Shown here: positions 1 to 39,693 of the stretch, one piece after another | Layout: the number at the start of each line of letters is the position of its first letter | Position numbering within the stretch: the first letter of the stretch is position 1 | From: a virus | Length of the DNA: 39,693 bases | Strand: one strand, 5' to 3' | Virus record (IMG/VR): IMGVR_UViG_3300030329_001969 | Location: 1-39,693 of that record | Position numbers and translations under genes: made by a program | The notes under the pieces: generated by a model | The model's input: only the letters and a program-made list of their open reading frames with translations | What the model was told of the DNA's origin: nothing | Database searches by the model: none

Positions 1-292
1 TGCTGGATCAGGTGCGGCAGAACCGCGCACGATCACTGGTACTAGCAATCAGATCACGCTTGTCAACGGTGATGGCGTCAGCGGCAACCCAACAATTAGC
101 ATACCTGATGCCCTTACGCTTACTGGCAAGACAGTAACAGGTGGGACATATAGCGGCATTGTTGCAACGTCAACAATGGCGGGTGACCCATCATCTGCTA
201 TGCATATCGCCACGAAACAGTATGTCGATTCTGTAGCCGCTGGGCTTCGCACCAGACTTACGGTCAGGGCCGCAACAACGACGAATATTACG
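1..292. repeat. Left copy of terminal redundancy (pairs with 39402..39693)
   Basis: Bases 1..292 align without gaps to 39402..39693. Positions 194..292 are identical over exactly 99 bases. Positions 1..193 differ at about 24 sites, mostly third codon positions. This is not an exact direct terminal repeat. It looks like a circular assembly closed through a k-mer-sized overlap with two strain variants of the tail-fibre gene at the two ends. Confidence 0.85.
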
Positions 293-1132
293 ATAGCGAC
301 TGCCCTTAATAATGGTGACACGCTAGATGGTGTGACGTTAGCTAACGATGATTTAGTCTTGGTAAAAGACCAAAGCAGTCAGGCTGAAAACGGTATATAT
401 AAGGTTGCATCATCCCCCGCTAGAGATACTGAAGCAGATACTTGGGATGAGGTTATTGGTCAGCTTATTTCGATACAAGAAGGCAGTGACAACGCTGACG
501 ATCTCTATCTTTGCACCGCAAATACGGGTGGTACTCTCAACTCCACGGCAATCACCTACACCAAAATTTACCCAGGAAGTGGCGGCACGGTGACAAACAT
601 CGCCACGGCTGGATTGGCAACAGGCGGTGCTATCACATCGACGGGCACGATCACGGTGGATATTAACGCGCAGAGCGCGTTGAGCGGAAGCCCTGTCGCG
701 GCGGATGCGTTTGCCATTTACGATGCCAGTGCAACGGCTCACAAGAAGATTACAACGACTGAATTATTTGGCTCGACTGAACTAACAGCTACTGCGCGGG
801 AGTATACAAAGACGCAAAACTTCAATGCTACAACATTGAGCGACGGTGCAAACATTAGTTGGGATTTGTCGCAGAACCAAGTCGCCGTCGTCACGTTAGC
901 TGGAAATAGGACCCTCGATGCGCCATCTAATCAAGTTGCAGGGGCCACATACATTCTGATTGTTAAACAGGATGGCACGGGCAATCGGACACTGAATACC
1001 AGCGCGTCAGCCTATAAATTTCCGGGCGGCACTGAACCAACTCTTAGCACAGGTGCAAACGCTGTAGACATTTTGAGTTTTGTTTCAGACGGCTCATCCA
1101 TGTTCGGCGTAGCGCAGTTGAACTTCAGCTAA
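2..1132 (+). CDS. Tail fibre protein, C-terminal part (5' end lies at 38773)
   Basis: The frame is open from base 2, so the gene enters from outside the left edge. The same frame leaves the right edge at 39693, and joining the two at the shared 99-bp block gives one protein of about 586 residues. The visible part is rich in Thr, Ser, Gly and Ala with no hydrophobic core, as expected for a trimeric fibre shaft. It contains a KQYVDSV stretch of a type common in phage fibres and ends in a beta-rich region near the C-terminus. Its role would be host-surface binding. It is followed at once by the adhesin through a TAATG stop/start overlap at 1130..1134, so the two are probably translated together. 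Identification as a fibre rests on the T7-fibre-like N-terminus at the other end of the window and on gene order; the C-terminal half has no motif I can name. Confidence 0.8.
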   Translation, partial: AGSGAAEPRTITGTSNQITLVNGDGVSGNPTISIPDALTLTGKTVTGGTYSGIVATSTMAGDPSSAMHIATKQYVDSVAAGLRTRLTVRAATTTNITIATALNNGDTLDGVTLANDDLVLVKDQSSQAENGIYKVASSPARDTEADTWDEVIGQLISIQEGSDNADDLYLCTANTGGTLNSTAITYTKIYPGSGGTVTNIATAGLATGGAITSTGTITVDINAQSALSGSPVAADAFAIYDASATAHKKITTTELFGSTELTATAREYTKTQNFNATTLSDGANISWDLSQNQVAVVTLAGNRTLDAPSNQVAGATYILIVKQDGTGNRTLNTSASAYKFPGGTEPTLSTGANAVDILSFVSDGSSMFGVAQLNFS

Positions 1133-4100
1133 TGTTCACATTTCCTTTCACCATGATGTCCAGCGCGGATGACGCATATTCTCCCGCAGCAGCTTTGTGG
1201 TTTGATGGTGGCGCAGATTATTTAATTCGTGATCCAGCTTCTAGTGGCAACAGACGAACCTTTACGTTTAGTTGTTGGCTTAAACGATCCGCTATAGGGT
1301 CTGCTGGCGGCACTACTGGAAACAACATTTTTGGGGCTGACCGGACAAGTAGTTATTCAGACAGGTTCATGTTTGGTACTGCCGACGACGGAAATGATTG
1401 GCTAGAGTTTTCCTGTAACGACGGTAGCTCTGGAGCTTGCAGAACGTCAGCTTTATACCGCGATCCAACGGCATGGATGCATGTGCTATGGGTCATTGAT
1501 ACAACGCAATCAACAGATACAGACCGTGTTAAACTTTATGTAAATGGTTCTATAGTAGCGTTTAATTCACCTAGTTATCCCACCCAGAATTTTGATACAT
1601 ATATTAATTATACGGAGAACCAGACCATAGGTGTCCGACCGGGGACTCTCACCCAACAGCACTACGGCGGCTATATGGCTGACGTTATCTTGCTGGACGG
1701 CACGGCTGTTTCCGATGCTTCTGACTTTGGTGAAACAGATTCCGACACGGGCATATGGGTTCCAAAAGACCCTAGTGGATTGACATTTGGCACTAACGGC
1801 TTCTGGCTTGACTTTGCAGACGGTGGGTATCCCGGTCTAGATGTTCACTCCAGTGCAACGGGTAATGCGGATTTTGGTGTAAAACATCTTATGCACTTTG
1901 ATGGTTCCGATGCAGCTACTTCCGCAACGGACAGTGGACTATCAGCGGCTTCAATAACTTTCACAGGTAATGCTCAACTTGATACATCTGTAAAGAAATT
2001 TGGAACAGCTAGTTTATTACTGGACGGATCGGGGGATGAAGTTTCCTTTACTTGTCCGGTCTTTGGGACGGATAACTACACGATTGACTTTTGGATTTAC
2101 CCTCTTAGCTCCACTCACGACAACGCTGCTATCATGGGGAATAGGGCTGGAACAGGGGATGATTGCCTCATCATTTACTTTAAATCTGGTTCTAATAATC
2201 GTGTAGTAATGGATACCCCCATGACTGAGGTCCACCTTGGAAGTAGCTCGACAGAACTATCTATTAATACATGGTATCATGTCGCGTTTACTTATGATGG
2301 AGTAAATAACAGACAATTCATTAACGGTACATTGGTTGATACTACAGCTACCTCATTTAATCTCAACCGTACTGAGACTTGGAGAATAGGCCAAGACAAT
2401 TCGGGCAACAAGCCAAACGATCTCAACGGTCACATTGATGAATTAAGGATCGTGCATGGTGTCTGCAAATGGACGACTAGTTTCACGCCGGAGACTTCAG
2501 CGTACTCAAATCCGACAAAGAATAATTCTTTTATACCTTCAAGCATGAGTGCCGCAAATGTAATTGCTGGCGAAAATCCAGTTAATGATGCGGATAATAA
2601 CAAAGGCAACTACTGTACTTGGAACCCAGTGGCTAACGGAGGTGATGTTACATTATCTGAAGGCAATCGTGTAATGACCGCTCCAAATCCCAATGACAAT
2701 AACTTTGTTTACGGCACTCACGCAATGCGTACTGGTAAGTGGTACATGGAATTTGGGTTTATCAGAGCAGTAGACTTTAACGACAGTGGTGTTTATCTCG
2801 TCGATCAGACTTTTGATTTTGGAAGTGATGGCCCTCATACAACTGCGTCAAATAATCAATGGGGGATTACTCTTGAGTCTAATACAGAGTTGGATTTAAG
2901 ACACAATAATTCCAGAACAAGTAATAGCGTTTATACAATTCCAACTTGGGTTCATAGTGCTGATCGACTTTTGATGGCTTTTGATGCAGACAATAAAAAG
3001 GTTTGGTTTGGATATTACGATGCATCTGCAAGCCAATCGAAATGGTTGGAAAATGATGGAACAGTTGAAACCAGTCAGTCACCCCCTACTGCGGCACCTA
3101 GTTTTGCAACAACTGGTGTGGTTAGCGGCGAGGAATTTTCTGGTGAGGGATGGTATCTTTGCGGTCATTTTAATGATAATAACAATACTGGTAATAAAAT
3201 GCGTATGTACGCACAGGAGAGTGAATGGGTAGGAACTGCCCCTAGCGGATTTAAAGCACTAGCTACACATAATTATGCAGAGCCTACAATTACTAAACCT
3301 AGTAATCATTATAATGCGGTAGAATATACTCTTTCTGGTTCAGCGGCCCAGACAATATCCCCCGGATTCGGCCCTGATCTTGTAATTATAAAACGCCGTA
3401 GTGGTGGTGGACAGCACTGGTCAGTTTTAGATAGTGTTCGTGGAACAGGGTATCTTTCGTGGAATGATGATGGTGATGAAGGTTGGGATGGCGGCACAAG
3501 TCCGATTAATGCGGTTACTGATTGGGGGCCAAGTTCGTTATCTCTGCAATCTGGCGGTAAATTTGCTACGGATTCGGCAGGGGATTACATAGCTTATTGT
3601 TGGGAAGCAGGGGGGCGACCAACTGCTACAAACTCTGTAGGCGTGTCAGATGGTGCAACAATGACGAGTGGCTCTGTCTTTAAGGGCGGTTCTGCACACA
3701 GTTTTACACCACACAATGACGCAACGATCTTTCCTGAAAAAATGTCGATAGCCGACCACTATGGTTTTAGCATTGTTCATTACGAAGGTAACGCAACAGC
3801 GGGGGCTAAAGTTCCACATGGATTAGATGCCGCACCTGACATGATAATTATGAAAAATTTTAGCGATAATGGACCCGGATGGTACGTTTATCATACAAGT
3901 ATGGGTACTTCACACTATGTAAGATTAGAGGTCAATTCCGGATATACTTCTGAATCAAATTATGTTTGGAATGGTACTGCTCCTGATGATAATTTATTTA
4001 CGCTAGGCGGTGGTAGTTCGTATGTAAATGATAGTGGTAAGGACCACATTGCTTATTGTTTTAAACGTACTCCCGGCCTTATTGGTATTGGTTCCTACAT

Positions 4101-4458
4101 TGGTAATGAATCTACAAACGGACCACCAATAATTGTAGATGATGGAGCTTCTGGTTTTAGGCCAGCTTTTATTCTTGAGAAACGGTTAAACGATTCTAGC
4201 GGATCTGCGGCGGACGGGGCTTGGTATGTCATTGATGCCGAAAGAGTTAAATACAATCCTGTTAATCTTTCTTTTCTGGCAGATAGTACTAATGCTGATG
4301 TAACTGGAACAGCAAGCTCTGGAGCATTTTTAGACATTACCTCGAATGGTTATAAGATACGAGGTACAAGCTCTGGACAAGAGTACAATAGGTCAGGAAC
4401 GTACATTTATTTAGCTTTTGCGGAATCGGCATTTGGCTTGAACAACAGAGCAAGATGA
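1132..4458 (+). CDS. Large lectin-like tail adhesin (LamG/concanavalin-type repeats)
   Basis: An 1108-residue protein made of consecutive beta-sandwich-like modules. Residues about 20-230 resemble a LamG/concanavalin A-like domain, with FTFSCWLKRS, a VKLYVNG strand and a conserved DVILLDG segment. Residues about 250-460 are a second such domain, with YTIDFWIYP, NTWYHVAFTYDG and HIDELRIVHG. Residues about 525-700 hold a SPRY-like module beginning GKWYMEFGF. The rest carries two or more copies of a module with PDLVIIKRR / PDMIIMKNF and DYIAYCW / DHIAYCF, seen in many marine phage adhesins. Such domains bind glycans, so a role in host receptor recognition at the fibre tip is inferred. The ATG at 1132 shares its A with the tail-fibre stop (TAATG). 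It has no signal peptide or chaperone domain. Enzymatic activity cannot be excluded, but I see no glycosidase motif. Confidence 0.75.
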   Translation: MFTFPFTMMSSADDAYSPAAALWFDGGADYLIRDPASSGNRRTFTFSCWLKRSAIGSAGGTTGNNIFGADRTSSYSDRFMFGTADDGNDWLEFSCNDGSSGACRTSALYRDPTAWMHVLWVIDTTQSTDTDRVKLYVNGSIVAFNSPSYPTQNFDTYINYTENQTIGVRPGTLTQQHYGGYMADVILLDGTAVSDASDFGETDSDTGIWVPKDPSGLTFGTNGFWLDFADGGYPGLDVHSSATGNADFGVKHLMHFDGSDAATSATDSGLSAASITFTGNAQLDTSVKKFGTASLLLDGSGDEVSFTCPVFGTDNYTIDFWIYPLSSTHDNAAIMGNRAGTGDDCLIIYFKSGSNNRVVMDTPMTEVHLGSSSTELSINTWYHVAFTYDGVNNRQFINGTLVDTTATSFNLNRTETWRIGQDNSGNKPNDLNGHIDELRIVHGVCKWTTSFTPETSAYSNPTKNNSFIPSSMSAANVIAGENPVNDADNNKGNYCTWNPVANGGDVTLSEGNRVMTAPNPNDNNFVYGTHAMRTGKWYMEFGFIRAVDFNDSGVYLVDQTFDFGSDGPHTTASNNQWGITLESNTELDLRHNNSRTSNSVYTIPTWVHSADRLLMAFDADNKKVWFGYYDASASQSKWLENDGTVETSQSPPTAAPSFATTGVVSGEEFSGEGWYLCGHFNDNNNTGNKMRMYAQESEWVGTAPSGFKALATHNYAEPTITKPSNHYNAVEYTLSGSAAQTISPGFGPDLVIIKRRSGGGQHWSVLDSVRGTGYLSWNDDGDEGWDGGTSPINAVTDWGPSSLSLQSGGKFATDSAGDYIAYCWEAGGRPTATNSVGVSDGATMTSGSVFKGGSAHSFTPHNDATIFPEKMSIADHYGFSIVHYEGNATAGAKVPHGLDAAPDMIIMKNFSDNGPGWYVYHTSMGTSHYVRLEVNSGYTSESNYVWNGTAPDDNLFTLGGGSSYVNDSGKDHIAYCFKRTPGLIGIGSYIGNESTNGPPIIVDDGASGFRPAFILEKRLNDSSGSAADGAWYVIDAERVKYNPVNLSFLADSTNADVTGTASSGAFLDITSNGYKIRGTSSGQEYNRSGTYIYLAFAESAFGLNNRAR

Positions 4459-4459
4459 T

Positions 4460-5011
4460 ATGGACCCAGTTACCATTGCCGCAGGAGTTGCTGCATTTAA
4501 AGCAGCACAATCCTCTATTACTGCAATTAGAGAGGCATTAGATACGGCTGATGATATAAGTAGTATTAGTCATCATATTAGTGATTTATTTCATCATAGT
4601 AGAGAAGCTAATAAGGCATACCAAGCACAACACGCTTATAAAGAGAGTGTAGAAAAAGGAGAAATTAAGCCAGACGAATCTTTACAAGAGGCCATTGACC
4701 TGATGATCCATCGCAGGGAAATGTCCGAAATGATTAAAGATTTAGAATGGGAATTAAATAAAAAGTTTCCTACTCCTATGGGCGAACCTACAATGTGGGA
4801 GAATATTAAGAGAGAACAGTCCCGAATACAGGCTCTAAAGATTAAACAGAAAAGAGAACGGGCAGAAATAGCAAAACAAGAGGCAGAAGAGGCAAGAAAA
4901 AGATGGAAAAAGATTGGAATAGAAGCGTTAAAGTTTGGCTTTTTAATTATTGTAACAATGGGCATTGGATGGATGCTTCTTACTGCTTATGATACAGGAC
5001 CAATTAGGTAG
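4460..5011 (+). CDS. Coiled-coil protein with C-terminal membrane anchor, lysis-region
   Basis: 183 residues. The N-terminal 20 residues are Ala-rich and mildly hydrophobic. The middle (about 60-150) is strongly charged and helical, with long Glu/Lys/Arg runs typical of a coiled coil. Residues about 157-175 (FGFLIIVTMGIGWMLLTAY) form one clear transmembrane helix followed by a short polar tail. It starts one base after the adhesin stop and lies seven bases upstream of another TM/coiled-coil protein. Position between the fibre genes and holin/endolysin suggests a part in lysis or virion-membrane interaction. I do not recognise the family. Confidence 0.7.
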   Translation: MDPVTIAAGVAAFKAAQSSITAIREALDTADDISSISHHISDLFHHSREANKAYQAQHAYKESVEKGEIKPDESLQEAIDLMIHRREMSEMIKDLEWELNKKFPTPMGEPTMWENIKREQSRIQALKIKQKRERAEIAKQEAEEARKRWKKIGIEALKFGFLIIVTMGIGWMLLTAYDTGPIR

Positions 5012-5017
5012 ATTGAT

Positions 5018-5371
5018 ATGGAACTAACGGCTAGTCATGCTATTCAAGGTGTAATGGTTCTTGCGACTGTAGCTGGGGGGTATGCTGTTGTGAAAAGCAA
5101 CCTTGCTAGAGTTATGGGTGACCTTGAAACATTTATGAAACGTTATGAAAAGCAAAAGGCAGACTTCGATGACAGACTAGATGAAGCAGAAAGCCAACGC
5201 GCCGTATTTACTAGTCAAATCGATGTATTAAAAGAAATAAACAGCGTTTCAGAACTTGCGCATCGTAACCGTGAAATGGCTACATTGTTAGCCGAAATGA
5301 AAGTAATGAAGAGTCAAATTGAACATCTTAATTCGATACATAATGGAAGTCATCCCGATACGTCCAAATAA
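5018..5371 (+). CDS. Small membrane protein with coiled coil (spanin-like topology)
   Basis: 117 residues. Residues about 8-26 (AIQGVMVLATVAGGYAVVK) form an N-terminal transmembrane helix. The remainder is a charged, heptad-rich helix. An N-terminal anchor followed by a periplasmic coiled coil is the usual layout of inner-membrane spanins (Rz type), and the gene lies in the lysis cluster, so that role is possible. There is no sequence motif that proves it; a structural or signalling role is equally open. Confidence 0.65.
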   Translation: MELTASHAIQGVMVLATVAGGYAVVKSNLARVMGDLETFMKRYEKQKADFDDRLDEAESQRAVFTSQIDVLKEINSVSELAHRNREMATLLAEMKVMKSQIEHLNSIHNGSHPDTSK

Positions 5372-5381
5372 GGGGGTAAAA

Positions 5382-5501
5382 ATGGATAAAATACTGCGAT
5401 GGTGGGAGGACACTTTTGGTGGAAACTCTGCTATATGGAATTTAGATTATGGTAAGATCATTATTATTTGCCTTTTGCTTTATCACATGTTTTGGCAGTA
5501 G
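5382..5501 (+). CDS. 39-residue single-TM peptide overlapping next gene
   Basis: Starts at the ATG at 5382, preceded by a good Shine-Dalgarno AGGGGG at 5371..5376. The peptide has a Trp-rich amphipathic N-terminus (ILRWWEDTF) and one hydrophobic helix (KIIIICLLLYHMFW) at the C-terminus. Its last 53 bases overlap, in another frame, the start of the secreted protein at 5449. Size and topology fit a small holin, antiholin or lysis accessory peptide. No homology call is possible at this length; support comes from the ribosome site and TM helix. Confidence 0.5.
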   Translation: MDKILRWWEDTFGGNSAIWNLDYGKIIIICLLLYHMFWQ

Positions 5502-5748
5502 CGTCCAAGCTAGCGAAAAAGTTTTCGCCGGATGGATACTGCACATGTTTATCTCCGGTCAGTTAAAAGAGTATACCCCACGGGGCGGCATGGCTGAGTG
5601 CCTAAAGGTAAAGCGTAAGATACTGCGCTCTCAAGGCCACGCTGTCGGCACAAGATGGGAGTGTGCAAAAGGAAAGTTAGTCTTGCGTAAGTATGATACG
5701 GGAAAAACAGGTGAGAAATGGTTACCTGTAGAGCACTTAGGCAAATAA
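5449..5748 (+). CDS. Small secreted protein with signal peptide
   Basis: 99 residues. The N-terminus (MVRSLLFAFCFITCFGSSVQA) is a classical signal peptide with a likely signal peptidase I site after VQA at residue 21. The mature part is basic, with two cysteines (C51 and C68) that could form a disulfide in the periplasm. It starts inside the 39-residue TM peptide gene in another frame. No lipobox is seen, so it is not an obvious outer-membrane spanin. Its position in the lysis cluster suggests action in the envelope, but no family is recognised. Confidence 0.6.
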   Translation: MVRSLLFAFCFITCFGSSVQASEKVFAGWILHMFISGQLKEYTPRGGMAECLKVKRKILRSQGHAVGTRWECAKGKLVLRKYDTGKTGEKWLPVEHLGK

Positions 5749-6225
5749 ATGGCTGAAGAAGCTGGCAGAGGTAGGAGAACAAGCGATCAGATAAGAGTAA
5801 GCGATAGCTCAGCTATTTCGATGCCCATACGCAACCTTATCTCTATCGTAGCCGCCGTGTCTGTGGGGGTATGGGGTTATTTCGGAGTTGTCGAAAGATT
5901 AAATAAGTTGGAAACATTTGAGCAGTTAATCCAAAAAGATTTGGAGACAGGGCTAAAAGAATTACAGGCGGATATCGCAAAAAATAATGAGTTTAGAATT
6001 AAGTGGCCTCGCGGTGAGCTAGGCCAAGCGTCTGCCGACCAAGAGCAGTATCTTTTAATAGAGCATCTAAGCGGTCAGGTAGAGAAAATACAGAAACGTA
6101 TAGAAGAGGGTATGTCTAACGGTGTGAATATTACAAGACTGCAAACTGATATGATGGAAGTGCGTAGTGCGGTTGAGAAGCTAAAGGATAAACAGCGCGG
6201 TTTTATAAACGGGAGTGTAAAATAA
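5749..6225 (+). CDS. Membrane-anchored coiled-coil protein upstream of holin (possible i-spanin)
   Basis: 158 residues. A polar N-terminus of about 24 residues precedes one transmembrane helix (about 25-45, PIRNLISIVAAVSVGVWGYF). Heptad-rich segments follow (about 48-75 and 100-150). The topology would place the coiled coil in the periplasm, as for Rz-like spanins, but Rz-specific motifs are not evident. It starts directly after the preceding stop codon and ends in a TAATG overlap with a micro-ORF that leads into the holin. Confidence 0.65.
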   Translation: MAEEAGRGRRTSDQIRVSDSSAISMPIRNLISIVAAVSVGVWGYFGVVERLNKLETFEQLIQKDLETGLKELQADIAKNNEFRIKWPRGELGQASADQEQYLLIEHLSGQVEKIQKRIEEGMSNGVNITRLQTDMMEVRSAVEKLKDKQRGFINGSVK

Positions 6226-6275
6226 TGGTTGGACTAACAATGTTGTTATTAACTTTATTACTAGGAGTTTTATAA
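6225..6275 (+). CDS. 16-residue hydrophobic micro-ORF coupled to both neighbours
   Basis: The frame MVGLTMLLLTLLLGVL begins in the TAATG overlap with the upstream stop (6223..6227) and ends in a second TAATG overlap with the holin start (6273..6277). It is almost wholly hydrophobic and could span the membrane. The sequence also holds the AGGAG site for the holin. It may be a real micropeptide or simply a coupling leader that carries ribosomes to the holin gene. Evidence is positional only. Confidence 0.35.
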   Translation: MVGLTMLLLTLLLGVL

Positions 6276-6724
6276 TGCTATCTTTACTTGGGTCTTTACT
6301 TGGGTTTGGAACGTCTTTTTTGCCAAAAGTAATGGACTATTTCCAGGATCGTTCAGACAAGGCACATGAATTAAAAGTTATGGAAGTCCAGATACGTCAA
6401 CAAAAAGAGTTAGCCAGCCAGAAATTGGAGATGGTGAATGTTGAAGCAGATATACGAGAAGTTGAAGCTTTACAAAAATCAATGCAACCAACGGGGGTGG
6501 CTTGGGTGGACGGTTTGCGTGGTAGCGTTCGTCCTGTTATCACTTATGCTTTCTTCGGGCTGTTCGTTTTCGTTGAAGTCTCCGCATATTACGCTCTCAC
6601 TGCCCAAGGGGTATCTGGATTGGATGCAGTCAACGCCGTATGGGATGAGGACACAAAAGCTTTATTCGCCGCCGTTATCGCGTTTTGGTTTGGTGGAAGA
6701 GCTATCAATAGAGCAAGAAAATGA
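6275..6724 (+). CDS. Holin of the GTA three-TM type
   Basis: 149 residues with a weakly hydrophobic N-terminus (about 1-18), a charged helical linker (about 25-70) and two strong membrane segments (about 85-110, VRPVITYAFFGLFVFVEVSAYYAL, and about 127-143). The closing motif FWFGGRAINRARK is typical of the 'holin of 3TMs for gene-transfer release' family (PF11351-like). Its job is to permeabilise the inner membrane so that the endolysin, which has no signal peptide, reaches the wall. The endolysin starts inside its last codons (ATGA overlap at 6721..6724), which supports the pairing. Confidence 0.8.
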   Translation: MLSLLGSLLGFGTSFLPKVMDYFQDRSDKAHELKVMEVQIRQQKELASQKLEMVNVEADIREVEALQKSMQPTGVAWVDGLRGSVRPVITYAFFGLFVFVEVSAYYALTAQGVSGLDAVNAVWDEDTKALFAAVIAFWFGGRAINRARK

Positions 6725-7164
6725 GGATCAACCAAATCGGGCTGGATATAATAAAAACTTTTGAAGGTTTTAGGTCTGAGCCGTACTACTGTCCAGCGGC
6801 GGTTGCCACCATTGGGTATGGTTCTACTCGCACCTTTGATGGCAGTCGTGTTACCCTACGTCACCCCTCGATTGATGAATCAGAAGCCGAGGAGTTACTT
6901 CTACGAGAGGTCGCTAACTGCGAACGTGCAGTCAGCCGCCTTATCAAAGTTGAGCTGAATGAAAACGAACATTCAGCGTTGCAAAGCTTTGTCTACAATT
7001 TAGGGAGTGGGAGGCTCCAATCCAGTACACTTAGAAGAAAAATTAATAGAGGCGACATGTTAGGAGCAGCTGATGAGTTCCCTAAATGGAGGAGAGCTGG
7101 GGGTAAAATTCTTAAAGGGCTGGTATTACGAAGAGAAGCGGAACGTAAATTATTTTTGAAATAA
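6721..7164 (+). CDS. Endolysin, GH24 lysozyme (muramidase)
   Basis: 147 residues matching phage lysozymes of glycoside hydrolase family 24. Glu15 in the FEGF motif is the expected general acid. CPAAVATIGYGST (residues 24-36) is the family signature, with Thr30 at the catalytic threonine position and Cys24 where T4 lysozyme has Asp. A central LQSFVYNLGSG (about 88-98) and RREAERKLF near the C-terminus are also typical. It hydrolyses the MurNAc-GlcNAc bond of peptidoglycan. With no signal sequence or SAR anchor it should need the holin encoded just upstream. The gene is last in the rightward operon; its final 15 bases overlap the convergent zinc-finger gene. Confidence 0.9.
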   Translation: MRINQIGLDIIKTFEGFRSEPYYCPAAVATIGYGSTRTFDGSRVTLRHPSIDESEAEELLLREVANCERAVSRLIKVELNENEHSALQSFVYNLGSGRLQSSTLRRKINRGDMLGAADEFPKWRRAGGKILKGLVLRREAERKLFLK

Positions 7165-7323
7165 GTATAATGAGTGCTTAAAATTTGCGTTCTTTTTACA
7201 TGGCCGACAAATTCTATTCCAAGGACCCTCTGATTCAAAAATTTGTTGACATCTTAAACACGTTTTGTTTGAGTACTGGTATCTAATTTCTGGCTTTGAG
7301 ACTGTTTTAGTTGATTTTTTCAT
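7150..7323 (-). CDS. Small zinc-finger protein (CxxC...CxxC)
   Basis: A 57-residue ORF reading leftward from the ATG at 7323, ten bases past the helicase stop, with AAGG a few bases upstream. It contains TCLRC at 21-25 and NRICRPC at 36-42. Two Cys-x2-Cys pairs with the intervening F-x-S-x-G-x-x-N-R-x-C pattern are typical of small phage zinc-ribbon proteins. The basic N- and C-terminal arms would fit nucleic-acid binding. Its function is unknown; regulators of transcription or inhibitors of host enzymes have such folds. It is the last gene of the leftward operon and overlaps the end of the endolysin gene tail-to-tail by 15 bases. Confidence 0.75.
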   Translation of the reverse strand: MKKSTKTVSKPEIRYQYSNKTCLRCQQIFESEGPWNRICRPCKKNANFKHSLYLFQK

Positions 7324-7332
7324 CTTATGCCC

Positions 7333-8691
7333 TTATAAAGACTTAATAGCGTCTACGATAGCCGTAGCCATCTGTTGTTTTTTCTGTAAGGCGGATACTA
7401 CCTTTTTATCTAGTTGGGTCCCTATTAAATCAACATACGTAACAGGATAATTCTGTCCATGTCTATGATTTCTGGCCTCAGCCTGTACCCTAGCATCCAG
7501 ATCATAATTGTTCTCATAAAATATTGTAGTATGACAGGGGTTGTTTTTAGTACCAAGCAAAGTATGACCGTATTTACCAGCCGTTAACTGAGCTATCATA
7601 ATGGGGCAACTGTCATAGTTATTAAAATGTTCTTTTTCTATTTTTTGCGATTCTTCACTTTGATCCCCAATTAAATAGGCACTCTCATTTGCAGAAAATC
7701 TATTCATTAATAAAGATATAGATTTTTTATAAAACGCAAAAATTATAACCTTAGTATTAAGTTCTTTAACAATCTCCTCTACTAAGTTAAGTTTGGGGTT
7801 ATCTTTTTCTTCTACTAGCTCGATTGTTTCTCCCTGCTCATCTATAATAAAACCAGAAGAAATTTGTTGTAACTTCATCATTTGCGTGATAACCATCGGT
7901 GCTGTGATGACTTCATCTTTAACATTAAGTACCAAGTCTTTACGCATGGTATTATATTGCAAAAGTTGATCTCCACGTAGTAGGTAATTCCTGGACGTAT
8001 TGAGACTATCCGGAATATCAGTCCACTCGCATTTCCTAGCTCTAAAAGAGTGCTCATCTATCAACTCCGATAATTCTTCTTGGTTTCTAGCCCCAACGAT
8101 TTGTTTACCTAGATACCCGCCCATAACACAAAATCGGTTTCTAAATGCGTATTGGTTTTTACCTACCAACTGGCCTATACATCTAAACTGGCCCCATATA
8201 TCAAGTGGGGATTTAACTATAGGAGCACCTGATAGAATCCTAACGTACTCTGCTTCTGCAGATAATTTAATCATTCGTTTAGTTCGCTTTGCTTGGGGAT
8301 TTTTAACGTGTATTGATTCATCTAGTACCAAATATACTTTTGAGTTCTGCAGTATTTTTTCTAAAAATTTACCCCCTTTTCCTAGTATAGCTTCATAGTT
8401 TATAGCTAAGACTGTAGGAGAGTTAGGCACTGCTGGCCAGATGTCAACTTTAATTGGTACTTCCCACTCTTCGGCTTCTGTAGCCCAAACTTCTTTTAAA
8501 GATTGGGGGCATACGATTACCATAACTTCTACTAAGTCCATTGAGTAAAGGTCTAAAAATTCGTTATAAGCTGTGGCTGTCTTACCTAGACCCATTTCCA
8601 TAAAAAATGCAAACCCTCTACGTCCGTTAGCCTTATCTAAGGCTTTAGTCTGGACGGCATACGGGGTCCCTTTTAAGTGCCAAGGATACAT
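7333..8691 (-). CDS. SNF2-like superfamily 2 helicase
   Basis: 452 residues. Walker A is MGLGKTAT (about 33-40) with an upstream Q-rich N-terminus (YAVQTKALDKA). Motif Ia is CPQSLKEVW. Motif II is DESIHVKNP, the DExx-KN form typical of SNF2/RapA-like proteins. Motif III is LSGAPI. The C-terminal RecA-like lobe has KVIIFAFYKK and motif VI QAEARNHRHGQ, ending before YVDLI. Such phage helicases use ATP to translocate on duplex DNA and act in replication, recombination or roadblock removal. It starts one base after the DatZ stop (TGATATG), so it is translated from the same mRNA as the Z-nucleotide genes. Confidence 0.85.
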   Translation of the reverse strand: MYPWHLKGTPYAVQTKALDKANGRRGFAFFMEMGLGKTATAYNEFLDLYSMDLVEVMVIVCPQSLKEVWATEAEEWEVPIKVDIWPAVPNSPTVLAINYEAILGKGGKFLEKILQNSKVYLVLDESIHVKNPQAKRTKRMIKLSAEAEYVRILSGAPIVKSPLDIWGQFRCIGQLVGKNQYAFRNRFCVMGGYLGKQIVGARNQEELSELIDEHSFRARKCEWTDIPDSLNTSRNYLLRGDQLLQYNTMRKDLVLNVKDEVITAPMVITQMMKLQQISSGFIIDEQGETIELVEEKDNPKLNLVEEIVKELNTKVIIFAFYKKSISLLMNRFSANESAYLIGDQSEESQKIEKEHFNNYDSCPIMIAQLTAGKYGHTLLGTKNNPCHTTIFYENNYDLDARVQAEARNHRHGQNYPVTYVDLIGTQLDKKVVSALQKKQQMATAIVDAIKSL

Positions 8692-8692
8692 A

Positions 8693-9238
8693 TCAAAATC
8701 CCATATCGGTGCATAGGTAGGTGCGCGGCGTTTGATGTACTTTTTCGGTAAGTAAGTCAGGTAGACTTTCGTCTAGTTTGCCAGCTTTATCGACTAGGGT
8801 TTTACATAAGTTAGCAAATAAAAGGTGCACTGTAGTGTTTCCCATAGCCATTTCATCCGCCAGATACATACAAGCTTCAAATATATCCGCAACTTTAACT
8901 ACCTCTATGCAGTATTTTTCTAGTGTAGTGCTGTTCGTCTGTATACTACTAGCCATTTGTCTAGGTATATTCATCATATAATCATCGCTTAACTTAAAAT
9001 GGCGTTTGTATGGAGTAGGTATATCCCCGCTTATCATTTCTTCAAAGTCGTGGGTTAAAGCGTATTGGGAAATCCAATTAATATCAGATTTCTTCATTTT
9101 TATGTGTTTCGCTATAAAGACGGCGTACATAGCCACATAATAAGAGTGCTCTGCAACAGACTGTTGACGTATAGTTCGAATTATTGACCATCTAGGAACG
9201 TGCTGTAAAACTCTTGTTTGGGGGTCTAAAACGTTCAT
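8693..9238 (-). CDS. datZ: DatZ-like dATP triphosphohydrolase (HD domain)
   Basis: 181 residues of the HD-domain YfbR/DatZ group. Visible metal-site residues are His31 (in AEHS), His63-Asp64 (THDFEE) and Asp118 (VKVADIFEA), with GDIPTP at 71-76 and an N-terminal RW (16-17). YfbR-like proteins are 5'-nucleotidases of dNMPs; the phage DatZ subgroup instead strips triphosphate from dATP, removing adenine nucleotide so that the polymerase uses dZTP. Length close to S-2L DatZ and position in the same operon as PurZ and a MazZ-like protein argue for DatZ over a general nucleotidase. Its ATG overlaps the preceding stop (ATGA at 9235..9238). Substrate preference cannot be read from the sequence with certainty. 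Confidence 0.8.
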   Translation of the reverse strand: MNVLDPQTRVLQHVPRWSIIRTIRQQSVAEHSYYVAMYAVFIAKHIKMKKSDINWISQYALTHDFEEMISGDIPTPYKRHFKLSDDYMMNIPRQMASSIQTNSTTLEKYCIEVVKVADIFEACMYLADEMAMGNTTVHLLFANLCKTLVDKAGKLDESLPDLLTEKVHQTPRTYLCTDMGF

Positions 9239-9462
9239 AATGAATATCCTGGAGAAGGTTTTACTACTTTTTTAAACGGGTATATAAGAAGTTTTCTGGC
9301 TTTTGCTTCTTTACACTCCTCATAATAAATTTGCCCCGTGGGCTTATGCCTATACATGTACGCAATAGGTATGTTATTTTCAGACCAAAGACCGTGGGAC
9401 TCAAAATCTTCTAATTTTAATTCTATTTCTTCGGTAACTGTTTTTGTAACGTACGCTTTCAT
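9235..9462 (-). CDS. Unknown 75-residue protein between purZ and datZ
   Basis: A small, mildly basic soluble protein, preceded by GGAG seven bases before its ATG. It has an acidic N-terminal third (TEEIELKLEDFESHG), a central segment with IAYMYRHKPTGQIYYEE and a basic C-terminus (ARKLLIYPFKKVVK). The middle looks like a short beta-hairpin region. I know no family for it. Its position inside the Z-nucleotide operon, overlapping datZ by four bases, makes an accessory role in this pathway worth testing. Confidence 0.7.
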   Translation of the reverse strand: MKAYVTKTVTEEIELKLEDFESHGLWSENNIPIAYMYRHKPTGQIYYEECKEAKARKLLIYPFKKVVKPSPGYSL

Positions 9463-9474
9463 ATTTACTCTCCG

Positions 9475-10530
9475 TTAATTTTTACGTCTGCCTTCAGATA
9501 ACGTAACGTCTTCTATATTGGGGCCCCATCCAAACAGTAGTACGGGTTTTCCAGTTAGGCATTTTTCACTTTCATCCTCTATATCTCTTATTATTGCCGC
9601 TAGCTCAAATTCAGATACGTAATTACAAAAATTAAGAAATACAATACTTGGACGATTTGACATAATTGCATCTTCAAATTGTTGGCGGCTCCAAGTAAAA
9701 ATTCGCCGCACTCGCTTAGTTACGGTGGTTAGCTCTTCTGGTACTCCTAATTTTTCAAAACTAGTTTCTTCCTGATCGGGATAAACATCGCCACTATACC
9801 CTAAGTTTGGAATAGACCCTACTCTAATAGGATGAGTTCGTACCGACATTGCAACGTTCCCTAAAAATCTAGGGTGGATGTCTGCATCAGCTATCCCTTG
9901 CCCCACCGTACAATTTCGTGATGTGCAGTAGGGGTAAAACATACTGTTAACAGACAAGCTGTACCCCTGCGGTACTTCAACCGATACCCGTGCCTTGTCC
10001 ATTAAAGCCTGATTTAAATTTATTGGTGCCACGTTAAAGTAGCTACGAAGCTCAGGTGTATCTCTAGCAATTTCAGCCGTTCTTTTTACCTTACGGGCTA
10101 AAGCTTCTCCTACCCCCTTTCTTGTAGAAGAAATTTTGGTAGTTTGGGAGTCATCCCTATTTTCTGCTTCTATGTCCTCTTTAGTGATTACTGTAGCATT
10201 TGGATGAATAATCACCCTACTGTGTTTTATTCCTAAATCTTCAACCTCTTGTAAAAGTAATTCAACGTTTATAATTGCTCCAGCATTTAAATATATTAAA
10301 CAGTCAGGCTGTATAACCCCAAAAGTTGGTATGTGGTAACAGCAAAAATTCCAATTTTCATTCGTCTTAGATTTGGTCCAGTGACCAGCATTGGCACTGG
10401 CATTTGTGGTTGCTATATCTACTTCGTTCTCAAAACGGGCGGCTAAATATGCGGCTAATAGCCCCTTTCCTGTTGACCCAAACTGTCCGTCCACTAGCAC
10501 AGATGCTTTTCCCTCATTAATGTAACTCAT
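9475..10530 (-). CDS. purZ: PurZ, 2-aminodeoxyadenylosuccinate synthetase
   Basis: 351 residues, homologous to adenylosuccinate synthetase (PurA) but about 80 shorter than E. coli PurA, as in phage PurZ. The N-terminal loop reads DGQFGSTGKG (14-23). Where PurA has G-D-E-G-K-G, this protein has G-S-T-G-K-G, so the catalytic Asp is Ser19, the known hallmark of PurZ. The loop NASANAGH (43-50) keeps the catalytic His50. STRKGVGEALARKV and YPYCTSRNCTVG match PurA substrate-binding loops. PurZ joins dGMP and aspartate to form ADSMP using ATP, dATP or GTP; host PurB then releases dZMP. Start: ATG at 10530 has AAGAG at a proper distance; an in-frame ATG at 10545 would add five residues. It overlaps mazZ by 14 bases. 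Confidence 0.9.
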   Translation of the reverse strand: MSYINEGKASVLVDGQFGSTGKGLLAAYLAARFENEVDIATTNASANAGHWTKSKTNENWNFCCYHIPTFGVIQPDCLIYLNAGAIINVELLLQEVEDLGIKHSRVIIHPNATVITKEDIEAENRDDSQTTKISSTRKGVGEALARKVKRTAEIARDTPELRSYFNVAPINLNQALMDKARVSVEVPQGYSLSVNSMFYPYCTSRNCTVGQGIADADIHPRFLGNVAMSVRTHPIRVGSIPNLGYSGDVYPDQEETSFEKLGVPEELTTVTKRVRRIFTWSRQQFEDAIMSNRPSIVFLNFCNYVSEFELAAIIRDIEDESEKCLTGKPVLLFGWGPNIEDVTLSEGRRKN

Positions 10531-10822
10531 TATCTCTTTTCCCATTCTGATCTGCCCAAATTAAAAACCAAGCGTTACATATAACATGGGCTAGATGGTG
10601 TTGTCCGCTCTCAGGATCAACAATTTCTCCCTGTCTCCACGCCATTAAATGCCTCATCATTGCGTCAAAGTACCTGTCCCAATCGTCACAGTTTTTCCAA
10701 TTATCAACCCCGTACTTATTAGCCCCAAAATCAAAAATTGCAACTACTTGTTCAAGTACCTCATACGGTAACAAACGCCACCTCCTCTTATCCTTATCAA
10801 ATTTTTTATGAACGGCAATCAT
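10517..10822 (-). CDS. mazZ: MazZ-like dATP/dGTP diphosphohydrolase (DUF5664-type)
   Basis: 101 residues, starting at the ATG at 10822 that overlaps the VRR-NUC stop (ATGA), with AAGGA ten bases upstream. The protein matches the phage domain formerly called DUF5664 and now named after dATP/dGTP diphosphohydrolase: KKFDKDKRRWRLLPYEVLEQVV, then FGANKYGVDNW (32-42), RHLMAWRQGE and DPESGQHHLAHVICNAWFL (69-87). In Z-genome phages such an enzyme turns dGTP to dGMP, the PurZ substrate, and can also act on dATP. Direct overlap with purZ supports this role. A second MazG-like protein at 14752..15219 could share or replace the function, so the assignment is by family and context. Confidence 0.7.
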   Translation of the reverse strand: MIAVHKKFDKDKRRWRLLPYEVLEQVVAIFDFGANKYGVDNWKNCDDWDRYFDAMMRHLMAWRQGEIVDPESGQHHLAHVICNAWFLIWADQNGKRDNELH

Positions 10823-11226
10823 GCTAATTTCCTTATCTCTACCTCTGACCAGTATGTGATGGCAGTCACAATTTCTGCTACTTCCCACTCCTTGCCCGTC
10901 ATCGTAACTAAATGACAATTTCCGGCCTTTGGATAAAGTGCGCTTGGGTCCGCTCCTATATACAAGTTATGATAATGTCGTTCCTGTATATGCAAGAGCC
11001 AACCAGCTGGCATGTTCGCGGCGTGTAACCTTTTTAACGTTTCTTGTTGAAGTTTAGTCAGCTTTAATTCATCTTTCTTACACTCAACAAACACGGGGGG
11101 TAGAGTGGCAATTTTTATAAAAAGGTCTGGGACACCCCCTTGGTGTCGGTTTGCCATTTTTATGGCCCACCCTTTCTTTCGTTGGACCTCTTTTACTATA
11201 CGTGCCTGTAATTTTAATTCATCCAT
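10819..11226 (-). CDS. VRR-NUC domain nuclease
   Basis: 135 residues from the ATG at 11226, which overlaps the polymerase stop by eight bases. The VRR-NUC core is plain: GVPDLF (about 30-35, with the catalytic Asp), VFVECKKDELKLTKLQQETLKRL (about 44-66, E-x-K motif and the trailing Q-x-x-x-L-K helix). This is a PD-(D/E)XK-type fold that cuts DNA structures; phage stand-alone VRR-NUC proteins are thought to act as Holliday-junction or branch nucleases in recombination and packaging. It follows the polymerase directly, fitting a replication-repair role. Confidence 0.85.
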   Translation of the reverse strand: MDELKLQARIVKEVQRKKGWAIKMANRHQGGVPDLFIKIATLPPVFVECKKDELKLTKLQQETLKRLHAANMPAGWLLHIQERHYHNLYIGADPSALYPKAGNCHLVTMTGKEWEVAEIVTAITYWSEVEIRKLA

Positions 11227-13018
11227 AACTAGCCTCTGCCCAATTTTTACCTTCACCAACGTCCACATCCATCGGCACTAATAATGAAACCCCTCTGTCT
11301 GGACCAAAGTCCTGCATTATTTTAAGTGCTTGTTCAAATTGGGGCCTATTGTCCTCATAAAATTGAAAATCGATTGAATCATGTATGCTAAGTAACATAT
11401 GAACTTGATCTCCTTCTGATTCTAGGTAGTTGTCTATATCTACCATTGCCTTCTTTATTATGTCAGCGTTTCCACACTGTAGCAACCTGTTTACAGCCTT
11501 GTAACTCATGTCATGGGTTCTTGTATCTAGTCGTGCTCTACGTCCTAGGATACTTCTCACAAAACCCGTCCCCCTCATTTTAGATGCCGCCGCTCTCTGT
11601 AGCTGTTTGATTTCGGGCATTGACCTAAAGTAATCGTCCCAAATCTTTTCCCCTTGCGCCTCTGATACGCCTAATTCAGCAATTAATTTAGCCTTTCCCA
11701 TGCCAGTAAGTAACCCTTGATTCAGCCTTTTACCCGCATCCCTATCTATTCCTGCTGCTTTAGCAACTGCCGTATGTGCATCAATAGGGGGGTTCGATAA
11801 ATACCCCGATAACAGGACTTTACATTTTGAGTAATGGGCTAATAAGCGCGGTTCACACTGGCTGTAATCTACGCTACCCCAAATCATGCCCTCATCCGGT
11901 ATGAACACTGACCTAAACAACTTTCCAAGCTCTACGTTTCTTTTTGGTACTTGTTGCATATTCGGCCTAGATGAGCTTAACCTACCTGTTATTGTGCCGT
12001 ATTGGTCAGACCTCGACTGATTAAACTCTGTGTGTATTCTACCTTGGTGCATATAGGCGTACATGGGGTTAATAAACGAGTTGATTAAATTACCATACTT
12101 TCTAGCGGCAATAATTTTCTTGCCAAGGCTATTGGTTAGTAACCAACTTTCTGCAAACGATGGGTTTCCCTTATCCGTAGTGGGATAATCAGTAATTCCC
12201 GCATCGTCAAACAGTGCCTTCATCTGTGCGCCAGACCGGATATTTAAATCTGAAGGCAGATCGTTTTTAGCCTCTTCTAATTTTTGCGTGGTCTGATTGG
12301 CTACTTTATCTAATCTATCCTCATCTATATTAACCCCACGAGTTACCATCCTATGTAGTACCCGTATTACCTGATTTTCTAAGTGCCAAACCTGCCGTAA
12401 ATCTTGCTGGTCCAAATCTTTCTGTTGCTTTTCCCATAATTGGTAGGTAGAAGTTCCATCCCCTTCAGCATAGTCTACCCCCATTTCATCATTGCCACTT
12501 AAACGCCAGAAATTGGACATCTGTTTGCTCGTGTCCGGTCCCCCAAATTTTCCTTTTAGGTACTGGTACAGTTCGCTTCCTTTTTTAGGCTGTACCCCCG
12601 CATCGATACAACAATTTTCTAATGAATACGATGATCGATATTCGTTAATCAAACCAGCGTTGATCATTGTATCTTCAAAAGTACACTTTGATATGTCAAT
12701 CTGGTGTTTATGTAAAAATTTTAAATCAAAGGCTAAATTATGACCAATTAGATGGATACTGCGCTCTTTAAATATAGAGTGAACATCCATTTCAAAAGGG
12801 TGTAATTTTAATGTTTGTGTGGTTTCTGCGTCCTCTGGGGGGTAAAAGTCATAAAGGTTATTAGCCCTGTGGCGCACTGGTATATAATAACTATCAGCAG
12901 GATTTGGAGAAAAAGTAAAAACATAACCAACAATATAATTGCGCTTCCAATCCAAGCCACTAGTTTCGACATCGATTACTACCTTATCTGTAGTTGATAG
13001 CTTATTTAACACTTCCAT
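11219..13018 (-). CDS. Family A DNA polymerase with 3'-5' exonuclease (DpoZ candidate)
   Basis: 599 residues. The proofreading exonuclease is intact: ExoI DVETSGLD (about 16-23), ExoII HNLAFDLKFL, ExoIII DYAEGDGTSTYQLW. Polymerase motif A is VDYSQCEPRLLAHYS, motif B RDAGKRLNQGLLTGMGKAKL, motif C SIHDSIDF. There is no 5'-3' exonuclease domain. Motif C has Ser where most family A enzymes have Glu (HDE), and motif A has C-E-P for the usual I-E-L. It replicates the phage genome, likely with the PrimPol encoded upstream. In phages with purZ the family A enzyme (DpoZ) favours dZTP over dATP; whether this one does cannot be seen. ATG at 13018 follows a hairpin that may attenuate transcription. Confidence 0.9.
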   Translation of the reverse strand: MEVLNKLSTTDKVVIDVETSGLDWKRNYIVGYVFTFSPNPADSYYIPVRHRANNLYDFYPPEDAETTQTLKLHPFEMDVHSIFKERSIHLIGHNLAFDLKFLHKHQIDISKCTFEDTMINAGLINEYRSSYSLENCCIDAGVQPKKGSELYQYLKGKFGGPDTSKQMSNFWRLSGNDEMGVDYAEGDGTSTYQLWEKQQKDLDQQDLRQVWHLENQVIRVLHRMVTRGVNIDEDRLDKVANQTTQKLEEAKNDLPSDLNIRSGAQMKALFDDAGITDYPTTDKGNPSFAESWLLTNSLGKKIIAARKYGNLINSFINPMYAYMHQGRIHTEFNQSRSDQYGTITGRLSSSRPNMQQVPKRNVELGKLFRSVFIPDEGMIWGSVDYSQCEPRLLAHYSKCKVLLSGYLSNPPIDAHTAVAKAAGIDRDAGKRLNQGLLTGMGKAKLIAELGVSEAQGEKIWDDYFRSMPEIKQLQRAAASKMRGTGFVRSILGRRARLDTRTHDMSYKAVNRLLQCGNADIIKKAMVDIDNYLESEGDQVHMLLSIHDSIDFQFYEDNRPQFEQALKIMQDFGPDRGVSLLVPMDVDVGEGKNWAEASYG

Positions 13019-13033
13019 TTTTATGCCCTATCT

Positions 13034-13061
13034 AAAGAAGCTCCACCCGTTAGGGTGGAGC
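13034..13061 (-). terminator. Hairpin terminator or attenuator before the polymerase gene
   Basis: On the minus strand GCTCCACCC and GGGTGGAGC (13053..13061 and 13040..13048) form a perfect nine-base-pair stem around a four-base loop, followed by TTCTTT. It lies between the ssDNA-binding-like gene and the polymerase. The U tract is short and interrupted, so partial read-through is likely; this would set a lower level for the polymerase and Z genes than for the upstream gene. Confidence 0.6.
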
Positions 13062-13077
13062 ACCTTACCTTTCCTAT

Positions 13078-13917
13078 TTAATAGTCGTCCGTGTCTTCAA
13101 CATCGCCGTTTTCATCCTCGTCGCCACCTGCAATGCCAAAGCCCTTATTAGAGAAATGCTCGTACATTTCCTTATAGGTAGGCACTTCGGCCTCAGATAC
13201 TAATTGAGCAACTGAACGGCCATTTGACCCTTTCGACACGCTTGCACTAAAGTGCCAGTTAAAGTAACTCTCGTTGTCGGTGTTGCGGTCTTTCTTGCTG
13301 GTCATATCAAAGATACGTGCCCAACTTGGGAGTTTGCTTATCGCTAATTTCGACACAAACTGTTGACCTACCTTAAAAGAAGATCGTTGCAACGAGATCG
13401 CCGCTGGGCTTAAATCAAGGTGGTCCGGAAACATAGCTATGATATTTATCATCCTAGTAGCCGCTGGATGAGAATTTTTATCATCGGGGTCCATAGTTCC
13501 AAAATCAGTAAGACCCCCCTGTTGGACGGTTTTACCCGTGTTCCAGGTTACATTCTTACCCGTATCAAGTTTTACGTCAAACTCCGTGTTTGGACGGTCC
13601 CAATGAATTCCATCATCCGCACGGGCTAGGATACCACCACCATCCTTACGGGGTCTCCATAAAATTACGGATTGGGATACAAATACAGGGACCATTTTTA
13701 GGCTATCCCCCATAGATGTTTCAGCTACAGTGTGATAAAACTCACCCGCCTTGCCGCCATCGTCCATCACTTCTGGACTTAATCCCTGTAGCAACTTAAT
13801 GCGGGGTACGATTGTAAGGTCAGATACGTGCTCTGTGCCTTGACCTTGGTACTGTGCCAAATAATCAGGTACACTTACCTCTTGACTTTGATCTTTTTTA
13901 GCTGGTGCTTTTGCCAT
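13078..13917 (-). CDS. Putative single-stranded DNA-binding protein
   Basis: 279 residues, starting MAKAPAKK with a strong AGGAGA site upstream. The central region (about 30-240) is mixed alpha/beta without a motif I can name. The C-terminus (about 258-279) is highly acidic, GDEDENGDVEDTDDY, ending in an aromatic residue, like the tails of T7 gp2.5 and other phage SSBs that contact polymerase and helicase. Position next to the polymerase, separated only by an attenuator-like hairpin, fits an abundant replication protein. The call is from tail and context, not from OB-fold recognition. Confidence 0.5.
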   Translation of the reverse strand: MAKAPAKKDQSQEVSVPDYLAQYQGQGTEHVSDLTIVPRIKLLQGLSPEVMDDGGKAGEFYHTVAETSMGDSLKMVPVFVSQSVILWRPRKDGGGILARADDGIHWDRPNTEFDVKLDTGKNVTWNTGKTVQQGGLTDFGTMDPDDKNSHPAATRMINIIAMFPDHLDLSPAAISLQRSSFKVGQQFVSKLAISKLPSWARIFDMTSKKDRNTDNESYFNWHFSASVSKGSNGRSVAQLVSEAEVPTYKEMYEHFSNKGFGIAGGDEDENGDVEDTDDY

Positions 13918-13927
13918 ATCTATTCTC

Positions 13928-14419
13928 CTAGCTAACCTTCGTCATTGATGTGTTTTCGTAGCTATAGATGTTAAATACGTCATCTGGTAAATCAATACCC
14001 TCAGACATTAAACTCTTAGCCGTTGCAGAAAGAGTAGAAGAATTAACCGTCTCAGTAATCAAGTCTTCTAGCCCGTTATTGCGAAGCCATTCATAAGCCT
14101 CGTCTTTTCTATCCTTCTGGATAGTAGTACGTGATTGTGCAGAAACGGTAAATCGATACCCGTTTACCGTCATGCTGGATACACCCTGCTCAGTAAACTT
14201 CTTCGGCACAATTTCTTCTTTCATGCGCTTATGTAATTCACCAAATCGGGATTTTAGATACTTCAAATTTTCGTCTACGTGGCGTATATCCTGTAGAAGA
14301 GATACTACAGTGGGTACATCACACATAAGAATATTTTCCATATCCTTCTCTGCGTCTAATGCGGTCTGGTTGATCGCATCAATCATGTTTTTAAAGTCTT
14401 CTAGTTCTTTTTCAGTCAC
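13928..14419 (-). CDS. Conserved-type phage protein, N-terminal coiled coil, unknown role
   Basis: 163 residues beginning at a GTG at 14419 with AGATAGGAGAA nine bases upstream. The first 75 residues are helical and charged. The second half holds a small beta segment (SSMTVNGYRFTVSAQSRTT) followed by helical EAYEWLRNNGLEDLI and LPDDVFNIYSYENTS. The pattern recalls small proteins encoded next to SSB genes in other phages, but I know no assigned function. It sits 10 bases upstream of the SSB-like gene in the same operon, so a replication accessory role is a reasonable guess. Confidence 0.6.
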   Translation of the reverse strand: MTEKELEDFKNMIDAINQTALDAEKDMENILMCDVPTVVSLLQDIRHVDENLKYLKSRFGELHKRMKEEIVPKKFTEQGVSSMTVNGYRFTVSAQSRTTIQKDRKDEAYEWLRNNGLEDLITETVNSSTLSATAKSLMSEGIDLPDDVFNIYSYENTSMTKVS

Positions 14420-14762
14420 TAATTTGTTCTCCTATCTCAATTTCATAGTACCCCTTAAGCTTCTTATCATACTTAAGAAATACAGATGGTAACAGCCGCT
14501 TCCTTTCTAACCATATGGCTATAGTTGAAACGACACACGAATCGCCCAGAGGGACGATATAATCACACTCAGGGTCAAAGTCATGCATGGTCTTGTCACA
14601 TGCCGCTAAAATCTCCCTAGTGTAAATATTTACATCATCGGGGAAGTACCCACGTCTTAGTAGTGGGACCAAGCTTCCCCAACGAGACAAACTCTCAACG
14701 TCATGCTTATCACTAGGGATAGCCGTAATAAAGCACCTAGCAAACAAGTATCTAGCTGACAC
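14412..14762 (-). CDS. Hypothetical 116-residue protein
   Basis: Starts at a GTG (14762) that overlaps the end of the MazG-like gene by 11 bases; GGAAAG lies just upstream. The stop overlaps the next gene's start. It has no TM segment or clear motif. DYIVPLGDSCVVSTIAIWLERKRLLPSVFLKYDKKLKGYYEIEI in the C-terminal half looks like an alpha/beta fold, with VPLGDS resembling a nucleotide-binding loop only loosely. It is translationally coupled on both sides, which supports real expression. Function unknown. Confidence 0.6.
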   Translation of the reverse strand: MSARYLFARCFITAIPSDKHDVESLSRWGSLVPLLRRGYFPDDVNIYTREILAACDKTMHDFDPECDYIVPLGDSCVVSTIAIWLERKRLLPSVFLKYDKKLKGYYEIEIGEQISD

Positions 14763-15219
14763 TTTCCAGCATCCTTTTTAAATTATACAGCTGTGTGTCA
14801 GACACTACTGATTCAAACTCTCTTAGATGAGGATCGTCGTATTTGTACTTTAAGTCATGCCTTACGCGGTCTATCCATTGAAGAGTAGGTGTTGATTCAA
14901 ATAAATTCAGCTGTGCACCCTCAGAAAAAAGATTTTCTTTAAGTTTACGGTCTAAAACAGAAGAAAGGATCATAGCGAAGTTTGCTACGTCTGCCGCTTC
15001 ACGATGAACGCTGTCTGCGTCCTCGTTATAAATTGCGTCCTCTAGCTCTCTTACCTCGCCTTCTAAACCTTTAAGAGCAGTAAGGACATCAACTTTATTC
15101 CAATGCCCCTTGTGTGTATTTGCTTGTAGCTTAACTAACATCCGATTCACAAAAGACCAGATGTCTCCAGCGTACTCTTCTGTTCCTTCGGGGAGTGTTA
15201 TGGTAATTGATCGTCCCAT
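14752..15219 (-). CDS. MazG-like nucleotide pyrophosphohydrolase
   Basis: 155 residues with the MazG all-alpha NTP pyrophosphohydrolase pattern: HKGHWNKVDVLTALKGLEGEVRELEDAI (about 37-64) gives the first E-x-x-E-x-x-E-like helix, and HREAADVANFAMILSSVL (about 71-88) gives the E-x-x-D helix that completes the Mg site. Such enzymes split (d)NTP to (d)NMP plus pyrophosphate. In a phage with PurZ it is a second candidate for making dGMP or clearing dATP, besides the DUF5664-type protein at 10517..10822. Alternatively it may lower host ppGpp, as proposed for other phage MazG proteins. It is the first gene after the promoter at 15302..15331. Confidence 0.75.
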   Translation of the reverse strand: MGRSITITLPEGTEEYAGDIWSFVNRMLVKLQANTHKGHWNKVDVLTALKGLEGEVRELEDAIYNEDADSVHREAADVANFAMILSSVLDRKLKENLFSEGAQLNLFESTPTLQWIDRVRHDLKYKYDDPHLREFESVVSDTQLYNLKRMLESVS

Positions 15220-15243
15220 CGAGGTTCTCCTATCTAGAGGGGT

Positions 15244-15280
15244 GGGGAGAGGTATGGAGGTTCAGTCTTTCCCTCTCCCC
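15244..15280 (-). promoter_or_regulatory. Leader hairpin of the MazG operon
   Basis: GGGGAGAGG (15272..15280 on the minus strand) can pair with CCTCTCCCC (15244..15252), nine base pairs around a 19-base loop. It lies in the untranslated leader between promoter and the AGATAGGAGAA ribosome site. No U tract follows, so it is more likely an mRNA stabiliser or translational control element than a terminator. Confidence 0.4.
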
Positions 15281-15298
15281 TTGACGCAATTGCGTCAA
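15281..15298. promoter_or_regulatory. Perfect 18-bp palindrome, operator candidate
   Basis: TTGACGCAATTGCGTCAA is its own reverse complement. It begins a few bases downstream of the -10 region of the leftward promoter at 15302..15331, where the transcript should start, and is not followed by a T tract on either strand. A dimeric repressor site over the start point is the simplest reading; a 5' mRNA hairpin is the alternative. Confidence 0.5.
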
Positions 15299-15301
15299 TC
15301 G

Positions 15302-15331
15302 TAAAAAAGCACACCTACCCTATCTTGTCAA
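15302..15331 (-). promoter_or_regulatory. Leftward sigma70-like promoter for the MazG-polymerase block
   Basis: Minus strand: TTGACA at 15326..15331, 17-bp spacer ending TGTGC, then TTTTTT/TTTTTA at 15302..15308. The same TTGACAAGA start and TGTGCTTTTTTA end recur at 20323..20352. The -10 box is a poor TATAAT match, so a phage- or host-encoded helper may be needed. Confidence 0.55.
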
Positions 15332-15349
15332 CTAGTCCTTCATCAATCC

Positions 15350-15395
15350 ACGTAGTTTTCAGCTTTGAACGTAGTTTTCAGCTTTGAACGTAGTT
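15350..15395. repeat. 19-bp tandem duplication at the end of a small early gene
   Basis: The unit AGTTTTCAGCTTTGAACGT occurs twice in direct succession (15354..15372 and 15373..15391) with partial copies on each side. Because 19 is not a multiple of three it shifts the reading frame at the C-terminus of the gene at 15359..15883. Confidence 0.9.
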
Positions 15396-15883
15396 CCGTC
15401 GATGGTTACGTCTAGGCCTTTTCTCAACCTGCCACGTAGACGATTTCCGATATTCATCCGTTGCATGCCATTATTTAAATGTTCATACTTAGCTGGATCA
15501 ATGTCATTGTCTGCGGCTATAGCGTAGAGGTTAGGTATAGAAACTTTACCCTCTCCATTTACAGTTGCCTCTGTAAGAGTAGAAGCTATGTCATCCCCAC
15601 AGGAATCATTATTTGCCCTGTAAGTTTGTCTGTATCCGTCATCCATGATACGGTTTTTGCTTAACAAATCGCGAATGCTTTGTGCTGGAACACCACTATC
15701 TTTTCTGGTGATTGCTTCATCAAGTCCCGCTTTTGGGTCCGAATTTGTTGCCCATATTACAGGGTCTACTGCGTCTTTAAAAACGAACACGTCAGAAGGA
15801 CCACCCTCTTTAACTTGGTCCATTGTCGTGATTAGAATTTTAGCTTTTTCCGCTTTTGCAACGGTAGCGTGATGTAGTTTCAT
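15359..15883 (-). CDS. Early small protein, paralogue A of the 'W/Y-x-x-LNxG' family
   Basis: 174 residues. The N-terminal half (about 1-95) is specific to this copy. The C-terminal 80 residues match three other proteins in this window: SCGDDIA, then NDIDPAKYEHLNNGMQRMN, IGNRLRGRLRKG and a short beta end VTIDG. The shared core is basic and helical and could bind nucleic acid or protein; I know no function. Its start has AGATAGGAAAGG upstream and its own promoter at 15926..15954. A 19-bp tandem duplication has changed the natural C-terminus from YVD to YVQS. Confidence 0.7.
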   Translation of the reverse strand: MKLHHATVAKAEKAKILITTMDQVKEGGPSDVFVFKDAVDPVIWATNSDPKAGLDEAITRKDSGVPAQSIRDLLSKNRIMDDGYRQTYRANNDSCGDDIASTLTEATVNGEGKVSIPNLYAIAADNDIDPAKYEHLNNGMQRMNIGNRLRGRLRKGLDVTIDGTTFKAENYVQS

Positions 15884-15920
15884 GATTTCATCCTTTCCTA
15901 TCTAAAAACTACCAATCTAA

Positions 15921-15940
15921 GGGACATTAAACCATGTCCC
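15921..15940. promoter_or_regulatory. Inverted repeat around the -10 box, operator candidate
   Basis: GGGACAT and ATGTCCC are separated by six bases, and the loop plus inner arm contain the TTTAAT -10 element of the leftward promoter. A dimer bound here would block RNA polymerase. The arms also form a hairpin if transcribed, but they lie mostly at or before the expected start. Confidence 0.5.
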
Positions 15941-15954
15941 GTACACCTTGTCAA
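15926..15954 (-). promoter_or_regulatory. Leftward sigma70 promoter for paralogue A
   Basis: Minus strand: TTGACA at 15949..15954, 17-bp spacer, TTTAAT at 15926..15931. It lies in the gap between paralogues B and A, so A and genes beyond it can be expressed apart from the PrimPol gene. Confidence 0.65.
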
Positions 15955-15958
15955 TATC

Positions 15959-16243
15959 TTATTCTTTAAACTCCTTATCTCCTATGCGAACTACCCCGCC
16001 TCTACGAATTATACCACGTAAAACGTTACCAAGTAGCATCCGCCGCTGTCCTGCGTTGAGGTGGTTCCACTTTGAAACAGCTACCTTATTGCTTTCAGCT
16101 ACGTTTTTCATTTTTTCGGGATCAGTCCTACCCGTTTCGGGATCAGTTAAGAAGGCCGACAAAGCTTCAGCTACTTCGTCACTACAAGTTCCAGAACGTC
16201 CATACTTTTGCATAAACTTTCTTGTCATAAAATCTCCGCTCAT
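15959..16243 (-). CDS. Early small protein, paralogue B of the 'W-x-x-LNxG' family
   Basis: 94 residues, nearly only the shared domain: TCSDEVAEALSAFL, then NKVAVSKWNHLNAGQRRML, LGNVLRGIIRRGGVV and RIGDKEFKE. AGAGAGGAAAAA gives a good ribosome site before the ATG at 16243; a second ATG at residue 6 also has GGAG upstream. It lies ten bases after the PrimPol stop and 76 bases before paralogue A, suggesting local gene duplication. Function unknown. Confidence 0.7.
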   Translation of the reverse strand: MSGDFMTRKFMQKYGRSGTCSDEVAEALSAFLTDPETGRTDPEKMKNVAESNKVAVSKWNHLNAGQRRMLLGNVLRGIIRRGGVVRIGDKEFKE

Positions 16244-16253
16244 TTTTTCCTCT

Positions 16254-18566
16254 CTAGAAGTCTAAGTTTCTTTGATCAAAAGGCGGGGGTGCTTCGTAAT
16301 GGGACGCTATTTCAGCCTCTCCCGCCGACATCCACGTTTTGTAGTTTCTTACTGCCCATAGTTTTATTTTTTTACCCATCATTCTTTTAGCCCCCAAATT
16401 AGTGTACCCAAGCCTCTTTAAAGTCTGAGTAAGAGCAATCGGGTTTATACCTTTGAATCCCGGAGCTGTGTTCACTGCATGGGCTAAGTCAGTTGCGTTA
16501 ATCAAGTCACAGGCCATAGGCCACTCATCGTTATTTACGCACTCCATAATATATGAATCCATCGGCCTTGTTGTTTCGTCCACCATGTCGTGGAAATGTT
16601 TAGTCTTAGGCGGTGGGGCCTCAGGGTCAAAATTACTAAGATCGAAGTCTATTGCCCATCTGTATATAGTGGATAAGTTGTCCTTGGTCCAACTAAACAA
16701 CTTTTTATAATATGACGGGGGTTGCGGGTCCGCCTCAGACATCCACACCCAAAAACGACGACTGTCCTTATCTAGGATAATCGCGTTTGTGTGGTTAGTT
16801 GTACAGAAGAAAGATGCGGGGTTATTCGATACATAACTATCGGTCCTCATTTTTCGAATTGTAACGTTATCCTCAGACAACATAGGCTTCATCCGGTTTG
16901 CGATTTCTAATCGACCACCTGCCATAAGTTCTTCAATAAAGACAATTTCTGAATTTGCTAGCCAATCGTTGTACTGTTCTTTAAGCTGGTCCGTGCCAAC
17001 TTCCATTACATGGTCGTTACCAATAATGCCCCGAAATACCTGCTTGAGGTAACTCTTTCCTGTCCCCTCTTTATGAGAGCCGATAACCACAGCGTGTCTT
17101 AACCTTCTTCCAGGATTCGCTACCACGTGGGCTATACAGGATGCTAAATGATGAAATCCGTCTTCATCGCCATCCGTTAAATAGTGTAGGTGGTCTGTAA
17201 AAATAGAAACGTCCGCACCTTCATCACTTGGAATTATCCGTCTTGGTTGCCACGTGTTATAAATTCGACGACCCTTGTACATCGACATGGTTTCGTCTAC
17301 TCCCGGAACAAATTCACAAGTGTCCACCATTTTCAAATCTGGAGACTCAAGTAGAAGTTTAGCAATATTCTTTCCGGGAGCCATAGCCGCATGCGCTCTT
17401 TGCACCGCTGTGGGGGTAAAAGTTAAGTCTTTTACTGGATGGTAAAAAGCCTCTTCAAAAGCGACATAAATGTAGGTACTTAGTAACTCCGATATATCAA
17501 CTTTAGCTCTAGTCCCTCTAGCGAACCCTTTATTGATCGCACCTTCAATCAAACCGTCTAAAAATGAATCAGACTTATACCTGTCTACCTCTGACGGACC
17601 TCTATCCTCAGACACTTCAGCGTCATCGATGTAACTACGAACCAACCTTTTTAATTCGGTACGTGCCGCACTCTCAGGCTCTCCATGAAAATTGATCCAA
17701 CTCGCAATCCCCTGCATTATGGGGTGGTGGAACCCGTCCTTATCGTCCCCGACTGAGTTAAGAAAGCGCATATACTTTCTATCCTCTGGCTCGTCTTCAG
17801 AGGTGTAAATCCATTCTCTGGATAAAGGAACTGTATCATTAGCCCCTTTTATCACACCGCTTCGCTGTGCCATGGGGTCCTCTACGTCCTCAATAACCGG
17901 AGCCGCAGTATAATGAGGCTGTATCGGGTTAAACAAGGCGGGGTCCACCAATCTCCTCCCATATACCCCTAGGAAAGATTCGTTAAAAGTTTGAAAGTAC
18001 CGCTTTAAATCTTCATCACTGATGGGTACATCCAAAACAAAAGAAATGTGACAACTGACCGTCGTACCTTTGAACCCCGCACTGGCTGAATACCGCCAAT
18101 GGCAGGATGTGTCGTGAAATGCCGAAGGTAAAAGATCAATTACGTCACGAATCGTTGTCTCAGGGTCTTTGGGGTCAAATTCATGGCTGAGTATCTTTTT
18201 ATTCTTATCAGCTGGCAAACCATCGATGTCCAGAGTGACCCATCGCCTTAGCACGGGGGTTACCGTACCCTCTCCCGTAGCACGGACAATCCGACGCACA
18301 TCACAAGACAGGTCCGTTGTTTTTGACGGATGGCCGCGCACGATAAAAGAGTATTGAAGTTTTTGAAGCTTTTCTAACTGGTCAAAAAATTCGTCCGGTG
18401 TGTCAAACCTTCTAGTTCTAAACTGAAAGTTCTTTGCCACCTTGTGGCTAACCGTCTTACCCTTTTTGATGGTCTTGGTGCAGATTGATTTTGGAACAGG
18501 CGTAAGTATTAGGTACTCGTGCGGTACTGCTTCCTCGACTAGCTCTGCTTCTACTGTACGTGCCAT
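16254..18566 (-). CDS. PrimPol: AEP primase-polymerase fused to SF3/D5-like helicase
   Basis: 770 residues from the ATG at 18566 (the frame extends upstream only through a terminator hairpin). The N-terminal archaeo-eukaryotic primase domain has WVTLDIDGL (about 106-114, D-x-D metal motif), SCHISFVLD (S-x-H motif) and DPALFNPIQP. The C-terminal ATPase has Walker A SHKEGTGKS, Walker B SEIVFIEEL, and FFCTTNHTNAI followed by the arginine pair DSRRFWVW, matching DUF5906-type helicases. Such enzymes prime DNA synthesis and unwind DNA at phage origins. Phage S-2L, another Z-genome virus, also uses a PrimPol. Only weak GGTGGT lies before the start. It follows a strong terminator, so expression needs read-through or an unseen promoter. 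Confidence 0.85.
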   Translation of the reverse strand: MARTVEAELVEEAVPHEYLILTPVPKSICTKTIKKGKTVSHKVAKNFQFRTRRFDTPDEFFDQLEKLQKLQYSFIVRGHPSKTTDLSCDVRRIVRATGEGTVTPVLRRWVTLDIDGLPADKNKKILSHEFDPKDPETTIRDVIDLLPSAFHDTSCHWRYSASAGFKGTTVSCHISFVLDVPISDEDLKRYFQTFNESFLGVYGRRLVDPALFNPIQPHYTAAPVIEDVEDPMAQRSGVIKGANDTVPLSREWIYTSEDEPEDRKYMRFLNSVGDDKDGFHHPIMQGIASWINFHGEPESAARTELKRLVRSYIDDAEVSEDRGPSEVDRYKSDSFLDGLIEGAINKGFARGTRAKVDISELLSTYIYVAFEEAFYHPVKDLTFTPTAVQRAHAAMAPGKNIAKLLLESPDLKMVDTCEFVPGVDETMSMYKGRRIYNTWQPRRIIPSDEGADVSIFTDHLHYLTDGDEDGFHHLASCIAHVVANPGRRLRHAVVIGSHKEGTGKSYLKQVFRGIIGNDHVMEVGTDQLKEQYNDWLANSEIVFIEELMAGGRLEIANRMKPMLSEDNVTIRKMRTDSYVSNNPASFFCTTNHTNAIILDKDSRRFWVWMSEADPQPPSYYKKLFSWTKDNLSTIYRWAIDFDLSNFDPEAPPPKTKHFHDMVDETTRPMDSYIMECVNNDEWPMACDLINATDLAHAVNTAPGFKGINPIALTQTLKRLGYTNLGAKRMMGKKIKLWAVRNYKTWMSAGEAEIASHYEAPPPFDQRNLDF

Positions 18567-18686
18567 ACCACCACTAAACCATACCCGCCGTGTACTGTCA
18601 ATAAATTTTTCCAAAAAAAGACCCCTGCACCGCAATGGGAAGTGCAGGGGTTAAGGTCAGGGAGTATTACGACTACTGTACGTGCC
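18551..18686. repeat. 14-bp direct repeat flanking the terminator
   Basis: CTACTGTACGTGCC occurs at 18551..18564 and at 18673..18686. On the minus strand the downstream copy begins in the third base of the PrimPol ATG and the other lies upstream of the terminator. It could be a control site, or the scar of a duplication that placed the terminator between the copies. Confidence 0.6.
18613..18650 (-). terminator. Rho-independent terminator before PrimPol
   Basis: Minus strand: CCCCTGCAC pairs with GTGCAGGGG (nine base pairs, 11-base loop, 18622..18650), followed by TC and seven T (18613..18619). It ends the first early transcript after paralogue C. Confidence 0.85.
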
Positions 18687-18713
18687 TGTTACTAGTAAAG
18701 TAAAACACGGGGC

Positions 18714-19196
18714 CTAGGTAGGGGTCAACAGTTTGTCAAGATAATCGTTGTCCACCAGCTCCCCCCCAATATAGACTTTATCGCCTTTGTAGAACTTACC
18801 TCTGATCGTGTTGGTCAGGTTCATCGCCACCTGTCCGTTATTCAAGTCATCCCACCTTGCGGGGTTGATTCCGTTTTCCTTTGCTAATTCGTAGCAAGCC
18901 GATCTCCGCTCAGGGCCTTTTAAAGAACCAAGCCACTTTTTAATTGCAACCGTGGTAGGGTGCTGTACTTTCTCCCCTTTTACTTCTTTCCTTTCAAGAC
19001 GTGCGTCATAGGCTTCTTTGCGAATCTTTGCCCCCTCAACCTTTGCATTCCAACGGTGAGAGGTCGGCATTTTTAATAATGCTCCCGGATGAAGTTTACG
19101 TTGCTCATCTTCAAGTTTTGCTAGCCTCTTGTCCTCTTCGGTAATCGGCCTAATTAAAAAATCAGGAATATCAAGTAGGTCCTCTGTGTCTGTCAT
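18714..19196 (-). CDS. Early small protein, paralogue C of the 'W-x-x-LNxG' family
   Basis: 160 residues. The first 90 residues are charged and specific to this copy (acidic start, then K/R/E-rich). The shared domain follows: SACYELAKENGINPARWDDLNNGQ, VAMNLTNTIRGKFYKGDKVYIGGELV. It is the most diverged of the four, with T replacing G in the L-G-N block and no S-C-x-D-D start. The ATG at 19196 has AGATAGGAGAA upstream; a terminator follows 63 bases after the stop. Function unknown. Confidence 0.7.
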   Translation of the reverse strand: MTDTEDLLDIPDFLIRPITEEDKRLAKLEDEQRKLHPGALLKMPTSHRWNAKVEGAKIRKEAYDARLERKEVKGEKVQHPTTVAIKKWLGSLKGPERRSACYELAKENGINPARWDDLNNGQVAMNLTNTIRGKFYKGDKVYIGGELVDNDYLDKLLTPT

Positions 19197-19256
19197 TTTG
19201 TTTCTCCTATCTATCGGCTGGCTGGCTCGTCAGCGATGTGGAACCACCCACACCGG

Positions 19257-19274
19257 ACGGGGCTTTCACCCCGT
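19257..19274 (-). promoter_or_regulatory. Short GC hairpin between small membrane ORF and paralogue C
   Basis: ACGGGG and CCCCGT form a six-base-pair stem with a six-base loop. No T tract follows on either strand, so it is not a complete terminator. It may protect or fold the mRNA between the two genes. Confidence 0.35.
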
Positions 19275-19281
19275 TTCGCCT

Positions 19282-19368
19282 CTAAATTACCATTAAAAGA
19301 GTGGTGAATGTGCCTACCAAGATCAACATTCCAAGCAGATCGTCCATGAACTTGTCTCTGTTATCCAT
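19282..19368 (-). CDS. 28-residue single-TM peptide, coupled to upstream membrane ORF
   Basis: Begins in a TGATG overlap with the stop of the 58-residue ORF and encodes a charged start (MDNRDKFMDD) followed by one hydrophobic helix (LLGMLILVGTFTTLLMVI). Overlap and topology suggest a coupled membrane partner. It is too short for a family call. Confidence 0.45.
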   Translation of the reverse strand: MDNRDKFMDDLLGMLILVGTFTTLLMVI

Positions 19369-19544
19369 CAGTCGCACTCCAAGCAGAGAATTGCAAAAAA
19401 AGTGATTGATGACATGCAACAAAAAGTCAGGGCTATACCGTGCATCAATTCGCTGACAAAAACCTGACCAAAAACGACACTAAAAAAGAAGCCAAAAACG
19501 GCTAAAAAACTTAGTGTAAAACCTGTTAATACCAAAGCTTTCAT
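19368..19544 (-). CDS. 58-residue two-TM protein of the early operon
   Basis: Starts at the ATG at 19544 with the full AGATAGGAGAA ribosome site. Two hydrophobic helices (about 4-30 and 35-54) are separated by SELMHG, with Cys at 42, 43, 54 and 57. Early phage membrane proteins often block superinfection or alter host membrane potential; that is a guess here. The strong ribosome site shared with the other early genes supports real expression. Confidence 0.6.
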   Translation of the reverse strand: MKALVLTGFTLSFLAVFGFFFSVVFGQVFVSELMHGIALTFCCMSSITFFAILCLECD

Positions 19545-19557
19545 TTTTTTCTCCTAT

Positions 19558-19878
19558 CTATTCGTCATCATCAACGGGGCCAAAGGATATAGAATCCGCT
19601 GGCATTAGCCACTGATTATCGGGGTTTTTGGGGGCACCATTCATCGGCCACTCTGGGAGCCACTCGATTGATTCACAACCCATTTCAGATTCAAAGTGAT
19701 CTGTGAAAAGCCACGCTCCCTCATCGTCAGAGGTTTTAGCTTGAGCTTCTTCAAGGCTCTTAAAACCAAAAAGAACGTGCGTAACATCGTTCTTTTCCCA
19801 ACATCTTGCTTTCCGCACCCTGAGATCGTCGTAGTCTTCAACGTCCCCAATCAGTGGGATTCCTGCTTTTATTTCCAT
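19558..19878 (-). CDS. Hypothetical acidic early protein
   Basis: 106 residues from the ATG at 19878, chosen because AGATAGGAGAACC lies directly upstream; the open frame extends further but without a ribosome site. It is acidic, with MEIKAGIPLIGDVEDYDDLRVRKARCW at the start, VTHVLFGFKSLEEAQ and a Trp-rich C-terminal half. No motif recognised. Acidic early proteins of this size in phages are often inhibitors of host enzymes, but nothing here proves it. Confidence 0.6.
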   Translation of the reverse strand: MEIKAGIPLIGDVEDYDDLRVRKARCWEKNDVTHVLFGFKSLEEAQAKTSDDEGAWLFTDHFESEMGCESIEWLPEWPMNGAPKNPDNQWLMPADSISFGPVDDDE

Positions 19879-19966
19879 TTTGGTTCTCCTATCTAAGATT
19901 CTAACACACCGGAAGCTGGGCGGTAAAGTCCCAGCAACCGGAGCGTCTAGCTCGATTTTAAAAAAG

Positions 19967-20278
19967 TCAGACGACGATGTTAACCTGCTCTCCACGGTTT
20001 GCCATTCCCCGCAAAACGTTGCCCAAGTTCATCCGCTGCATTCCAAAGTTCAAGTGACCCCAACGAGTGCCGTCGATGCCGTTTTCATCACACATCATTG
20101 CGAAAAGACGGTTTCTGTCGTTGTCGTCTTCAGCATTAGAAAAGTGCACTTTTAACTTCTTGGCGATGTCGTCGTTGCAACTCTGGCTCTTGCCGTAAGC
20201 TTTTTTGGTCTTCGGATCGATGACGCTCTTGGTGACGACTTTTTCTTCAGTAGCTTCTTTTTTGGTTTTCTTTGACAT
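19967..20278 (-). CDS. First early gene, paralogue D of the 'W-x-x-LNxG' family
   Basis: 103 residues from the ATG at 20278 (AGATAGGAGAACC upstream). A Lys-rich start (MSKKTKKEATEE) precedes the shared domain: SQSCNDDIAKKLKVHF, CDENGIDGTRWGHLNFGMQRMNLGN, VLRGMANRGEQVNIVV. It is the first gene after the leftward promoter and thus likely the first expressed. Basic tail plus helical core would fit a nucleic-acid or host-protein binder. Function unknown. Confidence 0.7.
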   Translation of the reverse strand: MSKKTKKEATEEKVVTKSVIDPKTKKAYGKSQSCNDDIAKKLKVHFSNAEDDNDRNRLFAMMCDENGIDGTRWGHLNFGMQRMNLGNVLRGMANRGEQVNIVV

Positions 20279-20295
20279 CTTGGTTCTCCTATCTG

Positions 20296-20312
20296 GCGGG
20301 GCCAATCCCCGC
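20296..20312 (-). promoter_or_regulatory. Leader hairpin of the first early gene
   Basis: GCGGGG and CCCCGC form a six-base-pair stem with a five-base loop, directly before the AGATAGGAGAACC ribosome site and about 12 bases past the -10 box. Likely an mRNA 5' stabiliser or control hairpin. Confidence 0.4.
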
Positions 20313-20322
20313 ATTACTCAAC

Positions 20323-20352
20323 TAAAAAAGCACACTCCGTCCGTCTTGTCAA
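20323..20352 (-). promoter_or_regulatory. Main leftward early promoter
   Basis: Minus strand: TTGACA at 20347..20352, 17-bp spacer ending in TGTGC, then TTTTTT/TTTTTA. It shares both ends with the promoter at 15302..15331. The first copy of the TGCCACG repeat lies 15 bases upstream, so proteins bound to the repeats could control it. Confidence 0.6.
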
Positions 20353-20366
20353 TACCTCTTTTTTTG

Positions 20367-20635
20367 TGCCACGATTAAAGCGTGGCAAAGGCGTGGCAAA
20401 CCGTGGCAGGACAGCGTGTAGCCGCCGCATCTTTTTTTGGTGGTTTGTGCCACGATTGATGCCACGATTGATGCCACGATTAAAGCGTGGCAAGCAAAAG
20501 CCCCAAAAGACAAGGGGTTTGAGATATGTGCCACGATTGCCACGATTAATATCACTATCAAAACGTCTCTTTTTTTTTCGGCGAGCGGATTATCTCCGGT
20601 CCCCAATAGGCACATCAATCGTGGCAATCGTGGCA
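20367..20635. repeat. Cluster of 12 iteron-like repeats, core TGCCACG
   Basis: TGCCACGATT in direct orientation at 20367, 20448, 20460, 20472, 20529 and 20538. The reverse complement AATCGTGGCA at 20617 and 20626. The shorter reverse core CGTGGCA at 20381, 20392, 20402 and 20486. Spacing is regular in runs: 12 bp for 20448/20460/20472, 9 bp for 20529/20538 and for 20617/20626. Some pairs form inverted repeats (20367 with 20381; 20472 with 20486) with identical 14-bp offsets. Such arrays are typical of initiator or repressor binding sites. Confidence 0.9.
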
Positions 20636-20897
20636 AGCCTCAGAGACGAAAGTTGTCAATTCAAAGGTGGAAGGCTAAAAAAGAAAAGTCGAAGGCTGAT
20701 TTGGAATGTGGCTCGCTTCTCTGGTTCAGCATCGAAGGCTGAATTTATCAATGGAATAGGCAAGGAATAAAAAGCTCGCGTTCCTTTTAATTTCTCGCGA
20801 ATAGTGCTACCCCCAAGCCGCGCTCCGCGCCGCAGAATACGATGGGACCCGAAGAGCTAGCATATACTCTGGACATATTAATATTGACAATTGCCCC

Positions 20898-20927
20898 TTG
20901 ACAAAGTATTTACTCCGCTGTTACAAT
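20898..20927 (+). promoter_or_regulatory. Rightward sigma70 promoter for the packaging operon
   Basis: TTGACA at 20898..20903, 18-bp spacer, TACAAT at 20922..20927. The -10 box ends only six bases before the ATG at 20934, so the expected transcription start coincides with the start codon. A second TTGACA lies at 20884..20889 without a good -10 partner. Confidence 0.75.
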
Positions 20928-20933
20928 CTAGCC

Positions 20934-21368
20934 ATGGCACTTACAACGGAACGACAAACCTATATCCTGCGTCTTAGGAGAAATGGCCATTCAGTGTCTG
21001 CAATTGCGGATATGTTGGATACTAAATCTTCCACAATAAAGAATACTCTTTCCAGTGCGTATAAAAAGTTGCATCAAGAGCATGAGGCCTTAGAAGCCCG
21101 AACTCTAGAGTTGGAACGGCTTGATGAGGTACAGTCCTCATATTATGAGAATGCGCTAGAGGGGGACCCGAAAGCTGCGGAAGTTGTATTTAAGGCCATG
21201 GATCGCAGGGCAAAACTATTGGGGCTGGACGCTCCAGAACAAAAGAAAGTAGAGACTTCATTTGCTATTCAGTGGGTGGGGGAAGAAGACGAATCAGTAA
21301 TTATTGATGCCAACTTGATAGAGGAGAAATTAAATGGCAAAGGCTCCAGCAAGGAAGAAAGCGGTTAG
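20934..21368 (+). CDS. Terminase small subunit
   Basis: 144 residues from the ATG at 20934; the upstream extension of the frame runs through the promoter and is rejected. Residues about 5-45 form a helix-turn-helix (ILRLRRNGHSVSAIADMLDTKSSTIKNTL). The C-terminal half has the phrase GDPKAAEVVFKAMDRRAKLLGLDAPE, common in small terminases. It binds the packaging start site and recruits the large subunit. There is no Shine-Dalgarno sequence, in keeping with a leaderless mRNA. First gene of the rightward arm. Confidence 0.8.
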   Translation: MALTTERQTYILRLRRNGHSVSAIADMLDTKSSTIKNTLSSAYKKLHQEHEALEARTLELERLDEVQSSYYENALEGDPKAAEVVFKAMDRRAKLLGLDAPEQKKVETSFAIQWVGEEDESVIIDANLIEEKLNGKGSSKEESG

Positions 21369-21537
21369 AAGGAAACGTGCCCACAATTCGGACGGGTCAT
21401 TTAAAGCTGACGACCCCTCAACACCTGAAATAAACGAGGCGTTTGTACAGGAAGAGTCCACGGAAGACGAATCCAAACGGAGAGAGGCCCAACGGGCGGC
21501 TGGCGGTCGATATCTTGGTGGTAAACTAGTTGGTTGA
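21334..21537 (+). CDS. Small basic protein of the terminase region
   Basis: 67 residues, with GAGGAG upstream of the ATG at 21334, overlapping the end of the small terminase by 35 bases. A very basic N-terminus (MAKAPARKKAVRRKRAHN) is followed by an acidic middle and a basic C-terminus ending GGRYLGGKLVG. It looks largely disordered. Possible DNA-binding accessory of packaging; no family recognised. Confidence 0.6.
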   Translation: MAKAPARKKAVRRKRAHNSDGSFKADDPSTPEINEAFVQEESTEDESKRREAQRAAGGRYLGGKLVG

Positions 21538-21953
21538 GAACGTGTATTAAAAATGCGATAACAATCGATGAGGCAGAAGCTTTACGTTCTAAATCGATGT
21601 ATCTATCGTTTGAGGACCCGCGTCTACATAACATACTTGGGATGGTACATGGTGTATGTGATGCATCTACAGACGATCCAGCGTATGTTAGGGTTGAAGC
21701 TAAACCAGAGGGCCACCCATGGCACAGGGATACTGGAAGCGCAGGGCATATGTCTTGGTGTAGGTATTCCGCCCGACTATTGCTTAATCCGGAATCAGAC
21801 TTTACCGGAGGAGGGTTCTATTTCAGAGACGAGCCACACACTCCAGTATATGGGTACAGAGACTTATGGGTGTATGACTCAGCACCAGAAAATGAACATT
21901 ATGTCGCAAGTCACAAGGGACACAGGAGTGTGCTGTTGATGTTCCTATCATGA
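21534..21953 (+). CDS. 2-oxoglutarate/Fe(II) oxygenase-like protein
   Basis: 139 residues from a TTG at 21534 that overlaps the previous stop (TTGA). The double-stranded beta-helix signature is visible: H64-x-D66 in HPWHRDTG, the strand GGGFYF (92-97), His122 in ENEHYVASHKGHRSVLLMF and Arg131 for the 2-oxoglutarate carboxylate. This matches prolyl-4-hydroxylase-like dioxygenases, which hydroxylate proteins, nucleobases or small molecules. Substrate unknown. It sits between the small and large terminase genes and overlaps the latter by four bases, an unusual place for an oxygenase. The TTG start is inferred from overlap; an internal ATG would remove about 20 residues. Confidence 0.65.
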   Translation: MRTCIKNAITIDEAEALRSKSMYLSFEDPRLHNILGMVHGVCDASTDDPAYVRVEAKPEGHPWHRDTGSAGHMSWCRYSARLLLNPESDFTGGGFYFRDEPHTPVYGYRDLWVYDSAPENEHYVASHKGHRSVLLMFLS

Positions 21954-23290
21954 AAAAAATACTAATACCTTACAGGCCTAGGCCCATACAAAAAGACCTA
22001 CATAGCGGAATGGGTAGATTTTCTGTCGTTGTCTGCCATAGAAGATTCGGCAAAACAGTTATGGCGGTAAACAAATTAATAAAGGATTTGGTATCTGCAA
22101 AGCAAAGGAAATTACCCAGACCACGTGCCGTATACGTAGCCCCTCTGTATAGGCAAGCAAAGCAGATTGCGTGGGACTACGCCAAATTTTATTGTGAAAA
22201 GCTTCCAGGGTATAAACCTAACGAATCAGAATTGAGAATAGATTTTCTAGAGGACTGCCGTTTGTTTCTTATAGGAGCGGACAATCCGGACAGTATTCGG
22301 GGTATATACGCTGATTCCGTGGTTTTAGACGAATACGCGCAAATGAACCCTAAAATGTGGTCTGAAGTTTTACGTCCAGCTCTTACGGACCGTAAGGGCA
22401 CGGCTATGTTTATTGGGACCCCTAAAGGTAAAAATGTATTTTGGGAGTTATATAACTACGCTAAGGACCCAGAAAACCCAGATTGGTCCTCCCACTTATT
22501 TAAAGCTAGTGAAACAAATTATGTGGACGAGGGAGAATTATTAGCGGCTCAGAATGATATGACGGAGGAAGAGTACGCACAGGAGTATGAGTGCTCTTGG
22601 GAAGCGGCAATTAAAGGTGCGTATTATGGAAAAATTATGGAGGACATCACACAAAAGGGGCATATTATGTCGGTCCCTTGGGAGCCGACCATACCCGTCC
22701 ACACTTCTTGGGATTTAGGTATAGATGATAGTACAGCAATCTGGTTTTACCAGCAATCAGATAGGGAAATTTGGTTGATTAATTATTATGAAAGTAGCGG
22801 GGCTGGTCTGGACCACTACGTTAAAAAATTGAAAGAACTTAATTATGTATATGGAAACCACTACCTGCCGCATGATATACAGGTCAAGGAGTTGTCCTCA
22901 GGACGTTCAAGACTTGAAATGCTCCGTGGGCTGGGGATCAATGGGAGAGTTGTGCGTAAAATTCCAGTGGACGACGGCATCAACGCTGTCCGCACGATTC
23001 TTCCTAGATGCTATTTTGATGAATCCAGTTGCCAACGAGGTATAGAAGCTTTAAGGCAGTATAAGGTGGAGTTTAACGAAAAAACCCAAACTTTTAGGCA
23101 AAGGCCCCACCACGATTGGACCAGCCATGCAGCAGATGCATTCCGGTATTTGGCGGTGTCTTTACAAGAGGACCAGTATGAGAACAGGCAGACTCGCGCT
23201 ATATCCGATTATGACCCTATGGACCCCTACGGGTCATACCATAGGCGGCAGGATAGGGCTGAAGGGTCAAGTGGGTGGTTTCCTTGGTAG
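21950..23290 (+). CDS. Terminase large subunit
   Basis: 446 residues. The ATPase has HRRFGKT (30-36) as Walker A and VVLDEYAQM (D127, E128) as Walker B, with a coupling motif IGTPKG at about 154-159. The RNase H-like nuclease has SWDLGIDDSTA (Asp254) and the late HHDWTSHAADAFRYLAV (about 398-414). It cuts concatemeric DNA and pumps it into the prohead through the portal. ATGA overlap with the oxygenase gene at 21950..21953. Confidence 0.95.
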   Translation: MKKILIPYRPRPIQKDLHSGMGRFSVVVCHRRFGKTVMAVNKLIKDLVSAKQRKLPRPRAVYVAPLYRQAKQIAWDYAKFYCEKLPGYKPNESELRIDFLEDCRLFLIGADNPDSIRGIYADSVVLDEYAQMNPKMWSEVLRPALTDRKGTAMFIGTPKGKNVFWELYNYAKDPENPDWSSHLFKASETNYVDEGELLAAQNDMTEEEYAQEYECSWEAAIKGAYYGKIMEDITQKGHIMSVPWEPTIPVHTSWDLGIDDSTAIWFYQQSDREIWLINYYESSGAGLDHYVKKLKELNYVYGNHYLPHDIQVKELSSGRSRLEMLRGLGINGRVVRKIPVDDGINAVRTILPRCYFDESSCQRGIEALRQYKVEFNEKTQTFRQRPHHDWTSHAADAFRYLAVSLQEDQYENRQTRAISDYDPMDPYGSYHRRQDRAEGSSGWFPW

Positions 23291-23748
23291 TTAGAGAATT
23301 AGTCGCTGGAGATGAAGCCCCTTTAATTAAGTTGGGGCGCGAGATGTGGGAAGAGTCTGCGAATTTTAATAGACACCCCCTTAATGAAGAAAAGTTAAAG
23401 CAGTTAGCCCTAGCTGTATACACGTCTGATTTTTTAGCGTGTTTTATAGCCAGTAACGATAAGGGGCCACAAGGCATTTGGGTAGGTAGTGTACACCCCT
23501 TATGGTACTCAGATGATTTATCAGTGTATGACATAGTTTTTTATGTACGAAAACAGTATAGGGGGTCGTCAGCCGCTATAAAGTTAGTTAAATCAGCGGA
23601 GAAGTGGGGGCAGTCTATGGGAGCGTCAGAAATTAATATAGGTTTAAGTTCAGGCATTGACACAGAAAAAACTTCATGCTTTTTTAATAAATTATCATAT
23701 ATGCATAATGCGGTCCAAATGACCAAGGAGCTTAATAATGTGCTTTAG
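23275..23748 (+). CDS. GNAT-family N-acetyltransferase-like protein
   Basis: About 157 residues from a GTG at 23275 (a TTG at 23284 is an alternative), overlapping the large terminase. The fold signs are VRELVAGDEAPLIKLGREMW at the start, VYDIVFYVRKQYRGSSAAIKLVKSAEKWGQSMGASEINIGLSSG (about 84-127), where R-K-Q-Y-R-G-S-S corresponds to the acetyl-CoA loop, and CFFNKLSYMHN near the end. Such proteins occur in the packaging region of many T7-like phages; their targets are unknown. Confidence 0.75.
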   Translation: MVSLVVRELVAGDEAPLIKLGREMWEESANFNRHPLNEEKLKQLALAVYTSDFLACFIASNDKGPQGIWVGSVHPLWYSDDLSVYDIVFYVRKQYRGSSAAIKLVKSAEKWGQSMGASEINIGLSSGIDTEKTSCFFNKLSYMHNAVQMTKELNNVL

Positions 23749-23938
23749 TCCACCGAAGCCCCCTCCACCCCCTCCACCACCTCCCCCGCCCACTGTGAAT
23801 ACTGCGGAAGTTTCTGCCGCAAGAGAAAATGAGCGTAAACGCAGAATGGCCGCCGCAGGTAGAAGTTCTACTCTTCTTACAGGTGGAACGGGTATTACAG
23901 AGGATGCCCCAGCACAAAAGAAAACATTGGGGGCCTGA
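23738..23938 (+). CDS. Small polyproline protein
   Basis: 66 residues, AAGGAG upstream of the ATG at 23738. After MCFSPPK comes a run of eleven Pro residues, then a basic helical part (ARENERKRRMAAAGRSSTLLTGG). Proteins of this kind precede the portal gene in many marine podoviruses. The Pro run may act as a rigid spacer or make EF-P-dependent translation. Role unknown. Confidence 0.7.
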   Translation: MCFSPPKPPPPPPPPPPPTVNTAEVSAARENERKRRMAAAGRSSTLLTGGTGITEDAPAQKKTLGA

Positions 23939-24090
23939 TGCCTTCTGGTGTATCACTAAAAAAGGGGTCGTCTAGAAAGTCAGTTAGTTCTAATATTAGA
24001 ACTCTTCTTACGGACGGGTATCCTCAAAAGCAAGCAGTAGCCATAGCTATGCGAAAAGCTGGCAAATCTAAAAAATCTAAGGGGTACTAG
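23938..24090 (+). CDS. 50-residue basic protein before portal
   Basis: Starts in a TGATG overlap with the preceding stop. The peptide is basic with the phrase SVSSNIRTLLTDGYPQKQAV followed by AIAMRKAGKSKK. This N-I-x-x-L-x-x-x-G-x-P-x-K-Q-A-V-A-I-A pattern is found in many small phage proteins next to terminase or portal genes. The function is not known. Confidence 0.7.
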   Translation: MPSGVSLKKGSSRKSVSSNIRTLLTDGYPQKQAVAIAMRKAGKSKKSKGY

Positions 24091-24092
24091 TT

Positions 24093-25703
24093 ATGCCTAT
24101 GGACGCTAAACAAAATATGCATCGCCAAAGAAGCATGGCGGGTGATCGTGAATCATGGGACACACACTGGCAGGAAGTGTCAGAGCTTGTACTCCCAAGG
24201 CGTTCTGATTTTGTAGGTGCACGTGCCAAGGGGGACAAGAGGGGGCTAAAAGCAGTAGATTCGTCTGCTATCATAGCTAACGAACTTCTTAGTGCGGGTT
24301 TACATGGTATGTTAACTAACCCTGCGTCTAAATGGTTTACTCTACGGGTTAACGATCCGAATATGATGGAGGCCCGTGGGGTTAAGTTGTGGTTGGAAGA
24401 GGTAGAAAGGTTAATATTCGCAGAGCTACATGCTGCGGCTTCTGGATTTACTTCACATATGCATGAATTATATTTAGACCTTACAGCATTTGGCACGGCT
24501 GTGATGTTTATAGGAACAGACGATCTAGGTAACGTTACGTTTTCTACTCGTCATTTAAAAGAGTGCTTTTTAGCTGAGGACCCGTATGGTCTTGTAGATA
24601 CTATATATAGAAAGTTTGAGTATACGGTTAGACAGATCAAGCACCGCTGGCCAGATTCTCATGGAGAAAGAATTCAAAAGCTCTGGGACGCTCAAAAGTA
24701 TGATGATAAGTTTGAAATACTTCATGCAGTATACCCCCGTAAGGAGCGTGACCCAAAACTTAAAACAACTGAAAATCTTCCCGTAGCCTCTGTATACATA
24801 TTATGTAAGGATGAGATAATTCTATCTGAGGGGGGATTTGAAGAAATGCCATATATGACACCCCGTTGGTCAAAAGTTGCGGGAGAGATATATGGAAGAG
24901 GCCCCGGACTTAATAGCCTTCCTGATATTAAAATGCTACAAGAAATGGCTAAAACTATTATTAAATCTGCACAAAAAATAGTAGACCCCCCTTTAATGGC
25001 TGAAGATGATAGCGTTTTAGGCCCTGTTCGCACTGTTCCAGGAGGTTTAAATTTTCGTCGTCCCGGTTCCGATTACGTGCGTCCTTTAGAAACTAGAGCT
25101 AATATACCTATTGGTTTAGAAATGATGCAGGACCTTAGAAATAGAATTAGAGAGGGGTTTTATATAGACCAGCTACAGCTACATCAGGGTCCTCAAATGA
25201 CGGCTACCGAAGTATTACAAAGAACTGAAGAAAAACTCAGACTGCTTGGACCAGTTCTTGGAAGGTTACAATCTGAGTTGCTTTCTCCTTTGGTAAATAG
25301 AGTATTTGGCATACTTACTAGGTCTGATAAATTACCTCTACCTCCTCCAGAACTAGAAGGCATGGACTACCAAGTTGAATATGTATCTCCTTTAGCACGT
25401 GCTCAAAGGCAGGTAGAGGCCAATGGATTGATGAGGGTGTTTGAGATAGGCAATCCTGTGTTTACAGTCGATCCTAGTACAGCATCTGTACTAAATGGCC
25501 CAGACGTTGTAAGGTGGCTTGGTGATTTATTTGGCGTACCCTCTTCGTTATTTAAGTCTGAAGAAGAGCTTCAAGCTTTAGTAGAAGCCCAGCAACAGCA
25601 ACAACAAATGGCTCAAATGATGCAAATGGCAGAAATGGCAGATAAGGGGGCGGGGGCCGCACAAAAATTAGCTGGGGCCTCTAATGCCATTACCCCTCAA
25701 TAA
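24093..25703 (+). CDS. Portal protein (head-tail connector, T7 gp8-like)
   Basis: 536 residues, the usual size of T7-type portals. Typical parts are ELLSAGLHGMLTNPASKWF (about 65-83), SFIGTDD-like FGTAVMFIGTDD, the Pro-rich core YGRGPGLNSLPDIKMLQEM (about 268-286) and TATEVLQRTEEKLRLLGPVLGRLQSELLSPLV (about 370-400). The C-terminus is Gln/Met-rich (AQQQQQQMAQMMQMAEM). It forms the dodecameric ring for DNA entry and exit and seeds prohead assembly. AAGGGG lies upstream of the ATG. Confidence 0.95.
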   Translation: MPMDAKQNMHRQRSMAGDRESWDTHWQEVSELVLPRRSDFVGARAKGDKRGLKAVDSSAIIANELLSAGLHGMLTNPASKWFTLRVNDPNMMEARGVKLWLEEVERLIFAELHAAASGFTSHMHELYLDLTAFGTAVMFIGTDDLGNVTFSTRHLKECFLAEDPYGLVDTIYRKFEYTVRQIKHRWPDSHGERIQKLWDAQKYDDKFEILHAVYPRKERDPKLKTTENLPVASVYILCKDEIILSEGGFEEMPYMTPRWSKVAGEIYGRGPGLNSLPDIKMLQEMAKTIIKSAQKIVDPPLMAEDDSVLGPVRTVPGGLNFRRPGSDYVRPLETRANIPIGLEMMQDLRNRIREGFYIDQLQLHQGPQMTATEVLQRTEEKLRLLGPVLGRLQSELLSPLVNRVFGILTRSDKLPLPPPELEGMDYQVEYVSPLARAQRQVEANGLMRVFEIGNPVFTVDPSTASVLNGPDVVRWLGDLFGVPSSLFKSEEELQALVEAQQQQQQMAQMMQMAEMADKGAGAAQKLAGASNAITPQ

Positions 25704-25935
25704 AGTTAAGCAGTTAAAGAATGATTATAGCATAGTCTTTAACTCGCCCGAAGGAAGACGAGTCCTTCATGATATACTCAAGAATACTCATATTCTTGAG
25801 CCGACCTTCAGCACTGACTCCATACAAATGGCGTTTAATGAGGGGGCAAGAAACGAAGCACTTCGTGTCCTGTCAATCCTACAATTTAAACCCGAAGATT
25901 TTGTGCAAATCGCACAGGAGGTAAATGATGAGTGA
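25684..25935 (+). CDS. Bbp19-like small protein between portal and scaffold
   Basis: 83 residues overlapping the portal end by 20 bases. Core pattern FNSPEGRRVLHDILKNTHI, then AFNEGARNEALRVLSILQ, matches the Bbp19 family found at this place in many podoviruses. It is helical and soluble. The family's role is not established; position suggests a part in head assembly. Its 3' end carries the ribosome site AGGAGGT of the scaffold gene. Confidence 0.75.
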   Translation: MPLPLNKVKQLKNDYSIVFNSPEGRRVLHDILKNTHILEPTFSTDSIQMAFNEGARNEALRVLSILQFKPEDFVQIAQEVNDE

Positions 25936-26749
25936 AGAGTCTGTTGAAGTAGTTGAAGAGTCTCAACCAGAAACCGTAACCGAGGTTACTCCCGAAGATT
26001 GGAAAAGTGCTCTACCTGAGGACATACGGGACAATCCAAATTTTGCTAAATACACATCGATGGAAAGTTTTGCTAAAGGCCATCTAAACGCCGTGTCCAT
26101 GCTTGGTAAAGAGCCTGAGTTAAAAGTGCCGGATAGTGAGGATGACCGTAATGAATTTTATAACAAATTAGGCCGTCCAGATGAGCCTAATGGGTATAAG
26201 TTTAATGAGTTTGAGGCCCCCGAAGATTTAAAGGAGTATGTTCAAGGCAGAGAAGAGTCCTTTAGACAGACAGCTCATAAAATTGGGCTATCTGCTGAGC
26301 AAGCCTCTGAGCTACATAAGTGGTACATGGAGGGCAATATGGATAATGCCAAATCCATGGAGGAAAGTCGTAATCAAATTCAGCAAGAAGGGTTTAATGC
26401 TTTAAAATCTGAGTGGGGCGAGGCGTATGATAAAAATTTAAAAATGTCCCAATTAGCTTTAGGGGAGTTTGCAGACGCGGACTTTGTTAATTATTTAGAA
26501 CAAACGGGATTGGGGGACCACCCCGCTATGATCAAGGCTTTCCATACTATATCTGAGGGTATGATAGGGGAAGGAAAACTTGAAGCCAGCACTGATACGT
26601 CTCAAACTCCTGCGGCGATTGATGCTAAAATCGCAGAGATAATGGCTAACCCTAAATATTGGGATGAAGGAAGTTTAGAACGTCCAGCACTAGTGCGTGA
26701 AGTTCATTCATTAATGGAGAAAAAGCACCCACAAGAAGTCCGAACTTGA
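25928..26749 (+). CDS. Scaffolding protein
   Basis: 273 residues, acidic and helical throughout. The second of two adjacent ATGs (25928) is preferred as AGGAGGT lies six bases before it. DWKSALPEDIRDNPNFAKYTSMESFAKGHLNAVSMLGK near the N-terminus, GRPDEPNGYKF and the C-terminal IMANPKYWDEG are typical for scaffolds of T7-like phages (gp9 type). It guides capsid subunit assembly around the portal and leaves the prohead before packaging. The stop overlaps the -35 box of the capsid promoter. Confidence 0.85.
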   Translation: MSEESVEVVEESQPETVTEVTPEDWKSALPEDIRDNPNFAKYTSMESFAKGHLNAVSMLGKEPELKVPDSEDDRNEFYNKLGRPDEPNGYKFNEFEAPEDLKEYVQGREESFRQTAHKIGLSAEQASELHKWYMEGNMDNAKSMEESRNQIQQEGFNALKSEWGEAYDKNLKMSQLALGEFADADFVNYLEQTGLGDHPAMIKAFHTISEGMIGEGKLEASTDTSQTPAAIDAKIAEIMANPKYWDEGSLERPALVREVHSLMEKKHPQEVRT

Positions 26750-26775
26750 CAGCTATTATTGTTTGATGTTTTAAT
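26746..26775 (+). promoter_or_regulatory. Promoter for the major capsid gene
   Basis: TTGACA at 26746..26751, overlapping the scaffold stop, 17-18 bp spacer, TTTTAA/TTTAAT at 26769..26775. The 127-base leader to the capsid ATG contains the arms GTATCG and CGATAC (26820 and 26850). An extra promoter here fits the high need for capsid protein. Confidence 0.55.
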
Positions 26776-26902
26776 AAGAATAGGCGTTACATTAGATACC
26801 TGTTTTACAGCCTAAGTAGCGTATCGCCCGTCAAAAAGGCCGGAATTTCCGATACCCTTTAAGATAGGTTTTGGAATCCACTTTTGAAAAGGATGGTGCG
26901 AT

Positions 26903-27784
26903 ATGAGCACTCAAATAACTACAGCATTTGTAGAACAATACTCTGCAAATGTTCAGCACCTTGCGCAACAGAAAGGTTCTAGGTTGCGTAGTGCAGTCGT
27001 CAACGAAACAGTTGTCGGCAAAAATGCGTTCTTTGAGCAAATTGGCAAAACAGCGGCGCGACAAAGAACTAGTAGGCATTCCGATACCCCCCGTATGGAC
27101 ACCCCCCACGCGAGACGTAGGGTTTCCTTGACGGATTATGATTGGGCGGACCTCATAGACAATGAGGATCGCGTAAGGATGCTTATTGATCCTACTTCTC
27201 CGTATGCCCAAGCGGCGGCTAACGCTATGGGTCGTGCAATCGACGAAGCTATCATAGCGGCGGCAGACGGAACGGCTTACACGGGAGTTGATGGGTCAAC
27301 CAGCACTTCTTACACAGCCGGAAACACTGTTGATGTCCAAGTTGGTATTAGCCCTGCCGCTGATACTGGTCTGAATGTCGGCAAACTTCGTGCGGCTAAA
27401 CAAATTCTTGATGCTAATGAGGCAGACGATGAAGATCGTTTTATGATCATCAATGCTAAACAGCTTCAAAACTTGTTGGGTCAAACAGAAGTTACTAGCT
27501 CTGACTATGCTAATGTGAAGGCTCTCGTTAATGGTGAAGTGAATACCTTTCTCGGTTTTCAGTTTCTCCGTACGGAACTGATTGGCACAGACAGTAACAG
27601 CGATCATAAAGTATTGTACTTTCAGAAGAAAGGGCTACTTTTGGGCGTTGGTCAAAATCCTCAGGCTAAAATTTCAGAGCGTGATGATAAGAACTATGCC
27701 ACCCAAGTTTTCTATTCAATGGCTATCGGGGCGACTCGTATGCAAGAAGAGTTGGTTGGTTATATTGAATGTGACCCAACTTAA
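26903..27784 (+). CDS. Major capsid protein
   Basis: 293 residues with AAGGA upstream. The start MSTQITTAFVEQYSANVQHLAQQKGSRLR and the stretch RRVSLTDYDWADLIDNEDRVRMLIDPTSPYAQAAANAMGRAIDEAI are typical of the podoviral 'phage capsid' family with an HK97-like fold. GLLLGVGQNPQAKISERDDKNYATQVFYSMAIGATRMQEE near the C-terminus corresponds to the conserved A-domain end. It forms the icosahedral shell. Own promoter upstream and terminator after the next gene isolate it as a high-expression unit. Confidence 0.9.
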   Translation: MSTQITTAFVEQYSANVQHLAQQKGSRLRSAVVNETVVGKNAFFEQIGKTAARQRTSRHSDTPRMDTPHARRRVSLTDYDWADLIDNEDRVRMLIDPTSPYAQAAANAMGRAIDEAIIAAADGTAYTGVDGSTSTSYTAGNTVDVQVGISPAADTGLNVGKLRAAKQILDANEADDEDRFMIINAKQLQNLLGQTEVTSSDYANVKALVNGEVNTFLGFQFLRTELIGTDSNSDHKVLYFQKKGLLLGVGQNPQAKISERDDKNYATQVFYSMAIGATRMQEELVGYIECDPT

Positions 27785-27796
27785 GGAGGGACTGAA

Positions 27797-28276
27797 ATGG
27801 GTACTAAAAACACTGATCTGGTCACAAATTTTGAGGCCACCCCTCCGACGTTGAACGATGCTGCTGAACTTCATGGCCGTGTGCGAATTGCACAAGGCAC
27901 TGTGGCTCTTGCGGCAGGGGACAGCGACGACGACGATGTTGTTATGTTGGCCCCGATACCGTCGAATGCAACAGTCCCGCATCTCTACATCGGGTCTGAC
28001 ACGTTCGGTGGATCTTGCACGTTCAATGTCGGCATCTACACCACGGCTGGCGTAGTTAAAGATGAAGATGTCTTTGCCACGGCGGTTGCTGATGCGGCTG
28101 CACTTGCTGATGTTCGCCACGAAGCGGCTGACATTAACACTTGTGGTCAGAAGATGTACGAACTTGCTGGTGACTCTACTGATCCAGGCGGATTCTACTA
28201 CATTGCGGCCACGATGGCGGCGGCTGGTGGAACCGGTGGTGATATGAGTTTCATCATTCATTACGTCGTTGATTAA
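27797..28276 (+). CDS. Probable head decoration or minor capsid protein
   Basis: 159 residues with a very strong ribosome site (AAGGAGG). Ala/Gly/Asp-rich and beta-like, no TM segment. TPPTLNDAAELHGRVRIAQGTVAL at the start and PHLYIGSDTFGG, FNVGIYTTAG in the middle. Placed between capsid and terminator, so likely made in amounts equal to capsid; a decoration or capsid-stabilising role is inferred from that. No family name known to me. Confidence 0.6.
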   Translation: MGTKNTDLVTNFEATPPTLNDAAELHGRVRIAQGTVALAAGDSDDDDVVMLAPIPSNATVPHLYIGSDTFGGSCTFNVGIYTTAGVVKDEDVFATAVADAAALADVRHEAADINTCGQKMYELAGDSTDPGGFYYIAATMAAAGGTGGDMSFIIHYVVD

Positions 28277-28282
28277 CGGATT

Positions 28283-28309
28283 GGGGGGCTTCGGCCCCCC
28301 TTTTCTTTT
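28283..28309 (+). terminator. Rho-independent terminator after capsid unit
   Basis: GGGGGGC and GCCCCCC (seven base pairs) enclose a TTCG tetraloop, followed by TTTTCTTTT. A near-ideal intrinsic terminator. The tail genes downstream then depend on partial read-through or a weak promoter I cannot see. Confidence 0.95.
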
Positions 28310-28320
28310 GGGGTAAAATT

Positions 28321-28914
28321 ATGGCTTCAGAAGTTTCTATTTGTAATCTTGCTCTTACAAAAATTGGTGAAGATCAGATAATATCCTTATCAGAGAATAG
28401 TAAAGCGGGTCGTCTTTGTAATCTACATTATTCTACTACTAGAGACGCTGTACTAAGAAGTCATATATGGAACTTTGCGATAAAAAGAGTAGAATTAGCT
28501 CTTAGCACCACAACCCCCGCATATGATTATGCCTACCAATTTGCTTTACCTGCTGACTACATACGAATTTTAGAAACTAATCTCACCAATACAGCTGAGT
28601 GGAAAATTGAAAACGGATTCTTGCTTGCAGATAGCGATTCGGTTAAAGTGCGGTATCTTGCTCAAATTACAAACCCAAATGAATTTGATGCATTATTTAT
28701 AGAGGCTTTTTCCTCCAGACTTGCCGCAGAGTTAGCCATACCTCTTGCAGATAGTTTGAATATGTCAAAAATGATGTTTGATTTATATTCTAGTAAAATT
28801 GCAGAGGCTAGGACTATGGACGCTGTAGAGGGCACTCCAGATAATATAGAGGCAGATTCTTGGTTAAACGCTAGAGTTGGTCTTGTAACGGCAACGTCTA
28901 CATCTACGTCATGA
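28321..28914 (+). CDS. Tail tubular protein A (T7 gp11-like adaptor)
   Basis: 197 residues. The opening SEVSICNLALTKIGEDQIISL and AVLRSHIWNFAIKRVEL are the classic signs of this adaptor family, followed by YDYAYQFALPADYIRIL. It binds the portal ring and links it to the nozzle. ATGA overlap with the next gene at 28911..28914. Confidence 0.9.
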   Translation: MASEVSICNLALTKIGEDQIISLSENSKAGRLCNLHYSTTRDAVLRSHIWNFAIKRVELALSTTTPAYDYAYQFALPADYIRILETNLTNTAEWKIENGFLLADSDSVKVRYLAQITNPNEFDALFIEAFSSRLAAELAIPLADSLNMSKMMFDLYSSKIAEARTMDAVEGTPDNIEADSWLNARVGLVTATSTSTS

Positions 28915-31646
28915 CTAGAGCTACTTATATTCAAACTAATTTTACTGCGGGGGAAGTTTCCCCCCGTTTACATTCTAGAGTTGATGTTACTAAGTACGCA
29001 AATGCATGTAAAACCCTTGAGAATATGATAGTTATTCCCCAAGGGGGAGCTTCTAGACGAGGGGGAACAAAATTTATTGCAGAGGGTAAAACAAATAATA
29101 AAAAAGTCAGGCTCTACCCTTTTGAGTTTTCAGTAACCCAAGCATATGTGTTAGAGTTTGGCGATCAGTACATTAGGTTTTATAAAGATCAGGGGCAAAT
29201 ACAAGAATCTACAAAAGCCATCAGTGCCGTTACTCAGGCCAACCCCTGCGTGGTAACGGCTAATTCCCACGGATATAACAATGGTGAAGAAGTATACATA
29301 TCCGGTGTTGTTGGGATGACTGAATTAAATGGTAAGCACTATAAAGTAGCTGATAAAACTACTAATACTTTTGAATTACAAAATATGTTATCCTCTGATA
29401 TAAACAGTTCAGGGTTTACCGCATATTCTTCTGGGGGGACAGCGGCTAGGGTGTATACTATTACTTCTCCTTATTTAGAAGCTGAATTATATGAACTACA
29501 GTTTACTCAATCTGCAGACATATTGTATATATCCCATAAAAATCACGAGCCAAGAACTTTATCTCGTACAGGGCATACTAGCTGGACGTTGGCTACTTAT
29601 GAGTTGTTGTCTGGGCCTATGTTGTCGGCCAATACCACAACAACTACTTTAACCCCAAGTGCAACGTCTGGTTCAGGTATTACCATTACAGCTTCTGCAA
29701 TTGCGGGTATTAATGGAGGTGCAGGGTTTGCGGCCTCTGATGTGGGTAGAATTATCCGTATAAAGCATTCTTCTGATGTGGGGTTCGCTAAAGTTACGGG
29801 GTTTACTGATACCACCCATGTTACTGCTACTTCAACTACGGATTTTGGGGCTACTACAGCATCATCGGATTGGTCTTTAGGGTATTTTTATACGGATAAT
29901 TGGCCCTCTTGTGTAGCGTTTTATGAGCAAAGGCTAGTGTGGGCGGGTGCTCCACAGTACCCGCAATTGATGGCTTTTAGTGTGTCTGGGGATTATACTA
30001 ATCATTTAGCGGGGTCTTCTGCTGATGACGCTATGGTGTACACAATTGCAACGGACCAAGTTAATGCTATTCAATGGATGAATCCTGGGCCTGTCCTGTC
30101 CGTTGGAACAGCAGGCGGAGAATTTATTGTGTCGGCTTCTTCTGAGGACGAGGCTCTTACCCCTACAAACGTTCGTGTTGTTCGACATACCACCTTTGGT
30201 AGTGGGGACATTAGTGCTCTTCGTGTATCAAATGTGGTATTGTTTATACAAAGGGCAAAGCGAAAAATTAGAGAATTTGTGTATAAATTTGAATCTGATA
30301 CATATGTGGCCCCTGATTTAACTTTATTGTCTGAACATATAACAAAAACAGGTATAATTCAGATAGATTATCAACAGGAACCGGACTCTATCTTATGGTG
30401 TGTCCTAACTGATGGCACATTGTTAGGAATGACTTATCAAAGGGACCAAGAAGTAATTGCGTGGCATAGACACATAGTTGGGGGGGTATCAGATACAGCG
30501 GGGACACAAGCTCAAGTTGAATCTGTTGCAGTTATTCCAGGAACAGCTGATGATGGCGCGGGTATTGATGAAATATATGTTGCGGTTAAGAGGTACATAA
30601 ATTCGGCAGAGCGTAGGCATATTGAACGAATCACTCCGGGATTAGAACTTACAAATTCACAAGAGGAGTCCTTTTTTGTAGATAGTGGATTATCCTTAAA
30701 TACCCCTGTTACAATTACAGCGGCTACTTCTGCGGACCCTGTTGTAGTTACAGCTGCTTCTCATGGTTTTAGTGACGGGGACGTAGTAAAGATACGTGAT
30801 GTTAAGGGCATGACAGAAGTTAACAACCGTAGCTTTATAGTTGCAAGTAAAGCTACAAATACTTTTTCTTTAGTACCAAATTCTAGCCCCCTATCCGCTA
30901 GTATTACGGCGATTACTAAGGCGAATCCTGCGGTGGTAACTGCAACTTCCCATGGGTTGTCGAATTCCGATAAGATATATATTTCTGATGTTGCAGGAAT
31001 GACTCAGGTTAATGGGTTGGTGTTTACAGTAGCAAACAAAACTGATAATACATTTCAGTTGTCGGGTATTAATAGTTCAGGGTATGGCACATACGCATCT
31101 GGCGGATACATACGTCATGCGGAAAACGGTACGGCGTTTACAACGTATGTATCTGGGGGTACAGTTAGAGTACAGACCACATCAATTACGGGGCTGGATC
31201 ATTTAGAGGGACAGTCAGTAAGTATTCTAGGTGACGGGGCTGTGCAACCATCTAAAACAGTATCTAGTGGTGCAATTACTTTGTCTACATCAGCTAGTAT
31301 TGTTCATGTGGGCCTTCCGTATACATCAAAATTGGTTACTTTAAACATTGAAGCAGGTAGCCAAGACGGTACAGCGCAATCTAAAACTAAACGTATTAAT
31401 GAACTTACAGTAAGACTTTACAGATCATTAGGTATGTCTGCTGGCCCAGAAGGAGGTACTTTAGATGTTGTTCCCTTTAGAGATAGTTCTGACGCTATGG
31501 ATGTTGCTACCGCTTTATTTACAGGGGATAAAAGTTTACCATACCCAAAGGGGTATGAAACCAGTGCAAATATCGAGATACAGCAGACGGACCCACTACC
31601 CCAGACTGTTTTGGCATTAATAACTAAACTTAATACGAATAATTAG
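28911..31646 (+). CDS. Tail tubular protein B (T7 gp12-like nozzle)
   Basis: 911 residues. The start TNFTAGEVSPRLHSRVDVTKY...NACKTLENMI and GGASRRGGTKF are hallmarks of the gp12 nozzle. Three copies of a roughly 60-residue beta module are inserted (about 101-180, 600-660, 662-740), each with the frame 'I-x-A-x-T-x-A-x-P-x-V-V-T-A-x-S-H-G', then 'V-x-G-M-T-(E/Q)-(L/V)-N' and 'N-T-F'. Such modules resemble E1-FCCH-like beta domains in other phage nozzles. They may decorate the outside of the tail and bind fibres or host glycans. Confidence 0.9.
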   Translation: MTRATYIQTNFTAGEVSPRLHSRVDVTKYANACKTLENMIVIPQGGASRRGGTKFIAEGKTNNKKVRLYPFEFSVTQAYVLEFGDQYIRFYKDQGQIQESTKAISAVTQANPCVVTANSHGYNNGEEVYISGVVGMTELNGKHYKVADKTTNTFELQNMLSSDINSSGFTAYSSGGTAARVYTITSPYLEAELYELQFTQSADILYISHKNHEPRTLSRTGHTSWTLATYELLSGPMLSANTTTTTLTPSATSGSGITITASAIAGINGGAGFAASDVGRIIRIKHSSDVGFAKVTGFTDTTHVTATSTTDFGATTASSDWSLGYFYTDNWPSCVAFYEQRLVWAGAPQYPQLMAFSVSGDYTNHLAGSSADDAMVYTIATDQVNAIQWMNPGPVLSVGTAGGEFIVSASSEDEALTPTNVRVVRHTTFGSGDISALRVSNVVLFIQRAKRKIREFVYKFESDTYVAPDLTLLSEHITKTGIIQIDYQQEPDSILWCVLTDGTLLGMTYQRDQEVIAWHRHIVGGVSDTAGTQAQVESVAVIPGTADDGAGIDEIYVAVKRYINSAERRHIERITPGLELTNSQEESFFVDSGLSLNTPVTITAATSADPVVVTAASHGFSDGDVVKIRDVKGMTEVNNRSFIVASKATNTFSLVPNSSPLSASITAITKANPAVVTATSHGLSNSDKIYISDVAGMTQVNGLVFTVANKTDNTFQLSGINSSGYGTYASGGYIRHAENGTAFTTYVSGGTVRVQTTSITGLDHLEGQSVSILGDGAVQPSKTVSSGAITLSTSASIVHVGLPYTSKLVTLNIEAGSQDGTAQSKTKRINELTVRLYRSLGMSAGPEGGTLDVVPFRDSSDAMDVATALFTGDKSLPYPKGYETSANIEIQQTDPLPQTVLALITKLNTNN

Positions 31647-31654
31647 GTGATATC

Positions 31655-32122
31655 ATGTGTATAGGAGCAGAAGCAGCATTGGCTTTATCCGCCGCAGGGT
31701 CAGTTTTCGGAGCGTTTGGGTCAATCCAACAAGGCAAGGCGGCTAAAAGAGCGGCAGATTATAATGCGGCAATTCAACGCAATCAGGCTATAGCTGCTAA
31801 GCAAAAAGCTGAGTTTGATGCGGACAGACAACGACAAGTAGCCGCCGCCCAAAGAGCACAAGCACGTGCGGGTTTTGCTAAGGGTGGTGTTGTAATGGAA
31901 GGAACACCTCTATTAGTGCTTGAAAGTTCTGCGGAGCAAGCAGAGTTAGACGCTCAAGCCATATTGTATGGGGGCGATGTACAGGCTACAGGGTATGAGG
32001 CCCAAGCGAATTTATCTGAAATGGAGGGTCGGTCAGCTAAAAAAGCTGGATATATTGGTGCAGGAACGACTTTATTAACGGGTGTAGGTAAAGCAGGTTC
32101 GCTTTATGAATTAACAAAGTAG
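31655..32122 (+). CDS. Internal virion protein (T7 gp14-like)
   Basis: 155 residues. Ala-rich hydrophobic N-terminus (ALALSAAGSVFGAFGSI, about 7-23), long Gln/Arg/Ala helix (AAKRAADYNAAIQRNQAIAAKQKAEFDADRQRQVAAAQRAQARAGFAKGG) and GTPLLVLESSAEQAELDAQAI. This is the standard pattern of gp14-type core proteins, which are ejected into the outer membrane to form part of the DNA channel. AGGTGA upstream. Confidence 0.8.
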   Translation: MCIGAEAALALSAAGSVFGAFGSIQQGKAAKRAADYNAAIQRNQAIAAKQKAEFDADRQRQVAAAQRAQARAGFAKGGVVMEGTPLLVLESSAEQAELDAQAILYGGDVQATGYEAQANLSEMEGRSAKKAGYIGAGTTLLTGVGKAGSLYELTK

Positions 32123-32132
32123 GACTTTAAGT

Positions 32133-33677
32133 ATGCCACGTATACCAACATATAGACGAGTTGCAACGATTCCAGGGCCAGAGGGCATGGCTATGCCCCG
32201 CGCTACTGCCGCTGCTTTTGGGGGTCTTGAAGGTAGAGCCATGGAAGTTGGGGGGAAAGAAGCTAGCAATGTATTTTTGCAAATAGGTAAGGAAAAATCG
32301 ACTAAAGAGGCCCAGATATACGCCAATAAAATAGTGTCTGAGCAAAGAGCGCACTTTGCTGAAAGGTCAGTAATACTTAGACGGACAACGGACGGAGATA
32401 TTGCCCCTGTTCTAGATGTTGAGATGAAAGATGCAGTAGCAACAGCGCAAGCAAATGCTCCGAATAAAGCCGCCTTAGAAAAAGTTACTATGGGCCTACG
32501 AACCATGTTTGGTACTATGAGGGCCAGAGAAATTGGAGCTGATTCACAGTACCAAGACGCTAGGCTACTACAGTCAAATGATACTGCTCATGAATCTGAT
32601 AAATCAGCAGTATATAATAGCCCCTCATTATTATTTTCAACAGTTGAGGCTACCAAAAAACGAATTGATAGTTTAGCCATTGATCCAAATACAAAAAGAG
32701 AGAAGATTGCAGAGGCGGTGTTTGCGTTAGGTGAGGCGGCTTATAGAGGTAGTATAGAGTCTAGCGAAAAATCGGCTCAAAATGTACTAAAAGAATTACA
32801 GGACCCTAGTAAAAGTGATGATATAGCTAAAGTTTTAAAACAGTCTGACAAAGATAAGCTAATTCGGTATGCAGACCAGACTATTAGAACTCATCAGGCA
32901 GAAAGAACGCGATTAGCTACTCAAAGAAGATTGGAGCACACAGACAATCAGAGAGATATAAAAGAAGATTTGATGGTAAAATTTGCCGATCCTAAACAAA
33001 CGGTTACTATGGAAACGGTTAGAAAGTATCAATTGGATAATGGAGCCACACCGGACGGGAGCACTATCTCTTTTTTTCATGATTTGCTTAGAGTTGCCGC
33101 GTCGGGGGACCCTGCTCCTCCAGCGTCGGACCGTGCATCAAGATATGTATCTCATTCTGAAAGGGTTGATGAATTATCGGTTAATCCTGATAAGCATGCA
33201 TCTGAAATATATTCTGAAGAAGATGCTATAGATGCTAGTATGAAGAGTAGACACATTACGATAGCGCAGGGGCAACAGTTAAAAAAGCGTCTTCGTGCAC
33301 CTTTTGATGCTAGAAAGAAAACATTACTAGCAACAGTTAAGCAAGCTCTTGTAAAAGCTAATCCCATGTATGGTATTACAGACCATAAAGGAAGTTCATT
33401 ATTTGCTCAAGCGGAAATAATGATAGATGAATTACTTGCTGAAGGTGAAGGAAATAAAACTCCTTTAGATGAATTTTATGATCCAAAGTCTAAACATTAT
33501 TTAAATGATAAAGTAATAACTAAGTACAAACGAACTCCAATTGAAATAATCAAAGATTTCCAAGAGGAGCTAGGCATAGGAAACAAAGCAAAGCCCATGG
33601 AGAGTGAAACAGAGGATGATACTATTAAGAGGGTTAGAGCGTTATTTAAGGAAAAATTCGGCTGGAGTCCATTTTAA
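32133..33677 (+). CDS. Internal virion protein (T7 gp15-like position)
   Basis: 514 residues, helical, charged, no TM segment. The start MPRIPTYRRVATIPGPEGMAMPRATAAAFGGLEGRAMEVGGKEAS is typical of core proteins that follow gp14. The rest has long K/E/Q-rich helices. By order it corresponds to T7 gp15, which forms the periplasmic tunnel of the ejectosome. Sequence identity to gp15 itself is not visible; the call is from position and composition. Confidence 0.7.
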   Translation: MPRIPTYRRVATIPGPEGMAMPRATAAAFGGLEGRAMEVGGKEASNVFLQIGKEKSTKEAQIYANKIVSEQRAHFAERSVILRRTTDGDIAPVLDVEMKDAVATAQANAPNKAALEKVTMGLRTMFGTMRAREIGADSQYQDARLLQSNDTAHESDKSAVYNSPSLLFSTVEATKKRIDSLAIDPNTKREKIAEAVFALGEAAYRGSIESSEKSAQNVLKELQDPSKSDDIAKVLKQSDKDKLIRYADQTIRTHQAERTRLATQRRLEHTDNQRDIKEDLMVKFADPKQTVTMETVRKYQLDNGATPDGSTISFFHDLLRVAASGDPAPPASDRASRYVSHSERVDELSVNPDKHASEIYSEEDAIDASMKSRHITIAQGQQLKKRLRAPFDARKKTLLATVKQALVKANPMYGITDHKGSSLFAQAEIMIDELLAEGEGNKTPLDEFYDPKSKHYLNDKVITKYKRTPIEIIKDFQEELGIGNKAKPMESETEDDTIKRVRALFKEKFGWSPF

Positions 33678-36600
33678 GTGACTATTCTTAAAGAAATGTA
33701 TAATAGAGGCGTAGACCCAGATATGTCGGTGGGGGCTATTTCTCTTATGAGAAAAGAAGCACAGAAAGAAGGAGTATCTAATCACGACTTTGATAAAGCA
33801 ATTGGACTTGTACCCTTTGATACTTCTCCCTTTCAAGAGTGGATGGTGGATAAAGCCCGTGAAGTCTATGGGGAGGATGGGGGAAAGTTTACTAGAGAAG
33901 TTTTTACATTAGATGATTTTTTACAAGCGGGTTTTGAACAGTCGGTTGTGTCTCTAGCTGTCCAGCCACAGTCAAAGGAAGCAAAAAGAGCCGCAAATTT
34001 AGAAAAATCCATAGTACAAGAGGGGGCACAAGCTTTAGGCACAGTTACGGGTGATTTGCCAGCTTTCATTGCGGGGTTTTTAGGTGGTACTGCGGCGGGT
34101 ATAAAAACTGGCCCAGGAGCAGTTGTGACGGGATTTGCGGGGTCTTTTGCTTTACCTGCCGTTCTTAGAACAGTGATGATGGATGCGTATGAAAATGGGG
34201 ATATAGATAGTTTCTCCAGATTTTGGGACCTATTTACAGAAACCACATATGAGGGGGCTAAAGGATGGTTAACGGGGGCGGCTACGGGGGGTGCACGTCT
34301 AGCAGTAGCTCCAATAGCCAATAAACTTCCAGGGGTCTTCCTAGGTAACACACTAACAACAGCTACGGAAATTGCCACATTTACAACGGTGGGGGCTGCA
34401 CTAGAGGGTAGGGTTCCAGAGCCAAAGGAGTTTGTGGTAGGCGCAATCGCTGTAGGCGGTCTTAAGGCGGGGGCTAAGATAGCTAAGACCACCCAACAAA
34501 GTTACAGGTCTGTAAGGGATAAGTTACAAGATATATATGCGTCTAACGGTAGGCGACCCCTTGAAGTTATGGAAGATTCCGCACAAGCGCATACTATTAG
34601 AGAGGACCTAAATTCTATTAATATTGAAACTCCTAGAGAGTATCAGACTAGGGAGCAGGCGCAAAAAGCGGCGGATACGACGGCAGATTCTTTGTCTAGA
34701 GAGACATTAGAGTTTAAAAAGCTTAATGAAGAATGGGTAATGTCAGAACCGGGAGAAGCTTTTGGTGAGCTATCTATAGAAAGTATGGTCAGAACCCAGC
34801 ATACTCCAGAGTTTTTAGAAGGAACTTATAATAGACTTCTTGCAGAGCACGGGCTGGATACTTTACATACGTCTGAACGAACGATACTTAGACAGTGGGT
34901 TGAGTCAGCTACGGGGGATATCACCCGATTAGACCACCTTTTTGTCCCTCTTAACGAGCCACTGGTTGTGTACCATGGATCGTCTACTAGGGGCCTTAAC
35001 AAGCAGGTGTCCGGTAGTTTGGCCCCAGACGTTGCTTTTACACGTGCAGACAAAAATTATGGGGAAATGTATCGTATAGTGTTACCAGCTGGGACTAGGG
35101 TTGCGCTCCCCTCTAAATCAACCCCTACTAAAGCTCTACAAAGTGAATTAGAAGTAGTTATACATCCAGAAAACAGAATAGAGGTTGTACGCGATCTGGA
35201 CCTTTCTGAGCCAGTAGTAGAAACCGTAGCTGATCCTTCAAGACGTGAATTTATGAAGCAAACTGGTGCGGCTTTAGCTACAGCAGCTGTGAAAAAGATC
35301 GTACCTATTAGTGAATTAGTTCCACCCCCAGCAAAAACTGTAGCCAAAGATAACTCTGTAATTAGTTTAATACCCAGAGAAGCATTTGACGCTAGTAGGG
35401 AGTTATCATCGTTTTTTCTTCCTCGTTCTTCTGCGATAAAAGAAATGAAGCAATTAGGAATAAATGAAAAAGATTTTGAGGTGCTTACGTTTCATAAAGA
35501 CAGTGCCGTTAAAACGTGGGAAGAACTTAGTAAATCGTTAGACCAGACTGAAATGAGAGAGATTGGTAGAGATATTATAGTTATTACTGATAAAAACGAA
35601 ATTTTAGTAGACAGGGTTATTACTGATAACAAAGTTAATAAAGAGTATGAAAGGGCTATAGAGGAGGGAGATGAGTGGGGAGCTTATATATATCCAAAAT
35701 ATGTAGAAAAAGGTTGGCATGTATTAGAACAATCAGACGTTTTTCACGGAACAAGTTTAAAAAAGGCCTTAGAATTTGATTCCGCTAGTATTGAAGCTCT
35801 TGCAGAGCGCATATCTGCTGAACGTGGAGGAAATAAACAAGAGATAATTAAGGAGATAATTGAGGAGGAGTTGCCGTTTGGATTAGCGGAAAGCCACCCT
35901 AATACTGCCAAAACAATAGCTGAGTCTATTTACGCTGAGGCGGAAGCAAAGGCAATATTAAAATCTGGGGAGGGGCGTTTAGCTGGTGCAGGTCCTGAGG
36001 ATGTACAATTAGAGGCCCCTGCAGAAACTCCTGCGTTAGAGGCCCCTAAATTAAACGTACAGCGCATTGGGGACGCTAGAGTAGTTAGAAGGGATGCTAC
36101 TACGGAAGTTAGTGAACGAATATCGGTAGGAGAACCTTCTGGGCCAAAACGCAAGTATGGTTGGAACGAAATATACCGCGATCTGTGGGATGACTTACAC
36201 CCCTTAAATCAGGTGGTAAAGGCTATTACTAACGGAGAAAAGATTCCTGCAAACACGGACCCATATATTTTGGCTAGAAATCTTAAGGGCGTGTCTGGTG
36301 TTGGAGATCACTTTTTAGAATTCGGTGCTTTAGATTTTGCTACTAAATCCCCAATCGGGGAACCTTTAAGAGATATTATTCGGCCTATAGATCGGAGGGG
36401 GGAGCTACAAGCGTTTAGGGAGTACGCCATAGCTAGAAGAGCACTTGAAATGGAAAGAAAGTCCCCTCCGGTGGAGTCGGGTTTTGATCCTGTAATGTCG
36501 GCGGAGATAGTTAAAAAGGGGAACGCTAAGTTTGATGCCCCGTTTGCAAGATTAAGAGAGTACCAGACAAGACTATTAGAATATGTACGAGATTCGGGCC

Positions 36601-38729
36601 TCTTAAGCCAAGAGCAATTTATAGCTATGCAGGAAGCTAATGTAGACTATGTGCCATTTCATAGAGTAATGGACCCTGGAAAATCAGGCGGCTCCGGTAT
36701 GCGGGGAAGTAAACCTACCAGTTTAAGAAAACAAACGGGGTCTGTAAGACGGGTTATTGATCCGATTGAATCGATAATGAGAAATACATACGTTCTTACC
36801 ACTCTGGCTGAAAGAAACAGGGTGATGAACGCAGTTGTAGAGCTGGCCGAAACTAGGCCGGATTTAGCGTATGTAGCTAAAAAGAAGGCGGCTACAACAG
36901 CTACTACAATAAAAAGTAAAGAGTTACAAAAACTTTTAGAACCATATCTAAAAGATGAATCTATACGTATGTCGGAAGAAGATATAACCGTCTTTCGTAA
37001 AAAAGTATTTATTAATGACACTAATCTAGTTAGGTTTAAAGACGGTAAGCCAGAAGTGTATGAAGTAGACCCCATGTTGATTGAAGCATTGGGGGCTATG
37101 GATAGGGCTACTTTAGATGCTACCGTTAAGATATTGGCTCTTCCAGCAACTATGTTACGTACTGGAGCCGTATTGTCTCCGGATTTTATGGGCCGTAATG
37201 CTGTTAGGGATACTATCCAGGCTAGTATATACTCAAAAGACGGTTTTATCCCCGTAATTAGTACCCTTAATGGTCTAGGCCACGTGTTGGGCAGAACTAA
37301 AGCGTACAGAGAGTGGGTAGCAAATGGTGGGCAATTTGCGCACCTTCAGTCTATAGATAGATCGTATCATCAAAAAGGCATGAAAGAATTATTACAAAGC
37401 GTTCCAGTGCGTAACGTTGTAAAAAATCCTATAGAAATGTTACGAGCAATGTCGGGGCTGGTAGAACAAAGCACTCGTGTTGAAGTATTTAGGCAGAGAG
37501 CTAAAGCAGCTCAGAAAAAAAGAAAGTGGCTTGGACTACGAAAGGGGGAGGATAAACCCCGTATAGAGGCCTTAACTGAAGCGGCATTTGAATCTCGTGA
37601 TGTTACTTTAGATTTTCAAAAATTTGGAGCCAAGACCCGATCTCTTAATGCTATGTCTGCTTTTTTTAATGCTTGGATGCAGGGGCAGCAAAAAATAGTA
37701 TCCAACTTTAAAAACCGTCCAGTGGCAATGACGGCTAAAGTCTTCGCAGGTCTAGTAATACCTTCTGCTACATTATACATTATTAATCGGAAAGAACAAT
37801 GGTATAAGGATTTGGCGCAGTGGGAAAAAGACATATACTGGCATATTGAATCAGAGGGAGTTATATGGCGAATACCCAAACCTTTTGAGTTGGGGCTAAT
37901 ATTTGGTACGGGTACGGAACGGTTTTTAGAGCACATGCTGGAAGACGATCCAAGAGCTACTGATGAATTTTTATGGTCCCTTGGTAAAGCGGTTGTTCCT
38001 AATTTGATGCCACAGGCTTTAGGCGTACCCCTTGAGGTATGGGCAAATAAAAGTATCTTCTTAAATAGGCCCATAATACCAAGAGATAGAGAAAAAATGC
38101 TTCCTCCCTACCAGTATTCTTTATATACTTCTGAAACAGCAAGGGTAATAGGAGCATTGGTAGGTACGTTACCTGTTGTTGGTGAAACAAAGGCGGCATC
38201 CCCCGCAGTTGTAGAACACGTAATTAGGGGCTGGACAGGGGGTTTAGGTAAATACGCCATGGATTTAATGGATAAGGCATTGGTAAAGTCAGGATTATCC
38301 CCCGATTTTGTAGAACCTACCCCTGCATATTTGACTAATATTCCTCTTATTAAGGCGTTTGTTACTAGATACCCGTCAATGAATACTAAACCTATTGAAA
38401 GGTTTTATAAAGAGTATAATAAAAGAGAACGGGTAGTAAATACATATAAAAAATTATTCCAAGAAGGCCGCATAGAAGAAGGCCGCAATGTGTTTGTTGA
38501 TGCCGCGCAAAGAGGAAACATTGTACGTTTAATGGGTGTTAAAACAGCTATAAGTAACCAATCCAAAATGATACGTAATATTCATAGAATAAAGTCAATG
38601 GAAAATATGACTAAGCAGCAATTAGCGGATTGGAAACGAGAGCAAATTGACGTTTTATATGTTCAAATTAATTCAATAGCTAAATTGGGGTTAGAATTAG
38701 TAAAAACTATTAAAACTGAAGTAGATTGA
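33678..38729 (+). CDS. Large ejection protein with ADP-ribosyltransferase-like and LPD38-like parts (T7 gp16 position)
   Basis: 1683 residues, GTG start directly after the preceding stop. Residues about 100-280 contain several Gly/Ala-rich hydrophobic helices that could enter membranes. Residues about 425-515 resemble an ADP-ribosyltransferase: VVYHGSS (Y432-H433-G434), A-F-T-R, and ELE (E490-x-E492) before VVIHPENRIEVV. Then comes SRREFMKQTGAAL (521-533), a Tat-signal-like motif. A second FHGTS lies at 689-693. The C-terminal half, from FMGRNAVRDTIQA to PYQYSLYTSETARV, matches the large polyvalent protein-associated domain LPD38 type found in marine podovirus ejection proteins. It probably leaves the virion with DNA and forms the inner-membrane motor; the transferase-like part could modify host proteins early. 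No transglycosylase motif is evident. Confidence 0.75.
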   Translation: MTILKEMYNRGVDPDMSVGAISLMRKEAQKEGVSNHDFDKAIGLVPFDTSPFQEWMVDKAREVYGEDGGKFTREVFTLDDFLQAGFEQSVVSLAVQPQSKEAKRAANLEKSIVQEGAQALGTVTGDLPAFIAGFLGGTAAGIKTGPGAVVTGFAGSFALPAVLRTVMMDAYENGDIDSFSRFWDLFTETTYEGAKGWLTGAATGGARLAVAPIANKLPGVFLGNTLTTATEIATFTTVGAALEGRVPEPKEFVVGAIAVGGLKAGAKIAKTTQQSYRSVRDKLQDIYASNGRRPLEVMEDSAQAHTIREDLNSINIETPREYQTREQAQKAADTTADSLSRETLEFKKLNEEWVMSEPGEAFGELSIESMVRTQHTPEFLEGTYNRLLAEHGLDTLHTSERTILRQWVESATGDITRLDHLFVPLNEPLVVYHGSSTRGLNKQVSGSLAPDVAFTRADKNYGEMYRIVLPAGTRVALPSKSTPTKALQSELEVVIHPENRIEVVRDLDLSEPVVETVADPSRREFMKQTGAALATAAVKKIVPISELVPPPAKTVAKDNSVISLIPREAFDASRELSSFFLPRSSAIKEMKQLGINEKDFEVLTFHKDSAVKTWEELSKSLDQTEMREIGRDIIVITDKNEILVDRVITDNKVNKEYERAIEEGDEWGAYIYPKYVEKGWHVLEQSDVFHGTSLKKALEFDSASIEALAERISAERGGNKQEIIKEIIEEELPFGLAESHPNTAKTIAESIYAEAEAKAILKSGEGRLAGAGPEDVQLEAPAETPALEAPKLNVQRIGDARVVRRDATTEVSERISVGEPSGPKRKYGWNEIYRDLWDDLHPLNQVVKAITNGEKIPANTDPYILARNLKGVSGVGDHFLEFGALDFATKSPIGEPLRDIIRPIDRRGELQAFREYAIARRALEMERKSPPVESGFDPVMSAEIVKKGNAKFDAPFARLREYQTRLLEYVRDSGLLSQEQFIAMQEANVDYVPFHRVMDPGKSGGSGMRGSKPTSLRKQTGSVRRVIDPIESIMRNTYVLTTLAERNRVMNAVVELAETRPDLAYVAKKKAATTATTIKSKELQKLLEPYLKDESIRMSEEDITVFRKKVFINDTNLVRFKDGKPEVYEVDPMLIEALGAMDRATLDATVKILALPATMLRTGAVLSPDFMGRNAVRDTIQASIYSKDGFIPVISTLNGLGHVLGRTKAYREWVANGGQFAHLQSIDRSYHQKGMKELLQSVPVRNVVKNPIEMLRAMSGLVEQSTRVEVFRQRAKAAQKKRKWLGLRKGEDKPRIEALTEAAFESRDVTLDFQKFGAKTRSLNAMSAFFNAWMQGQQKIVSNFKNRPVAMTAKVFAGLVIPSATLYIINRKEQWYKDLAQWEKDIYWHIESEGVIWRIPKPFELGLIFGTGTERFLEHMLEDDPRATDEFLWSLGKAVVPNLMPQALGVPLEVWANKSIFLNRPIIPRDREKMLPPYQYSLYTSETARVIGALVGTLPVVGETKAASPAVVEHVIRGWTGGLGKYAMDLMDKALVKSGLSPDFVEPTPAYLTNIPLIKAFVTRYPSMNTKPIERFYKEYNKRERVVNTYKKLFQEGRIEEGRNVFVDAAQRGNIVRLMGVKTAISNQSKMIRNIHRIKSMENMTKQQLADWKREQIDVLYVQINSIAKLGLELVKTIKTEVD

Positions 38730-38754
38730 TTTTTAAGCTTTTATGTGTTAGAAT
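38726..38754 (+). promoter_or_regulatory. Promoter for the tail-fibre and lysis operon
   Basis: TTGATT at 38726..38731, exactly 17 bp, TAGAAT at 38749..38754. The -35 overlaps the stop of the ejection gene. GGAG at 38760..38763 lies about ten bases before the tail-fibre ATG at 38773. Confidence 0.65.
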
Positions 38755-38772
38755 GTCAATGGAGCAGAGCAA

Positions 38773-39693
38773 ATGACACTAGCGGCAACAACAACTGAAG
38801 TTTCATACACGGGCAATGGAAGTACAACTGCTTTCACTGTTACGTTTGCCTTTTTTGGTACGGGCACAAACGCAGAGCTAGAAGTAATTGAACGTACAAT
38901 AGCTACAGGCGCAGAGACTACAAAAAGTAACGGATCGCACTATACTGTAACAGGGGGGTCTGGGTCTACTGGTACTGTAACTGCGGCATCCGCACCAGCT
39001 GACACAGTACAATGGCATATTCGTAGAAAAACTACCCAGACTCAAGGCACAGACTATGTAGAAAATGACGAGTTCCCTGCAGACAGCCATGAAAACGCCC
39101 TTGACCGTTTAACTATGATCGCGCAAGAGCACGAAGCTGATTTAACAGACGCTTTTACTTTCCCCCCAAGTTATACAGGCGGGGCATCAACCACAGTGCC
39201 AGAACCTACAGCAAATAGGGTTCTGCAATGGAACTCAGATGCCGATGCGCTTGTTAACGGGTCAGAGGTTGCGTTGCCAGCTTCATTGACAGCAAGCACC
39301 TTTATTCAAGTTAATACAGGTGCCACCAACTACGATATGAAAACGGCGGCACAGGTGTTTACCGCACTGCTTGCCACAGAGGGCAACGGCATGATTGCCC
39401 ACGCTGGATCGGGTGCGGCAGAACCACGCACGATTACCGGCACTAGCAATCAGATTACGCTTGTCAACGGTGATGGCGTAAGCGGCAACCCAACAATTAG
39501 CATACCTGATGCTATTACGTTTACTGGCAAGACGATCACAGGCGGCACTTATTCCAGCATCGTTGCAACGTCAACGATGGCGGGTGACCCGTCGTCTGCT
39601 ATGCATATCGCCACGAAACAGTATGTCGATTCTGTAGCCGCTGGGCTTCGCACCAGACTTACGGTCAGGGCCGCAACAACGACGAATATTACG
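38773..39693 (+). CDS. Tail fibre protein, N-terminal part (continues at base 2)
   Basis: 307 codons up to the right edge without a stop. The opening LAATTTEVSYTGNGSTTAFTVTFAFFG, with VIERT, NGSHYTVTG and then WHIRRKTTQTQGTDYVENDEFPADSHENALDRLTMIAQE, is the T7 gp17-like N-terminal attachment domain that fixes the fibre to the tail. A Gly/Thr-rich shaft follows. The last 99 bases equal 194..292 in the same phase, so the protein is completed by the ORF at the left edge, for a total of about 586 residues. Confidence 0.85.
   Translation, partial: MTLAATTTEVSYTGNGSTTAFTVTFAFFGTGTNAELEVIERTIATGAETTKSNGSHYTVTGGSGSTGTVTAASAPADTVQWHIRRKTTQTQGTDYVENDEFPADSHENALDRLTMIAQEHEADLTDAFTFPPSYTGGASTTVPEPTANRVLQWNSDADALVNGSEVALPASLTASTFIQVNTGATNYDMKTAAQVFTALLATEGNGMIAHAGSGAAEPRTITGTSNQITLVNGDGVSGNPTISIPDAITFTGKTITGGTYSSIVATSTMAGDPSSAMHIATKQYVDSVAAGLRTRLTVRAATTTNIT
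39402..39693. repeat. Right copy of terminal redundancy (pairs with 1..292)
   Basis: Gapless match to the left edge: 99 identical bases at 39595..39693, and about 88% identity over 39402..39594. Protein differences in the variable part are only about four (L/I, L/F, V/I, G/S). Confidence 0.85.

Follow-up and report, generated by a model that had tools for sequence, protein, structure and literature searches.

A putative 2-aminoadenine genome system with a rearranged gene set and an unusual OH-type DNA polymerase in an uncultured podovirus-like phage

Replacement of adenine with 2-aminoadenine (Z) is a departure from the standard DNA alphabet that extends across the whole genome. How polymerases choose Z over A is, to our knowledge, an unsolved problem. 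The replacement of the helix-O tyrosine with phenylalanine is the only change common to the two described clades of the dedicated polymerase DpoZ, and a single mutation is considered unlikely to explain the choice of Z (PMC8599892). The canonical place of mazZ-2, the gene of another component of these systems, is between purZ and datZ (PMC8342488). For the closest cultured relative of the phage described here, Ochrobactrum phage vB_OspP_OH (hereafter OH), we found no chemistry in the literature.

We examined 39,693 nucleotides of DNA (the window), essentially a complete genome of about 39.4 kb, from an uncultured bacterial virus that is probably marine. The window is, with high confidence, best explained as the near-complete genome of a podovirus-like phage whose genes encode a Z-genome (ZTGC-DNA) system. 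An earlier note on this DNA proposed that it contains Z instead of A; the clade and the catalytic serine of PurZ, the residues of DatZ, the presence of MazZ-2 and a polymerase tied to PurZ all point the same way, and the phage very probably carries Z-DNA and represents a new lineage with a variant of the known system. The new lineage, also suggested in that note, is supported by the placement of PurZ and PolA in the respective trees and by a layout conserved in other IMG/VR contigs. The Z-for-A trait itself is already known; what sets this phage apart is the rearranged gene set and the unusual polymerase. The genes and their order, the clades to which the proteins belong and the residues of the active sites were observed directly. 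All seven genes previously placed in one leftward operon at 7333-13018 are present there, on that strand. As to the completeness of the Z cassette within this interval, PurZ and DatZ are genuine but the true MazZ-2 lies outside, so that the cassette extends farther; the MazZ-like hydrolase of the operon does belong to a nucleotide hydrolase family (DUF5664, PF18909) but is not MazZ. The cassette and its conserved neighbors are as follows.

7333-8691, minus strand: SNF2-family helicase, the final cassette gene (PF00176, 9.2e-13; phrog_62, 8e-94; 38% identity to OH p36)
8693-9238, minus strand: DatZ, HD-domain dATP triphosphohydrolase, YfbR-like (PF12917, 3e-18; best phrog match phrog_7076, dATP triphosphohydrolase)
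9235-9462, minus strand: 75-aa ORF, function unassigned (profile matches in L018, L065, L019/L020 and L066)
9475-10545, minus strand: PurZ, N6-succino-2-amino-deoxyadenylate synthetase (NF038379, 7.9e-74)
10517-10822, minus strand: DUF5664 protein, predicted dATP/dGTP-type (pyro)phosphohydrolase (PF18909, 1.2e-32; relatives of equal size)
10819-11226, minus strand: VRR-NUC-like nuclease (PF08774, 0.0016, under the cut-off; phrog_93; synteny with OH p30)
11219-13018, minus strand: OH-type PolA, 3'-5' exonuclease and polymerase (PF00476, 5.2e-65)
13078-13917, minus strand: Pam3 gp34-like early protein, conserved neighbor (PF23977; 37% to OH p26)
13928-14419, minus strand: Pam3 gp33-like/Gam-like protein, conserved neighbor (PF23984; 49% over 71 aa to OH p24)
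14412-14762, minus strand: Pam3 gp32-like protein, conserved neighbor (PF23992; also in L020, L065, L066 and L067)
14752-15219, minus strand: MazZ-2, predicted MazG-like (d)GTP diphosphohydrolase (48% to OH MazZ-2; acidic metal-site residues kept)
16254-18635, minus strand: PrimPol-helicase, primase-polymerase with VapE/DUF5906 helicase (PF19263, PF05272; phrog DNA primase; OH primpol profile)

After refinement of the starts, the junctions from 7333 to 13018 are +1, -4, +12, -29, -4 and -8 nt. The DUF5664 gene probably starts at ATG 10822, which forms an ATGA overlap with the stop of the VRR-NUC gene; the length of the DUF5664 relatives, about 100 aa, argues against a start at TTG 10918. The VRR-NUC gene probably starts at 11226 rather than at 11268, and 10530 is a possible alternative to 10545 for PurZ. 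The Pfam score of the VRR-NUC protein (18.9) is below the cut-off of 23.8, so this assignment leans partly on synteny and phrog_93. The cassette region is syntenic with OH and with the IMG/VR loci L018, L019, L020, L065, L066 and L067, and the layout is common to about five distinct IMG/VR contigs; because the whole of it is conserved in other contigs, a chance origin of the arrangement is excluded. The 75-aa ORF, conserved in the marine clade, occupies the position that mazZ-2 has in other OH-type phages. Its AlphaFold model (pLDDT 81.5) had no fold match in the PDB (the best, to kinase fragments, at E 0.5, is not meaningful), and profile searches against Pfam, phrog and NCBIfam gave no family match. 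We considered and rejected a shrunken MazZ-2, given that the ORF has no MazG motif and that 14752-15219 encodes the true MazZ-2.

In PurZ, for which NF038379 and phrog_1211 served as family references, Ser24 of the QFGSTGKG motif replaces the catalytic aspartate (Asp13) that is present in E. coli PurA; a serine occupies this position in all 99 resolved rows of the phage PurZ alignment. In the tree, in which E. coli PurA is the only PurA outgroup, a starred branch (97) shuts out PurZ0 and E. coli PurA, and the OH-type clade is likewise starred (99), so in the phylogenetic check that the earlier note had called for, the protein groups with phage PurZ, apart from PurZ0 and this single PurA. Its score against NF038379, 248.5 bits, is under the cut-off of 300 bits, which is a database threshold and not a biological feature; because OH PurZ also scores below it (241.4 bits), this cut-off does not cover the OH-type clade. 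The GHT loop of the window protein contains a tryptophan where almost all other PurZ have threonine, and the use of the nucleotide donor could be altered. More than 530 stretches in IMG/VR encode PurZ, compared with 200 matching phage records, which indicates that Z phages are far commoner than the cultured examples imply.

In the alignment, DatZ keeps the counterparts of S-2L R19, W20, I22, Q29, A32, G74, P79, K81 and K116, that is, all specificity residues checked; the S-2L set includes the phosphate and base contacts R19, W20, I22, P79, K81 and K116 (PMC8065100). MazZ-2 (40% identical to its ZP6 counterpart) contains the conserved E..E and E..D pattern of acidic residues, and its gene is located upstream of polA and not between purZ and datZ, as is also the case in L020, L065, L066 and L067. 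The DUF5664 protein shares homology (32%) with the N-terminal half of the MazZ fusion of SH-Ab 15497/PMBT28. Its nearest relatives among phage records, at about 50%, are not the known DUF5664 proteins of Z phages (SH-Ab, 33%), and the gene was apparently recruited separately from those.

With substrates, Z content and polymerase preference taken by analogy from homologues, the pathway would start with conversion of dGTP to dGMP by MazZ-2, probably aided by the DUF5664 protein; PurZ would then join dGMP and aspartate to give dSMP, which host PurB and kinases would turn into dZTP. DatZ, and probably the DUF5664 protein as well, would remove dATP, and the OH-type PolA, the PrimPol-helicase and the SNF2 helicase would replicate the genome with Z opposite T.

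The window PolA belongs to a large and almost wholly uncultured "OH-type" clade (starred, 100) that is sister to the phiVC8-type clade (starred, 100) on an unstarred branch (87). Residues Thr438, Gln434 and Ser548 are equivalent to Tyr766, Phe762 and Glu883 of E. coli, so that the helix-O tyrosine is replaced with threonine, and with serine in OH; PurZ0-type and phiVC8-type polymerases mostly have phenylalanine here, and the tyrosine is otherwise strictly conserved. The phiVC8-type insertions 2 (helix O) and 3 (tip of the fingers) are both missing: the R754-K758 spacing is 5 compared with 12 in phiVC8, K300, ZP6 and SH-Ab, and the Y766-tip spacing is 25 compared with 43-45 in the same four. 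The best NCBIfam match is NF038380 (DpoZ), at 328.8, below the cut-off of 500. Judged from sequence, this polymerase lacks the hallmarks by which known Z polymerases are identified.

PurZ accompanies OH-type polymerases almost without exception. A search with the polymerase alone found 63 IMG/VR contigs that extend 2 kb or more downstream, and PurZ is encoded in 61 of these; for the eight polymerase loci whose fetched stretch lacked PurZ, a search of the whole contigs recovered the gene in L186 and a truncated fragment of it in L141. Substitutions of the helix-O tyrosine track PurZ across 145 PurZ-positive and 56 PurZ-negative loci, but the Fisher value of 9e-38 is not independent evidence because these loci share ancestry and starred branches provide just three phylogenetically independent pairs, a number too small to reach significance. 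The association between DatZ and Y766 (p = 0.048, uncorrected) is a hint only. Conceivably, the OH-type enzymes form a third class of Z-dedicated polymerase, which would achieve Z selectivity without insertions 2 and 3, by replacement of the helix-O tyrosine with threonine or serine and, often, of the motif C glutamate with serine, with DUF5664 repeatedly recruited nearby; we consider this plausible but somewhat short of probable. If true, loss of the helix-O tyrosine would be a repeated and possibly causal step in the adaptation of PolA to Z:T pairs. The change of this residue to threonine or serine in a third polymerase type and the few PurZ phages that retain the tyrosine provide natural variants for a direct test; L080 is an example of a locus with an OH-type enzyme that keeps it.

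The alternative that survives best is that dZTP is made but Z replaces A only partly, with a PolA that discriminates little and with Z content set by depletion of dATP, as in S-2L, where selectivity is due to DatZ and not to the non-selective PrimPol. The missing insertions, a threonine rather than phenylalanine in helix O and the two predicted dATP-removing enzymes would fit such a scheme, which we nevertheless hold to be unlikely given the almost constant linkage of the polymerase to PurZ and the 35 of 101 OH-type PurZ loci in which DatZ is undetectable, a number suggesting that the polymerase itself contributes. Less probable still is that the PrimPol-helicase of the same operon is the main replicative polymerase and PolA an accessory, which would be compatible with Z-DNA and has a parallel in S-2L, whose sole polymerase is a PrimPol; PolA is located inside the cassette, adjoining VRR-DUF5664-PurZ, and co-varies with it, and the PrimPol profile matches only 79 loci compared with 160 for PolA, counts that are affected by contig truncation. 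That PurZ and its partners are mere nucleotide-salvage auxiliary genes in ordinary DNA, as the authors of OH first read them (PMC7139368) and as would agree with our finding no direct base analysis in the literature on the OH-type clade, is highly improbable in view of the aspartate-to-serine change and the clade placement of PurZ, the co-conservation of DatZ and MazZ-2 with it, and the polymerase substitutions linked to it.

The virion genes assign this very probable Z phage to a group other than the T7-like podoviruses named in the earlier note. A T7-type RNA polymerase (PF00940) is absent from the window, with T7 detected as a positive control, and the portal (48%), capsid (57%), tail tubular protein B (54%) and terminase (47%) resemble those of Pelagibacter phage HTVC010P; by its gene complement, the phage is HTVC010P/Enhodamvirus-like, not T7-like (Autographiviridae). 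Unlike the window, HTVC010P has no PurZ, and none of its genes match the leftward replication genes. Of two further proteins named previously, the LPD38 ejection protein (PF18857, 6.7e-37) is confirmed and the PrimPol-helicase is supported. Phage records contain no relatives at the DNA level.

Among the known systems compared, the window most resembles that of OH (Wolominvirus), with the order PrimPol ... gam, gp34-like, PolA, VRR, an extra gene, PurZ ... DatZ, SNF2, and with identities of 44% for PurZ, 36% for PolA, 38% for SNF2, 48% for MazZ-2 and 35% for DatZ. However, in OH, MazZ-2 is encoded between PurZ and p34/DatZ and p31 precedes PurZ, whereas in the window the MazZ-2 gene is found upstream of PolA, and PurZ has DUF5664 before it and the 75-aa ORF after it. 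Only the terminase (42%) matches among the structural genes. In phiVC8 and Alteromonas phage ZP6 (Enhodamvirus/Mareflavirus), PurZ, MazZ-2, DatZ and PolA are likewise encoded in a single early operon, but their PurZ and PolA belong to different clades, and in their DpoZ both insertions, 2 and 3, are present and phenylalanine occupies the position of the helix-O tyrosine; the capsid, terminase and portal of ZP6 share ancestry with HTVC010P (PMC8515928). Cyanophage S-2L has PurZ, MazZ, DatZ, PrimPol and VRR-NUC in common with the window but encodes MazZ-1 and no PolA. Finally, Acinetobacter phage SH-Ab 15497 also has a DUF5664 nucleotide hydrolase adjoining PurZ; there, DUF5664 is fused to DUF550 in MazZ, whereas in the window it is a stand-alone gene.

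All of the genes named in the earlier note were found on the minus strand of the window, in a single operon, with concordant calls across Pfam, PHROG and NCBIfam for the SNF2 helicase, the DatZ/YfbR-like protein, PurZ, DUF5664 and PolA; the Pfam match of VRR-NUC is below threshold and this call is backed by phrog_93 and synteny. The starts can be refined to about 11226 for VRR-NUC and, for DUF5664, to the ATG at 10822, which overlaps the stop codon of VRR in an ATGA. The DUF5664 gene had been taken for MazZ, an assignment that could not be upheld; the protein shows 32% identity to the N-terminal domain of the fusion proteins of Acinetobacter phage SH-Ab 15497 and PMBT28. The MazZ-2 ortholog is a MazG-like protein encoded at 14752-15219, with conserved acidic metal-site residues and 48% identity to MazZ-2 of Ochrobactrum phage vB_OspP_OH (OH), its sole match among phage records at E <= 1e-3. 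Three small leftward ORFs (15359-15883, 15959-16243 and 18714-19196) with a common C-terminal segment, at 32-45% identity, are a small paralog family adjoining the PrimPol gene.

Phylogenetic analysis placed the window protein inside the PurZ branch (support 97). The catalytic position is occupied by serine in all 99 phage PurZ rows in which it is resolved, and by aspartate in E. coli PurA. The window PurZ belongs to a clade of 68 rows (support 99) that includes OH (OH-type) and lies apart from the phiVC8/SH-Ab/S-2L group. In a six-row clade including the window (support 99), GHT, adjoining the nucleotide-donor loop, is changed to GHW; the contacts of G51, H52 and T53 in PurZ of cyanophage S-2L have been described (PMC8342488). 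PurZ-like genes with the catalytic serine are also present in bacterial assemblies (MAG contigs L194 and L195, the latter of 994 kb), with other cassette genes not detected within 10 kb; these may represent a prophage, a host gene or misbinning. Two large phages (L028, 111 kb; L032, 161 kb) combine an OH-clade PurZ with an ordinary, distant PolA in which the tyrosine and glutamate discussed below are kept.

From characterised homologues (PMC8342488, PMC8065100, PMC12884076), we infer each enzymatic step of the proposed Z pathway: MazZ-2 and, perhaps, DUF5664 would convert dGTP to dGMP, from which, with aspartate, PurZ would form dSMP; host enzymes would carry dSMP through dZMP to dZTP; DatZ and, perhaps, DUF5664 would remove dATP; and PolA would incorporate Z. 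By alignment, R19, W20, I22, Q29, A32, G74, P79, K81 and K116 of S-2L DatZ, residues with roles known from PMC8065100, are all kept in the window. The DUF5664 proteins of the window clade form a single group (support 96); the top relatives among phage records, including Edwardsiella KF-1, Erwinia MIF8 and Pseudoalteromonas TW1, are about 50% identical to the window protein, with SH-Ab (33%) and Wayne (40%) more distant. Two independent acquisitions of DUF5664 in Z phages have been reported (PMC12884076), and the present clade looks like a further one, with modest support (93).

DpoZ, the phiVC8-type Z polymerase, is the top NCBIfam match of the window PolA, with a score under the cut-off; insertions 2 and 3 of phiVC8 DpoZ are missing, and insertion 1 is present but is found in non-Z relatives too. 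The predicted structure (pLDDT 88.9) has a normal PolA fold, roughly equidistant from Klenow (TM 0.82) and phiVC8 DpoZ (7PBK; TM 0.79-0.80). Two alignments agree that T438, Q434 and S548 correspond to Y766, F762 and E883 of E. coli Pol I. The helix-O tyrosine (Y766) has been described as otherwise strictly conserved, with phenylalanine reported as the only change common to both DpoZ clades (PMC8599892). In the loci sampled here, this tyrosine is replaced in 135 of 145 that are PurZ-positive (by T in 103, F in 25, S in 6 and N in 1) and retained in 55 of 56 PurZ-negative loci with good flanks, a contrast that comprises only three independent pairs, too few for significance, with non-Z sampling from two main clades. 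The polymerase tree, built without the columns of this position, requires at least five changes. Because the basal OH-type members (L097, L086, L030, L027, L079 and L080) retain tyrosine, threonine most simply would have arisen within the OH-type clade, separately from phenylalanine in the phiVC8 clade and in that of PurZ0, a separate PurZ-related group. Tyrosine is kept also in the PurZ0 phage Keanu, which has serine at E883, so its loss is not universal and may not be required.

Of 77 IMG/VR loci fetched by the OH-type polymerase alone, 63 continue for 2 kb or more downstream; PurZ is encoded in all but two of them (61). One of these two (L174) is a short contig; the other, L188 (IMGVR_UViG_3300014969_000027), lacks PurZ over its whole 46.5 kb, keeps OH-type PolA, VRR and SNF2 (9977-14854), and is the PurZ-negative exception, with asparagine at Y766 and serine at E883. 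The Z cluster has apparently been lost here. DatZ is not detectable in 35 of 101 OH-type PurZ loci having SNF2 (e.g., L170, L155, L134 and L179, with PurZ, MazZ-2 and SNF2 present); purZ, mazZ-2 and snf2 are almost contiguous in most such loci with coordinates given. All eight tyrosine-retaining loci of this set have DatZ (p = 0.048, uncorrected), which hints that polymerase selectivity might stand in for dATP removal.

Identity to Pelagibacter phage HTVC010P is 47-57% for the capsid, portal, terminase and tail tubular proteins of the window, and a marine origin can be surmised from this resemblance; a T7-type RNA polymerase is absent from the window. In the tail tubular-like gene (28911-31646), internal segments repeatedly match one HTVC010P region (about 8326-8613), suggesting insertion of domain repeats. 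The contig ends (2-292 and 39403-39693) overlap by 291 bp at 92% identity, with 23 mismatches, in a tail-fibre ORF. The same virus is represented in IMG/VR by contig L001 (99.8% identity), which covers the junction and so implies a circular length of about 39.4 kb. L001 is identical to the end copy and 99.77% identical over 10,077 bp, which fits differences confined to the overlap and so suggests local fibre-gene variation.

PurZ is absent from HTVC010P; however, the combination of Z genes with an HTVC010P-like virion is not unprecedented because capsid, terminase and portal of the Z phage ZP6 of Alteromonas also show homology to HTVC010P (PMC8515928). The window has no DNA-level relatives among phage records, and OH is the top protein-level relative for PurZ, PolA and MazZ-2 alike. 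As far as each contig reaches, the layout PrimPol - MazZ-2 - gp32-like - Gam - gp34-like - PolA - VRR - DUF5664 - PurZ - (75-aa ORF) - DatZ - SNF2 is common to the window and the IMG/VR contigs L018, L019, L020, L065, L066 and L067 (the 75-aa ORF was not detected in L067), that is, about five distinct relatives, since L019 and L020 have identical scores and coordinate offsets across their common region. The operon gene order of OH is nearly the same. The mazZ gene has been stated to lie always between purZ and datZ (PMC8342488), whereas in the window clade mazZ-2 is located upstream of polA and the canonical slot holds the 75-aa ORF.

Follow-up and report, generated by a model that had tools for sequence, protein, structure and literature searches.

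Four paralogous small proteins of a putative Z-genome phage belong to a family that tracks PurZ and DpoZ-type polymerases and probably binds DNA

Why does a virus record of 39.7 kb, the whole stretch of DNA analysed here and referred to as the window, keep four diverged copies of one small gene, and what could the encoded proteins do? A sequence-only reading of the window had offered three guesses, namely DNA-binding proteins, perhaps for the compaction of Z-DNA, RNA-polymerase modifiers or anti-defence proteins. In Z-genome phages adenine is replaced by 2-aminoadenine (Z), so that every former A adds an amino group to the minor groove; what is known about these phages mostly concerns the synthesis and incorporation of base Z. 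As set out below, we consider the four proteins to be probably accessory DNA-binding proteins of such phages.

The four open reading frames proposed by the sequence-only reading are all present, and all of them lie on the minus strand, a detail which that reading had left out (Table 1). For P0004 an alternative upstream ATG at 20314 would yield a protein of 115 aa. A promoter scan of the region from 14.7 to 21.0 kb gave 10 sites compared to 9.9 in shuffled sequences and hence no excess.

Table 1. Members of the four-copy family and Z-cluster genes in the window
Feature	Position	Strand	Properties
P0001	15359..15883	minus	174 aa; divergent N-terminal extension and C-terminal domain; predicted pI 5.9, the sole acidic copy
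P0002	15959..16243	minus	94 aa; almost bare domain; pI 9.7
P0003	18714..19196	minus	160 aa; most divergent copy (cysteine motif absent, TN replaces GN); pI 8.5
P0004	19967..20278	minus	103 aa; lysine-rich N-terminus, then domain; pI 9.4
DatZ-like HD hydrolase	8693..9238	minus	Pfam YfbR-like, E 3e-18
PurZ (2-aminoadenylosuccinate synthetase homologue)	9475..10545	minus	Pfam Adenylsucc_synt, E 2.3e-25; the PurZ of phage OH is the best match (44% identity)
dATP/dGTP diphosphohydrolase, N-terminal type (DUF5664)	10517..10918	minus	PF18909, E 1.2e-32
Family A DNA polymerase	11219..13018	minus	Pfam DNA_pol_A, E 5.2e-65; alignable with DpoZ

The block that contains the four copies also encodes PurZ and a DatZ-like hydrolase, along with a diphosphohydrolase of the DUF5664 type and a polymerase of family A, and this gene content makes a Z genome very probable for the window phage. 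Hereby, the polymerase shows 27-38% identity to the DpoZ-type polymerases of 8 Z phages. The domain family resembles the Z-cluster enzymes PurZ, DatZ, MazZ and DpoZ in that it occurs in the same phages and in the same early/replication part of the genome; unlike them, it matches no enzyme family and its copy number is more variable (0-4).

That the four genes are paralogues, as had been proposed, is borne out by leave-one-out profiles, in which the three remaining copies served as the query and recovered the one left out from among the 234 window ORFs (P0001, E 9.2e-20; P0002, 3e-16; P0003, 1.8e-13; P0004, 7.4e-21), while the next window ORF scored at E 0.085 at best and the best match in 20 shuffled ORF sets at 0.071. 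A search of the window's own genome with P0004 (103 aa) likewise returned the other three at E values of 7.7e-15, 7.1e-14 and 1.0e-7. The motifs named by the sequence-only reading fared differently. The core [WY]..LN.G[MQ]..M is present in all four copies and absent from every other window ORF, and the cysteine motif [ST]C.D[DE] is indeed found in three of the four; GN.[LI]RG...[RK]G likewise holds in three copies and fails in P0003, and the string NGI[DN]..[WY] is one residue short and matches none of the copies as written. Strong selection on the copies had also been assumed. This is supported in part, in that three of the four copies have retained orthologues in related contigs and dN < dS, with clear orthologues of P0002 in contigs G001, G004, G006 and G007 and orthologues of P0003 in G001, G006 and G007. 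However, dS is saturated in most pairs, so that a usable dN/dS is available solely for P0002 against G004 (dN 0.40, dS 1.58) and none is stated for the other pairs. The clades of P0002 and P0003 are starred, P0004 falls into a starred clade of five rows, and the placement of P0001 is left open. The presence of several paralogues per genome, preserved as sets of orthologues across related contigs, suggests that they divide tasks among them.

The family does not coincide with a well-known domain of set function. Neither Pfam nor NCBIfam returned a credible match for any of the four proteins, and PADLOC returned none for P0001 or P0004; specifically, a Pfam nuclease domain is absent from all four proteins and a PADLOC BisI-type nuclease from P0001 and P0004. 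Matches such as those to TraP (0.13) and AcMNPV_AC11 (0.13) were at chance level, and the best match of a PDB sequence search with a 102-row profile (E 0.05) was rejected too. In PHROGs, P0001 matches phrog_8941 clearly (E 4.7e-8), P0002 (0.0026) and P0004 (0.0012) do so only weakly, and P0003 does not match. This group (phiVC8 p36) and phrog_8878 (phiVC8 p46) contain the same domain as the window family and are both listed with unknown function; compared to the family defined here they are narrow and kept apart from each other, with P0003 outside. A description of the family was not found in the open literature, including the accessible portions of PMC12884076, PMC8599892, PMC8342488 and PMC8515928. 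The presence of the proteins in PHROGs as proteins of unknown function was already known; joining the copies into one family, linking them to PurZ and DpoZ and recognising the nuclease fusions are new.

The domain comprises about 75 residues with a Y / G-x-x-S stretch, D-x-V-A-x-x-L, a helix and the segment Y/W-x-H-L-N-x-G-M/Q-x-R-M-N-x-G-N-x-L/I-R, of which the last part, L-N-x-G-[MQ]-x-R-M-N-x-G-N-x-[LI]-R, is near-invariant. It is predicted to fold into a beta-hairpin followed by helices. An AlphaFold model of P0004 based on 102 sequences (pLDDT 81.4) places helices at residues 37-45, 52-66, 70-73 and 78-94 in its better part. For a relative (L199:7311-7721), the model (pLDDT 91.9) predicts an N-terminal five-stranded barrel (residues 2-38, pLDDT 96-98), then the hairpin and four helices. 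The barrel resembles Tudor/SH3/KOW folds, with a Foldseek probability of 1.00 but an E value of about 0.2 and a VIA Z of about 5. In siphovirus members, cysteine motifs resembling zinc fingers and zinc ribbons precede the domain and give weak Pfam matches. Fold searches with the P0004 model yielded no significant PDB or viral match and no Foldseek E value below 0.17; the best viral matches were A0A889IQW4 (E 0.67) and A0A889IR23 (E 0.95). A similarity of the helical part to a stretch of tryptophanyl-tRNA synthetase (VIA Z 6.5 over 48 residues) was dismissed as too weak.

The sequence-only reading had also called for a look at co-occurrence with purZ, and this check turned out strongly positive. 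In a set of 50,697 phage records searched by tblastn, P0004 matched 56 records (E<=1), the best query, gp37 of Alteromonas phage ZP6, matched 57 (E<=10) and the window PurZ matched 200. All 57 domain-bearing records encode PurZ, and set comparison places every one of them within the 60 top-ranked PurZ records. Of the three top-ranked records without a tblastn match, two belong to Ochrobactrum phage OH and the third to cyanophage S-2L. Phage OH nevertheless contains three divergent copies, a call that rests on the iterated profile (first round E 0.0071, domain E 0.16); S-2L lacks the domain by profile as well, and also lacks a DpoZ-type polymerase. The remaining 140 PurZ records are, judged by 60 rows spread over the listing, weaker matches, mostly from phages with actinobacterial hosts such as Arthrobacter, Microbacterium and Gordonia. 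By similarity and host rather than by a tree, they are taken here as the PurZ0 group outlined in the accessible part of PMC12884076. None of them matches ZP6 gp37 at E<=10, and the PurZ0 phages Wayne and Ghobes are domain-negative by profile. Where the domain occurs, its copy number ranges from four in the window through three in Bm1 (25-67 kb part) and OH and two in phiVC8, 69E27.1, ZP6 and BUCT555 to one each in SH-Ab 15497, PMBT28, PSA28 and Kokobel2.

The link to PurZ would be only apparent if the motif were common among phages in general, but other kinds of queries did not uphold this possibility. Divergent OH-type queries match phage OH only, and a cellular-type query at E<=10 matches 51 phage records, 49 of which are Z phages. 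The two others are Serratia phage KpGz_1 (E 9) and Streptococcus phage Javan235 (E 0.2), whose matching gene follows the portal gene and scores at a profile E of 3.3, indicating a chance match. One phage family member queried against plasmids gave no match. Among phages, the domain is near-exclusive to PurZ genomes.

In IMG/VR, 78 loci were found when only the domain was used as query; they lie in 76 records, not all of them independent, as some are near-duplicate contigs and two are probably the isolates phiVC8 and VP2. Across all lengths, 49 of the 76 records contain PurZ, the fraction being 2/8 below 10 kb, 6/18 at 10-20 kb, 7/16 at 20-35 kb and 34/34 at 35 kb and above. Because the misses are confined to records below 35 kb, they look like fragments. 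The reverse search, starting from PurZ, gave 80 records, with the domain in 27 and, via the iterated profile, in five more (32/80); in the other 48, many of them short, it was not detected. Among the 19 PurZ records of 35-70 kb, the first profile finds the domain in 12 and the iterated profile in 15, leaving four without, and above 70 kb the first profile finds the domain in one of eight, leaving seven without. The family is thus not a feature of all Z-genome phages, being absent from S-2L, the PurZ0 phages and many PurZ contigs. A DpoZ-like polymerase (E <1e-100), in turn, accompanies the domain in 14 of 16 large PurZ records, compared to 2 of 12 such records in which the domain is missing, S-2L included (Fisher p 3e-4, with relatedness ignored). 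Three records in this count (G053, G062 and G063) are domain-positive on the iterated profile, profile A6 having found no domain there, and moving them to the negatives changes the numbers to 11/13 and 5/15. On these counts, the family follows PurZ together with a DpoZ-type polymerase rather than PurZ alone.

This association would also be expected if the proteins were partners of the Z replication machinery (DpoZ, an SSB-like protein or PurZ), for example a clamp-like or loading factor, and S-2L, which has neither the domain nor the polymerase, would fit as well. Yet two domain-positive records lack such a polymerase and two domain-negative ones have it, and both the several paralogues per genome and the nuclease fusions in PurZ-less hosts sit badly with a dedicated partner, which makes this explanation improbable in our view. 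Alternatively, the co-occurrence of PurZ and the domain may derive from shared descent of the replication module. A family carried along by an ancestral replication module of PurZ and DpoZ, and unconnected to base Z in its function, would agree with PurZ being common to all carriers and DpoZ to most, and with siphovirus members lying a few genes away from PurZ and DatZ. However, podoviruses and siphoviruses, whose genomes are otherwise different, both retain the domain in one to four copies, and none of the 57 carriers keeps it after losing PurZ; we therefore regard such hitch-hiking as quite improbable.

What the proteins might bind is indicated by their composition. A pI above 8 is found for 66 of 82 family genes compared to 406 of 1020 other genes of the IMG/VR contigs, and an H1-like stretch, i.e. 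24 residues rich in lysine/arginine and alanine/proline, for 15 of 82 compared to 0 of 1315, both sets including some near-duplicate contigs. An earlier count of H1-like stretches over all ORFs gave 29/135 for the family and 5/3347 for others. These stretches were scored in relatives of the four window proteins; of the latter, P0002, P0003 and P0004 are basic, P0001 being the exception. Like HU, H-NS and H1-like proteins, the family is small, mostly basic and multicopy, with H1-like lysine/alanine stretches in some relatives; it differs from them in having no sequence or fold match to them and in being tied to PurZ phages. The near-exclusivity to PurZ genomes, the basic charge, the H1-like stretches, the barrel and cysteine motifs of some relatives and the nuclease fusion together lead us to favour, among the three guesses of the sequence-only reading, the Z-genome-linked DNA-binding role.

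In such a role, the domain would bind duplex DNA and might further be suited to Z-DNA, whose minor-groove 2-amino group would disturb ordinary groove-reading proteins. According to the accessible part of PMC3711457, the width of the minor groove is controlled by purine 2-amino groups, and adding one inhibits the binding of Fis. A phage unable to use the DNA-binding proteins of its host would need its own, and Z phages might thus encode several paralogues that coat the DNA, shape its architecture or help transcription. Counting against this reading are the acidic P0001 (pI 5.9), a helical domain with neither a significant fold match nor a solved relative and a co-occurrence that may stem from shared descent, as well as PurZ genomes without the domain (S-2L, the PurZ0 phages, 48 of 80 PurZ contigs) and the cellular relatives in genomes without PurZ.

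The proteins could instead act on the host RNA polymerase or a sigma factor and thereby enable the use of promoters whose -10 box contains Z; the domain would then bind protein and not DNA. Sigma factors are reported to be sensitive to the substitution of A by Z in the accessible text of PMC8342488, the P0004 gene is the first by position in the leftward block, and a KOW domain of DSIF is among the folds similar to the barrel found in some relatives (VIA Z 5.1). However, such barrel matches are unspecific (Z about 5), and both the BisI fusions and the H1-like stretches suggest DNA as the target, so that we hold a polymerase-directed role to be unlikely.

Where else does the domain occur? A search of the genome collection returned 16 loci. 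PurZ lies within the locus in two of them (L234, L237) and elsewhere in the genome in a third (L236); two further loci (L233, L235) are on short contigs, and their genomes give weak, PurA-level matches only. The other eleven (L238-L248) are alphaproteobacterial or Nitrospinae genes from genomes with PurA-level matches or none and no PurZ, and thus the domain itself need not read Z. Five of ten scanned cellular relatives carry a C-terminal BisI-type nuclease (PADLOC mREase_II, E 8e-50 to 3.4e-54), and for one fusion the closest structures are Eco15I (E 1.5e-30) and NhoI. In these five alphaproteobacterial proteins the domain is fused N-terminally to endonucleases of the BisI family, whereas the window proteins have no nuclease part. 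The fusions, with their small extra domain and nuclease, are reminiscent of the sensor-nuclease enzymes covered by the accessible part of PMC11037411 (DpnI-type winged helix, PUA, NEco), although the domain is unrelated to these sensors in sequence as far as Pfam shows. The cellular form is rare, being found in 1 of 240 Alphaproteobacteria, namely the query genome itself.

Because the same domain sits on BisI-type nucleases of hosts, a free phage copy could compete for the same target, and the phage proteins might accordingly cover the DNA or compete with modification-dependent nucleases of this type. We consider such an anti-defence function very improbable, since the fusion nucleases are rare and their hosts differ from those of most of the phages; the proteins also match no anti-defence family, a point of little weight as PADLOC holds models of defence and not of anti-defence.

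The fusions lend themselves to a bolder version of the DNA-binding reading, which we hold to be doubtful: the domain would read 2-aminoadenine DNA, Z phages would use one to four copies to coat or run their DNA, and the alphaproteobacterial BisI fusions would restrict Z-DNA. If true, the fusion would be a restriction enzyme recognising Z-DNA and thus a defence aimed at Z-genome phages; no defence of this kind is known to us. The bacterial fusions provide a concrete lead to such a possible defence, and, in addition to the polymerase and the enzymes acting on nucleotides, the family as a whole is a candidate for a part in the packing, reading and transcribing of Z-DNA. As it tracks PurZ/DpoZ genomes almost perfectly, the question of how Z-DNA is handled becomes testable with purified proteins, and the family can serve as a sequence marker for genomes of the PurZ/DpoZ type. 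When the fusion protein was compared to plasmids, most of the matches among the 15 listed, out of 113, cover the nuclease part only.

PurZ-like proteins are encoded on viral contigs of 142-287 kb, namely at loci L055, L056, L062, L067 and L082 (records G040, G041, G047, G052 and G067, respectively). Searches of these contigs revealed neither the family domain nor a clear polymerase of the DpoZ type, and they possibly represent large-genome Z phages of a different design.

Two of the window's four family members flank the gene for a primase/helicase-like protein. This gene is summarized below together with further window genes.

Selected genes of the window
Feature	Position	Strand	Assignment
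Primase/helicase-like protein	16254-18635	minus	DUF5906, VapE-like (family matches)
Three adjacent genes	13078-14762	minus	matches to Pfam families named for cyanophage Pam3 gp34, gp33 and gp32
1683-residue protein	33678-38729	plus	LPD38 polyvalent-protein domain, close to the C-terminus

Each siphovirus member of the family (L006, L007, L014, L015) is a single long protein with cysteine pairs of the zinc-ribbon type. The members from PMBT28, PSA28 and Kokobel2 also carry a C2H2-like motif N-terminal to the family domain.

Among the cellular relatives, a stretch of about 110 residues, to which no Pfam name could be assigned, precedes the domain in L242, L243, L245, L246 and L248 (rhizobia, Bosea, Nitrospinae). 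Upstream of the domain gene at L245 lies a gene encoding 575 amino acids, judged by eye to be primase-like; both genes are perhaps part of a mobile element.
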